From Dactylorhiza incarnata (taxonomy: Eukaryota > Streptophyta > Magnoliopsida > Asparagales > Orchidaceae), in assembly GCA_033032865.1 (NCBI GenBank), contig JAWHQI010000004.1, positions 20,318,001 through 20,382,000 on the forward strand: DNA of 64,000 nucleotides, written 5' to 3'. The position numbers were made by a program, and so were the translations under genes. Of the stretch, positions 1 to 64,000 are shown piece by piece. Every line of letters begins with the position of its first letter. Position 1 is the stretch's first letter. Under the pieces are notes generated by a model. That model was not told the DNA's origin, made no database searches, and saw nothing but the letters and a program-made list of their open reading frames with translations.

Positions 1-3000
1 ATAACTTTTGATTAGGTTGTCTGATTTTTGCACACAAAACCTCTTCGTAATGAGATCTGAGCCCTACATTCAATGGACATCAAGTTTTACCCAATCTAGT
101 TCATTTAGTGGTCGATATACATTGAGTTGCCGTGGTAATGTGGGATTTAGCTCCTACTGACACCTAAACTTCAAACAGCTGTAAGTTTTGATCCCGTTGT
201 CTGGATTTTGCCCAAAACACCTTTTCAGAATGAGCTCAGAGCCACACATCCTATGGACAATAGGATTTACTTGATCGAGTTCATTTGGTAGTCGACGGAT
301 AGTGGATTGCAGTGGAAATGAGGGATTTTCCTCCAATTGACACCTAAACTTCAAATATCCATAATTTTGATCCGGTTGTCTGATTTTTGCAAACAACACC
401 TTTTCGGAATGAGATCAGAGCCCTACATACAATGGACAACAAGTTTTACCCATTCCAGTTTGTTTAGTGGTTGATCTACAGTGGGATGCAGTGATAATGT
501 GGGATTTAGCTCCAAATGACACATAAACTTCAAGCAGACAACTCTTGATCCAATTGACCAATTTTTGCCCACAATACCTTTTTAGAATGAGTTCAGAGCC
601 CTACATCCAATGGAGAGTTATAACTATTCAAGTTTTTTTATTGTTCGATATACAGTGGGTTCCAGTGGTAATGCGGGATTTAACTCCAAATTACACATAA
701 ATTTCAAGCAGCCATAACTTTTGATCTGATTGTTCGATTTTTGCCAACAACACTTTTTCGGAAAGAGCTCGTATTCTCCATCCAACAGAGAATAAGATTT
801 ACCCATTTGAGAATAAGGCAACACCTTTCCGGTTGTCCGATTTTCGCCCACAATACCTTTTCGGAATGAGATCGGAGCCTTAAAGCCAGTGGAGAACAAT
901 TTAAACCCATTCCAGCTTGTTCAGAGGTAGTTATACAGTGAGTTATGGTTGTAATACGAGATTTAACTTCAAATGACACAAACACTTCAAAATGGCAGAA
1001 TTTTTAATGCGGGTTGTAGTGAAAATGAGAGATTTAGCGATAAATTACACTCAAACTTAAAACAACAACAACTTTTGAAGCGGTTGTCTTATTTTACCCC
1101 CACAACACCTTTTCGTAATGAGCTCAGAGCACTACATTCATTAGAGCACAAGTTTTACCCACTCCAATTCATTTAGTTGTCGATATATTGCTGGTTGTAG
1201 CGGTAATGCGAAATTTAGCTCCAAATTACACCTAAACTTCTAACTGCCATAACTTTTGATTTGTATGTTTGATTTTTGCCCACAACATTTTTCGGAATAT
1301 GTTCGGAGGCATACATCCAATGGAGCACAATTTTAAACCATTACAACTCATTTTAATGGTCAATATACAGCGGCTTGCAATAGTAATGAGGGATTTAGCT
1401 CCTCTTGACACATAAACTATAACAGCCATAACTTTTGATCTTATTGTCTGATTTTTGAGCACAACACCTTTTTGGAATGAGCTTGGACCCTACATCCAAT
1501 GGAAAACAAGTTTTACCCATTGCAGTTTGTTTAGTGGTCAATATACAGTTGGTTGGTAATAAGGTATTTAGGTCGAAAGGAGACATAAACTTCAAACATC
1601 CATACCTTTGATCCGGTTGTCCAATTTTCGCCCATAATACCGTTTCGGAATGAGATCGGAGCCCTAAATCCAATGGAGAACAATTTTAAAACATTCAAGC
1701 TCGTTTAGAGGTCGATATACAGTGGGTTGTACTGGTAATGCGAGATTTAGCTCCAAATGACACGTAAATTTCTAAAATGAAAGAATTTAAAATGCGGTTT
1801 GTAGTGAAAGTGAGAGATTTAGCTACAAATGACACTCAAACTTTATAAAGCAATAAGTTTTGATCCGGTTGTCTGATTTTACCCCCATAACATCTTTTAG
1901 GAATTAGCTCAGAGCACTACTTTCATTGAAGCACAAGTTTTACCCATTGCAGTTCATTTAGTTGTCGATATATAGCGGGTTGCACTGGTAATGCAAAATT
2001 TAGCTTCAAATGACACCTAAACTTGAAACATCCATAACTTTTGATTAGGTTGTCTGATTTTTGCACACAAAACCTCTTTGAAATGAGATCTGAGCCCTAC
2101 ATTCAATGGACATCAAGTTTTACCCAATCTAGTTCATTTAGCGGTCGATATACATTGAGTTGCAGTGGAAATGTGGGATTTAGCTCCTACTGACACCTAA
2201 ACTTCAAACAGCTATAAGTTTTGATCCCGTTGTCTGGATTTTGCCCAAAAGACCTTTTCAGAATGAGCTCAGAGCCACACATCCTATGGAGAATAGTATT
2301 TACTCGATCAAGTTCATTTAGTGGTCGACGGATAGTGGATTGCAGTGGAAATGAGGGATTTTCCTCCAATTGACACCTAAACTTCAAATATCCATAACTT
2401 TGATCTGGTTGTCTGATTTTTGCAAACAACACCTTTTCGGAATGAGATCAGAGCCCTACATACAATGGACAACAGGTTTTACCCATTCCAATTTGGTTAG
2501 TGGTTGATCTACAGTGGGATGCAGTGATAATGTGGGATTTAGCTCCAAATGACACATAAACTTCAAGCAGACAACTCTTGATCCAATTGCCCAATTTTTG
2601 CCCACAATACCTTTTTAGAATGAGTTCAGGGCCCTACATCCATTGTAGACTAGGATATAACCATTCAAGTTTGTTTATTGTTCGATATACAGTGGGTTCA
2701 AGTGGTAATGCATGATTTAACTCCAAATTACACATAAATTTCAAGCAGCCATAACTTTTGATCTGATTGTTCGATTTTTGCCAACACTTTTTCGGAAAGA
2801 GCTCGTATTCTCCATCCAACAGAGAATAAGATTTATCCATTCGAGAATAAGGCAACACCTTTCCGGTTGTCCGATTTTCGCCCACAATACCTTTTCAGAA
2901 TGAGATCGGAGCCCTAAATCAAGTGGAGAACAATTTAAACCCATTCCAGCTTGTTCAGAGATAGTTATACAGTGAGTTATGGTTGTAATACGAGATTTAT

Positions 3001-6000
3001 CTCCAAATGACACATACACTTCAAAATGGCAGAATTTTTAATGCGGGTTGTTTTGAAAATGAGAGATTTAGCGATAAATTACACTCAAACTTAAAACAGC
3101 AACAACTTTTGATGGGGTTGTCTTATTTTACCCCACAATACCTTTTCGTAATGAGCTCAGAGCACTACATTCATTAGAGCACAACTTTTACCCACTCCAG
3201 TTCATTTAGTTGTCGATATATTGCTGGTTGTAGCGGTAATGCGAAATTTAGCTCCAAATTACACCTAAACTTCTAACAACCATAACTTTTGATTTGTACG
3301 TTTGATTTTTGCCCACAACACTTTTTCGGAATATGCTCGGAGGCATACATCCAATGGAGCACAATTTTAAACCCTTACAACTCATTTTAATGGTCAGTAT
3401 ACAGCAGCTTGCAATGGTAATGAGGGATTTAGCTCCTCTTGACACAAATTGTAACAGCCATAACTTTTGATCTGGTTGTCTGATTTTTGCGCATAACACC
3501 TTTTTGGAATGAGCTTGGAGCCCTACATCCAATGGAAAACAAGTTTTACCCATTCCATTTTGTTTAGTGGTCAATATATAGTTGGTTGGTAAAAGGGTAT
3601 TTAGTTCGAAAGGAGACCTAAACTTCAAACATCCATAACTTTCGATCCGGTTGTCCGATTTTCGCCCACAATACCATTTTGGAATGAGATCGGAGCCCTA
3701 AATCCAATGGAGAACAAATTTAAAACATTTAAGCTCATTTAGAGGTCGATATACAGTGGGTTGTACTCGTAATGCGAGATTTAGCTCCAAATGACACGTA
3801 AATTTCTAAAATGAAAGAATTTAAAATGCGGTTTGTAGTGAATGTGAGAGATTTAGCTACAAATGACAATCAAACTTTATACAGCAATAAGTTTTGATCC
3901 GGTTGTCTGATTTTACCCCCATAACATCTTTTAGGAATGAGTTCGGAGCACTACATTCATTGAAGCACAAGTTTTACCCATTGCAGTTCATTTAGTTGTC
4001 GATATATAGCGGGTTGCACTGGTAATGCAAAATTTAGCTTCAAATGACACCTAAACTTGAAACATCCATAACTTTTGATTAGGTTGTCTGAGTTTTGCAC
4101 ACAAAACTTCTTCGAAATGAGATCTGAGCCCTACATTCAATGGACATCAAGTTTTACCCAATCTAGTTCATTTAGTGGTCGATATACATTGAGTTGCAGT
4201 GGTAATGTGGGATTTAGCTCCTACTGACACCTAAACTTCAAACAGCTATAAGTTTTGATCCCGTTGTCTGGATTTTGCCCAAAACACCTTTTCAGAATGA
4301 GCTCAGAGCCACAAATCTTATGGAGAATAGGATTTACTCGATCGAGTTCATTTTGTGGTCGACGGATAGTGGATTGCAGTTGAAATGAGGGATTTTCCTC
4401 CAATTGACACCTAAACTTCAAATATCCCTAACTTTGATCCGGTTGTCTGATTTTTGCAAACAACACCTTTTCGGAATGAGATCAGAGCCCTACATACAAT
4501 GGACAACAAGTTTTACCCATTCCAGTTTGTTTAGTGGGGTATGTACAGTGGGATGCAGTGATAATGTGAGATTTAGCTCCAAATGACACATAAACTTCAA
4601 GCAGACAACTCTTGATCCAATTGCCCAATTTTTGCCCACAATACCTTTTAAGAATGAGTTCAGAGCCCTACATCCAATGGAGAGTAGGATATAACCATTC
4701 AATTTTTTTGATTGTTCGATATACAGTGGTTTCCAGTGGTAATGCGGGATTTAACTCCAAATTACAAATAAATTTCAAGCAGCCATAACTTTTGATCTGA
4801 TTGTTCGATTTTTGCCAACAACACTTTTTCGGAAAGAGCTCGTATTCTCTATCCAACAGAGAATAAGATTTACCCATTGAGAATAAGGCAATACCTTTCC
4901 GATTGTCCGATTTTCGCCCACAATACCTTTTCGGAATGAGATCGGAGCCCTAAATCCAGTGGATAATAAATTAAACCCATTCCAGCTTGTTCAGAGGTAG
5001 TTATACAGTGAGTTATGGTTGTAATACGAGATTTATCTTCAAATGACACATACACTTCAAAATGGCAGAATTTTTAATTCGGGTTGTATTGAAAATGAGA
5101 GATTTAGCGATAAATTACACTCAGACTTAAAACAGTAACAACTTTTGATGCGGTTGTCTTATTTTACCCCACAACACCTTTTCGTAATGAGCTCAGAGCA
5201 CTACATTCATTAGAGCACAAGTTTTACCCACTCCAGTTCATTTAGTTGTCGATATATTGCTGGTTGTAGCGGTAATGCTAAATTTAGCTCCAAATTACAC
5301 CTAAACTTCTAACAGCCATAACTTTTGATTTGTATGTTTGATTTTTGCCCACAACACCTTTTCGGAATATGCTCGGAGGCATACATCCAATGGAGCACAA
5401 TTTTAAACCATTACAACTCATTTTAATGGTCAATATACAGTGGCTTGCAATGGTAATGAGGGATTTAGCTCCTCTTGACACATAAACTGTAACAGCCATA
5501 ACTTTTGATCTTGTTGTCTGATTTTTGCGCACAACACCTTTTTGGAATGAGCTTGGAGCCCTACCTCCAATGGAAAACAAGTTTTACCCATTCCAGTTTG
5601 TTTAGTGGTCAATATACAGTTGGTTGGTAATAAGGTATTTAGGTCGAAAGTAGACCTAAAATTCAAACATCCATAACTTTTGATCCGGTTGTCCGATTTT
5701 CGCCCATAATACCGTTTTGGAATGAGATCGGAGCCCTAAATCCAATGGAGAACAATTTTAAAACATTCAAGCTCGTTTAGAGGTCGATATACAGTGGGTT
5801 CTACTGGTAATGCGAGATTTAGCTCCAAATGACACGTAAATTTCTAAAATGAAAGAATTTAAAATGCGGTTTGTAGTGAAAGTGAGAGATTTAGCTACAA
5901 ATGACACTCAAACTTTATAAAGCAATAAGTTTTGATCCGGTTGTCTGATTTTACCCCATAACATCTTTTAGGAATTAGCTCGGAGCACTACATTCAATGA

Positions 6001-9000
6001 AGCACAAGTTTTACCCATTGCAGTTCATTTAGTTGTCGATATATAGCGGGTTGCACTGGTAATGCAAAATTTAGCTTCAAATGACACCTAAACTTGAAAC
6101 ATCCATAACTTTTGATTAGGTTGTCTAATTTTTGCACACAAAACCTCTTTGAAATGAGATCTGAGCCCTACATTCAATGGACATCAAGTTTTACCCAATC
6201 TAGTTCATTTAGTGGTCGATATACATTGAGTTGCCGTGGTAATGTGGGATTTAGCTCCTAATGACACCTAAACTTCAAACAGCTATAAGTTTTGATCCCG
6301 TTGTCTGGATTTTGCCCAAAACACCTTTTCAGAATGAGCTCAGAGCCACACATCCTATGGAGAATAGGATTTACTCGTTCGAGTTCATTTAGTAGTCGAC
6401 GGATAGTGGATTGCAGTGGAAATAAGGGATTTTCCTCCAAATGACACCTAAACTTCAAATATCCATAACTTTGATCCGGTTGTCTGATTTTTGCAAACAA
6501 CACCTTTTCGGAATGAGATCAGAGCCCTACATACAATGGACAACAAGTTTTACCCATTCCAGTTTGTTTAGTGGTTGATCTACAGTGGGATGCAGTGATA
6601 ATGTGGGATTTAGCTCCAAATGACACATAAACTTCAAGCAGACAACTCTTGATCCTATTGCCCAATTTTTGCCCACAATACCTTTTTAGAATGAGTTCAG
6701 AGCCCTACATCCAATGGAGAGTTATAACCATTCAAGTTTTTTTATTGTTCGATATACAGTGGGTTCCAGTGGTAATGCGGGATTTAACTCCAAATTACAC
6801 ATAAATTTCAAGCAGCCATAACTTTTGATCTGATTGTTCGATTTTTGCCAACAACACTTTTTCGGAAAGAGCTCGTATTCTCCATCCAACAGAGAATAAG
6901 ATTTACCCATTTGAGAATAAGGCAACACCTTTCCGGTTGTCCGATTTTCGCCCACAATACCTTTTCGGAATGAGATCGGAGCCTTAAATCCAGTGGAGAA
7001 CAATTTAAACCCATTCCAGCTTGATCAGAGGTAGTTATACAGTGAGTTATGGTTGTAATACGATATTTACCTTCAAATGACACAAACACTTCAAAATGGC
7101 AGAATTTTTAATGCGGGTTGTAGTGAAAATGAGAGATTTAGCGATAAATTACACTCAAACTTAAAACAACAACAACTTTTGATGCGGTTGTCTTATTTTA
7201 CCCCACAACACCTTTTCGTAATGAGCTCAGAGCACTACATTCATTAGACACAAGTTTTACCCACTCCAATTCATTTAGTTGTCGATATATTGCTGGTTGT
7301 AGCGGTAATGCGAAATTTAGCTCCAAATTACACCTAAACTTCTAACTGCCATAACTTTTGATTTGTATGTTTGATTTTTGCCCACAACACTTTTCGGAAT
7401 ATGTTCGGAGGCATACATCCAATGGAGCACAATTTTAAACCATTACAACTCATTTTAATGGTCAATATACAGCGGCTTGCAATGGTAATGAGGGATTTAG
7501 CTCCTCTTGACACATAAACTATAACAGCCATAACTTTTGATCTTATTGTCTGATTTTTGCGCACAACACCTTTTTGGAATGAGCTTAGACCCTACATCCA
7601 ATGAAAAACAAGTTTTACCCATTCCAGTTTGTTTAGTGGTTAATATACAGTTGGTTGGTAATAAGGTATTTAGGTCGAAAGGAGACCTAAACATCAAACA
7701 TCCATAACGTTTGATCCGGTTGTCCGATTTTCGCCCATAATACCGTTTCGGAATGAGATCGGAGCCCTAAATCCAATGGAGAACAATTTAAAAACATTCA
7801 AGATCGTTTAGAGGTCAATATACAGTGGGTTGTACTGGTAATGCGAGATTTAGCTCCAAATGACACGTAAATTTCTAAAATGAAAGAATTTAAAATGCGG
7901 TTTGTATTGAAAGTGAGAGATTTAGCTACAAATGACACTCAAACTTTATACAGCAATAAGTTTTGATCTGATTGTCTGATTTTACCCCCATAACATCTTT
8001 TAGGAATGAGCTCGGAGCAGTACATTCATTGAAGCACAAGTTTTACCCATTGCAGTTTATTTAGTTGTCTATATATAGCGGGTTGCATTGGTAATGCAAA
8101 ATTTAGCTTCAAATGACACCTAAAATTGAAACATCCATAACTTTTGATTAGGTTGTCTGATTTTTGCACACAAAACCTCTTCGAAATGAGATCTGAGCCC
8201 TACATTCAATGGACATCAAGTTTTACCCAATCTAGTTCATTTAGTGGTCGATATACATTGAGTTGCAGTGGTAATGTGGGATTTAGCTCCTACTGACACC
8301 TAAACTTCAAACAGCTATAAGTTTTGATCCCGTTGTCTGTATTTTGCCCAAAACACCTTTTCAGAAATGAGCTCAGAGCCACACATCCTATGGAGAATAG
8401 GATTTACTCGATCGAGTTCATTTAGTGGTCGACAGATAGTGGATTGCAGTGGAAATGAGGGATTTTCCTCCAATTGACACCTAAACTTCAAATATCCATC
8501 TTTGATCCGGTTGTCTGATTTTTGCAAACAACACCTTTTCGGAATGAGATCAGAGCCCTACATATAATGGACAACAAGTTTTACCCATTCCAGTTTATTT
8601 AGTGGTTGATCTACAGTGGGATGCAGTGATAATGTGGGATTTAGCTCAAAATGACACATAAACTTCAAATAGACAACTCTTGATCCAATTGCCCAATTTT
8701 TGCCCACAATACCTTTTTAGAATGAGTTCAGAGCCCTACATCTAATGGAGAGTAGGATATAACCATTCAAGTTTGTTTATTGTTCGATATACAGTGGGTT
8801 CCAGTGGTAATGCGGGATTTAACTCCAAATTACACATAAATTTCAAGCAGCCATAACTTTTGATCTGATTGTTCGATTTTTGCCAACACTTTCTTGGAAA
8901 GAGCTCGTATTCTCCATCCAACAGAGAATAAGATTTACCCATTCGAGAATAAGGCAACACCTTTCCGGTTGTCCGATTTTCGCCCACAATACCTTTTCAG

Positions 9001-9301
9001 AATGAGATCGGAGCCCTAAATCCAGTGGAGAACAATTTAAACCCATTCCAGCTTGTTCAGAGATAGTTATACAGTGAGTTATGGTTGTAATACGAGATTT
9101 ATCTCCAAATGACACATACACTTCAAAATGGCAGAATTTTTAATGCGGGTTGTAGTGAAAATGAGAGATTTAGCGATAAATTACACTCAAACTTAAAACA
9201 GCAACAACTTTTGATGCGGTTGTCTTATTTTACCACACCACCTTTTCGTAATGAGCTCAGAGCACTACATTCATTAGAGCACAAGTTTTACCCACTCCAG
9301 T
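1..9301. repeat. Satellite array, left part (~178-bp monomers in a ~2,034-bp higher-order repeat)
   Basis: The whole stretch is tandem copies of a monomer of about 175-183 bp. Its signature is a CCATAACTTTTGATCCGG-like start, then GAATGAGMTCRGAGCCCTAC, then a GTCGATATACAGTGGGTTG-like segment. Monomers within one period differ clearly, but the series of monomers repeats as a block. The word ATTAGGTTGT falls at 11, 2044, 4078, 6115 and 8147, so the block period is 2,032-2,037 bp. Each block holds about ten full monomers and three truncated ones (for example near 719-820, 985-1065 and 1770-1850). No gene is supported here; the short minus-strand open frames recur with the repeat and are not conserved as proteins. 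A centromeric or pericentromeric role is inferred from monomer size and context. Confidence 0.95.
9297..9301. other. Target site duplication of the Athila element, left copy
   Basis: CCAGT lies directly before the 5' LTR. The same five bases follow the 3' LTR at 21283-21287. Other array copies read ...CTCCAGTTCATTTAG, so the site is ordinary satellite sequence duplicated at integration. Confidence 0.95.
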
Positions 9302-9465
9302 TGATAAGTAATAAAATATATGTATTTTTGGTATAAGTATTAGTATAGTTTTAATTAATATTGTGAATTTTCTATGTAAATTAATGAATAAATTGCTTCT
9401 TTATTATTTCTGGTTTCTAACTTAGTTTTATTTTTGTTTTTGCAATTTTTTGCAAAATTTTCACA

Positions 9466-9955
9466 GGTCACGCCCTCAGACACGCCCGTGACCAAGGGCG
9501 TGTAATTTTAAAGATCAAATATCAACGGGACGGCTCAATTCAGATCAAATCCCGACAAATCGCTCAAGTCACGCCCGAGGTCACGCCCGTGACCAAGGGC
9601 GTGTAATTTTAAAAAGCCAAATTTCCAGCTGGCAGCCGTTTTCAGGTGAAATCTCGAAGAGTTGATCAAGTCACGCCCGTGACTCTACAAGTCACGCCCG
9701 TGTTCCAGCAGAGTCACGCCCGTGAGCCGCCAGCGCATCACGTCTCGAAGCCGCACCCATGCTGCCGACATCAGCCACCCATAGTCACGCCCGTGACTCA
9801 CCAAGTCACGCCCGTGACATACCAAGTCACGCCCGTGTGCAGCCATGTTTGACGGCCAGACCTTCCAGAAGGCGGCGAATACAGCCGAGCAAATGTCACG
9901 CCCTAAGTCACGGCCGTGACATTCAAGTCACGCCCGTGACCTAGGGCGTGTAAAA
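9466..9955 (+). promoter_or_regulatory. Cluster of GTCACGCCCGTGAC palindromes in U3
   Basis: About thirteen copies of GTCACGCCC(GTGAC), whole or half, fall within 490 bp just upstream of the TATA box. The reverse form CCAAGGGCGTGT appears at three places. The core CACGCCCGTG is an imperfect palindrome. Spacing is irregular, so this is a motif cluster and not a simple tandem repeat. It is duplicated in the 3' LTR (18886-19375). Multiple binding sites for a host transcription factor are a plausible inference, not shown. Confidence 0.6.
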
Positions 9956-9968
9956 CTCAAATTTTCCC

Positions 9969-9976
9969 TATAAATA
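9969..9976 (+). promoter_or_regulatory. TATA box of the Athila 5' LTR
   Basis: TATAAATA sits in CCCTATAAATAGAGGGG, the only strong TATA match downstream of the palindrome cluster. Transcription would start near 10000. The matching copy in the 3' LTR is at 19389-19396. Confidence 0.75.
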
Positions 9977-10462
9977 GAGGGGCTCGGCTGAAGTAATTTT
10001 CATCCAAATTTTGAGTGGTTTTTGTTGTATTGTGAGTTCTTTTGAGTGATTGTGAGCTTCTCTTCTACATTTCAGTTTAAGTTCGTTTGTAGTTTTTTCG
10101 TCTTCCTAGTCTAGTTGTAATGCTGATTTCAGAAATAAAATGATGTTTTTCTCATTTGGATCATCTTCTTTTTATTAATGTTAGTGTGTGTGCGTGTATG
10201 AGTTTAGCTTTATTGCTTTCATAATTTAGTTTTATTGCTTTTATAGTTAGTTTTATTGCTTTCATAATCTAGGTTTACTGTTTTCATAGCTTAGATTTAC
10301 AAGCTTTCATAAAATAGTTTTATCGTTTTCTTTTTCGCCTTATTTTATCGCTTTCATTTTAAACGCTTTCTTTTTCAGTTTCTTTTAGAGTGTGTGCGTG
10401 TATGAGATAGTATTTTCCTTTTTTGTAGCTTAGTTTTTATTTCAGTCTTTATATAACTGCTA

Positions 10463-10765
10463 TATACCACCCCCTTCTCAAATAAGAGGCTAATTTACTT
10501 TAGCACTTAATTAAGTCGGTTGGGACGGATATTATTTCTGCACCTTTATAAGTCTTTTCATTTCTATACCACCCCCTTCTTAAATAAGAGGCTAAGAACT
10601 TTTTAGCACTTGTTTAAGGTGGTTGGGACGGATATTATTTCTGCACCTTTATAAGTCTTTTCATTTCTATACCACCCCCTTCTTAAATAAGAGGCTAAGA
10701 ACTTTTTAGCACTTGTTTAAGGTGGTTGGGACGGATATTATTACTGTTTTTATATAAGTTTTTTT
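10463..10765 (+). repeat. Three-copy ~103-bp tandem repeat in R/U5
   Basis: The segment from TATACCACCCCCTTCT through GGTTGGGACGGATATTATT occurs three times, starting near 10463, 10565 and 10668. The second and third copies are nearly identical and the first is slightly diverged. The same structure is in the 3' LTR (19883-20185). Confidence 0.85.
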
Positions 10766-11868
10766 ATTTTCTTTTTATCCGCTTATATCCGCTTTAATTA
10801 TCAAACATGTATTTTTCAACCGATAATGCCGTCTCCATTCCGATGAGTGGCTAATTTCCTTTAGCGCACGACGTCGAAGAGCATTGGGACACAAAAATAG
10901 TTTTTCTATAAAAATTAAAACATTTCTTTCTAAAATAATTAACGCTTAAGGTTTACCCGAGAATCACGTTGAGTGGAGCCACATAATCGATGTGTGGTTT
11001 TCATTTCCGTTTTCGTACCTAGTTAGCCGAGAGGCTCGTGTGTACGGACTGATCACTCACGGGTAAAGAGAAGTGCGCTCTACCCTCGAGAGAGGACGAG
11101 GTAACTCTTCCGAATTGGAAATAAAAACCCAATAGCGGGGTTCGCAACATAAAGCGAGTATTAAGAACATTCGATTGTAGAACGAGAGTTCGGTCGAATA
11201 TTCATAATCTCAGGTGGGCGTACCCTCGAGAGAGGAGCGTTCATAATTATGGAACCTCCACGGCCAAGTCATCTTAATATTTTGAAAAGTCGTCACTTTT
11301 AATTCTACGAAAAATCTATTTTCGTCTCAAGGTAATTCGACGTCGCGCGCTATATTTCTCATCACTTAGAACTCTAGTAAATCGCTTAAATCATCTTTCG
11401 CATTTTATCATTTAGAACTCTAGTTAAATCAACTAAAAATATTACTCCGATAAAATAATAGTTCGTCCCTCGAAGTAGCATAATCAACACGACCCGCGGA
11501 AATATACGATCCCGATATTTTCTAAAAATATCCTGTATTACTTGCGATAAGGTATACTTGCCTTTATCAAATGATTAATTTGGACTAGAAATTCAAACAC
11601 AGCTTTTCAAACTCATTTAGTGCAAAACTCTCCTTTTCTACTATTCAATTCAATAGAATTCGGCATTGTAGCCGAAGCGTAATTGTCAATATTCCGAAAG
11701 AAGAAAAAGATCGTTACTTCTATCCTTCGATAGGATAACGGTTAATTTCTCAAAGTAGGAGTACTTGCGAGACTCTTCGAAAATATCCGCCAATTCTAAA
11801 CTCTTAATATAAATGTTATCTTTTATTTATAAAACAAAAAGAAGAAGCCCAAGTAATCATCAAGTTTT

Positions 11869-11886
11869 TGGCGCCGTTGCCGGGGA
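11869..11886 (+). other. Primer binding site, tRNA-Asp type
   Basis: TGGCGCCGTTGCCGGGGA lies six bases after the 5' LTR. This is the well-known Athila primer site, complementary to the 3' end of a plant tRNA-Asp, and primes minus-strand DNA synthesis. Confidence 0.9.
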
Positions 11887-12087
11887 CCTTTGTGTTGTTA
11901 TTTGAAAGTAGGAACTGCTATTAATTTTATTCCTTATCTATATATTACAAAAAAAAAAGGCACAAAAAAAAGAGGTTACAAAACTAATAAAAAAAAATTA
12001 TATAAATATAAAAAACTTATATTATATTAAAAAAAAAAAATATAATAATAATAAAACAGAAAATCCAAAAATATTATTTTTTAGTTT
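11887..12087 (+). other. Untranslated leader, A/T-rich
   Basis: This short leader lies between the primer site and the gag start. From about 11950 it is almost only A and T with long A runs. It probably contains packaging signals, but none can be recognised by eye. Confidence 0.6.
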
Positions 12088-15000
12088 ATGACCCGAGGAA
12101 ACTCCTCGGACGATTCGACTATTCCTTTTGACCCCGAAATCGAGCGCACTCTTCGTGAGCGCATCCGATCTCGTGATCAAAACTTACTCGAAACCCCCGA
12201 AGAGTCAATCAGAGATACTGTAAATATGGGCGATCCAATTCCAAATGCGGCCCCGGCCCGGACCATGGCATATTATGCCCGGCCGAATTTGGAAGATACA
12301 GGATCCAGTATTACTCGCCCGACAGTTAATAATAATAATTTTGAAATAAAATCCAGCATAATTCAAATGGTACAACAGTCGATTCAGTTCGACGGTTTGC
12401 CAGATGAGGACCCAAATCAGCACCTTTCAAACTTTTTAGAAATATGCGACACCTTTAAAATTAATGGCGTCACTGATGACGCCATTCGTTTACGCTTATT
12501 TCCATTTTCGCTACGGTCAAAGGCCAAATCATGGTTGACTTCTCTTCCGAGAGGGTCCATAACCACGTGGGCCCAATTGACGGAATTTTTCTTAACTAAG
12601 TATTTTCCTCCGTCAAAAACCGCAAAACTACGCACGGATATCACATCCTTTGTGCAATTCGATTCCGAGTCTCTTTATGAGACTTGGGAGCGTTTTAAGG
12701 AATATTTGCGTAGGTGTCCTCATCACGCGCTACCAACTTGGCTACAGGTCCAAACGTTTTATAATGGTTTAAATTTTTCTACACGTCAGATGATTGATGC
12801 GGCTTCCGGGGGAACGTTAAACAACAAAACCCCAGAGACCGCTCAAGCTCTGATCGACGAAATGGCCATGAATGCGTACCAATGGAACGTGCCAAGGTCG
12901 CGTCCTACTAAACCGGCTGGTCTTTTTGAAGTGGACGCCACTACTTTCTTAGCCTCACAGGTAGAGCGGCTAAGTAAGCAGGTGGCAGAGATGACTGTTT
13001 CCTCCTCCACTCCCGCTTGGAATAATAATAATAATAATAATAACGTAATCGAAGAATCGGTGGATTACCTCGGTAATCCGGTTAGGCCCCCCTTCAACCC
13101 TAATAACAACCCGTATAGTAATACTTATAATCTAGGTTGGAGGAGCCACCCTAATTTCTCCTGGAGCAATCCTAACAATGCTCAGAGGCCCCCAAATATG
13201 AATCCTCAGGGATTTCCGCAAGGATTTCCGCAGGGATTCCAGCCTCCTCCTCCAAAACCTTCGCCGCTCGAAGATATTTTGTCTAAGTACATCGCGTCCA
13301 ACGATTCAAATATCCGGAATCTTACCGGATCGATTAAAAGCTTGGAAAACCAGGTTGGACAACTTGCAAAGATGGTCTCCGAGCGGCCATACGGAGCTTT
13401 ACCAGGGAATACAGAGCCAAACCCAAGGGAAAATGCCAACGCTATAACCCTTCGAAGCGGCAAGGAGGTCGTCTCCCCATTGCGGGTTGAGCCTAAGGTA
13501 TGCATTTCGCCTCCGACCCCTCCACCCTCTTCTTCGATTCTAATTGCTCCAGCTTCTCCGGTTGTGCCAAATGTTTCGAGTCCTCGAATTCCCTACCCGT
13601 CTAAAATTAATAAAGAGAAGGAGGACGAAAATTATCAAAAATTTTTGCGTATTTTAAAACAAATTCAAATAAACGTCCCCTTCTGCGAGGCACTCTCCCA
13701 AATGCCGAAATATGCGAAATATCTTAAAGAGTTGCTTTCTAATAAAAAGCGACTCGAGGATGTTTCGCGTGTTTCCCTTAATGCGGAATGTTCGGCTGTT
13801 CTCCTTAACAAATTGCCGCCAAAACTAAACGACCCGGGACGATTCTCCATCCCGTGTCTCTTTGGCAATATGTTAATAAAGTACGCTCTTGCAGACTTAG
13901 GCGCCAGCATCAATTTGATGCCTTTTTCTCTTTTCAAAAAACTCAATTTAGGCGTCCCGAGTCCGACAAAAATGAGCATCCAACTCGCGGATCGCTCGGT
14001 AAAGTACCCAATCGGGGTAGCGGAAGATGTTCTGGTCATGGTTGACAAGTTTATCTTCCCGGTAGACTTTGTCATCCTGGACATAGAGGAGGACGTCGAG
14101 GTACCCATCATCCTCGGTCGCCCCTTTCTCGCAACCTCCCGTGCGTTAATCGATGTCAGTAACGGTCGCCTCCTCCTTCGAGTTGGAGACGACGAAGTTA
14201 CTTTACATATCAACCCCTCCATGCGGAACTCACTATCGAATGATGATTCCTGTTTCAATTTGGAATCCGCGTTTGTGGACGAGTGTTCTTCTCTTTCAGA
14301 ATTGCTATCCTTAATGATAGACGATTCGGATCTGGCGAATCAACCTCCTTTAGAAGAATTACCGCCAGATTCGCCTTTCGAGCCTTTCGACTCGAAAGAT
14401 TTAAAAATCTCCACTTCCTACGAAGAACCTCCGGTCTTGGAGCTTAAGCAACTCCCCGACCATCTAAAATATGCTTTTCTAGCCGCGAACTTAAAGCTTC
14501 CGGTTATAATATCTTCTACTTTAACTGATTCAGAAACATCCGAATTGGTTGAAGTTTTATCTAAACATCGCCGTGCAATTGCATGGCAAATTTCCGATAT
14601 CAGGGGAATTAACCCCTCATTCTGCTCCCACAAAATTTTTCTCGAAGAAAACCCCCGCAAAACAATTCAGCCTCAACGACGACTTAACCCGAACATGCGG
14701 GAAGTCGTTAAGACTGAAATTATTAAACTCCTTGATGCGGGGATTATCTATCCTATTTCCGACAGTACGTGGGTAAGCCCCGTACAAGTCGTCCCGAAAA
14801 AGGGCGGTATAACGGTCATGGCAAACACGAATAACGAATTAATCCCGACTCGTACTGTTACGGGTTGGAGGGTGTGCATCGACTACAGAAAACTAAACGA
14901 TGCCACCAGAAAAGACCACTTTCCGTTACCGTTTATTGATCAAATCTTAGAGCGTCTCTCCGGTCACCCTTTTTATTGCTTCCTTGATGGTCTCTCGGGA

Positions 15001-17349
15001 TTTTTCCAAATCCCTATTTCACCCGAGGACCAAGAAAAAACGACTTTTACTTGCCCTTTCGGCACCTTCGCATATCGGAGGATGCCGTTTGGCCTCTGTA
15101 ACGCGCCAGCTACATTCCAAAGATGTATGCTGGCAATATTTGGCGAGCTAGTAGAAGACATAATGGAAGTCTTCATGGATGACTTCTCCGTCTTTAGAAA
15201 CTCTTTTAAAAATTGTTTAAAAAATTTAGATAGAGTCCTCCAACGGTGCGAGGAGACGAACTTAGTCTTGAACTGGGAGAAATGCAACTTCATGGTCCGA
15301 GAGGGTTTAGTCCTCGGCCATAAAATTTCTTCCAAGGGGATGGAGGTCGATAAGGCCAAAGTCGCTATAATTGAACAACTTCCTGTTCCTTCGAACGTCA
15401 AATCAATTAGAAGTTTTCTTGGCCACGCAGGTTTTTATCGGCGGTTCATTCAAGAATTTTCAAAAATAACCAAACCGCTAACTCACCTCCTGGAAAAAGA
15501 TTCCCCATTCATTTTTGACACGGCCTGCGTAGAGGCGTTTAATTTTATTAAAAAGCAACTTATCAATTCTCCAATTCTGGTGGCGCCAGATTGGTCTCTT
15601 CCGTTTGAGATTATGTGCGACGCGAGCGATATCGCAGTAGGAGCTGTCTTAGGCCAACGCGTAAATAAATATTTTCATCCAATATATTACGCTTCTCGCA
15701 CACTCAATGCCGCACAGGCTAACTACACCACAACGGAAAAGGAACTTCTCGCCGTCATCTTTGCTTTTGATAAATTCCGACCCTACGTAACCCTTTCACA
15801 TGTAATCGTTTTCACTGATCACTCCGCCTTGAAATATCTTTTGGCCAAAGTTGATGCTAAGCCTCGCTTACTTCGATGGATCCTCCTTTTACAGGAATTT
15901 GACTTAGAGATCCGGGATAAGAAGGGGGCTGAAAATTTAGCAGCTGACCACCTCTCACGTTTAGAACACCCCGTCGCAGAAGCGCTCGTCGAACCCGAAA
16001 TAGACGATCGATTTCTTGAGGAGCGACTTTTAATCATAAATAATACCAAAACTTCCTCTACCCCTTGGTTCGCAGATTACGCGAACTATTTAGTCGCGCG
16101 GGTCCTTCCAAAAGATTTTTCGACTCAGCAGAAGAAGAAATTCTTCTCTGACTTAAAAAACTACTTTTGGGAGGACCCCTTTCTCTTTCGAGTCTGCGCA
16201 GACCAAGTGATACGAAGATGTGTTTCCAGCGAGGAGGGTGCGCAAATATTGCGACACTGCCATGAGGGGCCGGCTGGAGGGCATTATCAAGCCAACCGGA
16301 CCGCGCGGAAAGCGTTAGAGTCAGGCTTTTATTGGCCCACTCTCTTTAAGGATGCTCACACTTTTGTGAGTATATGCGATAGCTGCCAGCGGTCGGGTAA
16401 CATTTCCCGTCGTGACGAGATGCCCCAAAATTTTTATTTAGAATGCGAAATTTTCGATTTGTGGGGCATAGACTTTGTAGGCCCCCTACCTCCTTCTTTT
16501 AATAATCGCTATATCTTAGTGGCGGTCGACTATGTATCTAGGTGGGCGGAAGCGCAAGCTCTGCCCACCAATGATGCGCGAGTCGTCGTCCATTTTCTAA
16601 AAAAATTATTTTCTCGCTTTGGCACGCCCCGTGCAATAGTAAGTGATAGGGGCACGCACTTCTGCAATGCCCAGTTTTCAAAAATTTTATCTAAATACGG
16701 CGTCACGCATAAGCTCGCCACCGCCTATCACCCCCAAACGAGCGGCCAAGTAGAGGTAGTAAATCGCGAGATAAAACGCATTCTGGAAAAAACCGTCTCT
16801 TTAAATAGGAAGGATTGGTCCTCAAAACTCGACGACGCGTTATGGGCGTATCGTACGGCATACAAGACCGCTATCGGTTGTACGCCCTATCGATTAGTCT
16901 ACGGCAAAGCGTGCCATTTACCGGTAGAATTAGAACACCGCGCTTTTTGGGCCTTAAAATTTTTAAATCTCGATTCAAACTTAGCCTCCGAGAATAGGAA
17001 ATTCCAACTCAATGAACTCGATGAATGGCGTGCGAACGCTTATGAGAGTAATAAATTTTATAAGGAGCGTTCTAAGTTCTACCACGATCGAAAAATTAAA
17101 TTTCCAAAAACTTTCGCGCCGGGCGATCTTGTCCTTCTTTATAATTCACGTCTTCGTCTTTTTCCGGGTAAACTCAAATCCCGCTGGTCCGGCCCCTTTG
17201 CAGTCAAAGAGGTTTGGCCGTATGGGACCGTTCTTATCTCTCACCCCGAAAAAGGCGATTTTAAAGTCAACGGCCACCGTTTAAAACTATATCTTGCGGG
17301 CGATCCGGTGGACGGACACACAGAATCTTTAACCCTCCCCAATTTATAA
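12088..17349 (+). CDS. gag-pol: Athila gag-pol polyprotein (gag, protease, RT, RNase H, integrase)
   Basis: One open frame of 1,753 codons encodes all replication functions. The gag core is at about residues 115-240 ([19 protein letters not shown]), followed by an Asn run (312-319, an AAT microsatellite) and [11 protein letters not shown] near 350; no CCHC knuckle is visible. The aspartic protease has DLGAS at 603-607. RT starts near 841 and has FMDD at 1029-1032. RNase H acidic residues are visible at D1178 (CDAS) and D1244 (TDHS). Integrase has an HHCC finger from H1390 to about C1430 and D1462, D1520, E1556 with D-D(35)E spacing. No stop or frameshift interrupts it. The start chosen is the first ATG after the leader. 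Gag and pol share one frame, so a processed polyprotein is inferred. The product acts in cytoplasmic particles and, as integrase, in the nucleus. Confidence 0.97.
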
Positions 17350-18721
17350 TCTCACCACGCCAAATGCGTCAAGCTACGCGACGGTAAACAAAGCGCTCGT
17401 GGGAGGCACCCCATATTTATCTAATATTTTTATTATGCTTTTTCTCTATTTTTGCAGGGTTTCTTCCGACCCCGCCAGCTTTACTTCAGGGAAGCCTTTT
17501 TGCTTCCTTTTTCCTTTTGTATATATTGCATTGTTATTTTCCCTTCTTCATACTTACATTACAACATCGGGGACAATGTTGGGTTTTACGTATGGGGGTG
17601 TATTTCCCGTTCTCAAAAAAAAAAAAAAAAAACAAAAAAAACAAAAAAAAAAAACAAAAAAAAAAAACAAAAAAAAAAAACAAAAAAACTCCAAAAATAA
17701 TAAACCCTACTTTACTTTTATTCTTAAAGCATTTAGTTTCGAGAGTATATGTTTGTGGATTTTCATAATCGCTAGTTTTACTATTTGTTTGTTTATCTAA
17801 GATCGATAGATTTAAACGTTCGGGGTTAAGTTTTAAAGAATATCTTGTGTTTTTAATTTAAATAGAGGCTTTGTTATCAAGCACTACTTCTACTAGCTAA
17901 AATAGAGACATGTGTATTATGTTAGCAAAACAACTTTAGACTGCAATTATCCCTACTTTATGTCTTCAGGAATCTAGGAATATTCAACTTACTAAGGTTG
18001 CTCTCAAAACTTTTTTTTATTATTCTAGAATTTCTCTTGAAAACCCCTTGTATACACCAATTTAGCATGGCAAAAACACAAAAAGAAGAAGAAAAAAAAA
18101 AGATCTTATGTCAATGGGAATACAAAAATTCCGTAAACATAGGCACCCAATATTTGTTAAAAGAAATCCTATGTCAATGGGAATTGCAAATTCCGTAAAC
18201 ACAGGCATTGGGTTAATTAAAAAGGTCAATTTTCCCTCGTCCCTCGTACACCAACGATGGGAGTCAAAGGAAACTTTATAAGAGGGGTGAGATGATACAA
18301 TTCATCACCCCTAATCCAAGTACTCTTCTATTTGCCAAGGCTTTTTACCCCCTTTTCCCTTAACCAAATTATTGTTTCTAGTTTTAATTCAAAAAATCAT
18401 TTGAGAGCATAATTAGTAACTTATATTTTTCCTTTATGTTTCTTTAAACAAAGGTTATTATAATTTCGATCTAATCTCGTTTACTAATGATTGCAATTTT
18501 GTTTGCTATTTGGTTAATTAAGAAGTCTTTTGGCCAGGACATTTCTTCTACTTAAATCATTTGCATAATTTAGGACTTAACTCTTATTACTCCGAATTTT
18601 TATTTTTCAGTCTCTTATGATTAAAATAAAACGATAGCCAAAAATTAGAACTTATGTTAATCCCGTATAGATCTCTCTTACTTTTGCCCTGGAATAGCAA
18701 AAGCTTAAGTATGGGGGTATT
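17350..18721 (+). other. Noncoding 3' region of the Athila element
   Basis: No convincing gene is found between pol and the 3' LTR. It contains GGGGACAATG (about 17569-17578), an Athila-typical word, and an A-rich run with scattered C (17617-17697). It also holds a ~66-bp duplication based on ATGTCAATGGGAAT (about 18105-18210) and a strong inverted repeat, AGGGGTGA at 18283-18290 with TCACCCCT at 18305-18312. The env-like frame found in many Athila elements is missing. Confidence 0.8.
18708..18721 (+). other. Polypurine tract of the Athila element
   Basis: AGTATGGGGGTATT directly precedes the TG of the 3' LTR, the expected place and composition for plus-strand priming. Confidence 0.8.
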
Positions 18722-21282
18722 TGATAAGTAATAAAATATATGTATTTTTGGTATAAGTATTAGTATAGTTTTAATTAATATTGTGAATTTTCTATGTAAA
18801 TTAATGAATAAATTGCTTCTTTATTATTTCTGGTTTCTAACTTAGTTTTATTTTTGTTTTTGCAATTTTTTGCAAAATTTTCATAGGTCACGCCCTCAGA
18901 CACGCCCGTGACCAAGGGCGTGTAATTTTAAAGATCAAATATCAACGGGACGGCTCAATTCAGATCAAATCCCGACAAATCGCTCAAGTCACGCCCGAGG
19001 TCACGCCCGTGACCAAGGGCGTGTAATTTTAAAAAGCCAAATTTCCAGCTGGCAGCCGTTTTCAGGTGAAATCTCGAAGAGTTGATCAAGTCACGCCCGT
19101 GACTCTACAAGTCACGCCCGTGTTCCAGCAGAGTCACGCCCGTGAGCCGCCAGCGCATCATGTCTCGAAGCCGCACCCATGCTGCCGACATCAGCCACCC
19201 ATAGTCACGCCCGTGACTCACCAAGTCACGCCCGTGACATACCAAGTCACGCCCGTGTGCAGCCATGTTTGACGGCCAGACCTTCCAGAAGGCGGCGAAT
19301 ACAGCCGAGCAAATGTCACGCCCTAAGTCACGGCCGTGACATTCAAGTCACGCCCGTGACCTAGGGCGTGTAAAACTCAAATTTTCCCTATAAATAGAGG
19401 GGCTCGGCTGAAGTAATTTTCATCCAAATTTTGAGTGGTTTTTGTTGTATTGTGAGTTCTTTTGAGTGATTGTGAGCTTCTCTTCTGCATTTCAGTTTAA
19501 GTTCGTTTGTAGTTTTTTCGTCTTCCTAGTCTAGTTGTAATGCTGATTTCAGAAATAAAATGATGTTTTTCTCATTTGGATCATCTTCTTTTTATTAATG
19601 TTAGTGTGTGTGCGTGTATGAGTTTAGCTTTATTGCTTTCATAATTTAGTTTTATTGCTTTTATAGTTAGTTTTATTGCTTTCATAATCTAGGTTTACTG
19701 TTTTCATAGCTTAGATTTACAAGCTTTCATAAAATAGTTTTATCGTTTTCTTTTTCGCCTTATTTTATCGCTTTCATTTTAAACGCTTTCTTTTTCAGTT
19801 TCTTTTAGAGTGTGTGCGTGTATGAGATAGTATTTTCCTTTTTTGTAGCTTAGTTTTTATTTCAGTCTTTATATAACTGCTATATACCACCCCCTTCTCA
19901 AATAAGAGGCTAATTTACTTTAGCACTTAATTAAGTCGGTTGGGACGGATATTATTTCTGCACCTTTATAAGTCTTTTCATTTCTATACCACCCCCTTCT
20001 TAAATAAGAGGCTAAGAACTTTTTAGCACTTGTTTAAGGTGGTTGGGACGGATATTATTTCTGCACCTTTATAAGTCTTTTCATTTCTATACCACCCCCT
20101 TCTTAAATAAGAGGCTAAGAACTTTTTAGCACTTGTTTAAGGTGGTTGGGACGGATATTATTACTGTTTTTATATAAGTCTTTTTATTTCCTTTTTATCC
20201 GCTTATATCCGCTTTAATTATCAAACATGTATTTTTCAACCGATAATGCCGTCTCCATTCCGATGAGTGGCTAATTTCCTTTAGCGCACGACGTCGAAGA
20301 GCATTGGGACACAAAAATAGTTTTTCTATAAAAATTAAAACATTTCTTTCTAAAATAATTAACGCTTAAGGTTTACCCGAGAATCACGTTGAGTGGAGCC
20401 ACATAATCGATGTGTGGTTTTCATTTCCGTTTTCGTACCTAGTTAGCCGAGAGGCTCGTGTGTACGGACTGATCACTCACGGGTAAAGAGAAGTGCGCTC
20501 TACCCTCGAGAGAGGACGAGGTAACTCTTCCGAATTGGAAATAAAAACCCAATAGCGGGGTTCGCAACATAAAGCGAGTATTAAGAACATTCGATTGTAG
20601 AACGAGAGTTCGGTCGAATATTCATAATCTCAGGTGGGCGTACCCTCGAGAGAGGAGCGTTCATAATTATGGAACCTCCACGGCCAAGTCATCTTAATAT
20701 TTTGAAAAGTCGTCACTTTTAATTCTACGAAAAATCTATTTTCGTCTCAAGGTAATTCGACGTCGCGCGCTATATTTCTCATCACTTAGAACTCTAGTAA
20801 ATCGCTTAAATCATCTTTCGCATTTTATCATTTAGAACTCTAGTTAAATCAACTAAAAATATTACTCCGATAAAATAATAGTTCATCCCTCGAAGTAGCA
20901 TAATCAACACGACCCGCGGAAATATACGATCCCGATATTTTCTAAAAATATCCTGTATTACTTGCGATAAGGTATACTTGCCTTTATCAAATGATTAATT
21001 TGGACTAGAAATTCAAACACAGCTTTTCAAACTCATTTAGTGCAAAACTCTCCTTTTCTACTATTCAATTCAATAGAATTCGGCATTGTAGCCGAAGCGT
21101 AATTGTCAATATTCCGAAAGAAGAAAAAGATCGTTACTTCTATCCTTCGATAGGATAACGGTTAATTTCTCAAAGTAGGAGTACTTGCGAGACTCTTCGA
21201 AAATATCCGCCAATTCTAAACTCTTAATATAAAGGTTATCTTTTATTTATAAAACAAAAAGAAGAAGCCCAAGTAATCATCA
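18722..21282 (+). repeat. 3' LTR of the Athila element
   Basis: It has the same length and ends as the 5' LTR, at a constant offset of 9,420 bp and without net indels. About seven substitutions separate the copies. TATA is at 19389-19396, and the palindrome cluster and 103-bp repeats are present. Confidence 0.97.
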
Positions 21283-21287
21283 CCAGT
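21283..21287. other. Target site duplication of the Athila element, right copy
   Basis: CCAGT follows the terminal CA of the 3' LTR and matches 9297-9301. Confidence 0.95.
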
Positions 21288-24200
21288 TCATTTAGTTGTC
21301 GATATATTGTTGGTTGTAGCGGTAATGCGAAATTTAGCTCCAAATTACACCTAAACTTCTAACAACCATAACTTTTGATTTGTACGTTTGATTTTTGCCC
21401 ACAACACCTTTTCGGAATATGCTCGGAGGCATACATCCAATGGAGCACAATTTTAAACCATTACAACTCATTTTAATGGTCAATATACAGCGGCTTGCAA
21501 TGGTAATGAGGGATTTAGCTCCTCTTGACACATAAATTGTAACAGCCATAACTTTTGATCTGGTTGTCTGATTTTTGCGCACAACACCTTTTTGGAATGA
21601 GCTTGGAGCCCTACATCCAATGGAAAACAAGTTTTACCCATTCCAGTTTGTTTAGTGGTCAATATACAGTTGGTTGGTAATATGGTATTTAGCTCGAAAG
21701 GAGACCTAAACTTCAAACATCCATAACTTTCGATCCGGTTGTCCGATTTTCGCCCACAATACCGTTTCGGAATGAGATCGGAGCCCTAAATCCAATGGAG
21801 AACAAATTTAAAACATTCAAGCTCGTTTAGAGGTCGGTATACAGTGGGTTGTACTGGTAATGCGAGATTTAGCTCCAAATGACACGTAAATTTCTAAAAT
21901 GAAAGAATTTAAAATGCGGTTTGTAGTGAAAGTGAGAGATTTAGCTACAAATGACACTAAAACTTTATACAGTAATAAGTTTTGATCCGGTTGTCTGATT
22001 TTACCCCCATAACATCTTTTAGGAATGAGCTCGGAGCACTACATTCATTAAAGCACAAGTTTTACCCATTGCAATTCATTTAGTTGTCGATATATAGCGG
22101 GTTGCACTAGTAATGCAAAATTTAGCTTCAAATGACACCTAAACTTGAAACATCCATAACTTTTGATTAGGTTGTCTGAGTTTTGCACACAAAACCTCTT
22201 CGAAATGAGATCTGAGCCCTACATTCAATGGACATCAAGTTGTACCCAATCTAGTTCATTTAGTGGTCGATATACATTGAGTTGCAGTGGTAATGTGGGA
22301 TTTAGCTCCTACTGACACCTAAACTTCAAACAGATATAAGTTTTGATCCCGTTGTCTGGATTTTGCCCAAAACACCTTTTCAGAATGAGCTCAGAGCCAC
22401 ACATCCTATGGAGAATAGGATTTACTCGATCGAGTTCATTTTTTGGTCGACGGATAGTGGATTGCAGTTGAAATGAGGGATTTTCCTCCAATTGACACAT
22501 AAACTTCAAATATCCATAACTTTAATCCGGTTGTCTGATTTTTGCAAACAACACCTTTTCGGAATGAGATCAGAGCTCTACATACAATGGACAACAAGTT
22601 TTACCCATTCCAGTTTGTTTAGTGGTTGATCTACAGTGGGATGCAGTGATAATGTGTGATTTTGCTCCAAATGACACATAAACTTCAAGCAGACAACTCT
22701 TGATCCAATTGCCCAATTTTTGCCCACAATGCCTTTTTAGAATGAGTTCAGATCCCTACATCCAATGGAGAGTAGGATATAACCATTCAAGTTTTTTTAT
22801 TGTTCGATATACAGTGGGTTCCAGTGGTAATGCGGGATTTAACTCCAAATTACACAAATTTCAAGCAGCCATAACTTTTGATCTGATTGTTCGATTTTTG
22901 CCAACAACACTTTTTCGGAAAGAGCTCGTATTCTCCATCCAACAGAGAATAAGATTTACCCATTTGAGAATAAGGCAACACCTTTCCGGTTGTCCGATTT
23001 TCGCCCGCAATACCTTTTCAGAATGAGATCGGAGCCTTAAATCCAGTGGAGAACAATTTAAACCCATTCCAGCTTGTTCAGAGGTAGTTATACAGTGAGT
23101 TATGGTTGTAATACGAGATTTTTCTTCAAATGACACATACACTTCAAAATGGCAGAATTTTTAATGCGAGTTGTAGTTAATATGAGAGATTTAGCGATAA
23201 ATTACACTCAAACTTAAAACAACAACAACTTTTGATGCGGTTGTCTTATTTTACCCCACAACACCTTTTCGTAATGAGCTCAGAGCACTACATTCATCAG
23301 AGCACAAGTTTTACCCACTCCAGTTCATTTAGTTGTCGATATATTGCTGGTTGTAGCGGTAATGCAAAATTTAGCTCCAAATTACACCTAAACTTCTAAC
23401 AGCCATAACTTTTGATTTGTATGTTTGATTTTTGCCCACAACACCTTTTCGGAATATGCTCGGAGGCATACATCCAATGGAGCACAATTTTAAACCATTA
23501 CAACTCATTTTAATGGTCAATATACAGTGGCTTGCAATGGTAATGAGGGATTTAGCTCCTCATTGCACAAAAACAGTAACAGCCATAACTTTTGATCTTG
23601 TTGTCTGATTTTTGCGCACAACACCTTTTTGGAATGAGCTTGGAGCCCTACCTCCAATGGAAAACAAGTTTTACCCATTCCAGTTTGTTTAGTGGTCAAT
23701 ATACAGTTGGTTGGTAATAAGGTATTTAGGTCGAAAGGAGACCTAAACTTCAAACATCCATAACTTTTGATCCGGTTGTCCGATTTTCGCCCACAATACT
23801 GTTTCGGAATGAGATCGGAGCCTTAATCCAATGGAGAACAATTTTAAAACATTCAAGCTCGTTTAGAGGTCGATATACAGTGGGTTGTACTCGTAATGCG
23901 AGATTTAGCTCCAAATGACACGTAAATTTCTAAAATGAAAGAATTTAAAATGCGGTTTGTAGTGAAAGTGAGAGATTTAGCTACAAATGACACTCAAACT
24001 TTATACAACAATAAGTTTTGATCTGATTGTCTGATTTTACCCTCATAACATCTTTTAGGAATGGGCTCGGAGCACTACATTCATTGAAGCACAAGTTTTA
24101 CCCATTGCAGTTCATTTTGTTGTCGATATATAGCGGGTTGCACTGGTAATGCAAAATTTAGCTTCAAATGACACCTAAACTTGAAACATCCATAACTTTT

Positions 24201-24814
24201 GATTAGGTTGTTTGATTTTTGCACACAAAACCTCTTCGAAATGAGATCTGCGCCCTACATTCAATGGACATCAAGTTTTACCCAATCTAGTTCATTTAGT
24301 GGTCGATATACATTGAGTTGCAGTGGTAATGTGGGATTTAGCTCCTACTGACACCTAAACTTCAAACAGCTATAAGTTTTGATCCTGTTGTCTGGATTTT
24401 GCCCAAAACACCTTTTCAGAATGAGCTCAGAGCCACACATCCTATGGAGAATAGGATTTACTCGATTGAGTTCATTTAGTTGTCGATAGATAGTGGATTG
24501 CAGTGGAAATGAGGGATTTTCCTTCAATTGACACCTAAACTTCAAATATCCATCTTTGATCCGGTTGTCTGATTTTTGCAAACAACACCTTTTCGGAATG
24601 AGATCAGAGCCCTACATACAATGGACAACAAGTTTTACCCATTCTAGTTTGTTTAGTGGTTGATCTACAGTGGGTTGCAGTGATAATGTGGGATTTAGCT
24701 CAAAATGACACATAAACTTCAAACAGACAACTCTTGATCAAATTGCCCAATTTTTGCCCACAATACCTTGTTAGAATGAGTTCAGAGCCCTACATCCAAT
24801 GGAGAGTAGGATAT

Positions 24815-25575
24815 AACAATTCAAGTTTGTTTATTGTTCGATATACAGTGGGTTCCAGTGGTAATGCGGGATTTAACTCCAAATTACACATAAACTTCAA
24901 GCAGCCATAACTTTTGATCTGATTGTTCGATTTTTGTCAACAACACTTTTTCGGAAAGAGCTTGTATTCTCCATCCAACAGAGAATAAGATTTACCCATT
25001 CGAGAATAAGGCAACACCTTTCCGGTTGTCCGATTTTCGCCCACAATACATTTTCGGAATGAGATCGGAGCCCTAAATCCAGTGGAGAACAATTTAAACC
25101 CATTCCAGCTTGTTCAGAGATAGTTATACAGTGAGCTATGGTTGTAATATGAGATTTATCTCCAAATGACACATACACTTCAAAATGGAAGAATTGTAAC
25201 GATTCAAGTTTTTTTATTGTTCGATATACAGTGGGTTCCAGTGGTAATGCGGGATTTAACTCCAAATTACACATATATTTTAAGCAGCCATAACTTTTGA
25301 TCTGATTGTTCGATTTTTGCCAACAACACTTTTTCGGAAAGAGCTCGTATTCTCCATCGAACAGAGAATAAGATTTACCCATTTGAGAATAAGGCAACAC
25401 ATTTCCGGTTGTCCGATTTTCCCCCACAATACCTTTTCGGAATGAGATCGGAGCCTTAAATCCAGTGGAGAACAATTTAAACCCATTCCAGCTTATTCAG
25501 AGGTAGTTATACAGTGAGTTATGGTTGTAATACGAGATTTATCTCCAAATGACACATACACTTCAAAATGGCAGA
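24815..25575. repeat. ~386-bp internal duplication within one satellite block
   Basis: The segment from about 24817 to 25197 is repeated at about 25198-25573, including the truncated monomer that starts near 25290. The junction near 25188-25200 joins sequence reading ATGGAAGA to sequence that elsewhere follows ATGGAGAG, so a short homology lies at the joint. It makes this block 2,420 bp long. Confidence 0.85.
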
Positions 25576-28120
25576 ATTTTTAATGCGGGTTGTAGTGAAA
25601 ATGAGAGATTTAGCGATAAATTACACTCAAACTTAAAACAACAACAACTTTTGATGCGGTTTTCTTATTTTACCCCACAACACCTTTTTGTAATGAGCTC
25701 AGAGCAATACATTCATTAGAGCACAAGTTTTACCCACTCCAGGTCATTTAGTTGTCGATATATTGTTGGTTGTAGCGGTAATGCGAAATTTAGCTACAAA
25801 TTACACCTAAACTTCTAACAGCCATAACTTTTGATTTGTATGTTTGATTTTTGCCCACAACACCTTTTCAGAATATGCTCGGAGGCATACATCCAATGGA
25901 GCACAATTTTAAAGGATTACAACTCATTTTAATGGTCAATATACAGCGGCTTGCAATGGTAATGAGGGATTTAGCTCCTCTTGACACATAAACTGTAACA
26001 GCCATAACTTTTGATCTGGTTGTCTGATTTTTGCGCAAAACACCTTTTTGGATTGAGCTTGGAGCCCTACATGCAATGGAAAACAAGTTTTACCCATTCC
26101 AGTTTATTTAGTGGTCAATATACAGTTGGTTGGTAATAAGGTATTTAGCTCGAAAGGAGACCTAAACTTCAAACATCCATAACTTTTGATCCGGTTGTCC
26201 GATTTTCGCCCACAATACCATTTCGGAATAAGATCGGAGCCCTAAATCCATTGGAGAACAATTTTAAAACATTCTAGCTCATTTAGAGGTCGATATACAG
26301 TGGGTTGTACTGGTAATGCGAGATTTAGCTCCAAATGACACGTAAATTTCCAAAATGAAAGAATTTTAAATGCGGTTTGTAGTGAAAGTGAGATATTTAG
26401 CTACAAATGACACTCAAACTTTATACAGCAATAAGTTTTGATCCGGTTGTCTGATTTTACCCCCATAACATCTTTTAGGAATGAGCTCGGAGCACTACAT
26501 TCATTGAAGCACAAGTTTTACCCATTGCAGTTTATTTAGTTGTCGATATATAGCGGGTTGCACTGGTAATGCAAAATTTAGCTTCAAATGACACCTAAAC
26601 TTGAAACATCCATAACTTTTGATTAGGTTGTCTGATTTTTGCACACAAAACCTCTTCGTAATGAGATCTGAGCCCTACATTCAATGGACATCAAGTTGTA
26701 CCCAATCTAGTTCAATTAGTGGTCGATATACATTGAGTTGCAGTGGTAATGTGGGATTTAGCTCCTACTGACACCTAAACTTCAAACAGCTATAACTTTT
26801 GATCTCGTTGTCTGGATTTTGCCCAAAACACCTTTTCAGAATGAGCTCAGAGCCACACATCCTTTGGAGAATAGGATTTACTCGATCGAGTTCATTTAGT
26901 GGTCGACGGATAGTGGATTGCAGTGGAAATGAGGGATTTTCCTCCAATTGGCACCTAAACTTCAAATATCCATAACTTTGATCCGGTTGTCTGTTTTTTG
27001 CAAACAACACCTTTTCGGAATTAGATCAGAGCCCTACATACAATGGGCAACAAGTTTTACCCATTCCAGTTTGTTTAGTGGTTGATCTACAGTGGGATGC
27101 AGAGAAAATGTGGGATTTAGCTCCAAATGACACATAAACTTCAAACAGACAACTCTTGATCCAATTGCCCAATTTTTCCCCAATGGAGAGTAGGATATAA
27201 CCATTCAAGTTTGTTTATTGTTCGATATACAGTGGGTTCCAGTGGTAATGCAGGAATTAACTCCAAATTACACATAAACTTCAAGCAGCCATAACTTTTG
27301 ATCTGATTGTTCGATTTTTGCCAACACTTTTTCGGAAAGAGCTCGTATTCTCCATCCAACAGAGAATAAGATTTACTCATTCGAGAATAAGGCAACACCT
27401 TTCCGGTTGTCCAATTTTCGCCCACAATACCTTTTCAGAATGAGATCGGAGCCCTAAATCCAGTGGAGAACAATTTAAACCCATTCCAGCTTGTTCAGAG
27501 GTAGTTATACAGTGAGTTATGGTTGTAATAGGAGATTTATCTCCAAATGACACATACACTTCAAAATGGCAGAATTTTTAATGCGGGTTGTAGTGAAAAT
27601 GAGAGATTTAGCGATAAATTACACTCAAACTTAAAACAGCAACAACTTTTGATGCGGTTCTCTTATTTTACCCCACAACACCTTTTCGTATTGAGCTCAG
27701 AGCACTACATTCATTAGAGTACAAGTTTTACCCACTCCAGTTCATTTAGTTGTCGATATATTGTTGGTTGTAGCGGTAATGCGAAATTTAGCTCCAAATT
27801 ACACCTAAACTTCTAACAACCATAACTTTTGATTTGTTTGTTTGATTTTTGCCCACAACACCTTTTCGGAATATGCTCGGAGGCATACATCCAATGGAGC
27901 ACAATTTTAAAGGATTACAACTCATTTTAATGGTCAATATACAGCGGCTTGCAATGGTAATGAGGGATTTAGCTCCTCTTGATACAAACTGTAACAACCA
28001 TAACTTTTGATCTGGTTGTCTGATTTTTGCGCACAACACCTTTTTGGAATGAGCTTGGAGCCCTACATCCAATGGAAAACAAGTTTTACCCATTCCAGTT
28101 TGTTTAGTGGTCAATATACA

Positions 28121-28883
28121 TGTTCGATTCAAAAGTGCGCTTCCGAAGGAAATCGTAGGTTGCGGATTATCGGTTACTATTTGGTTAGAGAATTCAGACC
28201 GCTAGTAGCGGTCGATGCCAGACTTCGCCCGTCTCGGCAAATTCCACTCCTGCGATGGGCTTTCCTTTTATTGAAGAGAAGTGATTACAGCGGGTTACAA
28301 GTGAGCCGGCCGGCTAGACTGGTCGCAAGATCGGAAACTTGAGGCCGCAGCTCCAGCAAGCGAGCTTTCGGATTCGAGTGTGCCTGTCTTGTGAACAGTG
28401 CCGCCCCCTATTTATAGGCTTGGGGGCCTGCCCGAATGGGCAGGGATAGAATAACCACCTGCCCGGGTACAGGAGAAATGGGCAGGCAGTGATGGGATGC
28501 ATAAAAAAAAGAAAAGAAGGAAGTCGCGTGGCCTGGCGGCTTGCCCTTCCGACCCGTTTGACCTGAGGCTGAAGATGTCGTGGCTGAGTCAATGATGTAG
28601 AACGAGCGGCCTCCGGCTTAAGACCACGATCTGCCCTCTGGACGTGACTTTGGCCGATCTTCACGATGCAACCCGGTCGGTCTCCTCCTTGAGATCGCGG
28701 ATAGCCTTCTTGTCTTGTCTTTTGACGATCTTCAATCTTGGGAGCGGTCCGAAATGTCATCAGATCGCCCGGCCTGGTGTGCCCTGAACTGAGAGCCACT
28801 GACCCTGGAACCCAGCGGCCTGACCTAGCAATTCGCCCGGTACGACAATGATCCAATCCGAGAAGCAGTTTTCCGGGTAAACA
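28121..28883 (-). repeat. 3' LTR of element A
   Basis: On the minus strand it starts TGTTTACCCGGAAAAC and ends GAATCGAACA (763 bp). It directly abuts satellite DNA at 28120. Its inner edge is followed by the polypurine tract shared by A, B and C. The part near 28195-28275 is clearly homologous to 38125-38200 in element B (opposite orientation) and to 54350-54430 in element C. Confidence 0.87.
28408..28417 (-). promoter_or_regulatory. TATA box of the element A 3' LTR
   Basis: CTATAAATAG on the minus strand lies in a GC-rich setting. The same setting is at 54568-54577 in C. The motif is nearly palindromic, so orientation is taken from the element. Confidence 0.55.
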
Positions 28884-28900
28884 TAATCCCCGCATATTTT
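28884..28900 (-). other. Polypurine tract of element A
   Basis: On the minus strand the sequence reads AAAATATGCGGGGATTA directly before the LTR start. B (51872-51889) and C (54972-54988) share TGCGGGGATTA at the same place. Confidence 0.8.
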
Positions 28901-28968
28901 CAAATCCCAAGGGAATTTCGAAAATATTAGCTTTAACCGGGAGACCGCTTCCGACTTGCCCTGAATTC

Positions 28969-28974
28969 TATAAG
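28969..28974 (+). promoter_or_regulatory. Possible antisense promoter TATA (gene 1 of element A)
   Basis: TATAAG on the plus strand lies 103 bp before the gene 1 ATG. Element C has TATAAA at 55057-55062, 107 bp before the homologous ATG. Conserved position supports a plus-strand promoter inside the element, next to the LTR. No transcript evidence is available. Confidence 0.45.
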
Positions 28975-29071
28975 AGAGCCAAAGAACTCATTCTGCAGAG
29001 TTTTTTCTGAAATCACGGGGTATTTCTCGCCATTTGCCGTTAGAGCTTTTAAGACCGGTAATTCTTCAACG

Positions 29072-31259
29072 ATGGACTTCCTAGACACCATGTTAGACCG
29101 CGTGGTCCCTGGCGGCGATCAGAAGAAGGAGGAAGGCAAGAGTCGCGAATCAACGGAGAAGTCGAGGAAGGACAAGGAAAAGCAGAACCAGAAAGACCGA
29201 AAAAAGAGAGAGAGGTCTGAGAAAACCGCGGCGGACAGTTCCAAGGCCGATGTGGACTCAGCAATCCCCAAGACTCCTACAGAGACCGCAGCGGAGAGTT
29301 TGGGGCCTTCTCCCAGCGACTCGCTGATTCCTCTCAGAGATCTCGGCCAACAGGTCGTCAGCCCGCTGAACAAAGGGGAGGCCGCCCCTTCTAAAAAAGT
29401 TGGCTCTGGCAGCCCTTTAAAGAAAGTCGGCGGGTCCGACTCATTTGGCATGGAAATCACCCCATCCGGGAATCCTCATTTGTTAGTCAAGGATTTGGGG
29501 GAGGAGGCGGTCAGCTCTCCGAGGCCGGACGACCTGAGTATCCCTTTATCCGTGGACGATTATCCTATCCCCTCCAAAGAAGTCAGTCCAGCTTTGGATA
29601 AGAAAGAGAAGAAGAGAAAGAAGACCGGGTCAGTGACCGAGCGAATAACCAAGAAGGTTAAGAGGCTGGCCTCCAAGGAAAGGGCGGCTTTTAAGAAACC
29701 GGCCGAGTCTCGCCTCCAGACCAACCCGCGACTAAAGGAGGAGCTTGGCTTAACGACTCCCCCACCTGCTGAGGTAAATGATTCGCCGGCTACCCCTGAT
29801 ATGAAAACGGGCGACTGATTCCGGACTCGGCGAGTAGTTTATCATTTAATGGGATCTTTCAGGATATGGATGAGCTGGTGAGGCGAGATAAGCTTCTTGA
29901 CAGCCCGTTGGCTTCAAAGCGAACTGCCCTTGCTTCAGATACCACAGCCCGGCCTGAGGGGACCGCTCAGAAGGAGGCCGAAGATCGAGATGCTGCTACT
30001 CGGGCCGCCCTGGAGGTCGAGGAGCGGGAGGCTGCTACCCGGGACGCCTTGGAGGTTGAGTAGAGAGCGGAGGAACTCGAAGAAGTGCTGAAGACGCGGG
30101 AGGAGGTTCCCCCGGTGATGACCGGGAAGGAGATAATGATGGTGAAGAAGGAGGGGGCAAAACAGGCTTTAAACAAGCCGCTGCGGCCTGATCCTTTTGC
30201 GCCAGGTAAGCGCCCTGCGGATTATAAAGCTGTCCGTTTCTTCATTCCGCGGCCTCGTCAAAATCAATTACTGAACCCGCCGCCAAGCTTTTTCCCCTTA
30301 GCGGCCTGGTCCTCTTCCGATAGGCAGAGTAAGGAGAGACTCTGGCGTGAGCAACAATGGAGGATGGACCCAGAACGGTCTAAGCGGCCTGTGCGCCCAG
30401 GCACTGATCTTATATTTATTCCCACTTTTATACATTATAGCGCTGCATGCTTTTACTTTTCATAACCTCGCGGCTTCTTGCAGACAGCGAGGATCAAATT
30501 GTGAAGCCGGGCGACCTTATGTCCAGCCTACCTCCATTGGTTCCCCTGGTATCGACCTGTGCGACGACTTCGCAAGAAGGGCCGCAACTGTTCGAGCATC
30601 TCGAGGAAGATCTAGCAAATCTGAGGGCTCGTTTGAAGGAGGTGGAAAACCGGGAGGCCGCCACTCGGACCGCTCTGGAGGCCGAGCGAATGGCAAGGAA
30701 GAATGCTGAAGAGGCGCTGAAGGCGCAGATGGAGATCGACAGGAGATCCAGGACCGAGAGGGAGAAGAGCCTGGAGATTCAGCTTGAGGCCGCGCGATCT
30801 GCAGCGGAGGCCGCGCGAGCTGCACTGGAGGCTGAGAAGAAAGCTAAGGTGGCGCAAGTCGCTACTCTGACTGCCCAGCTCAAGAAGGAGAAGAGAGCGT
30901 CTGCCAAGTCCGAGGATGACTCGAGATATTATTAGGATAAATTCCTGCGGTTAACTAGGGAAGTCGCTTCGGGCCGGCGAAGTATGAATGATGGGATGCA
31001 GGTTGCTAGCCGCCCAACTGTTGGGGCGGGCTCAAATCCTCCCCCGGCTCGAGCGGCTGATCCAATGATTGATGAGGCCACTGCAACCCCCCGTATGATC
31101 GCCGCTACGCGGATTGAAAAGGATGTCGGGCGGCTTCATAGCACAATCAACCACATCCATTATCATACCAGCCAGATTTACTCCCTTCTGAACACCACCA
31201 GCGACCAGGTCGCGCGACTGCATAGAGGGGATGTCTCCCCAGAACACCGCCAGCCGTGA
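29072..31259 (+). pseudogene. Antisense gene 1 of element A (charged coiled-coil protein, broken)
   Basis: This gene runs opposite to pol. Its start MDFLD and end (...SDQVARLHRG...RQP) match gene 1 of element C. The N-terminal third is Lys/Glu-rich (KKEKKRKK, ERITKKVKRLASKERAAF). The middle has a conserved block, ADYKAVRFFIPRPRQN with LLNPPPSFFPL (about 30217-30300). An intron-like gap follows, ending TTGCAG near 30483, where the homologous exon restarts in both copies. The remainder is predicted coiled coil (EAERMARKNAEEALKAQME) and ends in a conserved HIHYHTSQIYSLL segment. Lesions are a 1-nt deletion near 29813, TAG at 30061-30063 and TAG at 30933-30935. I do not recognise a known function. 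Extra antisense ORFs between pol and the 3' LTR are known in the Tat lineage. Confidence 0.7.
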
Positions 31260-31629
31260 ACGGCTTTTTAGAACAATTTTGTATTATGAATGCGGCTTGT
31301 TGATTTCGGCCTCTGTTTAGACAATGCTTCTTTTTACTTTATGTCTTTTATTCGAATAACCCGTGCGGGTTCTTGTTTAGCCGCTGTGTTTGTGTTCTGT
31401 TTAGATCTTCTGTGTTTTATCCGAACTAATTACAGGTCGCGCGATCTGTGATGTATGCTTGCTCCTGATTTCTTTAATGTCTTTGGTTCTTTTTGTTTTT
31501 CTGATAAATCTTACCATGCAGGCTGTTGACCGCGCGGTTAGAATGTATAGCCGCGATATATTTTTACTATTTGCAGATCAAAAAAATCTATAAGTAGGGA
31601 CTTTTTCGAAGTCATTTTCACGATTTCAA
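31260..31629 (+). other. Spacer between antisense genes 1 and 2 of element A
   Basis: This 370-nt stretch is T-rich and noncoding. Its last part is conserved with element C (57317-57714): TATTTGCAGATCA, then TATAAGTAG, then the gene 2 start. The word TTTGCAG could also be a 3' splice site of an untranslated exon. Confidence 0.55.
31589..31594 (+). promoter_or_regulatory. Possible TATA box of antisense gene 2 (element A)
   Basis: TATAAG (in CTATAAGTAG) lies 41 bp upstream of the gene 2 ATG. In element C, CTATAAGTAG is 44 bp upstream of the homologous ATG. The spacing would give a very short leader. Confidence 0.4.
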
Positions 31630-33505
31630 ATGGCGCGATATAAGAACAAGTTGCAGTGGCCTGTTAAGGTTAAAGCCGTCCGAGCAGATGCGGCCTTGGC
31701 TTTTCACTCGGCGGACCATCCAGAGTGTCGTCTCACCCAGAGAGAACTAGACGAATTCGTTGCAAAAAACATGGCAGGGAGTAATCTGCTCGCGCTGCTT
31801 CCTTTGCGCGATGAGCGGATCAACTCTTCCAATCCGCACCAAATAGCCGTTCCGGTCGACCACTTTGAATATGGCTTCAAATTTCCGCTGCCACTTGAAG
31901 TCATAGCCATTTTCGACCATTACAGGGTTGTACCCGGCCAGCTTCCACCGAACTCCATCGCCTCCATATATAGTTTTATTTCATACCTGCGGTTCGAGCG
32001 AACCAGATTTTCACTTGATCTGTTCAGGAAATTTTTCTCGGTGCAGGCTGTCTCCGACGCGGGGACTTCAACTTTCAGGGGGCACCTCTACTTTGGCTGC
32101 CACAGACTGAAGATCGTTAACTTGGCGAACAAGGTCTCGGAGTGGTCGGAGCGGTTCATAATGCTCGAAGGCAACTTCGGGCTATTGCAAACCAACCCGC
32201 AAGTTCGGGGGGGAAGAGGCTTTCCAAATCACCCAGGTTGGAAAGATCGAGATGGACACCTTCACGTTTCTTGAGAACGAGCGGTTGGACATAAATCACT
32301 ACATCCCGCTGTTCTCAGAGCTAGAGGACGTCCTCCCCGATCATAGTAAGTTCCTCTAGACCGCTTGCATATGACCGCGCGTACTGCTTTATTTAGACTT
32401 CTGATTTTACCTTGCAGCTTCCCACATTGTCCCTGCGAACAAGCCGGTCACTCCGGCCGGCCCGGTTTTGACCCAGAGAGAAAAAAGGCAGCGGAGAAAC
32501 AGGTCGCCATCATCAGAGGAAGAGGACCCGGCTTCTCCTGATGAATACGAACTTCTTCATTCCTGTGGAAACCCGCCCGACCTGCAGGGCAACCCAACTG
32601 TCCTCTGGCATAGGGATGGGAGCCGCATCCGGGTATCCACTGCACTTCCTCCATGGGGAAGTGACAAGATTAACTGCCAGGCGCTAGCCACCAGGGCCGC
32701 TATGTATGGTCGAAAGACTTTAAAGAAGGTGAAGAAAACTCCGGAAGAAGAGCTTCCCCGGCTAGCGGCACAAGCCGGCGCATGGGGGTTGGCGGCCAAT
32801 CACTTCATGGCCTTGTGGTACAGGCGGCTGGTTTCTGTTCAGAAATACCTGGAAAAGAAGTATGAGGAGCAGGTCGTGGAGAATGTGCGGCTTCAAGAAG
32901 AGAATGCGTGGCTTCAAGAAGTCGTGGCGGTGAGTTTTGACAAATGATGACGCAGTTTCTTTTGTTCAGACTGAGCGACCTAATTTATTTTTCCTTTCTT
33001 GCAGAAACAATATGAGATGACCAACCCGGCCTTCCAAGATGAGGTGTTGCCTCATGTGGCCCAAGGGATCAACAAAGCTTTGGGTCTTATGGAAGACCGG
33101 GGCGGTCTGTGCGAAGGATTCGGGGGTACTACTTTCTCCGACCTCTTCCCTGCTTTAAAGGTCCAACTTGATGAGATCAGCCGAAGGCAGAAAGGAAAAG
33201 CCAAGGTGGGCGAGGAGGCTGAAGCCGATGCGGGCAGGGAGATTGTACTTCATGAAGGAGGCGATGGAAGTGGTGGAGCCGCTGAGGAGGTCGACGCGGA
33301 TGATGATGTCGGCGATGATGATGATGATGATGAGGACAGCTTGTCCTCTGGAACAACCGGCTCCGCTAGTAAGACCGGGCGGTCTAGTGATAGTGATTCA
33401 TCGGTTTCCTCTACGTCAAGTGAAGGCTATTCGCCCGACGTTGATGTTGATGGTGTGGATTCGAGTTCCCCTGCCAAGAAGAAGAAGAAGAAGTCGGCAG
33501 ACTAA
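31630..33505 (+). pseudogene. Antisense gene 2 of element A ('putative gypsy type transposon'-like protein, frameshifted)
   Basis: The N-terminal ~180 residues contain FPLPLEVIAIFDHYRVVPGQ and LPPNSIASIYSFISYLR, which resemble the plant 'putative gypsy type transposon' domain family (Pfam Transposase_28). Three exons are supported: 31630-32345, 32418-32929 and 33005-33505. The introns (32346-32417 and 32930-33004) begin GTAAGT and GTGAGT, end TTGCAG, and match the intron positions and phases in element C. The middle exon encodes a conserved block (YGRKTLKKVKK, AAQAGAWGLAANHFMALWY) and a coiled coil. The last exon ends in an acidic Asp run, a Ser-rich stretch with GYSPDV and a basic KKKKKK tail, which suggests a nuclear protein. 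A run of seven G at 32207-32213 shifts the frame. The function is unknown. Confidence 0.75.
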
Positions 33506-33984
33506 TGCCTTTGTTTTAATTTTATTTTTGTGTAATGGCCGGTCTTTTTTTGTTAGCCGGGCGGTTAAATTTTTGTTAACACATATTCTGAAAAATGAAT
33601 GGAAATTTTACCTAACTGTCCATCTATTGTTACTTACTTGTGGTTGCTATTTTGTCTTTCTTTTTTCTTCTTTACCTTTCGTTCTCTATGATTGAGCTGT
33701 GCGGTTGTCTTGATCTGAGTATAGGTAATAACTGATGATCTCGGACGGCCTATATACAACTCGTGCGATTACTCATTTAAATCTCGGGATGTCCGGTTTT
33801 TGATGGTATGATCCATAATGGATAGACTCGTGCGACTGTAATTCAGACCGGGCGGTTTTTTATCAGTCAGAGATACCTTATCCTTGCTGATAAAGATAAT
33901 GAATAACAACTTTGAGCGGTTTGAATTCAACCCCTAGCGAGTAATCAACTGTATCTAGAGATAACTTTTACTAAGAAACGGCTC
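33506..33984. other. Noncoding spacer after antisense gene 2 (element A)
   Basis: No gene is found. It contains several copies of the short word ACCGNNCGGT (for example GACCGGGCGGTTTT near 33846) that is scattered throughout A and C. Confidence 0.5.
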
Positions 33985-34365
33985 AACCCGATCGGTTAGA
34001 GCATAATCCGGGCGATCACATAAAGAATATCCAGCTTAATTAATTATAAAAGATAGATAGTACTCGCCCGGTTAGAGTACAACCCGGGCAATATATGCAG
34101 ATCAAGAAATATCTAATTTAATAAAATGGAGAGGTAGATAAAACCCGCCCGGTTAGAATGCAACTCGGGCAATCATATAATTAGCTCCAGAAATATCCAA
34201 CTTATAAAAGATGGATAAACCCGCCTGGTTAGAATCCAACCCGGGCAATATTTTCAGATCGAGAAACATCTAACTCAATAAAAGATGGATAAGTCCGCCC
34301 GGTTAGAATGCAACTCGGGCAATCATATAATTATATCCAGAAATATCCAAACTTATATTCAATCA
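33985..34365. repeat. Five-copy ~75-81-bp tandem repeat with a CCCGG...CCGGG dyad
   Basis: Copies start near 33989, 34065, 34146, 34221 and 34295. Each has CCCGGTTAGARTRCAACYCGGG followed by an A/T-rich stretch with ATCCARAAATATC-like sequence. CCCGG and CCGGG arms flank a short GTTAGA core, so each copy can form a small hairpin. Confidence 0.7.
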
Positions 34366-34517
34366 GACCGCTCGGTTTGAAAATTCAGACCGTCCGGTCT
34401 TAATATCACAACTAGGGTAGACGAACACCTGCAACTGTTTTGATAATATTTTCCTCGAATGGTTTGGACAAGAAACCACAAGAGGTGAATGCCTTCCTGT
34501 AGGAAAAATGGAATAAT

Positions 34518-34927
34518 CTACAGGCTCAGATGACCAAATGGGCAGGTGGGCCTTGGCGGCGAACATTGCTTTCCTCAAGTGGTCAAAAGAGCTGTAGGGA
34601 AAAAAGAAAAAATATGTACAGACTCAGATGACCAAGTGGGCAGGTGGGCCTCGGCGGCGAACATTGCTTTCCTCAAGTGGTCATAAGAGCTGTAAGCGAC
34701 TCATCTGCTCTCTTGCCTAGGGTTACAAGCCGAGTTGATCAATTGGGCAGGTGGGCCTCGGCGGCGAACATAGCTTTCCTCAGAGAGATCAACTCAGTTG
34801 TGGGCCCAACTAGGCTCCGTTTCGAGAGTACCTAAGAGTACTCGATGGTCACAGGCTATGATGATCAGTTGGGCAGGCGGGCCTCGGCGGCGAACATTGC
34901 TTTCCTCAGAAAGATCATCAAAGCTGT
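34518..34927 (-). other. Array of four covarying hairpins (element A)
   Basis: The units are 34518-34597, 34617-34694, 34725-34801 and 34851-34927. Each has a loop with TGGGCAGGTGGGCC, GGCGGCGAACATTGC and TTTCCTCA. The loop is enclosed by arms that differ between units but still pair: TGACCA with TGGTCA in units 1 and 2, GAGTTGATC with GATCAACTC in unit 3, TGATGATC with GATCATCA in unit 4. Outer pairs ACAG/CTGT and CTC/GAG extend the stems. The array lies between the convergent 3' ends of antisense gene 2 and pol. Confidence 0.8.
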
Positions 34928-35282
34928 AACTATATCCCTTTCAGGGTACGATAGAGCTGACAATCACCTAGACCTCCCTTGATGCAGGGGTGTGTCAGAT
35001 ATCGGCCGGGATCCAAAGTTCTGAAGATCACCGCAGCGAAATTGGCAAGCTACGACTACATGTGTGCGAAAACTCCCCGCATCACATGGTCTTGGTGGGT
35101 TTTACGCTATGACTACAATCCGAGGGGGTTCGAGCAGAATTTGGCGATATCTCAGAGGTTCAGGGAGTGAGATACGTATATACATATATATTAATAATGC
35201 AGAGCACCATTTGGACAAGGAGAAGTGTTAGTATAGGGTCTTTCATTTAATATCAAGAAATGTAAAGAATGAAAGAGATATT
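34928..35282 (-). other. Conserved segment just downstream of pol (element A)
   Basis: This noncoding stretch is strongly conserved with B (39060-39407) and C (61158-61484). It includes the minus-strand words CGAACCCCCTCGGATTGTAG and GGGGAGTTTTCGCACAC. It follows the pol stop directly and leads into the hairpins, so it is probably part of a functional 3' untranslated region. Confidence 0.6.
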
Positions 35283-36812
35283 TTAAGGATAGTATCGTTT
35301 AAGATCGCCACCGCTCCAGGTGTGTGAGATGTCTTCTCCTTCGCTGGTTTGGAGACGGTAGGCCCCATTCTTTAATACCTCTTTGATAATAAAAGGCCCT
35401 GCCTAGTTGGGATTCAGCTTTCCAACATTACCAGATCTGGCCGCAGCATCTACCTTTTTTAACACCAAATCCCCAACTGCAAACTGCTTTACCCTGATAT
35501 TTTTATCAAAATCTTTTGCCATCCTCTTCTTAACTTCTTCCTGCCTGATTGTTGCCTCGTCCTGAAGCTCTTCGATCAGATCCAGACTATACCTGATGGC
35601 CTCATCATTATATTCTACCCATGCTTCTCCTCCCTCTTTTGCATACACAACTCTTGGAGTGACCACCTCAAACTCTACAGGAACAACAGCCTCCGAGCCA
35701 TGAGATAATTTGAATGGTGTCTCCCCTGTAGCTGAACATGGGGTAGTGTGAAGAGTCCAAAGGATGGAGGGAAGTTGGTCTGCCCAATTTCCTTTTTGAT
35801 TCAAAACTCTTTTCATCAGGAGCTGCTGGATTCGCCTGTTTGCAGCTTCTACTTGACCATTGGTCCTTGGATGATGTACTGAGGCGAACCGAAGATCAAT
35901 TCCAACTTGATCGCAAAAGTTTATCATCTCGGGATTATTGAACTGCGGTCCATTATCAGTGACAATTGCCAGCGGGATTCCGTGTCGGCAGACTATTTCT
36001 CCCCAGATGAAATTTTTGATAATTTGGGTAGTAGTCTTTGCCAATGCTTTTGCCTCAATCCACTTACTGAAGTAGTCGATCATTACTATGATAAAGCGGC
36101 GCTGGCCGCTAGCCATTGGAAATGGTCTGACAAGATCCATCCCCCAAACCGCGAAGGGCCAGGGTGCAGTTATTGACCTAAGCGATTGAGCGGGCAGATG
36201 TTGAAGTGGAGCAAATTTCTGACATTGTACACAGCGCTTGGCAAATGCTTCAGCATCCTTTCTCATAGTTGGCCAGAAATATCCTTGCCGCAGGATCCTT
36301 TTCTCTAAGGTTTTTGCCCCTGAATGGCTACCGCATTCCCCAGAATGAACCTCCTGAAGTATGATCGGGATCTCTTCTTCTGAAACACACCGTGCTGAGG
36401 GAGAAATCAAAGTTTTTCTATACAAAACTCCTGCTATTAAGTAGTAGTAGGCCGCCTTTCTTCTGAATCTACTTTTGTCCTTGATCGATTGATGAAACTC
36501 CCCTCTTGACAGAAATAATTCATAAGGGTCCTTCCAGGAAGGATTCCGATCGATCTGCATGAGCTCCTCTTTCTCTGTGGCCGGATGAAAAAGTTCCGAG
36601 GTCACCCCTCCTGATGGAAGACCAAACTTCGACAACTCGTCTGCCTCTTCATTTTGTGTCCTTGGAATGTGCTCGATGATGAAGGATTTAAATTTCCCGA
36701 TCTCTTCCTTAGTTAGCAATAGATACTTTCTTAGCATCAGTTCTCTTTTTTCGTAGTTCCCTAGAACTTGTGAAGCCATTAGAAGAGAATCAATTTTTAC
36801 ATGAACATGCTC
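35283..36812 (-). pseudogene. pol: Element A pol, C-terminal part: RNase H-like end and integrase
   Basis: Reading down from 36812 the protein gives the end of the second RNase H-like domain (HVHVKIDSLLMASQVLGNYE, IPRTQNEEADELSKFG) and then integrase. The integrase finger is H-S-G-E-C-G-S-H with CVQCQKFA; catalytic motifs are GMDLV, VTDNGPQF and NGQVEAANR. The C-terminus is GEDIS...WSGGDLKR and the stop is at 35283-35285. A TAG at 35403-35405 replaces the Trp codon seen in the homologous place of element C (NPNWAGPF). GMDLVRPFP has Arg where C has Gly. Element B was inserted at 36812. The domain normally joins the cDNA to the host chromosome; this copy is broken. Confidence 0.9.
36808..36812. 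other. Target site duplication of element B, left copy
   Basis: TGCTC precedes the element B 5' LTR and is repeated at 53138-53142. Removing B and one copy rejoins the RNase H-like frame of element A. Confidence 0.93.
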
Positions 36813-36960
36813 TGTTGACCCAGAAATCATTATGTGACCCAGAAATCGGTGATCCTCCACTAGGAGGCCTCTTTTGCTACATTTTTGTAGATTATGCGCC
36901 CGGGAAGGATTAGACCTCACGCAAAGGCTCTTTTTACACCCAAAGTGGTAAGAAGAGGTA

Positions 36961-37377
36961 GCCTCCTCCTTCAAACCGCCCAAGTGGGGCGGCCTCTTCC
37001 TTTAAACCGCGCGGGTAGGCGGCCTCCTCCTTCAGACCGCGCGGCTAGGCGGCCTCCTCCTTCAGACCGCGCGGGTAGGCGGCCTCCTCCTTCAGACCGC
37101 GCGGGTAGGCGGCCTCCTCCTTCAGACCGCGCGGGTAGGCGGCCTCCTCCTTCAGACCGCGCGGGTAGGCGGCCTCCTCCTTCAGACCGCGCGGGTAGGC
37201 GGCCTCCTCCTTCAGACCGCGCGGGTAGGCGGCCTCCTCCTTCAGACCGCGCGGGTAGGCGGCCTCCTCCTTCAGACCGCGCGGGTTGGCAGCCTCCTCC
37301 TTCAGACCGCGCGGGTAGGCGGCCTCCTCCTTCAAACCGCGTGGGTAGGCGGCCTCCTCCTTCAGACCGCGCGGGTG
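36961..37377 (+). repeat. 30-bp minisatellite in U3 of the element B 5' LTR
   Basis: There are about fourteen copies of a 30-bp unit made of GGCCTCCTCCTTCAGACCGC plus GCGGGTAGGC. The first and last copies are diverged. It lies upstream of the TATA box. The unit length is a multiple of three, so long artificial open frames run through it on both strands. Confidence 0.95.
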
Positions 37378-37425
37378 GAACTCCAGTCACCGGCTCACCG
37401 TAGGTGACGACATCGACCCAGAGCC

Positions 37426-37433
37426 TATAAATA
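37426..37433 (+). promoter_or_regulatory. TATA box of the element B 5' LTR
   Basis: TATAAATA in GAGCCTATAAATAGGACC lies between the 30-bp and 13-bp arrays. The 3' LTR copy is at 52481-52488. Confidence 0.7.
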
Positions 37434-37512
37434 GGACCCTCGACCATGAAGACGGGACAGGCAAGCTGGGGGCAAAACCGACGGCTAGAAACAGTCAGAC
37501 CGCACCAAGATG

Positions 37513-38027
37513 CGACCTGTCCGGGCGACCTATCCGGGCGACCTGTCCGGGCGACCTGTCCGGGCGACCTGTCCGGGCGACCTATCCGGGCGACCTGTCC
37601 GGGCGACCTGTCCGGGCGACCTGTCCAGCCGACCTGTCCGGGCGACCTGTCCGGGCGACCTGTCCGGGCGACCTGTCCGGGCGACCTGTCCGGGCGACCT
37701 CAGCGACCTGTCTGGGTGACCTCAGCGACCTGTCCGGGCGACCTGTCCGGGCGACCTGTCCGGGCGACCTGTCCGGGCGACCTGTCCGGGCGACCTGTCC
37801 GGGCGACCTGTCCAGGCGACCTGTCCGGGCGACCTGTTCGGGCGACCTGTCTGGGCGACCTGTCCGGGCGACCTGTCCGGGCGACCTGTCCGGGCGACCT
37901 GTCCGGGCGACCTGTCCGGGCGACCTGTCAGGGTGACCTCAGCGACCTGTCCGGGCGACCTGTCCGGGCGACCTATCCGGGCGACCTGTCCGGGCGACCT
38001 CAGCGACTTGTCCGGGTGACCTCGGCA
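37513..38027 (+). repeat. 13-bp minisatellite downstream of TATA, element B 5' LTR
   Basis: There are about 39 copies of CGACCTGTCCGGG with occasional CAGCGACC interruptions. The same array in the 3' LTR (52568-52835) has only about 20 copies. Confidence 0.93.
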
Positions 38028-38325
38028 AACAGCCAGCGCGGCTTACTCTTTTCTTACCCGCAACTCTGTTGTATTCATTCTATTTTCCATGTACTAAACA
38101 CAATGAGCTGTAATACAGATTATTAAATAAAGGGAAAGCCCGTCGCAGGAGTGGCATTTGCCGCGGCGGGCGAAGTCTGGCCTCGCCGCAAGCTAGCGGC
38201 CCTCTCTTCTTCTCTCTCACTCAGCTCTTCATTTGCGACTCAAGCAACCAGCTGCTCGACCGCTACCCCCTCTCTTTCCTCTGGGATTGAGCGTCGAGGG
38301 AGTGGGAACAATTTCGGATTCAACA

Positions 38326-38884
38326 GAAACACGCAACCTTCAGATAGCGAGTGGTTGATGAACAACAGTTGCGATGAAGATACGAGATTTGGCCTAAAAT
38401 ACGTTCAATTTTAAAATGGCCATAACTTTTGATCCGGGTGTCGGAATTCAGAAATTCAAAGCCCGACGGTTCCCCGTTCAAGCACTTTTTAGCCCCAGAT
38501 TTCAAAAATTTGGCTCCGTTTGAAAGTTATTTCAGTTTTTTCTTTCGACAATTCTTGTTTTCATGGATCATCCGTCAGAAGGCCTCGGGCATCCCTCCGA
38601 TCATCCAGAAACGTGTGTGCAAAACAAAGACATCCATCACCTATTAGCGGAGAACATTCCACTCAAAGGACAAGTGGATTCTCAACTTCATACTGCAACA
38701 ACTACTAACAACAAGCCCTCTAGCAATCACTTGGAACATTTACCGCAACTTGAAGCAGAAGAGCTCTCTATTCCTCACCATGAGTTCTATAAGGTGGGTA
38801 TGAATAATTCTCCATATCAATTTGATGGGCTAACTTTTCTTGCAGGATAATAGCAAGACCCTTCCCATTATCAAACAAATTTGT
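38326..38884 (+). other. Element B leader region of unknown origin
   Basis: No standard primer binding site is recognised after the 5' LTR; the sequence starts GAAACACGCAACC. At 38413-38436 it contains ATGGCCATAACTTTTGATCCGG, matching the start of the satellite monomer. A 95-codon open frame (38563-38850, MDHPSEGLGHPSD...) resembles nothing I know; it could be a gag remnant or chance. It has no Shine-type or splice evidence and is not annotated as a gene. Confidence 0.5.
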
Positions 38885-39062
38885 TGGGAGGTAGTTCCGA
38901 GTCGAACCTCATCCAGCCAGATCAGGTCCCATTGGGAAATTGTCCTAACTGGGCATGCCCATTTATCATCAAGGTGTTAAGAAATGGAACTTATCATCTC
39001 TAGACAAGTGTAGTCAAGTGAGGGTGAAGACATCTTGAAGCGGCGACGATCTCAAAACAGTT
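38885..39062 (+). pseudogene. Relic of integrase C-terminus in element B
   Basis: The nucleotide sequence aligns with the last ~55 codons of pol in A and C. AGCCAGATCAGGT, CTAACTGGGCATGCCCATT, TATCATCAAGGTGTTAAG, GTGAAGACATCTT and GCGACGATCTCAAAA correspond to ARSG, NWAGPF, IIKE, GEDI and GDDLK. It has frameshifts and stops. Everything upstream in gag-pol is gone, so the deletion endpoint lies within this last part of pol. Confidence 0.8.
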
Positions 39063-39407
39063 CTGTCCTTAATGATAATGCTCTCATTTGTTTGCATTTT
39101 GATATCGAATGAAGTGGATACAATACTGACACTCTTCCTTGTGGCTTGTTTGTTCCTTATTATCAAACTCACTGGACCATGGAGACATCGCCAAGTTCTG
39201 CTCGAACCCCCTCGGATTGTAGTCATTAGCGTAAAACCACGAAGATCATGTGTAGCGGGGAGTTTTCGCACACGTGTAGTGGTAGCTTGCCAATTCCCGT
39301 GCGGTGGTCTTCGGAACCTTGGATCCCGGCTGATATCCGACACACCCCTGCATCAAGGGAGGTCTAGGTGAATGTTGGCTCTATCATGCCCCGAGAGGGA
39401 TATAGTT
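39063..39407 (+). other. Post-pol conserved segment in element B
   Basis: Noncoding sequence collinear with 34928-35282 of A (opposite strand) and 61158-61484 of C. It shares GCTCGAACCCCCTCGGATTG, TAGTCATTAGCGTAAAACCA and CACACCCCTGCATCAAGG. It shows the family origin of B. Confidence 0.8.
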
Positions 39408-39827
39408 ACAGCTTTGATGATCTTTCTAAGGAAAGCAATGTCGGTATAGCCTTCGCGGCATAACCACACCTGCCCAACTGATCATCTTAGTCTGTGACCA
39501 TCGAATACTCCTAGGTACTCTCAAGCGATGCCTAAGTGGGACCCACAACTGAGTTGATCTCTCTGAGGAAAGCAATGTTCGCCTTCTAGGACCACCTGCC
39601 CAATTGATCAACTCAGCTTGTAGCCCTAGGAAAGAGAGCAGTTGAGTCGTTTACAGCCCTTATGACCACTTGAGGAAAGCAATGTTCGCCGCCTAGGCCC
39701 ACCTGCCCACTTGGTCATCTGGGTCTGTACTTCCTTTTTCTTTATTTCTACAGCTCTTATGACCACTTGAGGAAAGCAATGTTTGCCGCCTAGGCCCACC
39801 TGCCCACTTGGTCATCTGAGTCTGTAG
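39408..39827 (+). other. Array of four covarying hairpins (element B)
   Basis: The units are 39408-39495, 39545-39621, 39652-39729 and 39748-39827. Inner arms are TGATGATC/GATCATC, GAGTTGATC/GATCAACTC, ATGACCA/TGGTCAT and ATGACCA/TGGTCAT. Outer arms switch between CCC/GGG (unit 3) and CTC/GAG (unit 4). In the element's sense direction the unit order matches element A. Loops keep AGGAAAGCAATG and CACCTGCCCA. Confidence 0.8.
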
Positions 39828-40404
39828 CCATTCCTTTTTCCTTACAGGGAAATTATCTCTCTTATGATCCTCTATCATTTGGAGAAAGTGGTAACTAACA
39901 GGTACAGATATTGGCCCACTTGGTCATTTAAAAGTTGAAACACTTTTAGACCAGGCGGTTTTATCTATCAAGCCGGTCGGTTGAAAGAGTACTACAGGTT
40001 ATGAAAAATGGCTGCATAATATGCTAGCCAAGTGGGTAAAATGTATCTGGCTTTAAAGCTGGAAAGCGGGCTACAACAGGAAGCCAAAAGGCAATATTTC
40101 CGACTCGAGATAATCAAGTCAAGGCTTTCATTCTAATAGTCGGGAATTGGACTTATTGAACCTCTGGGTTGCATTCTAACTGCACGACTCGTTGCTCACG
40201 ATCAGAGCTTATGAAGATATTATCTATGGCAGTTTCAGGCCGCGATTCATCTTCACTGAGGCAATTATTCTTTTAGAGATATCTTTTCCCTGGAAGTTTT
40301 TCAGAAAGGATTTGAAGTTTTATAAAAAATAATGCTAAAAGCAAAAGATCGCATATGAATATCCGCAAGTAAGTAAAATAGAAAAAACTAACAGTTATGA
40401 ATTC
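39828..40404 (+). other. Noncoding spacer of element B before the tandem array
   Basis: No gene is seen. It includes a further partial loop-like word (GGCCCACTTGGTCAT near 39913) and AGACCAGGCGGTTTT, a form of the dispersed ACCGNNCGGT motif. Confidence 0.5.
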
Positions 40405-43400
40405 ATTTATACCTGCTCTTGAGTTCTCTTTTGCTGAGATTAGCAGGTGTTCGCGAGTTCTCTTCAGGTACTCGCGTTATGTTTTATACCTGCTGTGAGT
40501 TCTCTTTTATAGAGATTAGCAGGTGCTCGCGAGGTCTCTTCAGGTACTCGCGTTATATTTTATACCTGCTGTGAGCTCTCTTTTGCAGAAATTAGCAGGT
40601 GATCGCGAGTTCTCTTCAGGTACTCGCGTTATAGATTCTTTTGCCTGCTTTAAGTTCTCTTTTGCAGAGATTAGCAGGTACTCGCGAGGTCTCTTCAGGT
40701 ACTCGCGTTATGTTTTATACCTGCTTTGAGTTCTCTTTTGCAGAGATTAGCAGGAGTTTGCGAGTTCTCTTCAGGTACTCGCGTTATGTTTTATACCTGC
40801 TGTGAGTTCTCTTTTGCAGAGATTAGCAGGTGCTCGCGAGGTCTGTTCAGGTACTCGCGTTATATTATATTTCATACCTGCTTTGAGTTCTCTTATGCAG
40901 AGATTAGCAGGTATTCGCGAGGTCTCTTCAGGCACTCGCGTTATGTTTTATACCTGCTTTGAGTTCTCTTTTGCAGAGATTAGCAGGAGTTCACGAGTTA
41001 TCTTCATGTACTCGCGTTATGTTTTATACCTGCTTTGTGTTCTCTTTTGCAGAGATTAGCAGGTGCTCGCGAGGTCTCTTCAGGTACTCTCGTTATATTT
41101 TATACCTGTTGTGAGTTCTCTTTCGCAGAGATTAGCAGGTATTCGCGAGGTTTCTTCAGGTACTCGCGTTATGTTTTATGCCTGCTTTGAGTTCTCTTTT
41201 GCAGAGATTAGCAGGTACTCGCGAGGTCTCTTCAGGTACTCGCGTTATGTTTTATACCTGCTTTGAGTTCTCTTTTGCAGAGATTAGCATGAGTTCGCGA
41301 GTTCTCTTCAGGTACTCGCGTTATGTTTTATACCTGCTGTGAGTTCTCTTTTGCAGAGATTAGGAGGTGCTCGCGAGGTCTCTTCAGGTACTCGCGTTAT
41401 ATTATATTTCATACCTGCTTTGAGTTCTCTTGTGCAGAGATTAGCAGGTATTCGCGAGGTCTCTTCAGGCACTCGCGTTATGTTTTATACCTGCTTTGAG
41501 ATCTCTTTTGCAGAGATTAGCAGGAGTTCGCGAGTTCTCTTCAGGTACTCGCGTTATGTTTTATACCTGCTGTGAGTTCTCTTTTGCAGAGATTAGGAGG
41601 TGCTCGCGAGGTCTCTTCAGGTACTCGCGTTATATTATATTTCATACCTGCTTTGAGTTCTCTTGTGCAGAGATTAGCAGGTATTCGCGAGGTCTCTTCA
41701 GGCACTCGCGTTATGTTTTATACCTGCTTTGAGATCTCTTTTGCAGAGATTAGCAAGAGTTCGCGAGTTCTCTTCAGGTACTCGCGTTATGTTTTATACC
41801 TGCTTTGAGTTCTCTTTTGCAGAGATTAGCAGGTGCTCGCGAGGTCTCTTCAGGTACTCGAGTTATATTTTATACCTGCTGTGAGTTCTCTTTCGCAGAG
41901 AATAGCAGGTGCTCGTGAGGTCTCTTCAGGTACTCGCGTTATGTTTTATGCCTGCTTTGAGTTCTCTTTTGCAGAGATTAACAGGTGTTCGCGAGGTCTC
42001 TTCAGGTACTCGCGTTATATTATATTTCATACCTGCTTTGAGTTCTCTTGTGCAGAGATTAGCATGTATTCGCGAGGTCTCTTCAGGTACTCGCGTTATG
42101 TTTTATACCTATTGTGAGTTCTCTTTCGCAGAGATTAGCAGGTATTCGCGAGGTTTCTTCAGGTACTCGCGTTATGTTTTATACCTGCTTTGAGTTCTCT
42201 TTTGCAGAGATTAGCAGGTGTTCGCGAGGTCTCTTCAGGTACTCGCGTTATATTTTATACCTGCTGTGAGTTCTCTTTTGCAGAGAATAGCAGGTGCTCG
42301 CGAGGTCTCTTCAGGTACTCGCGTTATATTATATTTCATACCTGCATTGAGTTCTCTTATGCAGAGATTAGCAGGTATTCGCGAGGTCTCTTCAGGTACT
42401 CGCGTTATGTTTTATACCTACATTGAGTTCTTTTTTGCAGAGATTAGCAGGAGTTCGCGAGTTCTCTTCAGGTACTTGCGTTATGTTTTATACCTGCTGT
42501 GAGTTCTCTTTCGCAGAGATTAGCAGGTATTCGCGAGGTTTCTTCAGGTACTCGCGTTATGTTTTATGCCTTCTTTGAGTTCTCTTTTGCAGAGATTAGC
42601 AGGTGTCCGCGAGGTCTCTTCAGGTACTCGCGTTATATTATATTTCATACCTGCTTTGAGTTCTCTTGTGCAGAGATTAGCAGGTATTCGCGAGGTCTCT
42701 TCAGGTACTCGCGTTATGTTTTATACCTGTTGTGAGTTGTCTTTCGCAGAAATTAGCAGGTATTCGCGAGGTTTCTTCAGGTACTCGCGTTATGTTTTAT
42801 ACCTGCTTTGAGTTCTCTTTTGCAGAGATTAGCAGGTGTTCGCGAGGTCTCTTCAGGTACACGTGTTATATTTTATACCTGCTGTGAGTTCTCTTTTGCA
42901 GAGAATAGCAGGTGCCCGCGAGGTCTCTTCAGGTACTCGCGTTATATTTTATACCTGCTGTGAGTTCTCTTTTGCAGAGAATAGCAGGTGCTCGCGAGGT
43001 CTCTTCAGGTACTCGCGTTATATTATATTTCATACCTGCTTTGAGTTCTCTTGTGCAGAGATTAGTAGGTATTCGCGAGGTCTCTTCAGGAACTCGCGTT
43101 ATGTTTTATACCTACTTTGAGTTCTCTTTTGCAGAGATTAGCAGGTGCTCGCGAGGTCTCTTCAGGTACTCGCGTTATGTTTTATACCTGTTGTGTGTTC
43201 TCTTTCGCAAAGATTAGCAGGTATTCGCGAGGTTTCTTCAGGTACTCGTGTTATGTTTTATGCCTCCTTTGAGTTCTCTTTTGCAGAGATTAACAGGTGT
43301 TCGCGAGGTCTCTTCAGGTACTCGCGTTATATTATATTTCATACCTGCTTTGAGTTCTCTTGTGCAGAGATTAGCAGGTATTCGCGAGGTCTCTTCAGGT

Positions 43401-46400
43401 ACTCGCGTTATGTTTTATACCCGTTGTGAGTTCTCTTTCGCAGAGATTAGCAGGTATTCGCGAGGTTTCTTCGGGTACTCGCGTTATGTTTTATACCTTC
43501 TTTGAGTTCTCTTTTGCAGAGATTAGCAGGTGTTCGCGAGGTCTCTTCAGGTACTCGCATTATATTTTATACCTGCTGTGAGTTCTCTTTTGCAGAGAAT
43601 AGCAGGTGCTCGCGAGGTCTCTTCAGGTACTCGCGTTATATTATATTTCATACCTGCTTTGAGTTCTCTTGTGCAGAGATTAGCAGGTATTCGCGAGGTC
43701 TCTTCAGGTACTCGCGTTATGTGTTATACCTGCTTTGAGTCATCTTTTGCAGAGATTAGCAGGAGTTCGCGAGTTCTCTTCAGGTACTTGCGTTATGTTT
43801 TATACCTGCTGTGAGTTCTCTTTCGCAGAGATTAGCAGGTATTCGCGAGGTTTCTTCAGGTACTCGCGTTATGTTTTATGCCTGCTTTGAGTTCTCTTTT
43901 GCAGAGATTAGCAGGTGTTCGCGAGGTCTCTTCAGGTACTCGCGTTATATTATATTTCATACCTGCTTTGAGTTCTCTTGTGCAGAGATTAGCAGGTATT
44001 CACGAGGTCTCTTCAGGTACTCGCGTTATGTTTTATACCTGTTGTGAGTTCTCTTTCGCAGAGATTAGCAGGTATTCGCGAGGTTTCTTCAGGTACTCGC
44101 GTTATCTTTTATACCTGCTTTGAGTTCTCTTTTGCAGAGATTAGCAGGTGTTCGCGAGGTCTCTTCAGGTACACGCGTTATATTTTATACCTGCTGTGAG
44201 TTCTCTTTTGCAAAGAATAGCAGGTGCCCGCGAGGTCTCTTCAGGTACTCGAGTTATATTTTATACCTGCTGTGAGTTCTCTTTTGCAGAGAATAGCAGG
44301 TGCTCGCGAGGTCTCTTCAGGTACTCGCGTTATATTATATTTCATACCTGCTTTGAGTTCTCTTGTGCAGAGATTAGCAGGTATTTGCGAGGTCTCTTCA
44401 GGTACTCGCGTTATGTTTTATACCTGCTTTGAGTTCTCTTTTGCAGAGATTAACAGGTATTCGCGAGGTCTCTTCAGGTACTCGCGTTATGTTTTATACC
44501 TGCTTTGAGTTCTCTTTTGCAGAGATTAGCAGGAGTTCGCGAGTTCTCTTCAGGTACTCGCGTTATATTATATTTCATACCTGCTTTGAGTTCTCTTGTG
44601 CAGAGATTAACAGGTATTCGCGAGGTCTCTTCAGGTACTCGCGTTATGTTTTATACCTGCTTTGTGTTCTCTTTTGCAGAGATTAGCAGGAGTTCGCGAG
44701 TTCTCTTCAGGTACTCGCGTTATGTTTTATACCTGCTGTGAGTTCTCTTTTGCAGGGATTAGCAGGTGCTCGCGAGGTCTCTTCAGGTACTCGCGTTATG
44801 TTTTATACCTGTTGTGAGTTCTCTTTCGCAGAGATTAGCAGGTATTCGCGAGGTTTCTTCAGGTACTCGCGTTATGTTTTATACCTGCTTTGAGTTCTCT
44901 TTTGCAGAGATTAGCAGGTGTTCACGAGGTCTCTTCAGGTACTCGCGTTATATTTTATACCTGCTGTGAGTTCTCTTTTGCAGAGAATAGCAGGTGCTCG
45001 CGAGGTCTCTTCAGGTACTCGCGTTATATTATATTTCATACCTGCTTTGTGTTCTCTTGTGCAGAGATTAGCAGGTATTCACGAGGTCTCTTCAGGTACT
45101 CGCGTTATGTTTTATACCTGCTTTGAGTTCTCTTTTGTAGAGATTAGCAGATATTCGCGAGGTCTCTTCAGGTACTCGCGTTATGTTTTATACCTGCTTT
45201 GAGTTCTCTTTTGTAGAGATTAGCAGGTATTCGCGAGGTCTCTTCAGGTACTCGCATTATGTTTTATACCTGCTTTGAGTTCTCTTTTGCAGAGATTAGC
45301 AGGTATTCGCGAGGTTTCTTCAGGTACTCGCATTATATTACATTTCATACCTGCTTTAAGTTCTCTTTTGCAGAGATTAACAGGAGTTCGCGAGTTCTCT
45401 TCAGGTACTCGCGTTATGTTTTATACCTGCTGTGAGTTCTTTTTTGCAGAGATTGGCAGGTATTCGTGAGGTTTCTTCAGGTACTCGCGTTATATTTTAT
45501 ACCTGCTGTGAGCTCTCTTTTGCAGAAATTAGCAGGTGATCGCGAGTTCTCTTCAGGTACTCGCATTATAGATTCTTTTGCCTGCTTTGAGTTCTCTTTT
45601 GCAGAGATTAGCAGGTATTCGCGAGGTCTCTTCAGGTACTCGCGTTATGTTTTATACCTGCTTTGAGTTCTCTTTTGCAGAGATTAGCAGGTATTCGCGA
45701 GGTCTCTTCAGGTACTCGCGTTATGTTTTATACCTGCTTTGAGTTCACTTTTGCAAAGATTAGCAGGTATTCGCGAGGTTTCTTCAGGTACTCGCGTTAT
45801 ATTATATTTCATACCTGCTTTGAGTTCTCTTGTGCAGAGATTAGCAGGTATTCGCGAGGTCTCTTCAGGTACTCGCGTTATGTTTTATACCTGCTTTGAG
45901 TTCTCTTTTGTAGAGATTAGCAGGAGTTCGCGAGTTCTCTTCAGGTACTTGCGTTATATTTTATACCTGCTGTGAGTTCTCTTTCGCAGAGATTAGCAGG
46001 TATTCGCGAGGTCTCTTCAGGTACTCGTGTTATATTTTATACCTGCTGTGAGTTCTCTTTTGCAGAGAATAGCAGGTGGTCGAGAGGTCTCTTCAGGTAC
46101 TCGCGTTATATTATATTTCATACCTGCTTTGAGTTCTCTTGTGCAGAGATTAGCAGGTATTCGCGAGGTCTCTTCAGGTACTCGCGTTATGTCTTATACC
46201 TGCTTTGAGTTCTCTTTTGCAGAGATTAGCAGGAGTTTGCGAGTTCTCTTCGGGTACTTGCGTTATATTTTATACCTGCTGTGAGTTCTCTTTCGCAGAG
46301 ATTAGCAGGTATTCGCGAGGTTTCTTCAGGTACTCGCGTTATGTTTTATACCTGTTGTGAGTTCTCTTTCGCAGAGATTAGCAGGTATTCGCGAGGTTTC

Positions 46401-49400
46401 TTCAGGTACTCGCGTTATGTTTTATACCTGCTTTGAGTTCTCTTTTGCAGAGATTAGCAGGTGTTCGCGAGGTCTCTTCAGGTACTCGCGTTATATTTTA
46501 TACCTGCTGTGAGTTCTCTTTTGCAGAGAATAGCAGGTGCTCGCGAGGTCTCTTCAGGTACTCGCGTTATATTATATTTCATACCTGCTTTGAGTTCTCT
46601 TATGCAGAGATTAGCAGGTATTCGCGAGGTCTCTTCAGGTACTCGCGTTATGTTTTATACCTGCTTTGAGTTCTCTTTTGCAGAGATTAGCAGGTGTTTG
46701 CGAGGTCTCTTCAGGTACTCGCGTTATCGTTTATACCTGTTGTGAGTTCTCTTTTGCAGAGATTTGCAGTTATTCGCGAGTTCTCTTCAGGTACTCGCGT
46801 TATGTTTTATACCTGCTTTGAGTTATCTTTTGCAGAGATTAGCAGGAGTTCGCGAGTTCTCTTCAGGTACTTGCGTTATGTTTTATACCTGCTGTGAGTT
46901 CTCTTTCGCAGAGATTAGCAGGTATTCGCGAGGTTTCTTCAGGTACTCGCGTTATGTTTTATGCCTGCTTTGAGATCTCTTTTGCAGAGATTAGCAGGTG
47001 TTCGCGAGGTCTCTTCAGGTACTCGCGTTATATTATATTTCATACCTGCTTTGAGTTCTCTTGTGCAGAGATTAGCAGGTATTCACGAGGTCTCTTCAGG
47101 TACTCGCGTTATGTTTTATACCTGTTGTGAGTTCTCTTTCGCAGAGATCAGCAGGTATTCGCGAGGTTTCTTCAGGTACTCGCGTTATGTTTTATACCTG
47201 CTTTGAGTTCTCTTTTGCAGAGATTAGCAGGTGTTCGCGAGGTCTCTTCAGGTACCCGCGTTATATTTTATACCTGCTGTGAGTTCTCTTTTGCAGAGAA
47301 TAGCAGGTGCCCGCGAGGTCTCTTCAGGTACTCGAGTTATATTTTATACCTGCTGTGAGTTCTCTTTTGCAGAGAATAGCAGGTGCTCGCGAGGTCTCTT
47401 CAGGTACTCGCGCTATATTATATTTCATACCTGCTTCGAGTTCTCTTGTGCAGAGATTAGTAGGTATTCGCGAGGTCTCTTCAGGTACTCGCGTTATGTT
47501 TTATACCTGCTTTGAGTTCTCTTTTGCAGAGATTAGCAGGTATTCGCGAGGTTTCTTCAGGTACTCGCGTTATGTTTTATGCCTGCTTTGAGTTCTCTTT
47601 TGCAGAGATTAGCAGGTGTTCGCGAGGTCTCTTCAGGTACTCGCGATATATTATATTTCATACCTGCTTTGAGTTCTCTTGTGCAGAGATTAGCAGGTAT
47701 TCACGAGGTCTCTTCAGGTACTCGCGTTATGTTTTATACCTGTTGTGAGTTCTCTTTCGCAGAGATTAGCAGGTATTCGCGAGGTTTCTTCAGATACTCG
47801 CGTTATGTTTTATACCTGCTTTGAGTTCTCTTTTGCAGAGATTAGCAGGTGTTCGCGAGGTCTCTTCAGGTACACGCGTTATATTTTATACCTGCTGTGA
47901 GTTCTCTTTTGTAGAGAATAGCAGGTGCCCGCGAGGTCTCTTCAGGTACTCGAGTTATATTTTATACCTGCTGTGAGTTCTCTTTTGCAGAGAATAGCAG
48001 GTGCTCGCGAGGTCTCTTCAGGTACTCGCGTTATATTATATTTCATACCTGCTTTGAGTTCTCTTGTGCAGAGATTAGCAGGTATTCGCGAGGTCTCTTC
48101 AGGTACTCGCGTTATGTTTTATACCTGCTTTGAGTTCTCTTTTGCAGAGATTAGCAGGTATTCGCGAGGTCTCTTCAGGTACTCGCGTTATGTTTTATAC
48201 CTGCTTTGAGTTCTCTTTTGCAGAGATTAGCAGGAGTTCGCGAGTTCTCTTCAGGTACTCGCGTTATATTATATTTCATACCTGCTTTGAGTTCTCTTGT
48301 GCAGAGATTAACAGGTATTCGCGAGGTCTCTTCAGGTACTCGCGTTATGTTTTATACCTGCTTTGTGTTCTCTTTTGCAGAGATTAGCAGGAGTTCGCGA
48401 GTTCTCTTCAGGTACTCGTGTTATGTTTTATACCTGCTGTGAGTTCTCTTTTGCAGGGATTAGCAGGTGCTCACGAGGTCTCTTCAGGTACTCGCGTTAT
48501 GTTTTATACCTGTTGTGAGTTCTCTTTCGCAGAGATTAGCAGGTATTCGCGAGGTTTCTTCAGGTACTCGCGTTATGTTTTATACCTGCTTTGAGTTCTC
48601 TTTTGCAGAGATTAGCAGGTGTTCATGAGGTCTCATCAGGTACTCGCGTTATAATTTATACCTGCTGTGAGTTCTCTTTTGCAGAGAATAGCAGGTGCTC
48701 GCGAGGTCTCTTCAGGTACTCGCGTTATATTATATTTCATACCTGCTTTGAGTTCTCTTGTGCAGAGATTAGCAGGTATTCACGAGGTCTCTTCAGGTAC
48801 TCGCGTTATGTTTTATACCTGCTTTGAGTTCTCTTTTGTAGAGATTAGCAGGTATTCGCGAGGTCTCTTCAGGTACTCGCGTTATGTTTTATACCTGCTT
48901 TGAGTTCTCTTTTGCAGAGATTAGCAGGTATTCGCGAGGTCTCTTCAGGTACTCGCGTTATGTTTTATGCCTGCTTTGAGTTCTCTTTTGCAGAGATTAG
49001 CAGGTATTCGCGAGGTTTCTTCAGGTACTCGCATTATATTACATTTCATACCTGCTTTTAGTTCTCTTTTGCAGAGATTAACAGGAGTTCGCGAGTTCTC
49101 TTCAGGTACTCGCGTTATGTTTTATACCTGCTGTGAGTTCTTTTTTGCAGAGATTAGCAGGTATTCGTGAGGTTTCTTCAGGTACTCGCGTTATATTTTA
49201 TACCTGCTGTGAGCTCTCTTTTGCAGAAATTAGCAGGTGATCGCGAGTTCTCTTCAGGTACTCGCATTATAGATTCTTTTGCCTGCTTTGAGTTCTCTTT
49301 TGCAGAGATTAGCAGGTATTCGCGAGGTCTCTTCAGGTACTCGCATTATGTTTTATACCTGCTTTGAGTTCTCTTTTGCAGAGATTAGCAGGTATTCGCG

Positions 49401-51590
49401 AGGTCTCTTCAGGTACTCGCGTTATGTTTTATACCTGCTTTGAGTTCTCTTTTGCAAAGATTAGCAGGTATTCGCGAGGTTTCTTCAGGTACTCGCGTTA
49501 TATTATATTTCATACCTGCTTTGAGTTCTCTTGTGCAGAGATTAGCAGGTATTCGCGAGGTCTCTTCAGGTACTCGCGTTATGTTTTATACCTGCTTTGA
49601 GTTCTCTTTTGCAAAGAATAGCAGGTGCCCGCGAGTTCTCTTCAGGTACTCGCGTTATATTTTATACCTGCTGTGAGTTCTCTTTCGCAGAGATTAGCAG
49701 GTATTCGCGAGGTCTCTTCAGGTACTCGCGTTATATTTTATACCTGCTGTGAGTTCTCTTTTGCAGAGAATAGCAGGTGCTCGCGAGGTCTCTTCAGGTA
49801 CTCGCGTTATATTATATTTCATACCTGCTTTGAGTTCTCTTGTGTAGAGATTAGCAGGTATTCGCGAGGTCTCTTCAGGTACTCGCGTTATGTCTTATAC
49901 CTGCTTTGAGTTCTCTTTTGCAGAGATTAGCAGGAGTTTGCGAGTTCTCTTCAGGTACTTGCGTTATATTTTATACCTGCTGTGAGTTCTCTTTCGCAGA
50001 GATTAGCAGGTATTCGCGAGATTTCTTCAGGTACTCGCATTATGTTTTATACCTGTTGTGAGTTCTCTTTCGCAGAGATTAGCAGGTATTCGCGAGGTTT
50101 CTTCAGGTACTCGCGTTATGTTTTATACCTGCTTTGAGTTCTCTTTTGCAGAGATTAGCAGGTGTTCGCGAGGTCTCTTCAGGTACTCGCGTTATATTTT
50201 ATACCTGCTGTGAGTTCTCTTTTGCAGAGAATAGCAGGTGCTCGCGAGGTCTCTTCAGGTACTCGCATTATATTATATTTCATACCTGCTTTGAGTTCTC
50301 TTGTGCAGAGATTAGCAGGTATTCGCGAGGTCTCTTCAGGTACTCGCGTTATGTTTTATACCTGCTTTGAGTTCTCTTTTGCAGAGATTAGCAGGTGTTT
50401 GCGAGGTCTCTTCAGGTACTCGCGTTATGGTTTATACCTGTTGTGAGTTCTCTTTTGCAGAGATTTGCAGGTATTCGCGAGTTCTCTTCAGGTACTCGCG
50501 TTATGTTTTATACCTGCTTTGAGTTCTCTTTTGCAGAGATTAGTAGGTGTTCGCGAGGTCTCTTCAGGTACTCGCGCTATATTTTATACCTGATGTGAGC
50601 TCTCTTTGGAAGAAATTAGCAGGTGATCGCGAGTTCTCTTTAGGTACTCACGTTATAGATTCTTTTGTCTGCTTTAAGTTCTCTTTTGTAGAGATTTGCA
50701 GGTATTCGCGAGTTCTCTTCAGGTACTTGCGTTATATTTTTTACCTGCTGTGAGTTCTCTTTCGCAGAGATTAGCAGGTATTCGCGAGGTTTCTTCAGGT
50801 ACTCGCGTTATGTTTTATACCTGCTTTGAGTTCTCTTTTGCAGAGATTAGCAGGTGTTCGCGAGGTCTCTTCAGGTACTCGTGTTATGGTTTATACCTGT
50901 TGTGATTTCTCTTTTGCAGAGATTTGCAGGTATTCGCGAGTTCTCTTCAGGTACTCACGTTATATTATATTTCATACCTGCTTTAAGTTTTCTTTTGCAG
51001 AGATTAGCAGGTATTCACGAGGTTTCTTCAGGTACTCGAGTTATATTACATTTCATACCTGCTTTGAGTTCTCTTTTGCAGAGATTAGCAGGTATTCGCG
51101 AGGTTTCTTTAGGTACTCGCGTTATGTTTTATATCTGCTGTGAGTTCTCTTTTGCAGAGATTAGCAGGTGCTCGCGAGGTCTCTTCAGCTACTCGCGTTA
51201 TGTTTTATACCTGCTGTGAGTTCTATTTTGCAGAGATTAGCAGGTGCTCGCGAGGTCTCTTCAGGTACTCGCGTTATGTTTTATACCTGCTTTAAGTTCT
51301 ATTTTCGCAGGGATTAGCAGGTATTCGCGAGGTCTCCTCAGGTACTCGCGTTATGTTTTATACCTGCTTTGAGTTCTCTTTTGCAGAGATTAGCAGGTGC
51401 TCGCGAGGTCTCTTCAGGTACTCGCGTTATGTTTTTTACCTGCTTCGAATTCCCTTTTGTAGAGATTAGCAGGTGCTCGCGAGGTCTCTTCAGGTACTCG
51501 CGTTATGTTTTATACCTGATTTCAGTTTTCTCTTTTGCAGAGGTTAGCAGGTATTCGCGAGTTCTCTTCAGGTACTCGCGACGTTCTTTC
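40405..51590 (+). repeat. ~76-bp tandem array inside element B (about 145 units)
   Basis: The typical unit is TATACCTGCTTTGAGTTCTC, TTTTGCAGAGATTAGCAGGT, ATTCGCGAGGTCTCTTCAGG and TACTCGCGTTATGTTT, about 76 bp. A variant with ATTATATTTCA in place of GTTTTA is about 80 bp. Each unit has two inverted repeats: ACCTGCT...AGCAGGT and CGCGAG...CTCGCG. Variant types recur in a fixed order, and large parts repeat at an offset of 3,701 bp. The regular open frames of 78 and 94 codons follow from the period and do not encode a protein. Confidence 0.95.
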
Positions 51591-51871
51591 TTTACTTATC
51601 AAGTTCTCCTCAGAGACTAGTAGATGATTACTAGTCAACCTCAGAGGACAAAGTGAGCCAATGTTCGCAAGTTCCCTTCAGGTACTTGAGAATTTTGTTT
51701 TATATTTGTTGTGACTCTTCTCCCTCACAGGAGAAAGAATATGCGTTCACTAGTTCCTTTGTGGAGAGGCATCAGGTACTCGTTCCCTCTTTGTCTCTCC
51801 CACTCTTTTCCAATAGTAGATCACGATTTTTGTGGGTCAATACCTACTTTTTCGAAGTTTCTTGGAAATTT
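51591..51871 (+). other. Degenerate edge of the 76-bp array and 3' end of element B
   Basis: The unit decays gradually (TTCGCAAGTTCCCTTCAGGT near 51664, CATCAGGTACTCGTTCCC near 51770). This could be the unamplified ancestral sequence from which the array grew. No gene is seen. Confidence 0.55.
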
Positions 51872-51889
51872 GAAAAAGTGCGGGGATTA
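51872..51889 (+). other. Polypurine tract of element B
   Basis: GAAAAAGTGCGGGGATTA directly precedes the 3' LTR. TGCGGGGATTA is identical in A and C. Confidence 0.85.
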
Positions 51890-53137
51890 TGTTGACCCAG
51901 AAATCGGTGATCCTCCACTAGGAGGCCTCTTTTGCTACATTTTTGCAGATTATGCGCCCGGGAAGGAATAGACCTCACGCAAAGGCTCTTTTTACACCCA
52001 AAGTGGTAAGAAGAGGTAGCCTCCTTCAAACCGCCCAAGTGGGGCGGCCTCTTCCTTCAAACCGCGCGGGTAGGCGGCCTCCTCCTTCAGACCGCGTGGG
52101 TAGGCGGCCTCCTCCTTCAGACCGCGCGGGTAGGCGGCCTCCTCCTTCAGACCGTGCGAGTAGGCGGCCTCCTCCTTCAGACCGCGCGGGTAGGCGGCCT
52201 CCTCCTTCAGACCGCGCGGGTAGGCGGCCTACTCCTTCAGACCGCGCGGGTAGGCGGCCTCCTCCTTCAGACCGCGCGGGTAGGTGGCCTCCTCTTTCAG
52301 ACCGCGCGGGTAGGCGGCCTCCTCCTTCAGATTGCGCGGGTAGGCAGCCTCCTCCTTCAGACCGCGCGGGTAGGCGGCCTCCTCCTTCAGACCGCGCGGG
52401 TAGGTGGCCTCCTCCTTCAGACCGCGCGGTTAGAACTCCAGTCACCGGCTCACCAGAGGTGACGACATCGACCCAGAGCCTATAAATAGGACCCTCGACC
52501 ATGAACACGGGACAGGCAAGCTGGGGGCAAAACCGGCGGCTAGAAACAGTCAGACCGCACCAAGATGCGACCTGTCTGGGCGACCTGTCCGGGCGACCTG
52601 TCCGGGCGACCTGTCCGGGCGACCTGTCCGGGCGACCTGTCCGGGCGACCTGTCCGGGCGACCTGTCCGTGCGACCTCAGCGACCTGTCCGGGTGACCTG
52701 TCCGGGCGACCTGTCCGGGCGACCTGTCCGGGCGACCTGTCCGGGCGACCTGTCCGGGCGACCTGTCCGGGCGACCTGTCCGGGCGACCTCAGCGACCTG
52801 TCCGGGAGACCTCAGCGACTTGTCCGGGCGACCTCGGCAAACATCCCGCGCGGCTTACTCTTTTCTTACCCGCAACTCTGTTGTATTCATTCTATTTTCC
52901 ATGTACTAAACACAATGAGCTGTAATACAGATTATTAAATAAAGGGAAAGCCCATCGCAGGAGTGGCATTTGCCGCGGCGGGCGAAGTCTGGCCTCGCCG
53001 CAAGCTAGCGGCCCTCTCTTCTTCTCTCTCACTCAGCTCTTCATTTGCGACTCAAGTAACCAGCTGCTCGACCGCTACCCCCTCTCTTTCCTCTGGGATT
53101 GAGCATCGAGGGAGTGGGAACAATTTCGGATTCAACA
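51890..53137 (+). repeat. 3' LTR of element B
   Basis: At 1,248 bp it is 265 bp shorter than the 5' LTR because of fewer 13-bp units and no 19-bp duplication. The 30-bp array (52019-52435, about 14 copies), TATA (52481-52488) and 13-bp array (52568-52835) are in the same order. About a dozen substitutions are visible in the non-repetitive parts, roughly 2%. Confidence 0.93.
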
Positions 53138-53142
53138 TGCTC
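53138..53142. other. Target site duplication of element B, right copy
   Basis: TGCTC follows the terminal CA of the 3' LTR and matches 36808-36812. Confidence 0.93.
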
Positions 53143-54268
53143 TATCCCAAGCTCTTTTGCGAGTCCTAGACCGGCCAAGAGTGCCTCGTATTCAGCCTGG
53201 TTGTTTGTCACTGGAAAGAAGAATTTGATTGCTTGCTCAAGTTTGATGCCGTTTGAACTGATAAGAACTACTCCGGCTCCCACGGAGTTTCTTCCTGAAG
53301 CTCCATCTACATAGATGATCCAGGAAAAAGGAGATTTCTCTACTCGTTCTGGATTAGACTCCATCGTGTCCACCAAGAAATCTGCCAGTACTTGTGCCTT
53401 TATTGCCGTTCTGGGAATATATAATATTTCAAATTCACTGAGCTCGATCGCCCATTTGGCCAATCTTCCTGAATGATCTGGCTTTTCCAGGATACTTCTT
53501 AGTGGATGATCTGAGATCACCTGGATAGGATGAGCCTGAAAATAGGGGCGGAGCCTTCATGATGACATGACCAAAGCCAAGGCTAATTTTTCCAGAATTG
53601 AATATCTAGTTTCCGCATCTTTGAGGATGTGGCTGACGTAATATATCAGAAATTGCTTCTTTTTCTCCTCCCGGACAAGGACAGAGCTTATTGCATCTGG
53701 ACCTACCCCCAAGTATAAGAATAATTTTTCCCCTTCGCGAGGGCTTTGGAGAAGAGGGGTTGAGGTTAACTGCTTTTTCAACTGTTCGAAAGCACTATCG
53801 CACTCTTCATTCCATTCAAACTTAGATCCTCCCCTGAGAGTTTTGAAGAATGGAGCGCTCTTATCTCCTGACTTGGAAATGAACCGGCTTAGTCCTGCCA
53901 ACCTCCCCCCAAGTTGCTGCACCTCTTTCTGATTACGAGGAGGGGTCATATCTAGGATGGCCTTTACTTTATCTGGATTTGGTGCGAGGCCATCAGGGGT
54001 GAGAAGATGTCCAATAAATTTCCCTTTGCTTGCCCCGAACACGCATTTCAGTGGATTTAGTTTTAATTTGAACCTCCGTAGAGTGGCGATCGTCTCTACG
54101 AGGTCTTTCAGATGGATTAAAAAAGTTTTACTTTTCAGAAGAAGATCATCAACGTATACTTCAAGATTTCTTCCTTTCTGCTTTTTGAAAATCGTGTCCA
54201 TCATTCTTTGATATGTCGCACCCGCATTTTTGAGCCCGAAAGGCATGACAAGATAACAATAACACCCG
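53143..54268 (-). pseudogene. pol: Element A pol, middle part: reverse transcriptase and RNase H domains
   Basis: From 54268 downward the minus strand encodes RT from the YCYLVMPFGLKNAGATYQ block through catalytic YVDD (DD codons at 54145-54150) and the RT thumb. The first RNase H (ILYYVSHIL-type, HPIQVISDHPLR) follows, then the start of the second RNase H-like domain (YVDGASGRNS, NNQAEYEALLAGLGLAKELG). The frame has a TGA at 53557-53559, where C has an Arg codon. The RT N-terminus lies beyond element C. The second, archaeal-type RNase H is a hallmark of the Tat lineage. Confidence 0.9.
54264..54268. other. Probable target site of element C, left copy
   Basis: ACCCG precedes the TG of the element C LTR inside the RT frame of element A. 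The second copy must lie beyond position 64000. Confidence 0.6.
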
Positions 54269-54971
54269 TGTTGAAACCAAATATGTACCCCCGCAGTTTG
54301 CGACTAGAAAGACGGAGGTTACGGATTGCTGGTTACTTAGAGAGAAGAGAATGAGACCGCTAGCAGCGGTCGAGGCCGGACTTCGCCCGTCACGGCAAAT
54401 GCCACTCCTGTGGCGGGCTTTCCTTTGATTAAAGTAAGAGAGTTACAGCGGGTTACAAGTGCAAGCCGGCCGGTCAAGCAGGTCGCAAGACAGGGAACTC
54501 GAGTCCGCAGCTCAAAAAAGCGAGCTCCTAGATTCGAGTGTCCGTCCCTTGGGAACGTTGCCGCCCCCTATTTATAGGCTTGGGAGCCTGCCCGAACGGG
54601 CAGGGATAAAATTACCGCTTGCCCGGGTACAGGAGAAACGGGCAGGCGGTGACAGGATTCAGAAGGGAAAGAGAAGAGAAGCCGCGCGGTTTAGCGGCTT
54701 GGGCTCCCGGTCTTCCTTTGGCTTGGCGTGGAGGTGTAGTGACCAAGGCGACGTTTCAACCCGGGCGGTCTCATACCAGAGGCCGCGATTTGCCTTTGGG
54801 ACTTGTCCTTTGCTGATCTTCATTCTTTGGAGACGACTTGAGGGCTCAGACCGCCCGGTCTGCGTTGGTTGGTGCTGGATGTCCTTTACGGAGACTGGTC
54901 CGGGCGATCTTGAGCTTTAGACCGCCCAGTCTGGGAGTAGTACCACTTGCAAGCGGTCTCTTGGTTAAACA
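54269..54971 (-). repeat. 3' LTR of element C
   Basis: On the minus strand it starts TGTTTAACCAAGAG and ends GGTTTCAACA (703 bp). It is homologous to 28121-28883, including a TATA-like CTATAAATAG on the minus strand at 54568-54577. It contains AGACCGCCCGGTCTGC near 54847, a perfect form of the dispersed palindromic motif. Confidence 0.87.
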
Positions 54972-54988
54972 TAATCCCCGCATATTTT
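54972..54988 (-). other. Polypurine tract of element C
   Basis: On the minus strand AAAATATGCGGGGATTA directly precedes the LTR start, identical to that of element A. Confidence 0.8.
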
Positions 54989-55056
54989 TAAACTCTGAGG
55001 AGATTTCAAAAATATCAGTTCTATCCGAAAGACCGCACCAGACTTGCGCTTTCAGC

Positions 55057-55062
55057 TATAAA
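55057..55062 (+). promoter_or_regulatory. Possible antisense promoter TATA (gene 1 of element C)
   Basis: TATAAA on the plus strand lies 107 bp before the gene 1 ATG; the counterpart in A is at 28969. Confidence 0.45.
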
Positions 55063-55163
55063 ATTGCCTGAGAGCTCTACCCTTTCATAAATCTCCAGAG
55101 ATCACGGGTCGCTATTCGCCGATTGCGGTTAGAATTTTTCAGATCGACACCCCTTCAATCAGA

Positions 55164-57316
55164 ATGAACTTCCTCGATTCCCTTCAGACCCACGTTGATA
55201 AGGGGGAGACCGGAATAAAACCGAGGAAAGGAAAGATAAAGATGCTCGGAAGAAGAAGAGTCATCGGTCTGACAAGGCCGGGCGATCTCCGAAGACAGAA
55301 CCTTCCGGGTCCAAAAAGAAAACTGGGGAAAGAACTGCAGAGGAAAGGAAAGCCGCCAAGGAATTGTCGACTAAGGAAAGAGATATCGAGACGGAGGCGG
55401 CGAAGATAAAAGCCGCAAGAGAAATAGTAGCTAAGGCCGAGGCTGAAGAAGAAGCGGCCAAAGCTAAAACCGCTGAAGAGGAAGCGGCTAAAGCTAAAGC
55501 CATTGAAGAGGAAGTGATTAAGGCCAAAGCAGCGGTGGAGGAGGCGGCTAGGGTAGAAGCCGCCGGGGTCTTGTCATCTGAGGAGAAAATCCTCGGAAAG
55601 AAGTCGGTAGAACCCGAAGTGGACCATCTCACACCTTCCTTCGACATAGATTTTACTTCATCAGGGACTCCTCTCATGAAGCTAAATATTGGAGAAGAAG
55701 GCGAAGTTGTCTCCTCCAGGCCGGATGGGTCGTCTATCTCACCGGTCTTGATTATTGACGATTCCAGCCCTACGAGGCAGATCATCCCAGAGTCGGGGAA
55801 GAAAAAGAAGAGAAAGAGGGGCCATTCGTCAGCCGAGCGAATTGCCAAGAAACTTCAAAAGTTCAAGGCTGGAAATAAAGCCTTTAAGAAACCGTCGGCG
55901 GACTGTCTTCAACATAATCCGCGCGTGAAAGTGGAAATCGACCCGCCCAATACCCCTCTTGCCAAGTCGGGCGATCTCATCCCAGATTCTGCGACTAGTA
56001 TGTCGATCGGGGGCATCCTCAGAGGGATGGATGATTTTTTAAATAAAGATATGTTACTTGATAACCCCGTGACCTCGAGCCAAATTGTTTCTCCTGACGA
56101 AAATACTGGTGATTCTGAGAAGACCGCTCGAGAAGAGAAAGACCGGACCCTAGCCGGCCTGCGCTTAATAGGTGTAAAGGCGGAGAAGATACGGTCGCAA
56201 GGCAAGTCGCAACTGCCCGACCCATTCGCTCCAGGTAAGCCCGGTGCGGATTATGAAACTATCCGCTTCTTCATTCCGCGACCTCGGAAAAAGCAAAATA
56301 AATTGTTGTTGAATCCGCCGCCGAACTTCTTCCCTCTTCTTACTCAAACGCTGGCCGCCAGACGAAAGAATACTGAACGAATATGGCGAGAACAACGCCG
56401 GAGAATGGATACGGAATAGTTGAAGCGGCCTGTTTATTCAGGCATTTCAATTTTTATAATTCCTTAATTATTCTATCCGCCTTTGGCTGTGCTAATTACA
56501 ATTTTCTCTTGTAGACAAACCGGAGTACATGGTGAGACCGGGCGACCTGATCTCTAGCCTTCCACCTCTTCCCCAGATGCTGAATCTTATGCCAATATTA
56601 AATTCCGGACAGGAGGAGCTGGCCAACCTTCAATTTCTTCTGAGTAACCTGGAAGTGAAGATAAGAGAGATGGAGAAGAAAGAAGAGGCCGCCCAGGTTG
56701 CGCTAGAGGTTGAAAGGAGAGAAAGACAAGAGGAGCGTCTGGCGATCGAGGCCCATTTAGAGGCGGCGTGGCTGACCTAGAGAACGCGCGGGCTGAGCTG
56801 GAGGCCGAGAAGAAAAGAAGGCCGGAGAACGAGGGAGCGTTGGAGGCTCGACTGGAACTTGAGAAGAAGGAGCGACTTGAAAAGGAACAAATGCTGATAG
56901 ATCAAATCGCTACAATAACCGCGCGTCTTGATAGAGAGAAAAGGATGTCCTCGAAGCTTGAGGATGACTGTAAATATTATCAAAACAAATATCTTCGTAT
57001 GACAAGAGAGATTGGCGAGAGCTGGCGCTCATCTACTGATGAAAGAGCTCGGATGCCGAACCGCCCGGCTGTTGGGGCGAGCTCTAATCCTTTACTTATT
57101 AGGGCGTCTGATCCTGCCGTGAATGATCCTGCCGGGGCCCCTTCTGCTCGTACGATCCTTGCTGCGCGGGTAGAAAGGGACGTCGCGCGGCTTCATAGCA
57201 TGCTCAATCATATCCACTATCACTCAAGTCAAATTTATAGCCTTCTTCTTCAGACCGGTGACCAGGTCGCGCGGCTTCATCGTGAGGATAATTCCCAAGA
57301 GCCGCGTCAGCCATAA
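55164..57316 (+). pseudogene. Antisense gene 1 of element C (charged coiled-coil protein, broken)
   Basis: This is the homologue of 29072-31259. It starts MNFLD and shifts frame near 55205-55230. It continues with a long Ala/Glu/Lys coiled coil (AKAEAEEEAAKAKTAEEEAA) and a KKKKRKRG basic segment. The conserved block GADYETIRFFIPRPRKK and LLNPPPNFFPL follows at about 56247-56335. TAG at 56417-56419 lies where A reads on. The next exon starts after TTGTAG (56514) and shifts frame near 56770. The end, HIHYHSSQIYSLL...RQP, matches A. Conservation across two diverged copies supports a real ancestral gene; its function is unknown. Confidence 0.7.
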
Positions 57317-57714
57317 GCGGATTTTAAATTTTCATGAACCATGTTTGTAATAATTTTTCCTCTTATTTACTCCCCGGGATGAACTGATGTTCTGGTCTAC
57401 TTCGGATAGTATTTTCTTTTAGCGCCTTCTGTTGCGCCTATAATATGCATAGCTTATGCCGAATTGATGTGCATGTCGCGCTACTAGCGCTGGATGCTTG
57501 TGATTTCTTGTCAAACTTTCATGTTTATTATAGGTTTTTGCTTAGTCGGTCTGACTTGCCTATGCGCAAGCTATTGCTCTTTCCTTTTATCTATGCCGCT
57601 TTACGTTATAATCCGCGCGGCTTGATGTCATATCCGCGCTATAATTTGGTTATTTGCAGATCACTATCTCTATAAGTAGTAAGAATTACGGCGATTCATT
57701 CCATACTTTCTGAA
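57317..57714 (+). other. Spacer between antisense genes 1 and 2 of element C
   Basis: Noncoding and T-rich. TATTTGCAGATCA and CTATAAGTAG (TATAAG at 57671-57676) are shared with element A at the same distance from gene 2. Confidence 0.55.
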
Positions 57715-59551
57715 ATGGCGCGAGCTAAGCAGCAGTCGTCGCGGTCTGAGAAAGCTCACGCGGTCCGAACTGACGCGGCTTCTGCTTTTCGATCGGCCAA
57801 TCATAAGGAATGCCGCTTAACTCAAAGCGAGTTAGATGATTTTATTGCAGAATATATGGTTGGAAGAAATGTAACCGCCGGGCTTCCTTTACGTGACGAG
57901 CGGATAAATTCTTCGTCTTCTACTAAGATCGCCATTCCCGTCGATCACTTTAAGTATGCCTTCAGATTTCCCCCTCCTCTTGAAGTCATCACTATTCTCG
58001 ATCACTACGTGGTCGTGCCCGGACAGCTTCCGCCGAATTCCATTGCCTCTATTTATAGTTTTATCTCGTATCTGCGGTCAGAGAGAGTTACTTTTTCGAT
58101 TTCTTTGTTTCGAAACTTCTTTTCCGTGCGGTCTACTCCGGATGCCGGAACTTCTGTTTTTAGAGGTCATATCTATTTTGGATGCCGAGGAATGAAAGTT
58201 GTGAACCTTGCGAACAAGGTTGCTAACTGGTCCGAGCGGTAAGCTATGTTTGAAGGCCCCCTAGGGCTGTTGCAGGTCAACCCGCAAGCGAGGAGTGCGG
58301 CGGACTTCAAGTCGGTTAAACTCGGAGAAGCGGAGCAGAAGATCTTCGAATCCTTGGAGAATGAGAGACTTGATGTGAACTATTACATTCCCTTGTTCGC
58401 GCAGCTGGCGGATGTTCGCCCGGAGGACAGTAAGCTTCTCCTCAACTCGTCATTTTATAACAGTGCGGACTGTTTTCTTAAGCCTTAAATTCCTGCAGCT
58501 GCCACAGTCGTTCCTTTGAACAAGCCAGTTACTCCCGCCGCTCCAGTTCTGACCCAAAGGGAGAAAAGACAAAAGAAATCCGACCCGCAGTGGTCTGAAG
58601 ATGAGAGCCTGACTTCTTCGGGCGATTTTGAGCTTCTTCGTTCTTGCAGTAATCCGCGCGATCTGAAGGGAAAGCCGACGGTCCTTTGGCATAAGGATGA
58701 TGACTGCGTGCAGTTATCCACTGCTCTCCCATTCTGGGGGAGTGAGAAAATTAGCCGGCATGCGTTAGCCGCTGGGGCCACCATGTATGGCCGAAAAACT
58801 TTGAAGAGATTGAAGAGAGTTCCGGAAGAGGAACTTTCCAGAGTAGCCGCACAGGCCGGTGCCTGGGGTTTTGCGGCCAACCATTTTATGGCCCTTTCGT
58901 ATAAACGACTGGTATCGGCCCATACTTATCTGGAGAAGAAGTTCGCCGACCAGGCCGATGAGAATGCTAAGCTTAAGGAGATTATTGCGGTAAGTCTTCG
59001 ACAAACACTTCGGGCTCATCATTTTCAGACCGCGCGACCTGATATCTATTCTCTTTTTGTAGCATCAATATGACATGGACAACCCGGATTTCCAGGACAA
59101 TGTCTTCCCTCATGTAGCCGAAGGGATTGATGGTGCTTTGAATCGCTTACGACATCGGGACGGCCTGGCCGATGGCTTTGAGGATACAACCTTCCCGGAT
59201 CTTTATCCCGGCCTGAAGGACAAATTAAACGAAATAACCCGCTGAGCCAAGGGGAAAAACAAGGTCGAATCTAGTAGCACTGAGGAAGAGAGCAGTGAAG
59301 GTGAAATCGAGAAAGACCCCACCGCGGATGTCGAAGGAGAAAGAGATGGCTCTGATGTAGAATCCAGCGATTCTGAAGAGACCGGACGGTCTCGGACTCG
59401 CAAGTCGGGCGACTCAGGTACTTCGGAAAGCTCGAGTGGTAGCTCCTCAGGTTCCTCCACTCCCAGCAGAGGATATTCGCCTGACGTAAACATTTCTGGC
59501 GATGAAGATTCCAGTTCCCCTGCAACCAAGAAACTCAAGCCGGACGAGTAG
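57715..59551 (+). pseudogene. Antisense gene 2 of element C ('putative gypsy type transposon'-like protein, with stops)
   Basis: This is the homologue of 31630-33505. The N-terminal domain has PPPLEVITILDHYVVVPGQL and SIASIYSFISYLRSE. Exons are 57715-58429, 58499-58989 and 59063-59551. The introns (69 and 73 nt) start GTAAGC and GTAAGT and end CTGCAG and TTGTAG, at the same codon positions and phases as in A. The frame downstream of the N-terminal domain is intact here across the place where A has its G-run shift, which shows the ancestral reading. TAA at 58240-58242 and TGA at 59243-59245 interrupt it. The C-terminus is acidic and Ser-rich with RGYSPDV and ends KKLKPDE. Confidence 0.75.
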
Positions 59552-60695
59552 TTCCTTTTGTATTTTCCTTTTGAGTTTCGTTTACTTTTGCACGACCGAC
59601 GGTTTGGTTTTTGTTAACCGGTAAGTCATGAATCAATGTAAAGATATTTTGAAAATGGAATGGAAAATTTTTACCTGTTCAGCGGTTTGTCTTTACTTAC
59701 TTGTGTTCACTGCGATCTCCTTCTGTGTTAGATAATTGACCCTTCTAACCAAGTCGTGCGACTTAATGTTTGAACTCACCCGGTTAGGATAATAATCTTC
59801 ATAGGATTCCGGTAAAGTAATCCATAGCAAAAAGCTCAATCTCATAGCTTGCTTCTTCAATCCGGATCGAGCTGACTTGATTCATCTCGAGAAGGTGTTA
59901 ACTTATTATGAATGTATTATGATATCCAGGGAGCCGGACATAACCAAGCCGCGCGGTTGTTACTAGATTCTGCATACTTGTTTTTCAGGATAAAGAATGC
60001 CAAGTCATAAGAACAACCCACAGACCGAGCGGCCAGTATTTTAACTCAAGCGACTTGCAATTGAGACTGCTGCAAGCCCCATCCTCGTGAATATAGCTAT
60101 AACCGATCAGGGAATTGACAAAACCAAGCCGTGCGACCATATCCTGGCTTTGCAAGGCAGAATACGAAATCATAAGAAGTATAGCTGATAGACCGCGCGA
60201 TTAACATTTAACCAGAACGATTTATATAACGGCTTTACATAACATCAGCTGATAACCCGCACAGACTGCATATAATTTGCGCGGTTAGCAGCTTCGATAC
60301 TTGTAATGAGAATCATAATTACTTAATCGAGAAGAGCCAGTTATTAGCCGAACGAATCGAATTGAAACCCATAAATATAGATCCATGACCCGAATGGCGA
60401 GGTCGACCGATCGTGATTATTCTCGATCCCCCAATATTTGCCTTGTGACTTTTTATTGTCTTGTTTATTTCAAACCGTCCGGTCTGAAAATCATACCGCA
60501 TGGCATCTTTGGGACCTGTTCATTCTAAACCGCCCGGTTTGATAACCAGATCCTGATAAATACTTATTTCAAACCGCCCGGTTTGAGTATAAAGTTGGCC
60601 GGTTTGTGATGCATATATGAATCCTGCTTTTTTCTTCAAATGGTCTAGAATGACCACATACGATGAAGTAATTCCCTGTAATGTAGAAAGATGAC
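59552..60695. other. Noncoding spacer after antisense gene 2 (element C)
   Basis: No gene is seen. It is rich in short palindromes: AAACCGCCCGGTTTG near 60525 and 60572, AAACCGTCCGGTCTGA near 60474, GACCGAGCGGCC near 60022. Its position corresponds to 33506-34517 of element A, but the regular 75-81-bp repeat of A is not evident. Confidence 0.55.
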
Positions 60696-61157
60696 TACAT
60701 GCCCAGATGACCAAGTGGGCAGGTGTGCCTAGGTGGCAAACATTGCTTTCCTCAAGTGGTCATAAGGGCTGTAAGTGACTCGACTGCTCTCCTGCTTGGG
60801 GGTCACAAGCTGAGTTGATCAATTGGGCAGGTGTGGTTATGTCGCGGGGGATCTACCGACATTGCTTTCCTCAGAGGGAACAACTCAGTTGTGGGTTGTA
60901 AACGACTCGACTGCTCTCCCGCCTGGGGTTACAAGCCGAGTTGATCAATTGGGCAGGTTTGGTTATGCCGCTGGGGCTCTACCGACATTGCTTTCCTCAG
61001 AGGGATCAACTCAGTTGTGGGTTCCGCCCAGGCGTTGCTTGAGAGTACCTTGGAGTATTCTATGTTTATAGACTAAGATGACCAGTTGGGCAGGTGTGGT
61101 TATGCCGCGGGGGCTCTACCGACATTGCTTTCCTCAGAAAGATCATCAAAGTTATAA
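60696..61157 (-). other. Array of four covarying hairpins (element C)
   Basis: The units are 60696-60773, 60804-60893, 60931-61018 and 61066-61157. Unit 1 pairs GCCC...ATGACCA with TGGTCAT...GGGC; units 2 and 3 pair CTGAGTTG or CGAGTTGATC with their complements. Unit 4 is partly decayed, but its outer arm TTATA/TATAA still pairs where others have ACAG/CTGT. Units 2 to 4 carry a second loop type (GTGTGGTTATGCCGC, CTCTACCGACATTGC), also found in the first unit of B. Confidence 0.78.
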
Positions 61158-61484
61158 CCATATCCCTTTCGGAGTATGATAGAGCTAACAATCACCCAGA
61201 CTTGGTGCGTTAGATATCTACCGAGATCTGAGATTCTGAAGACCACCGCACGGGAATTGGCAAGCTGCCACTACACATGTGCGAAAACTCCCCGCTACAT
61301 GTGGTCGACGTGGGCTTACACTAATGACTACAATCCGAGGGGGTTCAAGCAGAATTCAGCGATGTCTCCGCAGTTCAGTGATTTCGATATATAAAGAAAG
61401 TAAAAAAAATTTGGACAAGAAGAAGTGTCAGTACGGGGCTTTTCATTGAATATCTAAAAACGCTTAAAATGAAGAAAACATTTT
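61158..61484 (-). other. Post-pol conserved segment in element C
   Basis: Noncoding, collinear with 34928-35282 of A and 39063-39407 of B. Confidence 0.6.
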
Positions 61485-64000
61485 TTAAGGATAAAAGCGT
61501 TTGAGATCATCACCGCTCCAAGTGCGTGATATGTCTTCTCCGTCGCTTGTTTGGAGGCGGTAGGCCCCATTTCTCAAGGCCTCTTTGATGATGAATGGCC
61601 CTGCCCAGTTGGGATTCAGCTTTCCAACATTGTCAGATCTGGCTGCAGCATCTACCTTCTTTAGTACCAAATCCTTGACTGCAAACTGTTTTACCCTGAC
61701 ATTCTTGTCAAAGTACTTTGCCATCCTCCTTTTGACTTCTGCCTGTCTGATTGTTGCTTCATCCTGAAGTTCTTCGATCAGATCCAAACTATACTTGATA
61801 GCCTCGTCATTTTCGTCTATCCATGCTTCTCCTCCCTCCTTTGCATACACTACTCTTGGAGTGACTACCTCGAACTCTATAGGAACAACAACCTCCGAGC
61901 CATGGGATAGTTTGAATGGTGTTTCTCCCGTAGCGGAGGATGGGGTGGTACGAAGAGTCCAAAGGATAGAAGGGAGTTGGTCTGCCCAATTTCCTCTTTG
62001 ATTCAAGACCCTCTTCATCAAGAGTTGCTGAATCTGTCGATTCGCTGCTTCTACCTGACCATTTGTTCATGGATGATGCACTGAAGCAAACCGAAGATCA
62101 ATCACCACCTGATCGCAAAAGTTTATCATCTCTGGGTTGTTAACTTGCGGACCATTATCGGTGACAATTGCTAGCGGAATTCCATGCCGGTAGACTATCT
62201 CTCCCCAGACGAAGTTCCGGATAATTTGAGTTGTAGTTTTTGCCAATGCTTTTGCCTTAATCCATTTGCTGAAGTAATCGATCTACAATTATAAAACGAC
62301 GCTGGCCACTGGCTACTGGGAAGGGTCCGACAAGATCCATCCCCCATATTGCGAAGGGCCACGACGCAGTAATTGATCTGAGTGACTGAGCAGGCAAATG
62401 CTGAAGAGGAGCAAATTTTTGACACTGAACACACCGCTTGGCAAATGCTTCAGCGTCCTTTCTCATGGTTGGCCAAAAATATCCTTGCCTCAAAATCCTA
62501 CTTTCCAATGTCTTTGCTCCCGAGTGACTGCCGCACTCCCCAGAATGGACTTCTTGTAGTATAGTGGGGATCTCTTCTTCCGAGATGCATCGAGCCAAAG
62601 GAGAGATGAAAGTTTTTCGATACAAGATTCCAGCCACCAAGCAATAATCAGCCGCTTTTCTCCTGAATCTCCTTCTGTCTTTGATAGATTCGTGGAACTC
62701 TCCTTTTGTCAGGTATAACTCATAAGGATCCATCCAAGAAGGATGTTGATCGATTTGCATTAGTTCCCCCTCCTCTATAGCTGGATGAAAAAGCTCAGAG
62801 GTCACTCCTCCTGATGGAAGACCGAACTTTGATAACTCATCGGCTTCTCCATTCTGCGTCCTCGGGATATGTTCGATGAAGAAAGATTTAAATCTTCCAA
62901 TCTCTTCTTTTGCTAGCAGCAGATATTTCCGTAATGTTGGCTCACGTGTTTCATAGTTGCCCAAAACCTGCAAAGCCATTACTAGAGAATCCGTTTTTAC
63001 ATGTACATGCTCTATGCCCAGTTCTTTCGCAAGCCTTAGCCCGGCTAGAAGCTCCTCATATTCAGCTTGATTATTCGTCACCGGAAAAAAGAACTTGATT
63101 GCCTGTTCGAGCTTAAGACCATTAGGACTGAGCAAGATTACTCCTGCTCCTTCCGAGATCTTCCCCGAAGCACCATCCACGAAGATAGTCCAGGCCCAAG
63201 GAGACTTTCCTACTTGCTCGGAATCTGATTCTGGTATATCGACCATGAAATCTGCCAAGACTTGGGCCTTGATTGCGGTTCTGGGGATATAAGTTATCTC
63301 AAACTCGCTTAGCTCGATGGCCCACTTGGCTAATCTTCCGGAATGGTCAGGCTTTTCTAGGATGTTCCTTAATGGATGGTCTGTGATTACTTGGATTGGA
63401 TGTGCTTGGAAATAAGGTCGGAGCCTTCTTGAGGATTGAACCAGATCCAGAGCCAGCTTTTCCAGGATCGAATATCTCTTTTCTGCATCTTTAAGTATAT
63501 GGCTAACATAGTATATAGGAAACTGCCTCTTCTTTTCTTCTCGAACGAGAACAGAGCTGACAACATCGGGTCCAACCCCCAAATATAAGAACAAAGTTTC
63601 CCCTTCATGGGGGCTCTGGAGAAGAGGAGTCGATGTTAATTGTTTCTTCAGTTGATCAAATGCGTCATCGCACTTCTTGTCCCACTCAAACTTCGACCCT
63701 CCTCGGAGTGTTTTGAAGAAAGGAGCACTTTTATCTCCTGATTTAGAGATAAACCTGCTCAGTCCTGCCAATCTTCCTCCAAGTTGTTGTACTTCTTTCG
63801 TATTACGAGGAGGGGTCATTTCTAGTATGGCTTTTACCTTATCTGGATTTGGTTCCAGGCCATCTGGCGTGAGGAGGTGTCCAAGAAACTTTCCCTTATT
63901 TGCCCCAAACACACATTTCAAAGGGTTTAATTTTAACTTGAACCTCCGTAGAGTAGCGAACGTCTCTACGAGGTCTGCCAAGTGAATTGAGAAGGTTTTA
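61485..64000 (-). pseudogene. pol: Element C pol: RT thumb, two RNase H domains and integrase (broken, truncated by the window)
   Basis: From 64000 downward the frame reads the RT thumb (TFATLRRFKLKLNPLKC), the first RNase H (TLFLYLGVGPD, IYYVSHILKDAEKRYS), and the second RNase H-like domain (VDGASGKISEGAGVILLS, NNQAEYEELLAGLRLAKELG). Integrase follows, with an H-S-G-E-C-G-S-H finger, CVQCQK and GMDLVGPFP. A 2-bp deletion at about 62283 relative to A shifts the frame, and TGA at 62067-62069 replaces an Arg codon of A (HHPRTNG). The C-terminus NPNWAGPF...GDDLKRFYP is intact, with the stop at 61485-61487. The YVDD motif lies outside the window. Confidence 0.9.

What the first reader, a model, noticed from the sequence alone, without database searches (positions are those of the whole stretch)
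34518..34927. Four-hairpin array with compensatory stem changes, conserved in three related elements
In A (34518-34927), B (39408-39827) and C (60696-61157), four units of about 77-90 bp lie just downstream of pol. Each has a conserved loop (GGGCAGGTGGGCC..., AACATTGCTTTCCTCA) closed by arms that differ between units but stay complementary: TGACCA/TGGTCA, GAGTTGATC/GATCAACTC, TGATGATC/GATCATCA. An outer arm changes from CTC/GAG to CCC/GGG with pairing kept. Unit order is the same in A and B. Paired substitutions across twelve units argue for selection on structure. The array lies between convergent 3' ends of pol and antisense gene 2, so a role in 3' end formation, RNA export, packaging or separating the two transcription units is possible. 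I know of no described element with this pattern.
Basis: partly seen in the sequence, partly recalled or inferred. Interest (0 to 1): 0.85.

Follow-up and report, generated by a model that had tools for sequence, protein, structure and literature searches.

The report
Covarying hairpin array in Retand retrotransposons
Three related plant jumping genes carry a short run of four hairpins whose stems changed letters in matching pairs, and one of the three, which has lost almost all recognisable genes, kept this run, which suggests a signal the element needs to be copied.

Summary
Twelve units, four per element, fold as imperfect hairpins with a shared 18-pair outer stem. Nine pairs vary on both sides, and each shows a compensatory double change. 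Covariation exceeds a null simulated on the unit tree (0 of 2000) and slid registers; structures predicted from one unit class hold in the others. Most double changes separate unit classes and predate the A/B/C split. The elements are Retand type (Ty3/gypsy, Tat), probably from an orchid: A and C have pol on the minus strand and antisense Transposase_28 frames. The telling case is B, which moved (5-bp target duplication, LTRs 3% different at aligned bases) without recognisable genes beyond a short pol-end remnant. With the parts of A in the window it shares three blocks: R/U5, PPT/LTR start, and 0.95 kb from the pol end through the array. That suggests a cis-acting element and argues against an insulator between convergent genes. 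My best reading is a structured cis element of the genomic RNA, for export or packaging; strand, partner and function are not shown. Tandem repeats at this place are known in Retand; I found no described covarying array in the papers searched. Only this window could be examined.

The parts
34518..34597 (-). Hairpin unit A1 (type 1/2); strand given is pol sense, for all units
   Evidence: Alignment, pair counts, fold
34616..34695 (-). Hairpin unit A2 (type 1/2)
34723..34803 (-). Hairpin unit A3 (type 3)
34849..34929 (-). Hairpin unit A4 (type 4, short apical loop)
39406..39497 (+). Hairpin unit B4 (type 4, long apical loop)
39543..39623 (+). Hairpin unit B3 (type 3)
39651..39730 (+). Hairpin unit B2 (type 1/2, CCC/GGG outer arm)
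39748..39827 (+). Hairpin unit B1 (type 1/2)
60695..60774 (-). Hairpin unit C1 (type 1/2, CCC/GGG outer arm)
60803..60894 (-). Hairpin unit C2 (type 3, long loop)
60929..61020 (-). Hairpin unit C3 (type 3, duplicate)
61066..61157 (-). Hairpin unit C4 (type 4, long loop)
34496..35441 (-). Block of A (end of pol, pol 3' region, array) shared with element B at 38916-39848 (79% identity)
   Evidence: alignment of A, B and C
35403..36812 (-). Element A pol, 3' part: rest of additional RNase H, integrase (the open frame continues to 37001 into the LTR of B)
   Evidence: PF13456, PF17921, PF00665; LTR overlap seen
53138..54303 (-). Element A pol, upstream part: RT, RNase H, start of additional RNase H
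   Evidence: PF00078, PF17919, PF17917, PF13456
31594..33505 (+). Element A antisense frames, Transposase_28 in the first
   Evidence: PF04195 E 1.5e-8
28937..30935 (+). Element A further antisense frames, no Pfam family above its cut-off
57676..59073 (+). Element C antisense frames, Transposase_28 in the first
   Evidence: PF04195 E 4e-7
36813..53137 (+). Element B, nested in the pol gene of A: target duplication TGCTC, LTRs 36813-38325 and 51890-53137 (37 mismatches in 1248 aligned bases, 265 gap columns)
   Evidence: C shows the uninterrupted site
40406..51580 (+). 11-kb array of a 76-bp satellite between the hairpin array and the PPT of B
51849..51903 (+). PPT / 3' LTR start of B, with hairpin, homologous to A 28924-28870
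28870..28924 (-). PPT / 3' LTR start of A, with hairpin

Best explanation
The array is a cis-acting, structured RNA element in the 3' part of the genomic RNA of a Retand retrotransposon family. In the pol-sense transcript units fold into hairpins with a variable but paired arm and a nearly invariant inner segment (pol sense: AGGAAAGC-ATGT ... CCTGCCCA). Four in a row would present repeated copies of one binding surface to a protein, either a host export adaptor (as structured transport elements of mammalian retroelements do) or the element's own Gag or accessory protein, so that unspliced genomic RNA is exported and/or packaged. Elements without genes, such as B, must then carry the signal to be copied in trans. 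Shown here: the pairing, its covariation, conservation of units above the measured spacer, retention in B, and that B has moved. Inferred: that RNA is the active form, that the strand is pol sense, and the export or packaging role.
For: Covariation above a tree-based null and slid registers, and held-out prediction. Conservation at aligned bases: A-C units 80-84%, integrase coding DNA 81%, antisense ORF 69%, DNA upstream of the array 52% with 660 gap columns; A-B units 88-94%; the one spacer measured (39 bases between units 3 and 4) 69% A-B and 59% A-C. B shares with the parts of A in the window only R/U5 (95 columns, 84-85%), PPT/LTR start (55, 82%) and the pol-end-plus-array block (974, 79%), and with C R/U5 and the array block (73%). 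The PPT region folds as a hairpin in A, B and C with different arms. B moved: 5-bp target duplication, uninterrupted site in C, LTRs 37 mismatches in 1248. Folding whole arrays, the pol-sense RNA forms all four unit hairpins in A (mean pair probability 0.96-0.99) and B (0.86-1.00), while the other strand loses A1, A2, B1 and B4 (0.33-0.37).
Against: No RNA, protein or expression data. Three elements from one window; the genome search did not complete. Strand unsettled: shuffle-corrected stability is similar (z -2.51 and -3.10, paired test p 0.05); in the 18-pair stem there are 7 G-U and 6 A-C cells; with 300 bases of flank the B units fold on both strands. Units C2 and C3 do not form their own hairpins in the whole-array fold on either strand. 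Ranked by covariation score among 1136 column pairs, only 3 of the 9 variable stem pairs are in the top 25. Most compensations are old and may be few events. B could have inherited the block without using it. The 5' leader, gag and protease of A and C are not in the window, so B's possible sharing of those, and a usual 5' packaging signal, could not be tested.
Confidence: 0.5

Rival explanations
1. The arms are kept complementary mainly by mutation: template switching between the two arms during DNA replication or reverse transcription rewrites one arm as the reverse complement of the other, so several compensatory changes arise in one event. The array is then an ordinary tandem repeat with palindromic units.
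For: Published mechanism (PMC8794818, abstract and opening text seen). Unit classes differ by several changes at once: B1 to B3 has kept double changes at columns 11, 15, 18 and 22 plus 3'-arm changes at 80, 87, 88 and 96. Tandem repeats here are common in Retand (PMC11963269).
Against: Isolated single-pair double changes occur (14/90 in units 1 and 2, 9/94 in unit 4). A bulge (column 12) and mismatched pairs persist in the arms. It does not by itself explain unit conservation or retention in B.
Confidence: 0.2
2. The array acts on DNA or chromatin: a cluster of binding sites for a sequence-specific protein, for example the Transposase_28 protein of the antisense ORF, which would regulate or de-silence the element.
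For: GGGCAGG occurs 21 times in the window (expected 4.85, largest of 100 shuffles 14): 12 in the units, 4 and 3 in the LTR stretches upstream of a TATA-like box in A and C, 2 elsewhere. Transposase_28 was predicted to bind DNA (PMC11963269, section 11 part 1). Stability is similar on both strands.
Against: No GGGCAGG in the LTRs of B, yet B keeps the array. A plain binding-site cluster does not need arms that diverge while staying complementary. No antisense-ORF similarity was found in B.
Confidence: 0.15
3. 3' end formation or insulation between convergent transcripts of pol and the antisense ORFs.
For: Position between convergent frames in A and C; hairpins can fold in both transcripts.
Against: In B no convergent genes were recognised, and the array is kept. 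Genomic RNA has to read through this region to reach the 3' LTR (general knowledge).
Confidence: 0.1

Closest known systems
[quoted passage not shown]
   Same: Same place in the same lineage; family-specific tandem units; about half of recently active Retand elements have arrays there, of unknown origin and function
   Different: That paper has 0 hits for hairpin, secondary structure or inverted repeat in its main text; here the units form paired stems with compensatory changes and persist in an element without recognisable genes
Structured RNA transport elements of retroelements: musD MTE (passages of PMC5767303); MPMV CTE and IAP RTE (recalled, from no call)
   Same: Structured cis RNA of an LTR retroelement that uses host export machinery
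   Different: Different sequence and fold, plant host, four similar units; no export test here, and no Rfam match
Packaging/dimerisation hairpins (Ty1 5' region and retroviral RNA; listing and abstract starts)
   Same: Hairpins in genomic RNA that mediate its use as a genome
   Different: The Ty1 domain listed is at the 5' terminus; the array is downstream of pol
LTR elements without genes that keep cis signals (TRIM/LARD type, recalled)
   Same: B keeps LTR edges and PPT and has no recognisable gene beyond a pol-end remnant
   Different: B also keeps a 0.95-kb internal block with the array and carries an 11-kb satellite
[quoted passage not shown] 2006, not seen)
   Same: Plant tandem repeats said to have hairpin-like structure
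   Different: Described there as genomic tandem repeats; whether they relate to Retand arrays was not checked

Membership tests
Retand lineage (Ty3/gypsy, Tat) | Order RT, RNase H, additional RNase H, integrase (PMC6317226 passages: shared by Ogre and Retand) | tested here: met
   Element A minus strand: RVT_1 and RT_RNaseH at 53560-54303, RT_RNaseH end then RVT_3 at 53044-53556, RVT_3, Integrase_H2C2, rve at 35406-37001. B not testable: no pol beyond a remnant
Retand lineage (Ty3/gypsy, Tat) | Antisense ORF with Transposase_28 between pol and the 3' LTR (PMC11963269) | tested here: met
   PF04195 in A (E 1.5e-8) and C (E 4e-7), antisense to pol. Not found in B
Retand lineage (Ty3/gypsy, Tat) | Placement by reverse transcriptase phylogeny | not tested
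   No tree was built; best protein matches are from Platanthera zijinensis, 61-72% identity
Retand lineage (Ty3/gypsy, Tat) | Target site duplication of 4 or 5 bp, by lineage | tested here: inconclusive
   TGCTC on both sides of B. The passage seen says 4 or 5 bp by lineage without naming Retand's. Ends of A and C not available
Retroelement RNA transport element (CTE/RTE/MTE type) | Conserved secondary structure in the genomic RNA | tested here: inconclusive
   Structure met; strand and presence in genomic RNA not shown
Retroelement RNA transport element (CTE/RTE/MTE type) | Promotes nuclear export of unspliced RNA | not testable with these tools
   Needs a reporter assay
Retroelement RNA transport element (CTE/RTE/MTE type) | Match to a described RNA family | tested here: not met
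   cmscan of the whole window against Rfam 15: 0 matches at gathering scores; so it is not filed as a member, only as possibly working like one
[quoted passage not shown]
   Four units each in A, B and C

The most novel reading that the evidence does not exclude
A new kind of plant retroelement cis-RNA: an array of four hairpins with nearly invariant inner surfaces and drifting but paired arms that acts as the recognition signal for export or packaging of Retand genomic RNA, and that partners without genes must carry to be mobilised.
Probability: 0.35. Interest if true: 0.75.

Novelty: new variant of a known kind. Interest (0 to 1): 0.55.

Why it matters
The tandem repeats in the long pol-3' LTR region of Retand elements are described as of unknown origin and function (PMC11963269, discussion). 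A covarying array that a mobile element without recognisable genes retains gives a concrete, testable candidate for what part of that region does, and a handle on how autonomous plant retrotransposons recognise partners they copy in trans.

Tried and rejected
Own genome: 18 tries of the genome search failed with 'busy or cannot be reached', so no genome-wide family was tested. Public collections: the exact core pattern gave 0 in viral contigs and 1 stretch in genome contigs, an archaeal MAG whose flanks show no unit arms by eye, taken as chance. A protein search with a translated frame of the array gave 16 candidates, none at E 10 or better. Rfam at gathering scores: nothing; so a known ribozyme is not supported.

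Strand: raw energies favour the antisense-ORF strand in 11 of 12 units, but shuffle-corrected scores do not, so I dropped it. 21 pairs gave 19 G-U against 8 A-C cells; without the three outermost, poorly kept pairs it is 7 against 6, so I dropped that too.

Limits: the 18-pair structure was chosen on the same 12 units (hence); the null is a simplified simulation of my own, not R-scape; the ranking left out gapped columns; the units are related. BLAST compared 36829-40405 and 51581-53137 of B with A from 28121 and with C from 54304; the satellite and 16 bases at the LTR start were left out. Protein check of B: tblastn of 14 window frames and 4 Platanthera proteins (hits at the frame ends of A's pol are its overlap with B's LTR; the one other place is the pol-end remnant at 38944-39009); Pfam on 9 of 16 frames of 75 aa or more in B's left part, no family at E 0.01. 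No Retand gag was available as a query.

Full report
What the region is. The window holds satellite DNA and nested LTR retrotransposons. Element D (gag-pol frame 12085-17349; LTRs 9301-11862 and 18721-21282, 99.7%) lies in a 180-bp satellite. Elements A and C are Retand type: pol on the minus strand with RT, RNase H, additional RNase H and integrase (tested in A), and antisense frames with Transposase_28 on the plus strand. Of 720 proteins matching the integrase-side frame, the best six of the 120 listed are from the orchid Platanthera zijinensis (61-72% identity; the others listed 35-51%), so an orchid source is likely (inference). Element B (36813-53137) is inserted in A's pol with a 5-bp target duplication; C shows the uninterrupted site; its LTRs differ at 37 of 1248 aligned bases, with 265 gap columns.

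The array. A, B and C carry four units each, downstream of the pol end; antisense frames follow in A and C, an 11-kb 76-bp satellite in B. A strict core pattern finds 11 units and none in 100 shuffles; A3 has one core mismatch. A covariance model trained on the twelve finds these and 5 weak opposite-strand hits to units, up to E 10. The units fall into three classes by position: 1/2, 3 and 4 (tree). Apical loops come in a short and a long form that do not follow the arm classes (A4 has the short loop on type 4 arms, B4 and C4 the long one), so loops and arms have been reshuffled (inference).

Is the pairing real? An 18-pair outer stem is paired in 84.7% of 216 cells, against 24-40% in slid registers. 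Nine of the 18 pairs vary on both sides, and each has at least one double change with pairing kept. Letter shuffles: 0 of 500 reach the paired cells, doubly changed cells or covariation score, 3 of 500 the number of doubly changed pairs; the number of pair types is ordinary (420 of 500). Columns simulated independently on the unit tree: summed G 74.4 vs 25.5 +/- 9.7 (0 of 2000), covariation 0.58 vs 0.19 +/- 0.07 (0 of 2000), double-change pairs 9 vs 3.35 (1 of 2000), paired cells 88 vs 64.9 (4 of 2000). Against this: among 1136 ungapped column pairs ranked by covariation score, only 3 of the nine are in the top 25; I read this as class-specific columns correlating in general, so the signal is in pairing more than in correlation. 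Held-out tests: structure from type 1/2 pairs 89 of 105 cells in the other units (slid 19-48 of 105); from type 3, 118 of 152 (slid 29-66 of 147-152); from type 4, 130 of 162 (slid 42-78 of 149-162).

Age of the changes. Of 13 contrasts, the 10 between same-class units show full double changes with pairing kept only at columns 14/90 (A2-B2, A1-C1, B1-C1) and 9/94 (B4-C4); the 3 between classes hold 2 to 4 kept double changes each. So the compensations are mostly old and few in number of events. Template switching could have made several at once (PMC8794818, abstract and opening text).

Conservation (aligned bases). A-C: units 80-84%, integrase coding DNA 81.4%, antisense ORF 69%, DNA upstream of the array 52% with 660 gap columns, spacer between units 3 and 4 59% (23 of 39). 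A-B: units 88-94%, that spacer 69% (27 of 39). The stretch between the array and the end of A's pol frame is 74-78% identical among the three; part of it is coding in C, whose pol frame runs 40 residues further than A's.

Element B. BLAST of B (satellite left out) against A at E 1e-3 gives three kinds of place: R/U5 (once per LTR), the PPT/LTR start, and 38916-39848 against 35441-34496; the other rows are unit-to-unit echoes. Against C, R/U5 and the array block are found, the PPT block not at that cut-off, though its sequence is alike by eye. tblastn finds no antisense-ORF or RT similarity in B, only a remnant of about 23 residues of the pol end at 38944-39009; 9 of its frames have no Pfam family at E 0.01. 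Gag, protease and 5' leader of A and C are not in the window, so only the parts from RT onward were compared. In a mobile element without genes, retained parts are expected to be cis signals; PPT and R/U5 are such, and the array block is the third. The PPT region folds as a hairpin with differing arms in A, B and C; in B it lies in the lowest-z window of the 773 scanned (z -6.7, 40 shuffles).

Which strand? Undecided. Mean z -2.51 (antisense-ORF sense) and -3.10 (pol sense). The 18-pair stem has 7 G-U and 6 A-C cells. Consensus folds exist on both strands (-19.8 with 23 pairs; -15.1 with 18 pairs). Folding whole arrays favours pol sense for independent hairpins in A and B; with 300 bases of flank B folds on both strands; C2 and C3 form no hairpin of their own on either, and in the minimum-energy folds they enter long-range pairs, which I read as pairing between duplicates.

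Literature. PMC11963269 (abstract, section 11 part 1 and discussion read) reports tandem arrays between pol and the 3' LTR in about half of recently active Retand elements, and antisense Transposase_28 ORFs in 97% of clusters; its main text has no hairpin, secondary structure or inverted repeat. PMC7264820, PMC6317226 and PMC5767303 were seen as passages. Six papers hold both Retand and hairpin; the hairpin passages of all six were seen. Five concern probes, Helitrons, target sites or silencing; [quoted passage not shown] 2006, which I have not seen. Listings for transport elements (7 papers), for hairpin/compensatory/tandem repeats (2) and for packaging signals (4) show no such element in titles and abstract starts. 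Satellites that grew out of retrotransposon arrays are described (PMC7004042, abstract), which fits the 76-bp array in B.

Verdict. Real structure with covariation in a known kind of place; best read as a cis-acting RNA element of the retrotransposon, probability about 0.5; a new variant of a known kind. Mechanism, strand and partner are inference.

Noticed in passing
40406-51580: An 11-kb array of about 145 copies of a 76-bp satellite lies inside element B between the hairpin array and its PPT, consistent with satellites growing out of retrotransposon 3' regions.
   Followed up: partly
51835-51895, 28868-28935, 54963-55032: The PPT / LTR-start region of B, A and C folds into a hairpin whose 3' arm adjoins the PPT; arms differ between elements but stay paired.
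   Followed up: partly
28427-28486 and 54587-54646: GGGCAGG, invariant in the hairpin units, also occurs 4 times in the LTR of A (two inverted pairs) and 3 times in that of C (one inverted pair and a single), upstream of a TATA-like box; none in the LTRs of B.
   Followed up: partly
38107-38199, 52919-53011, 28199-28291, 54339-54433: An R/U5 block of about 95 bp is shared between the LTRs of B and those of A and C; apart from the LTR start, no other LTR similarity was found at E 1e-3.
   Followed up: partly
34935-35402: The stretch between the array and the end of A's pol frame is 74-78% identical in A, B and C, also beyond the part that is coding in C; its role is unknown.
   Followed up: no
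38524-38900: B's 5' internal part has an open frame of 108 aa (no Pfam match) followed by intron-like GT...AG signals by eye, without similarity to A or C; it may be captured sequence.
   Followed up: partly
9301-21282: A second gypsy element with 99.7% identical LTRs and an open 1754-aa gag-pol frame, inserted in a 180-bp satellite.
   Followed up: no
36961-38000 and 52020-52834: The LTRs of B carry tandem arrays of 30-bp units (13.8 copies in both) and 13-bp units (38.5 versus 21.5 copies).
   Followed up: no
36813-37001 and 53041-53137: The open frames of A's broken pol run on into the LTRs of B on both sides of the insertion.
   Followed up: no
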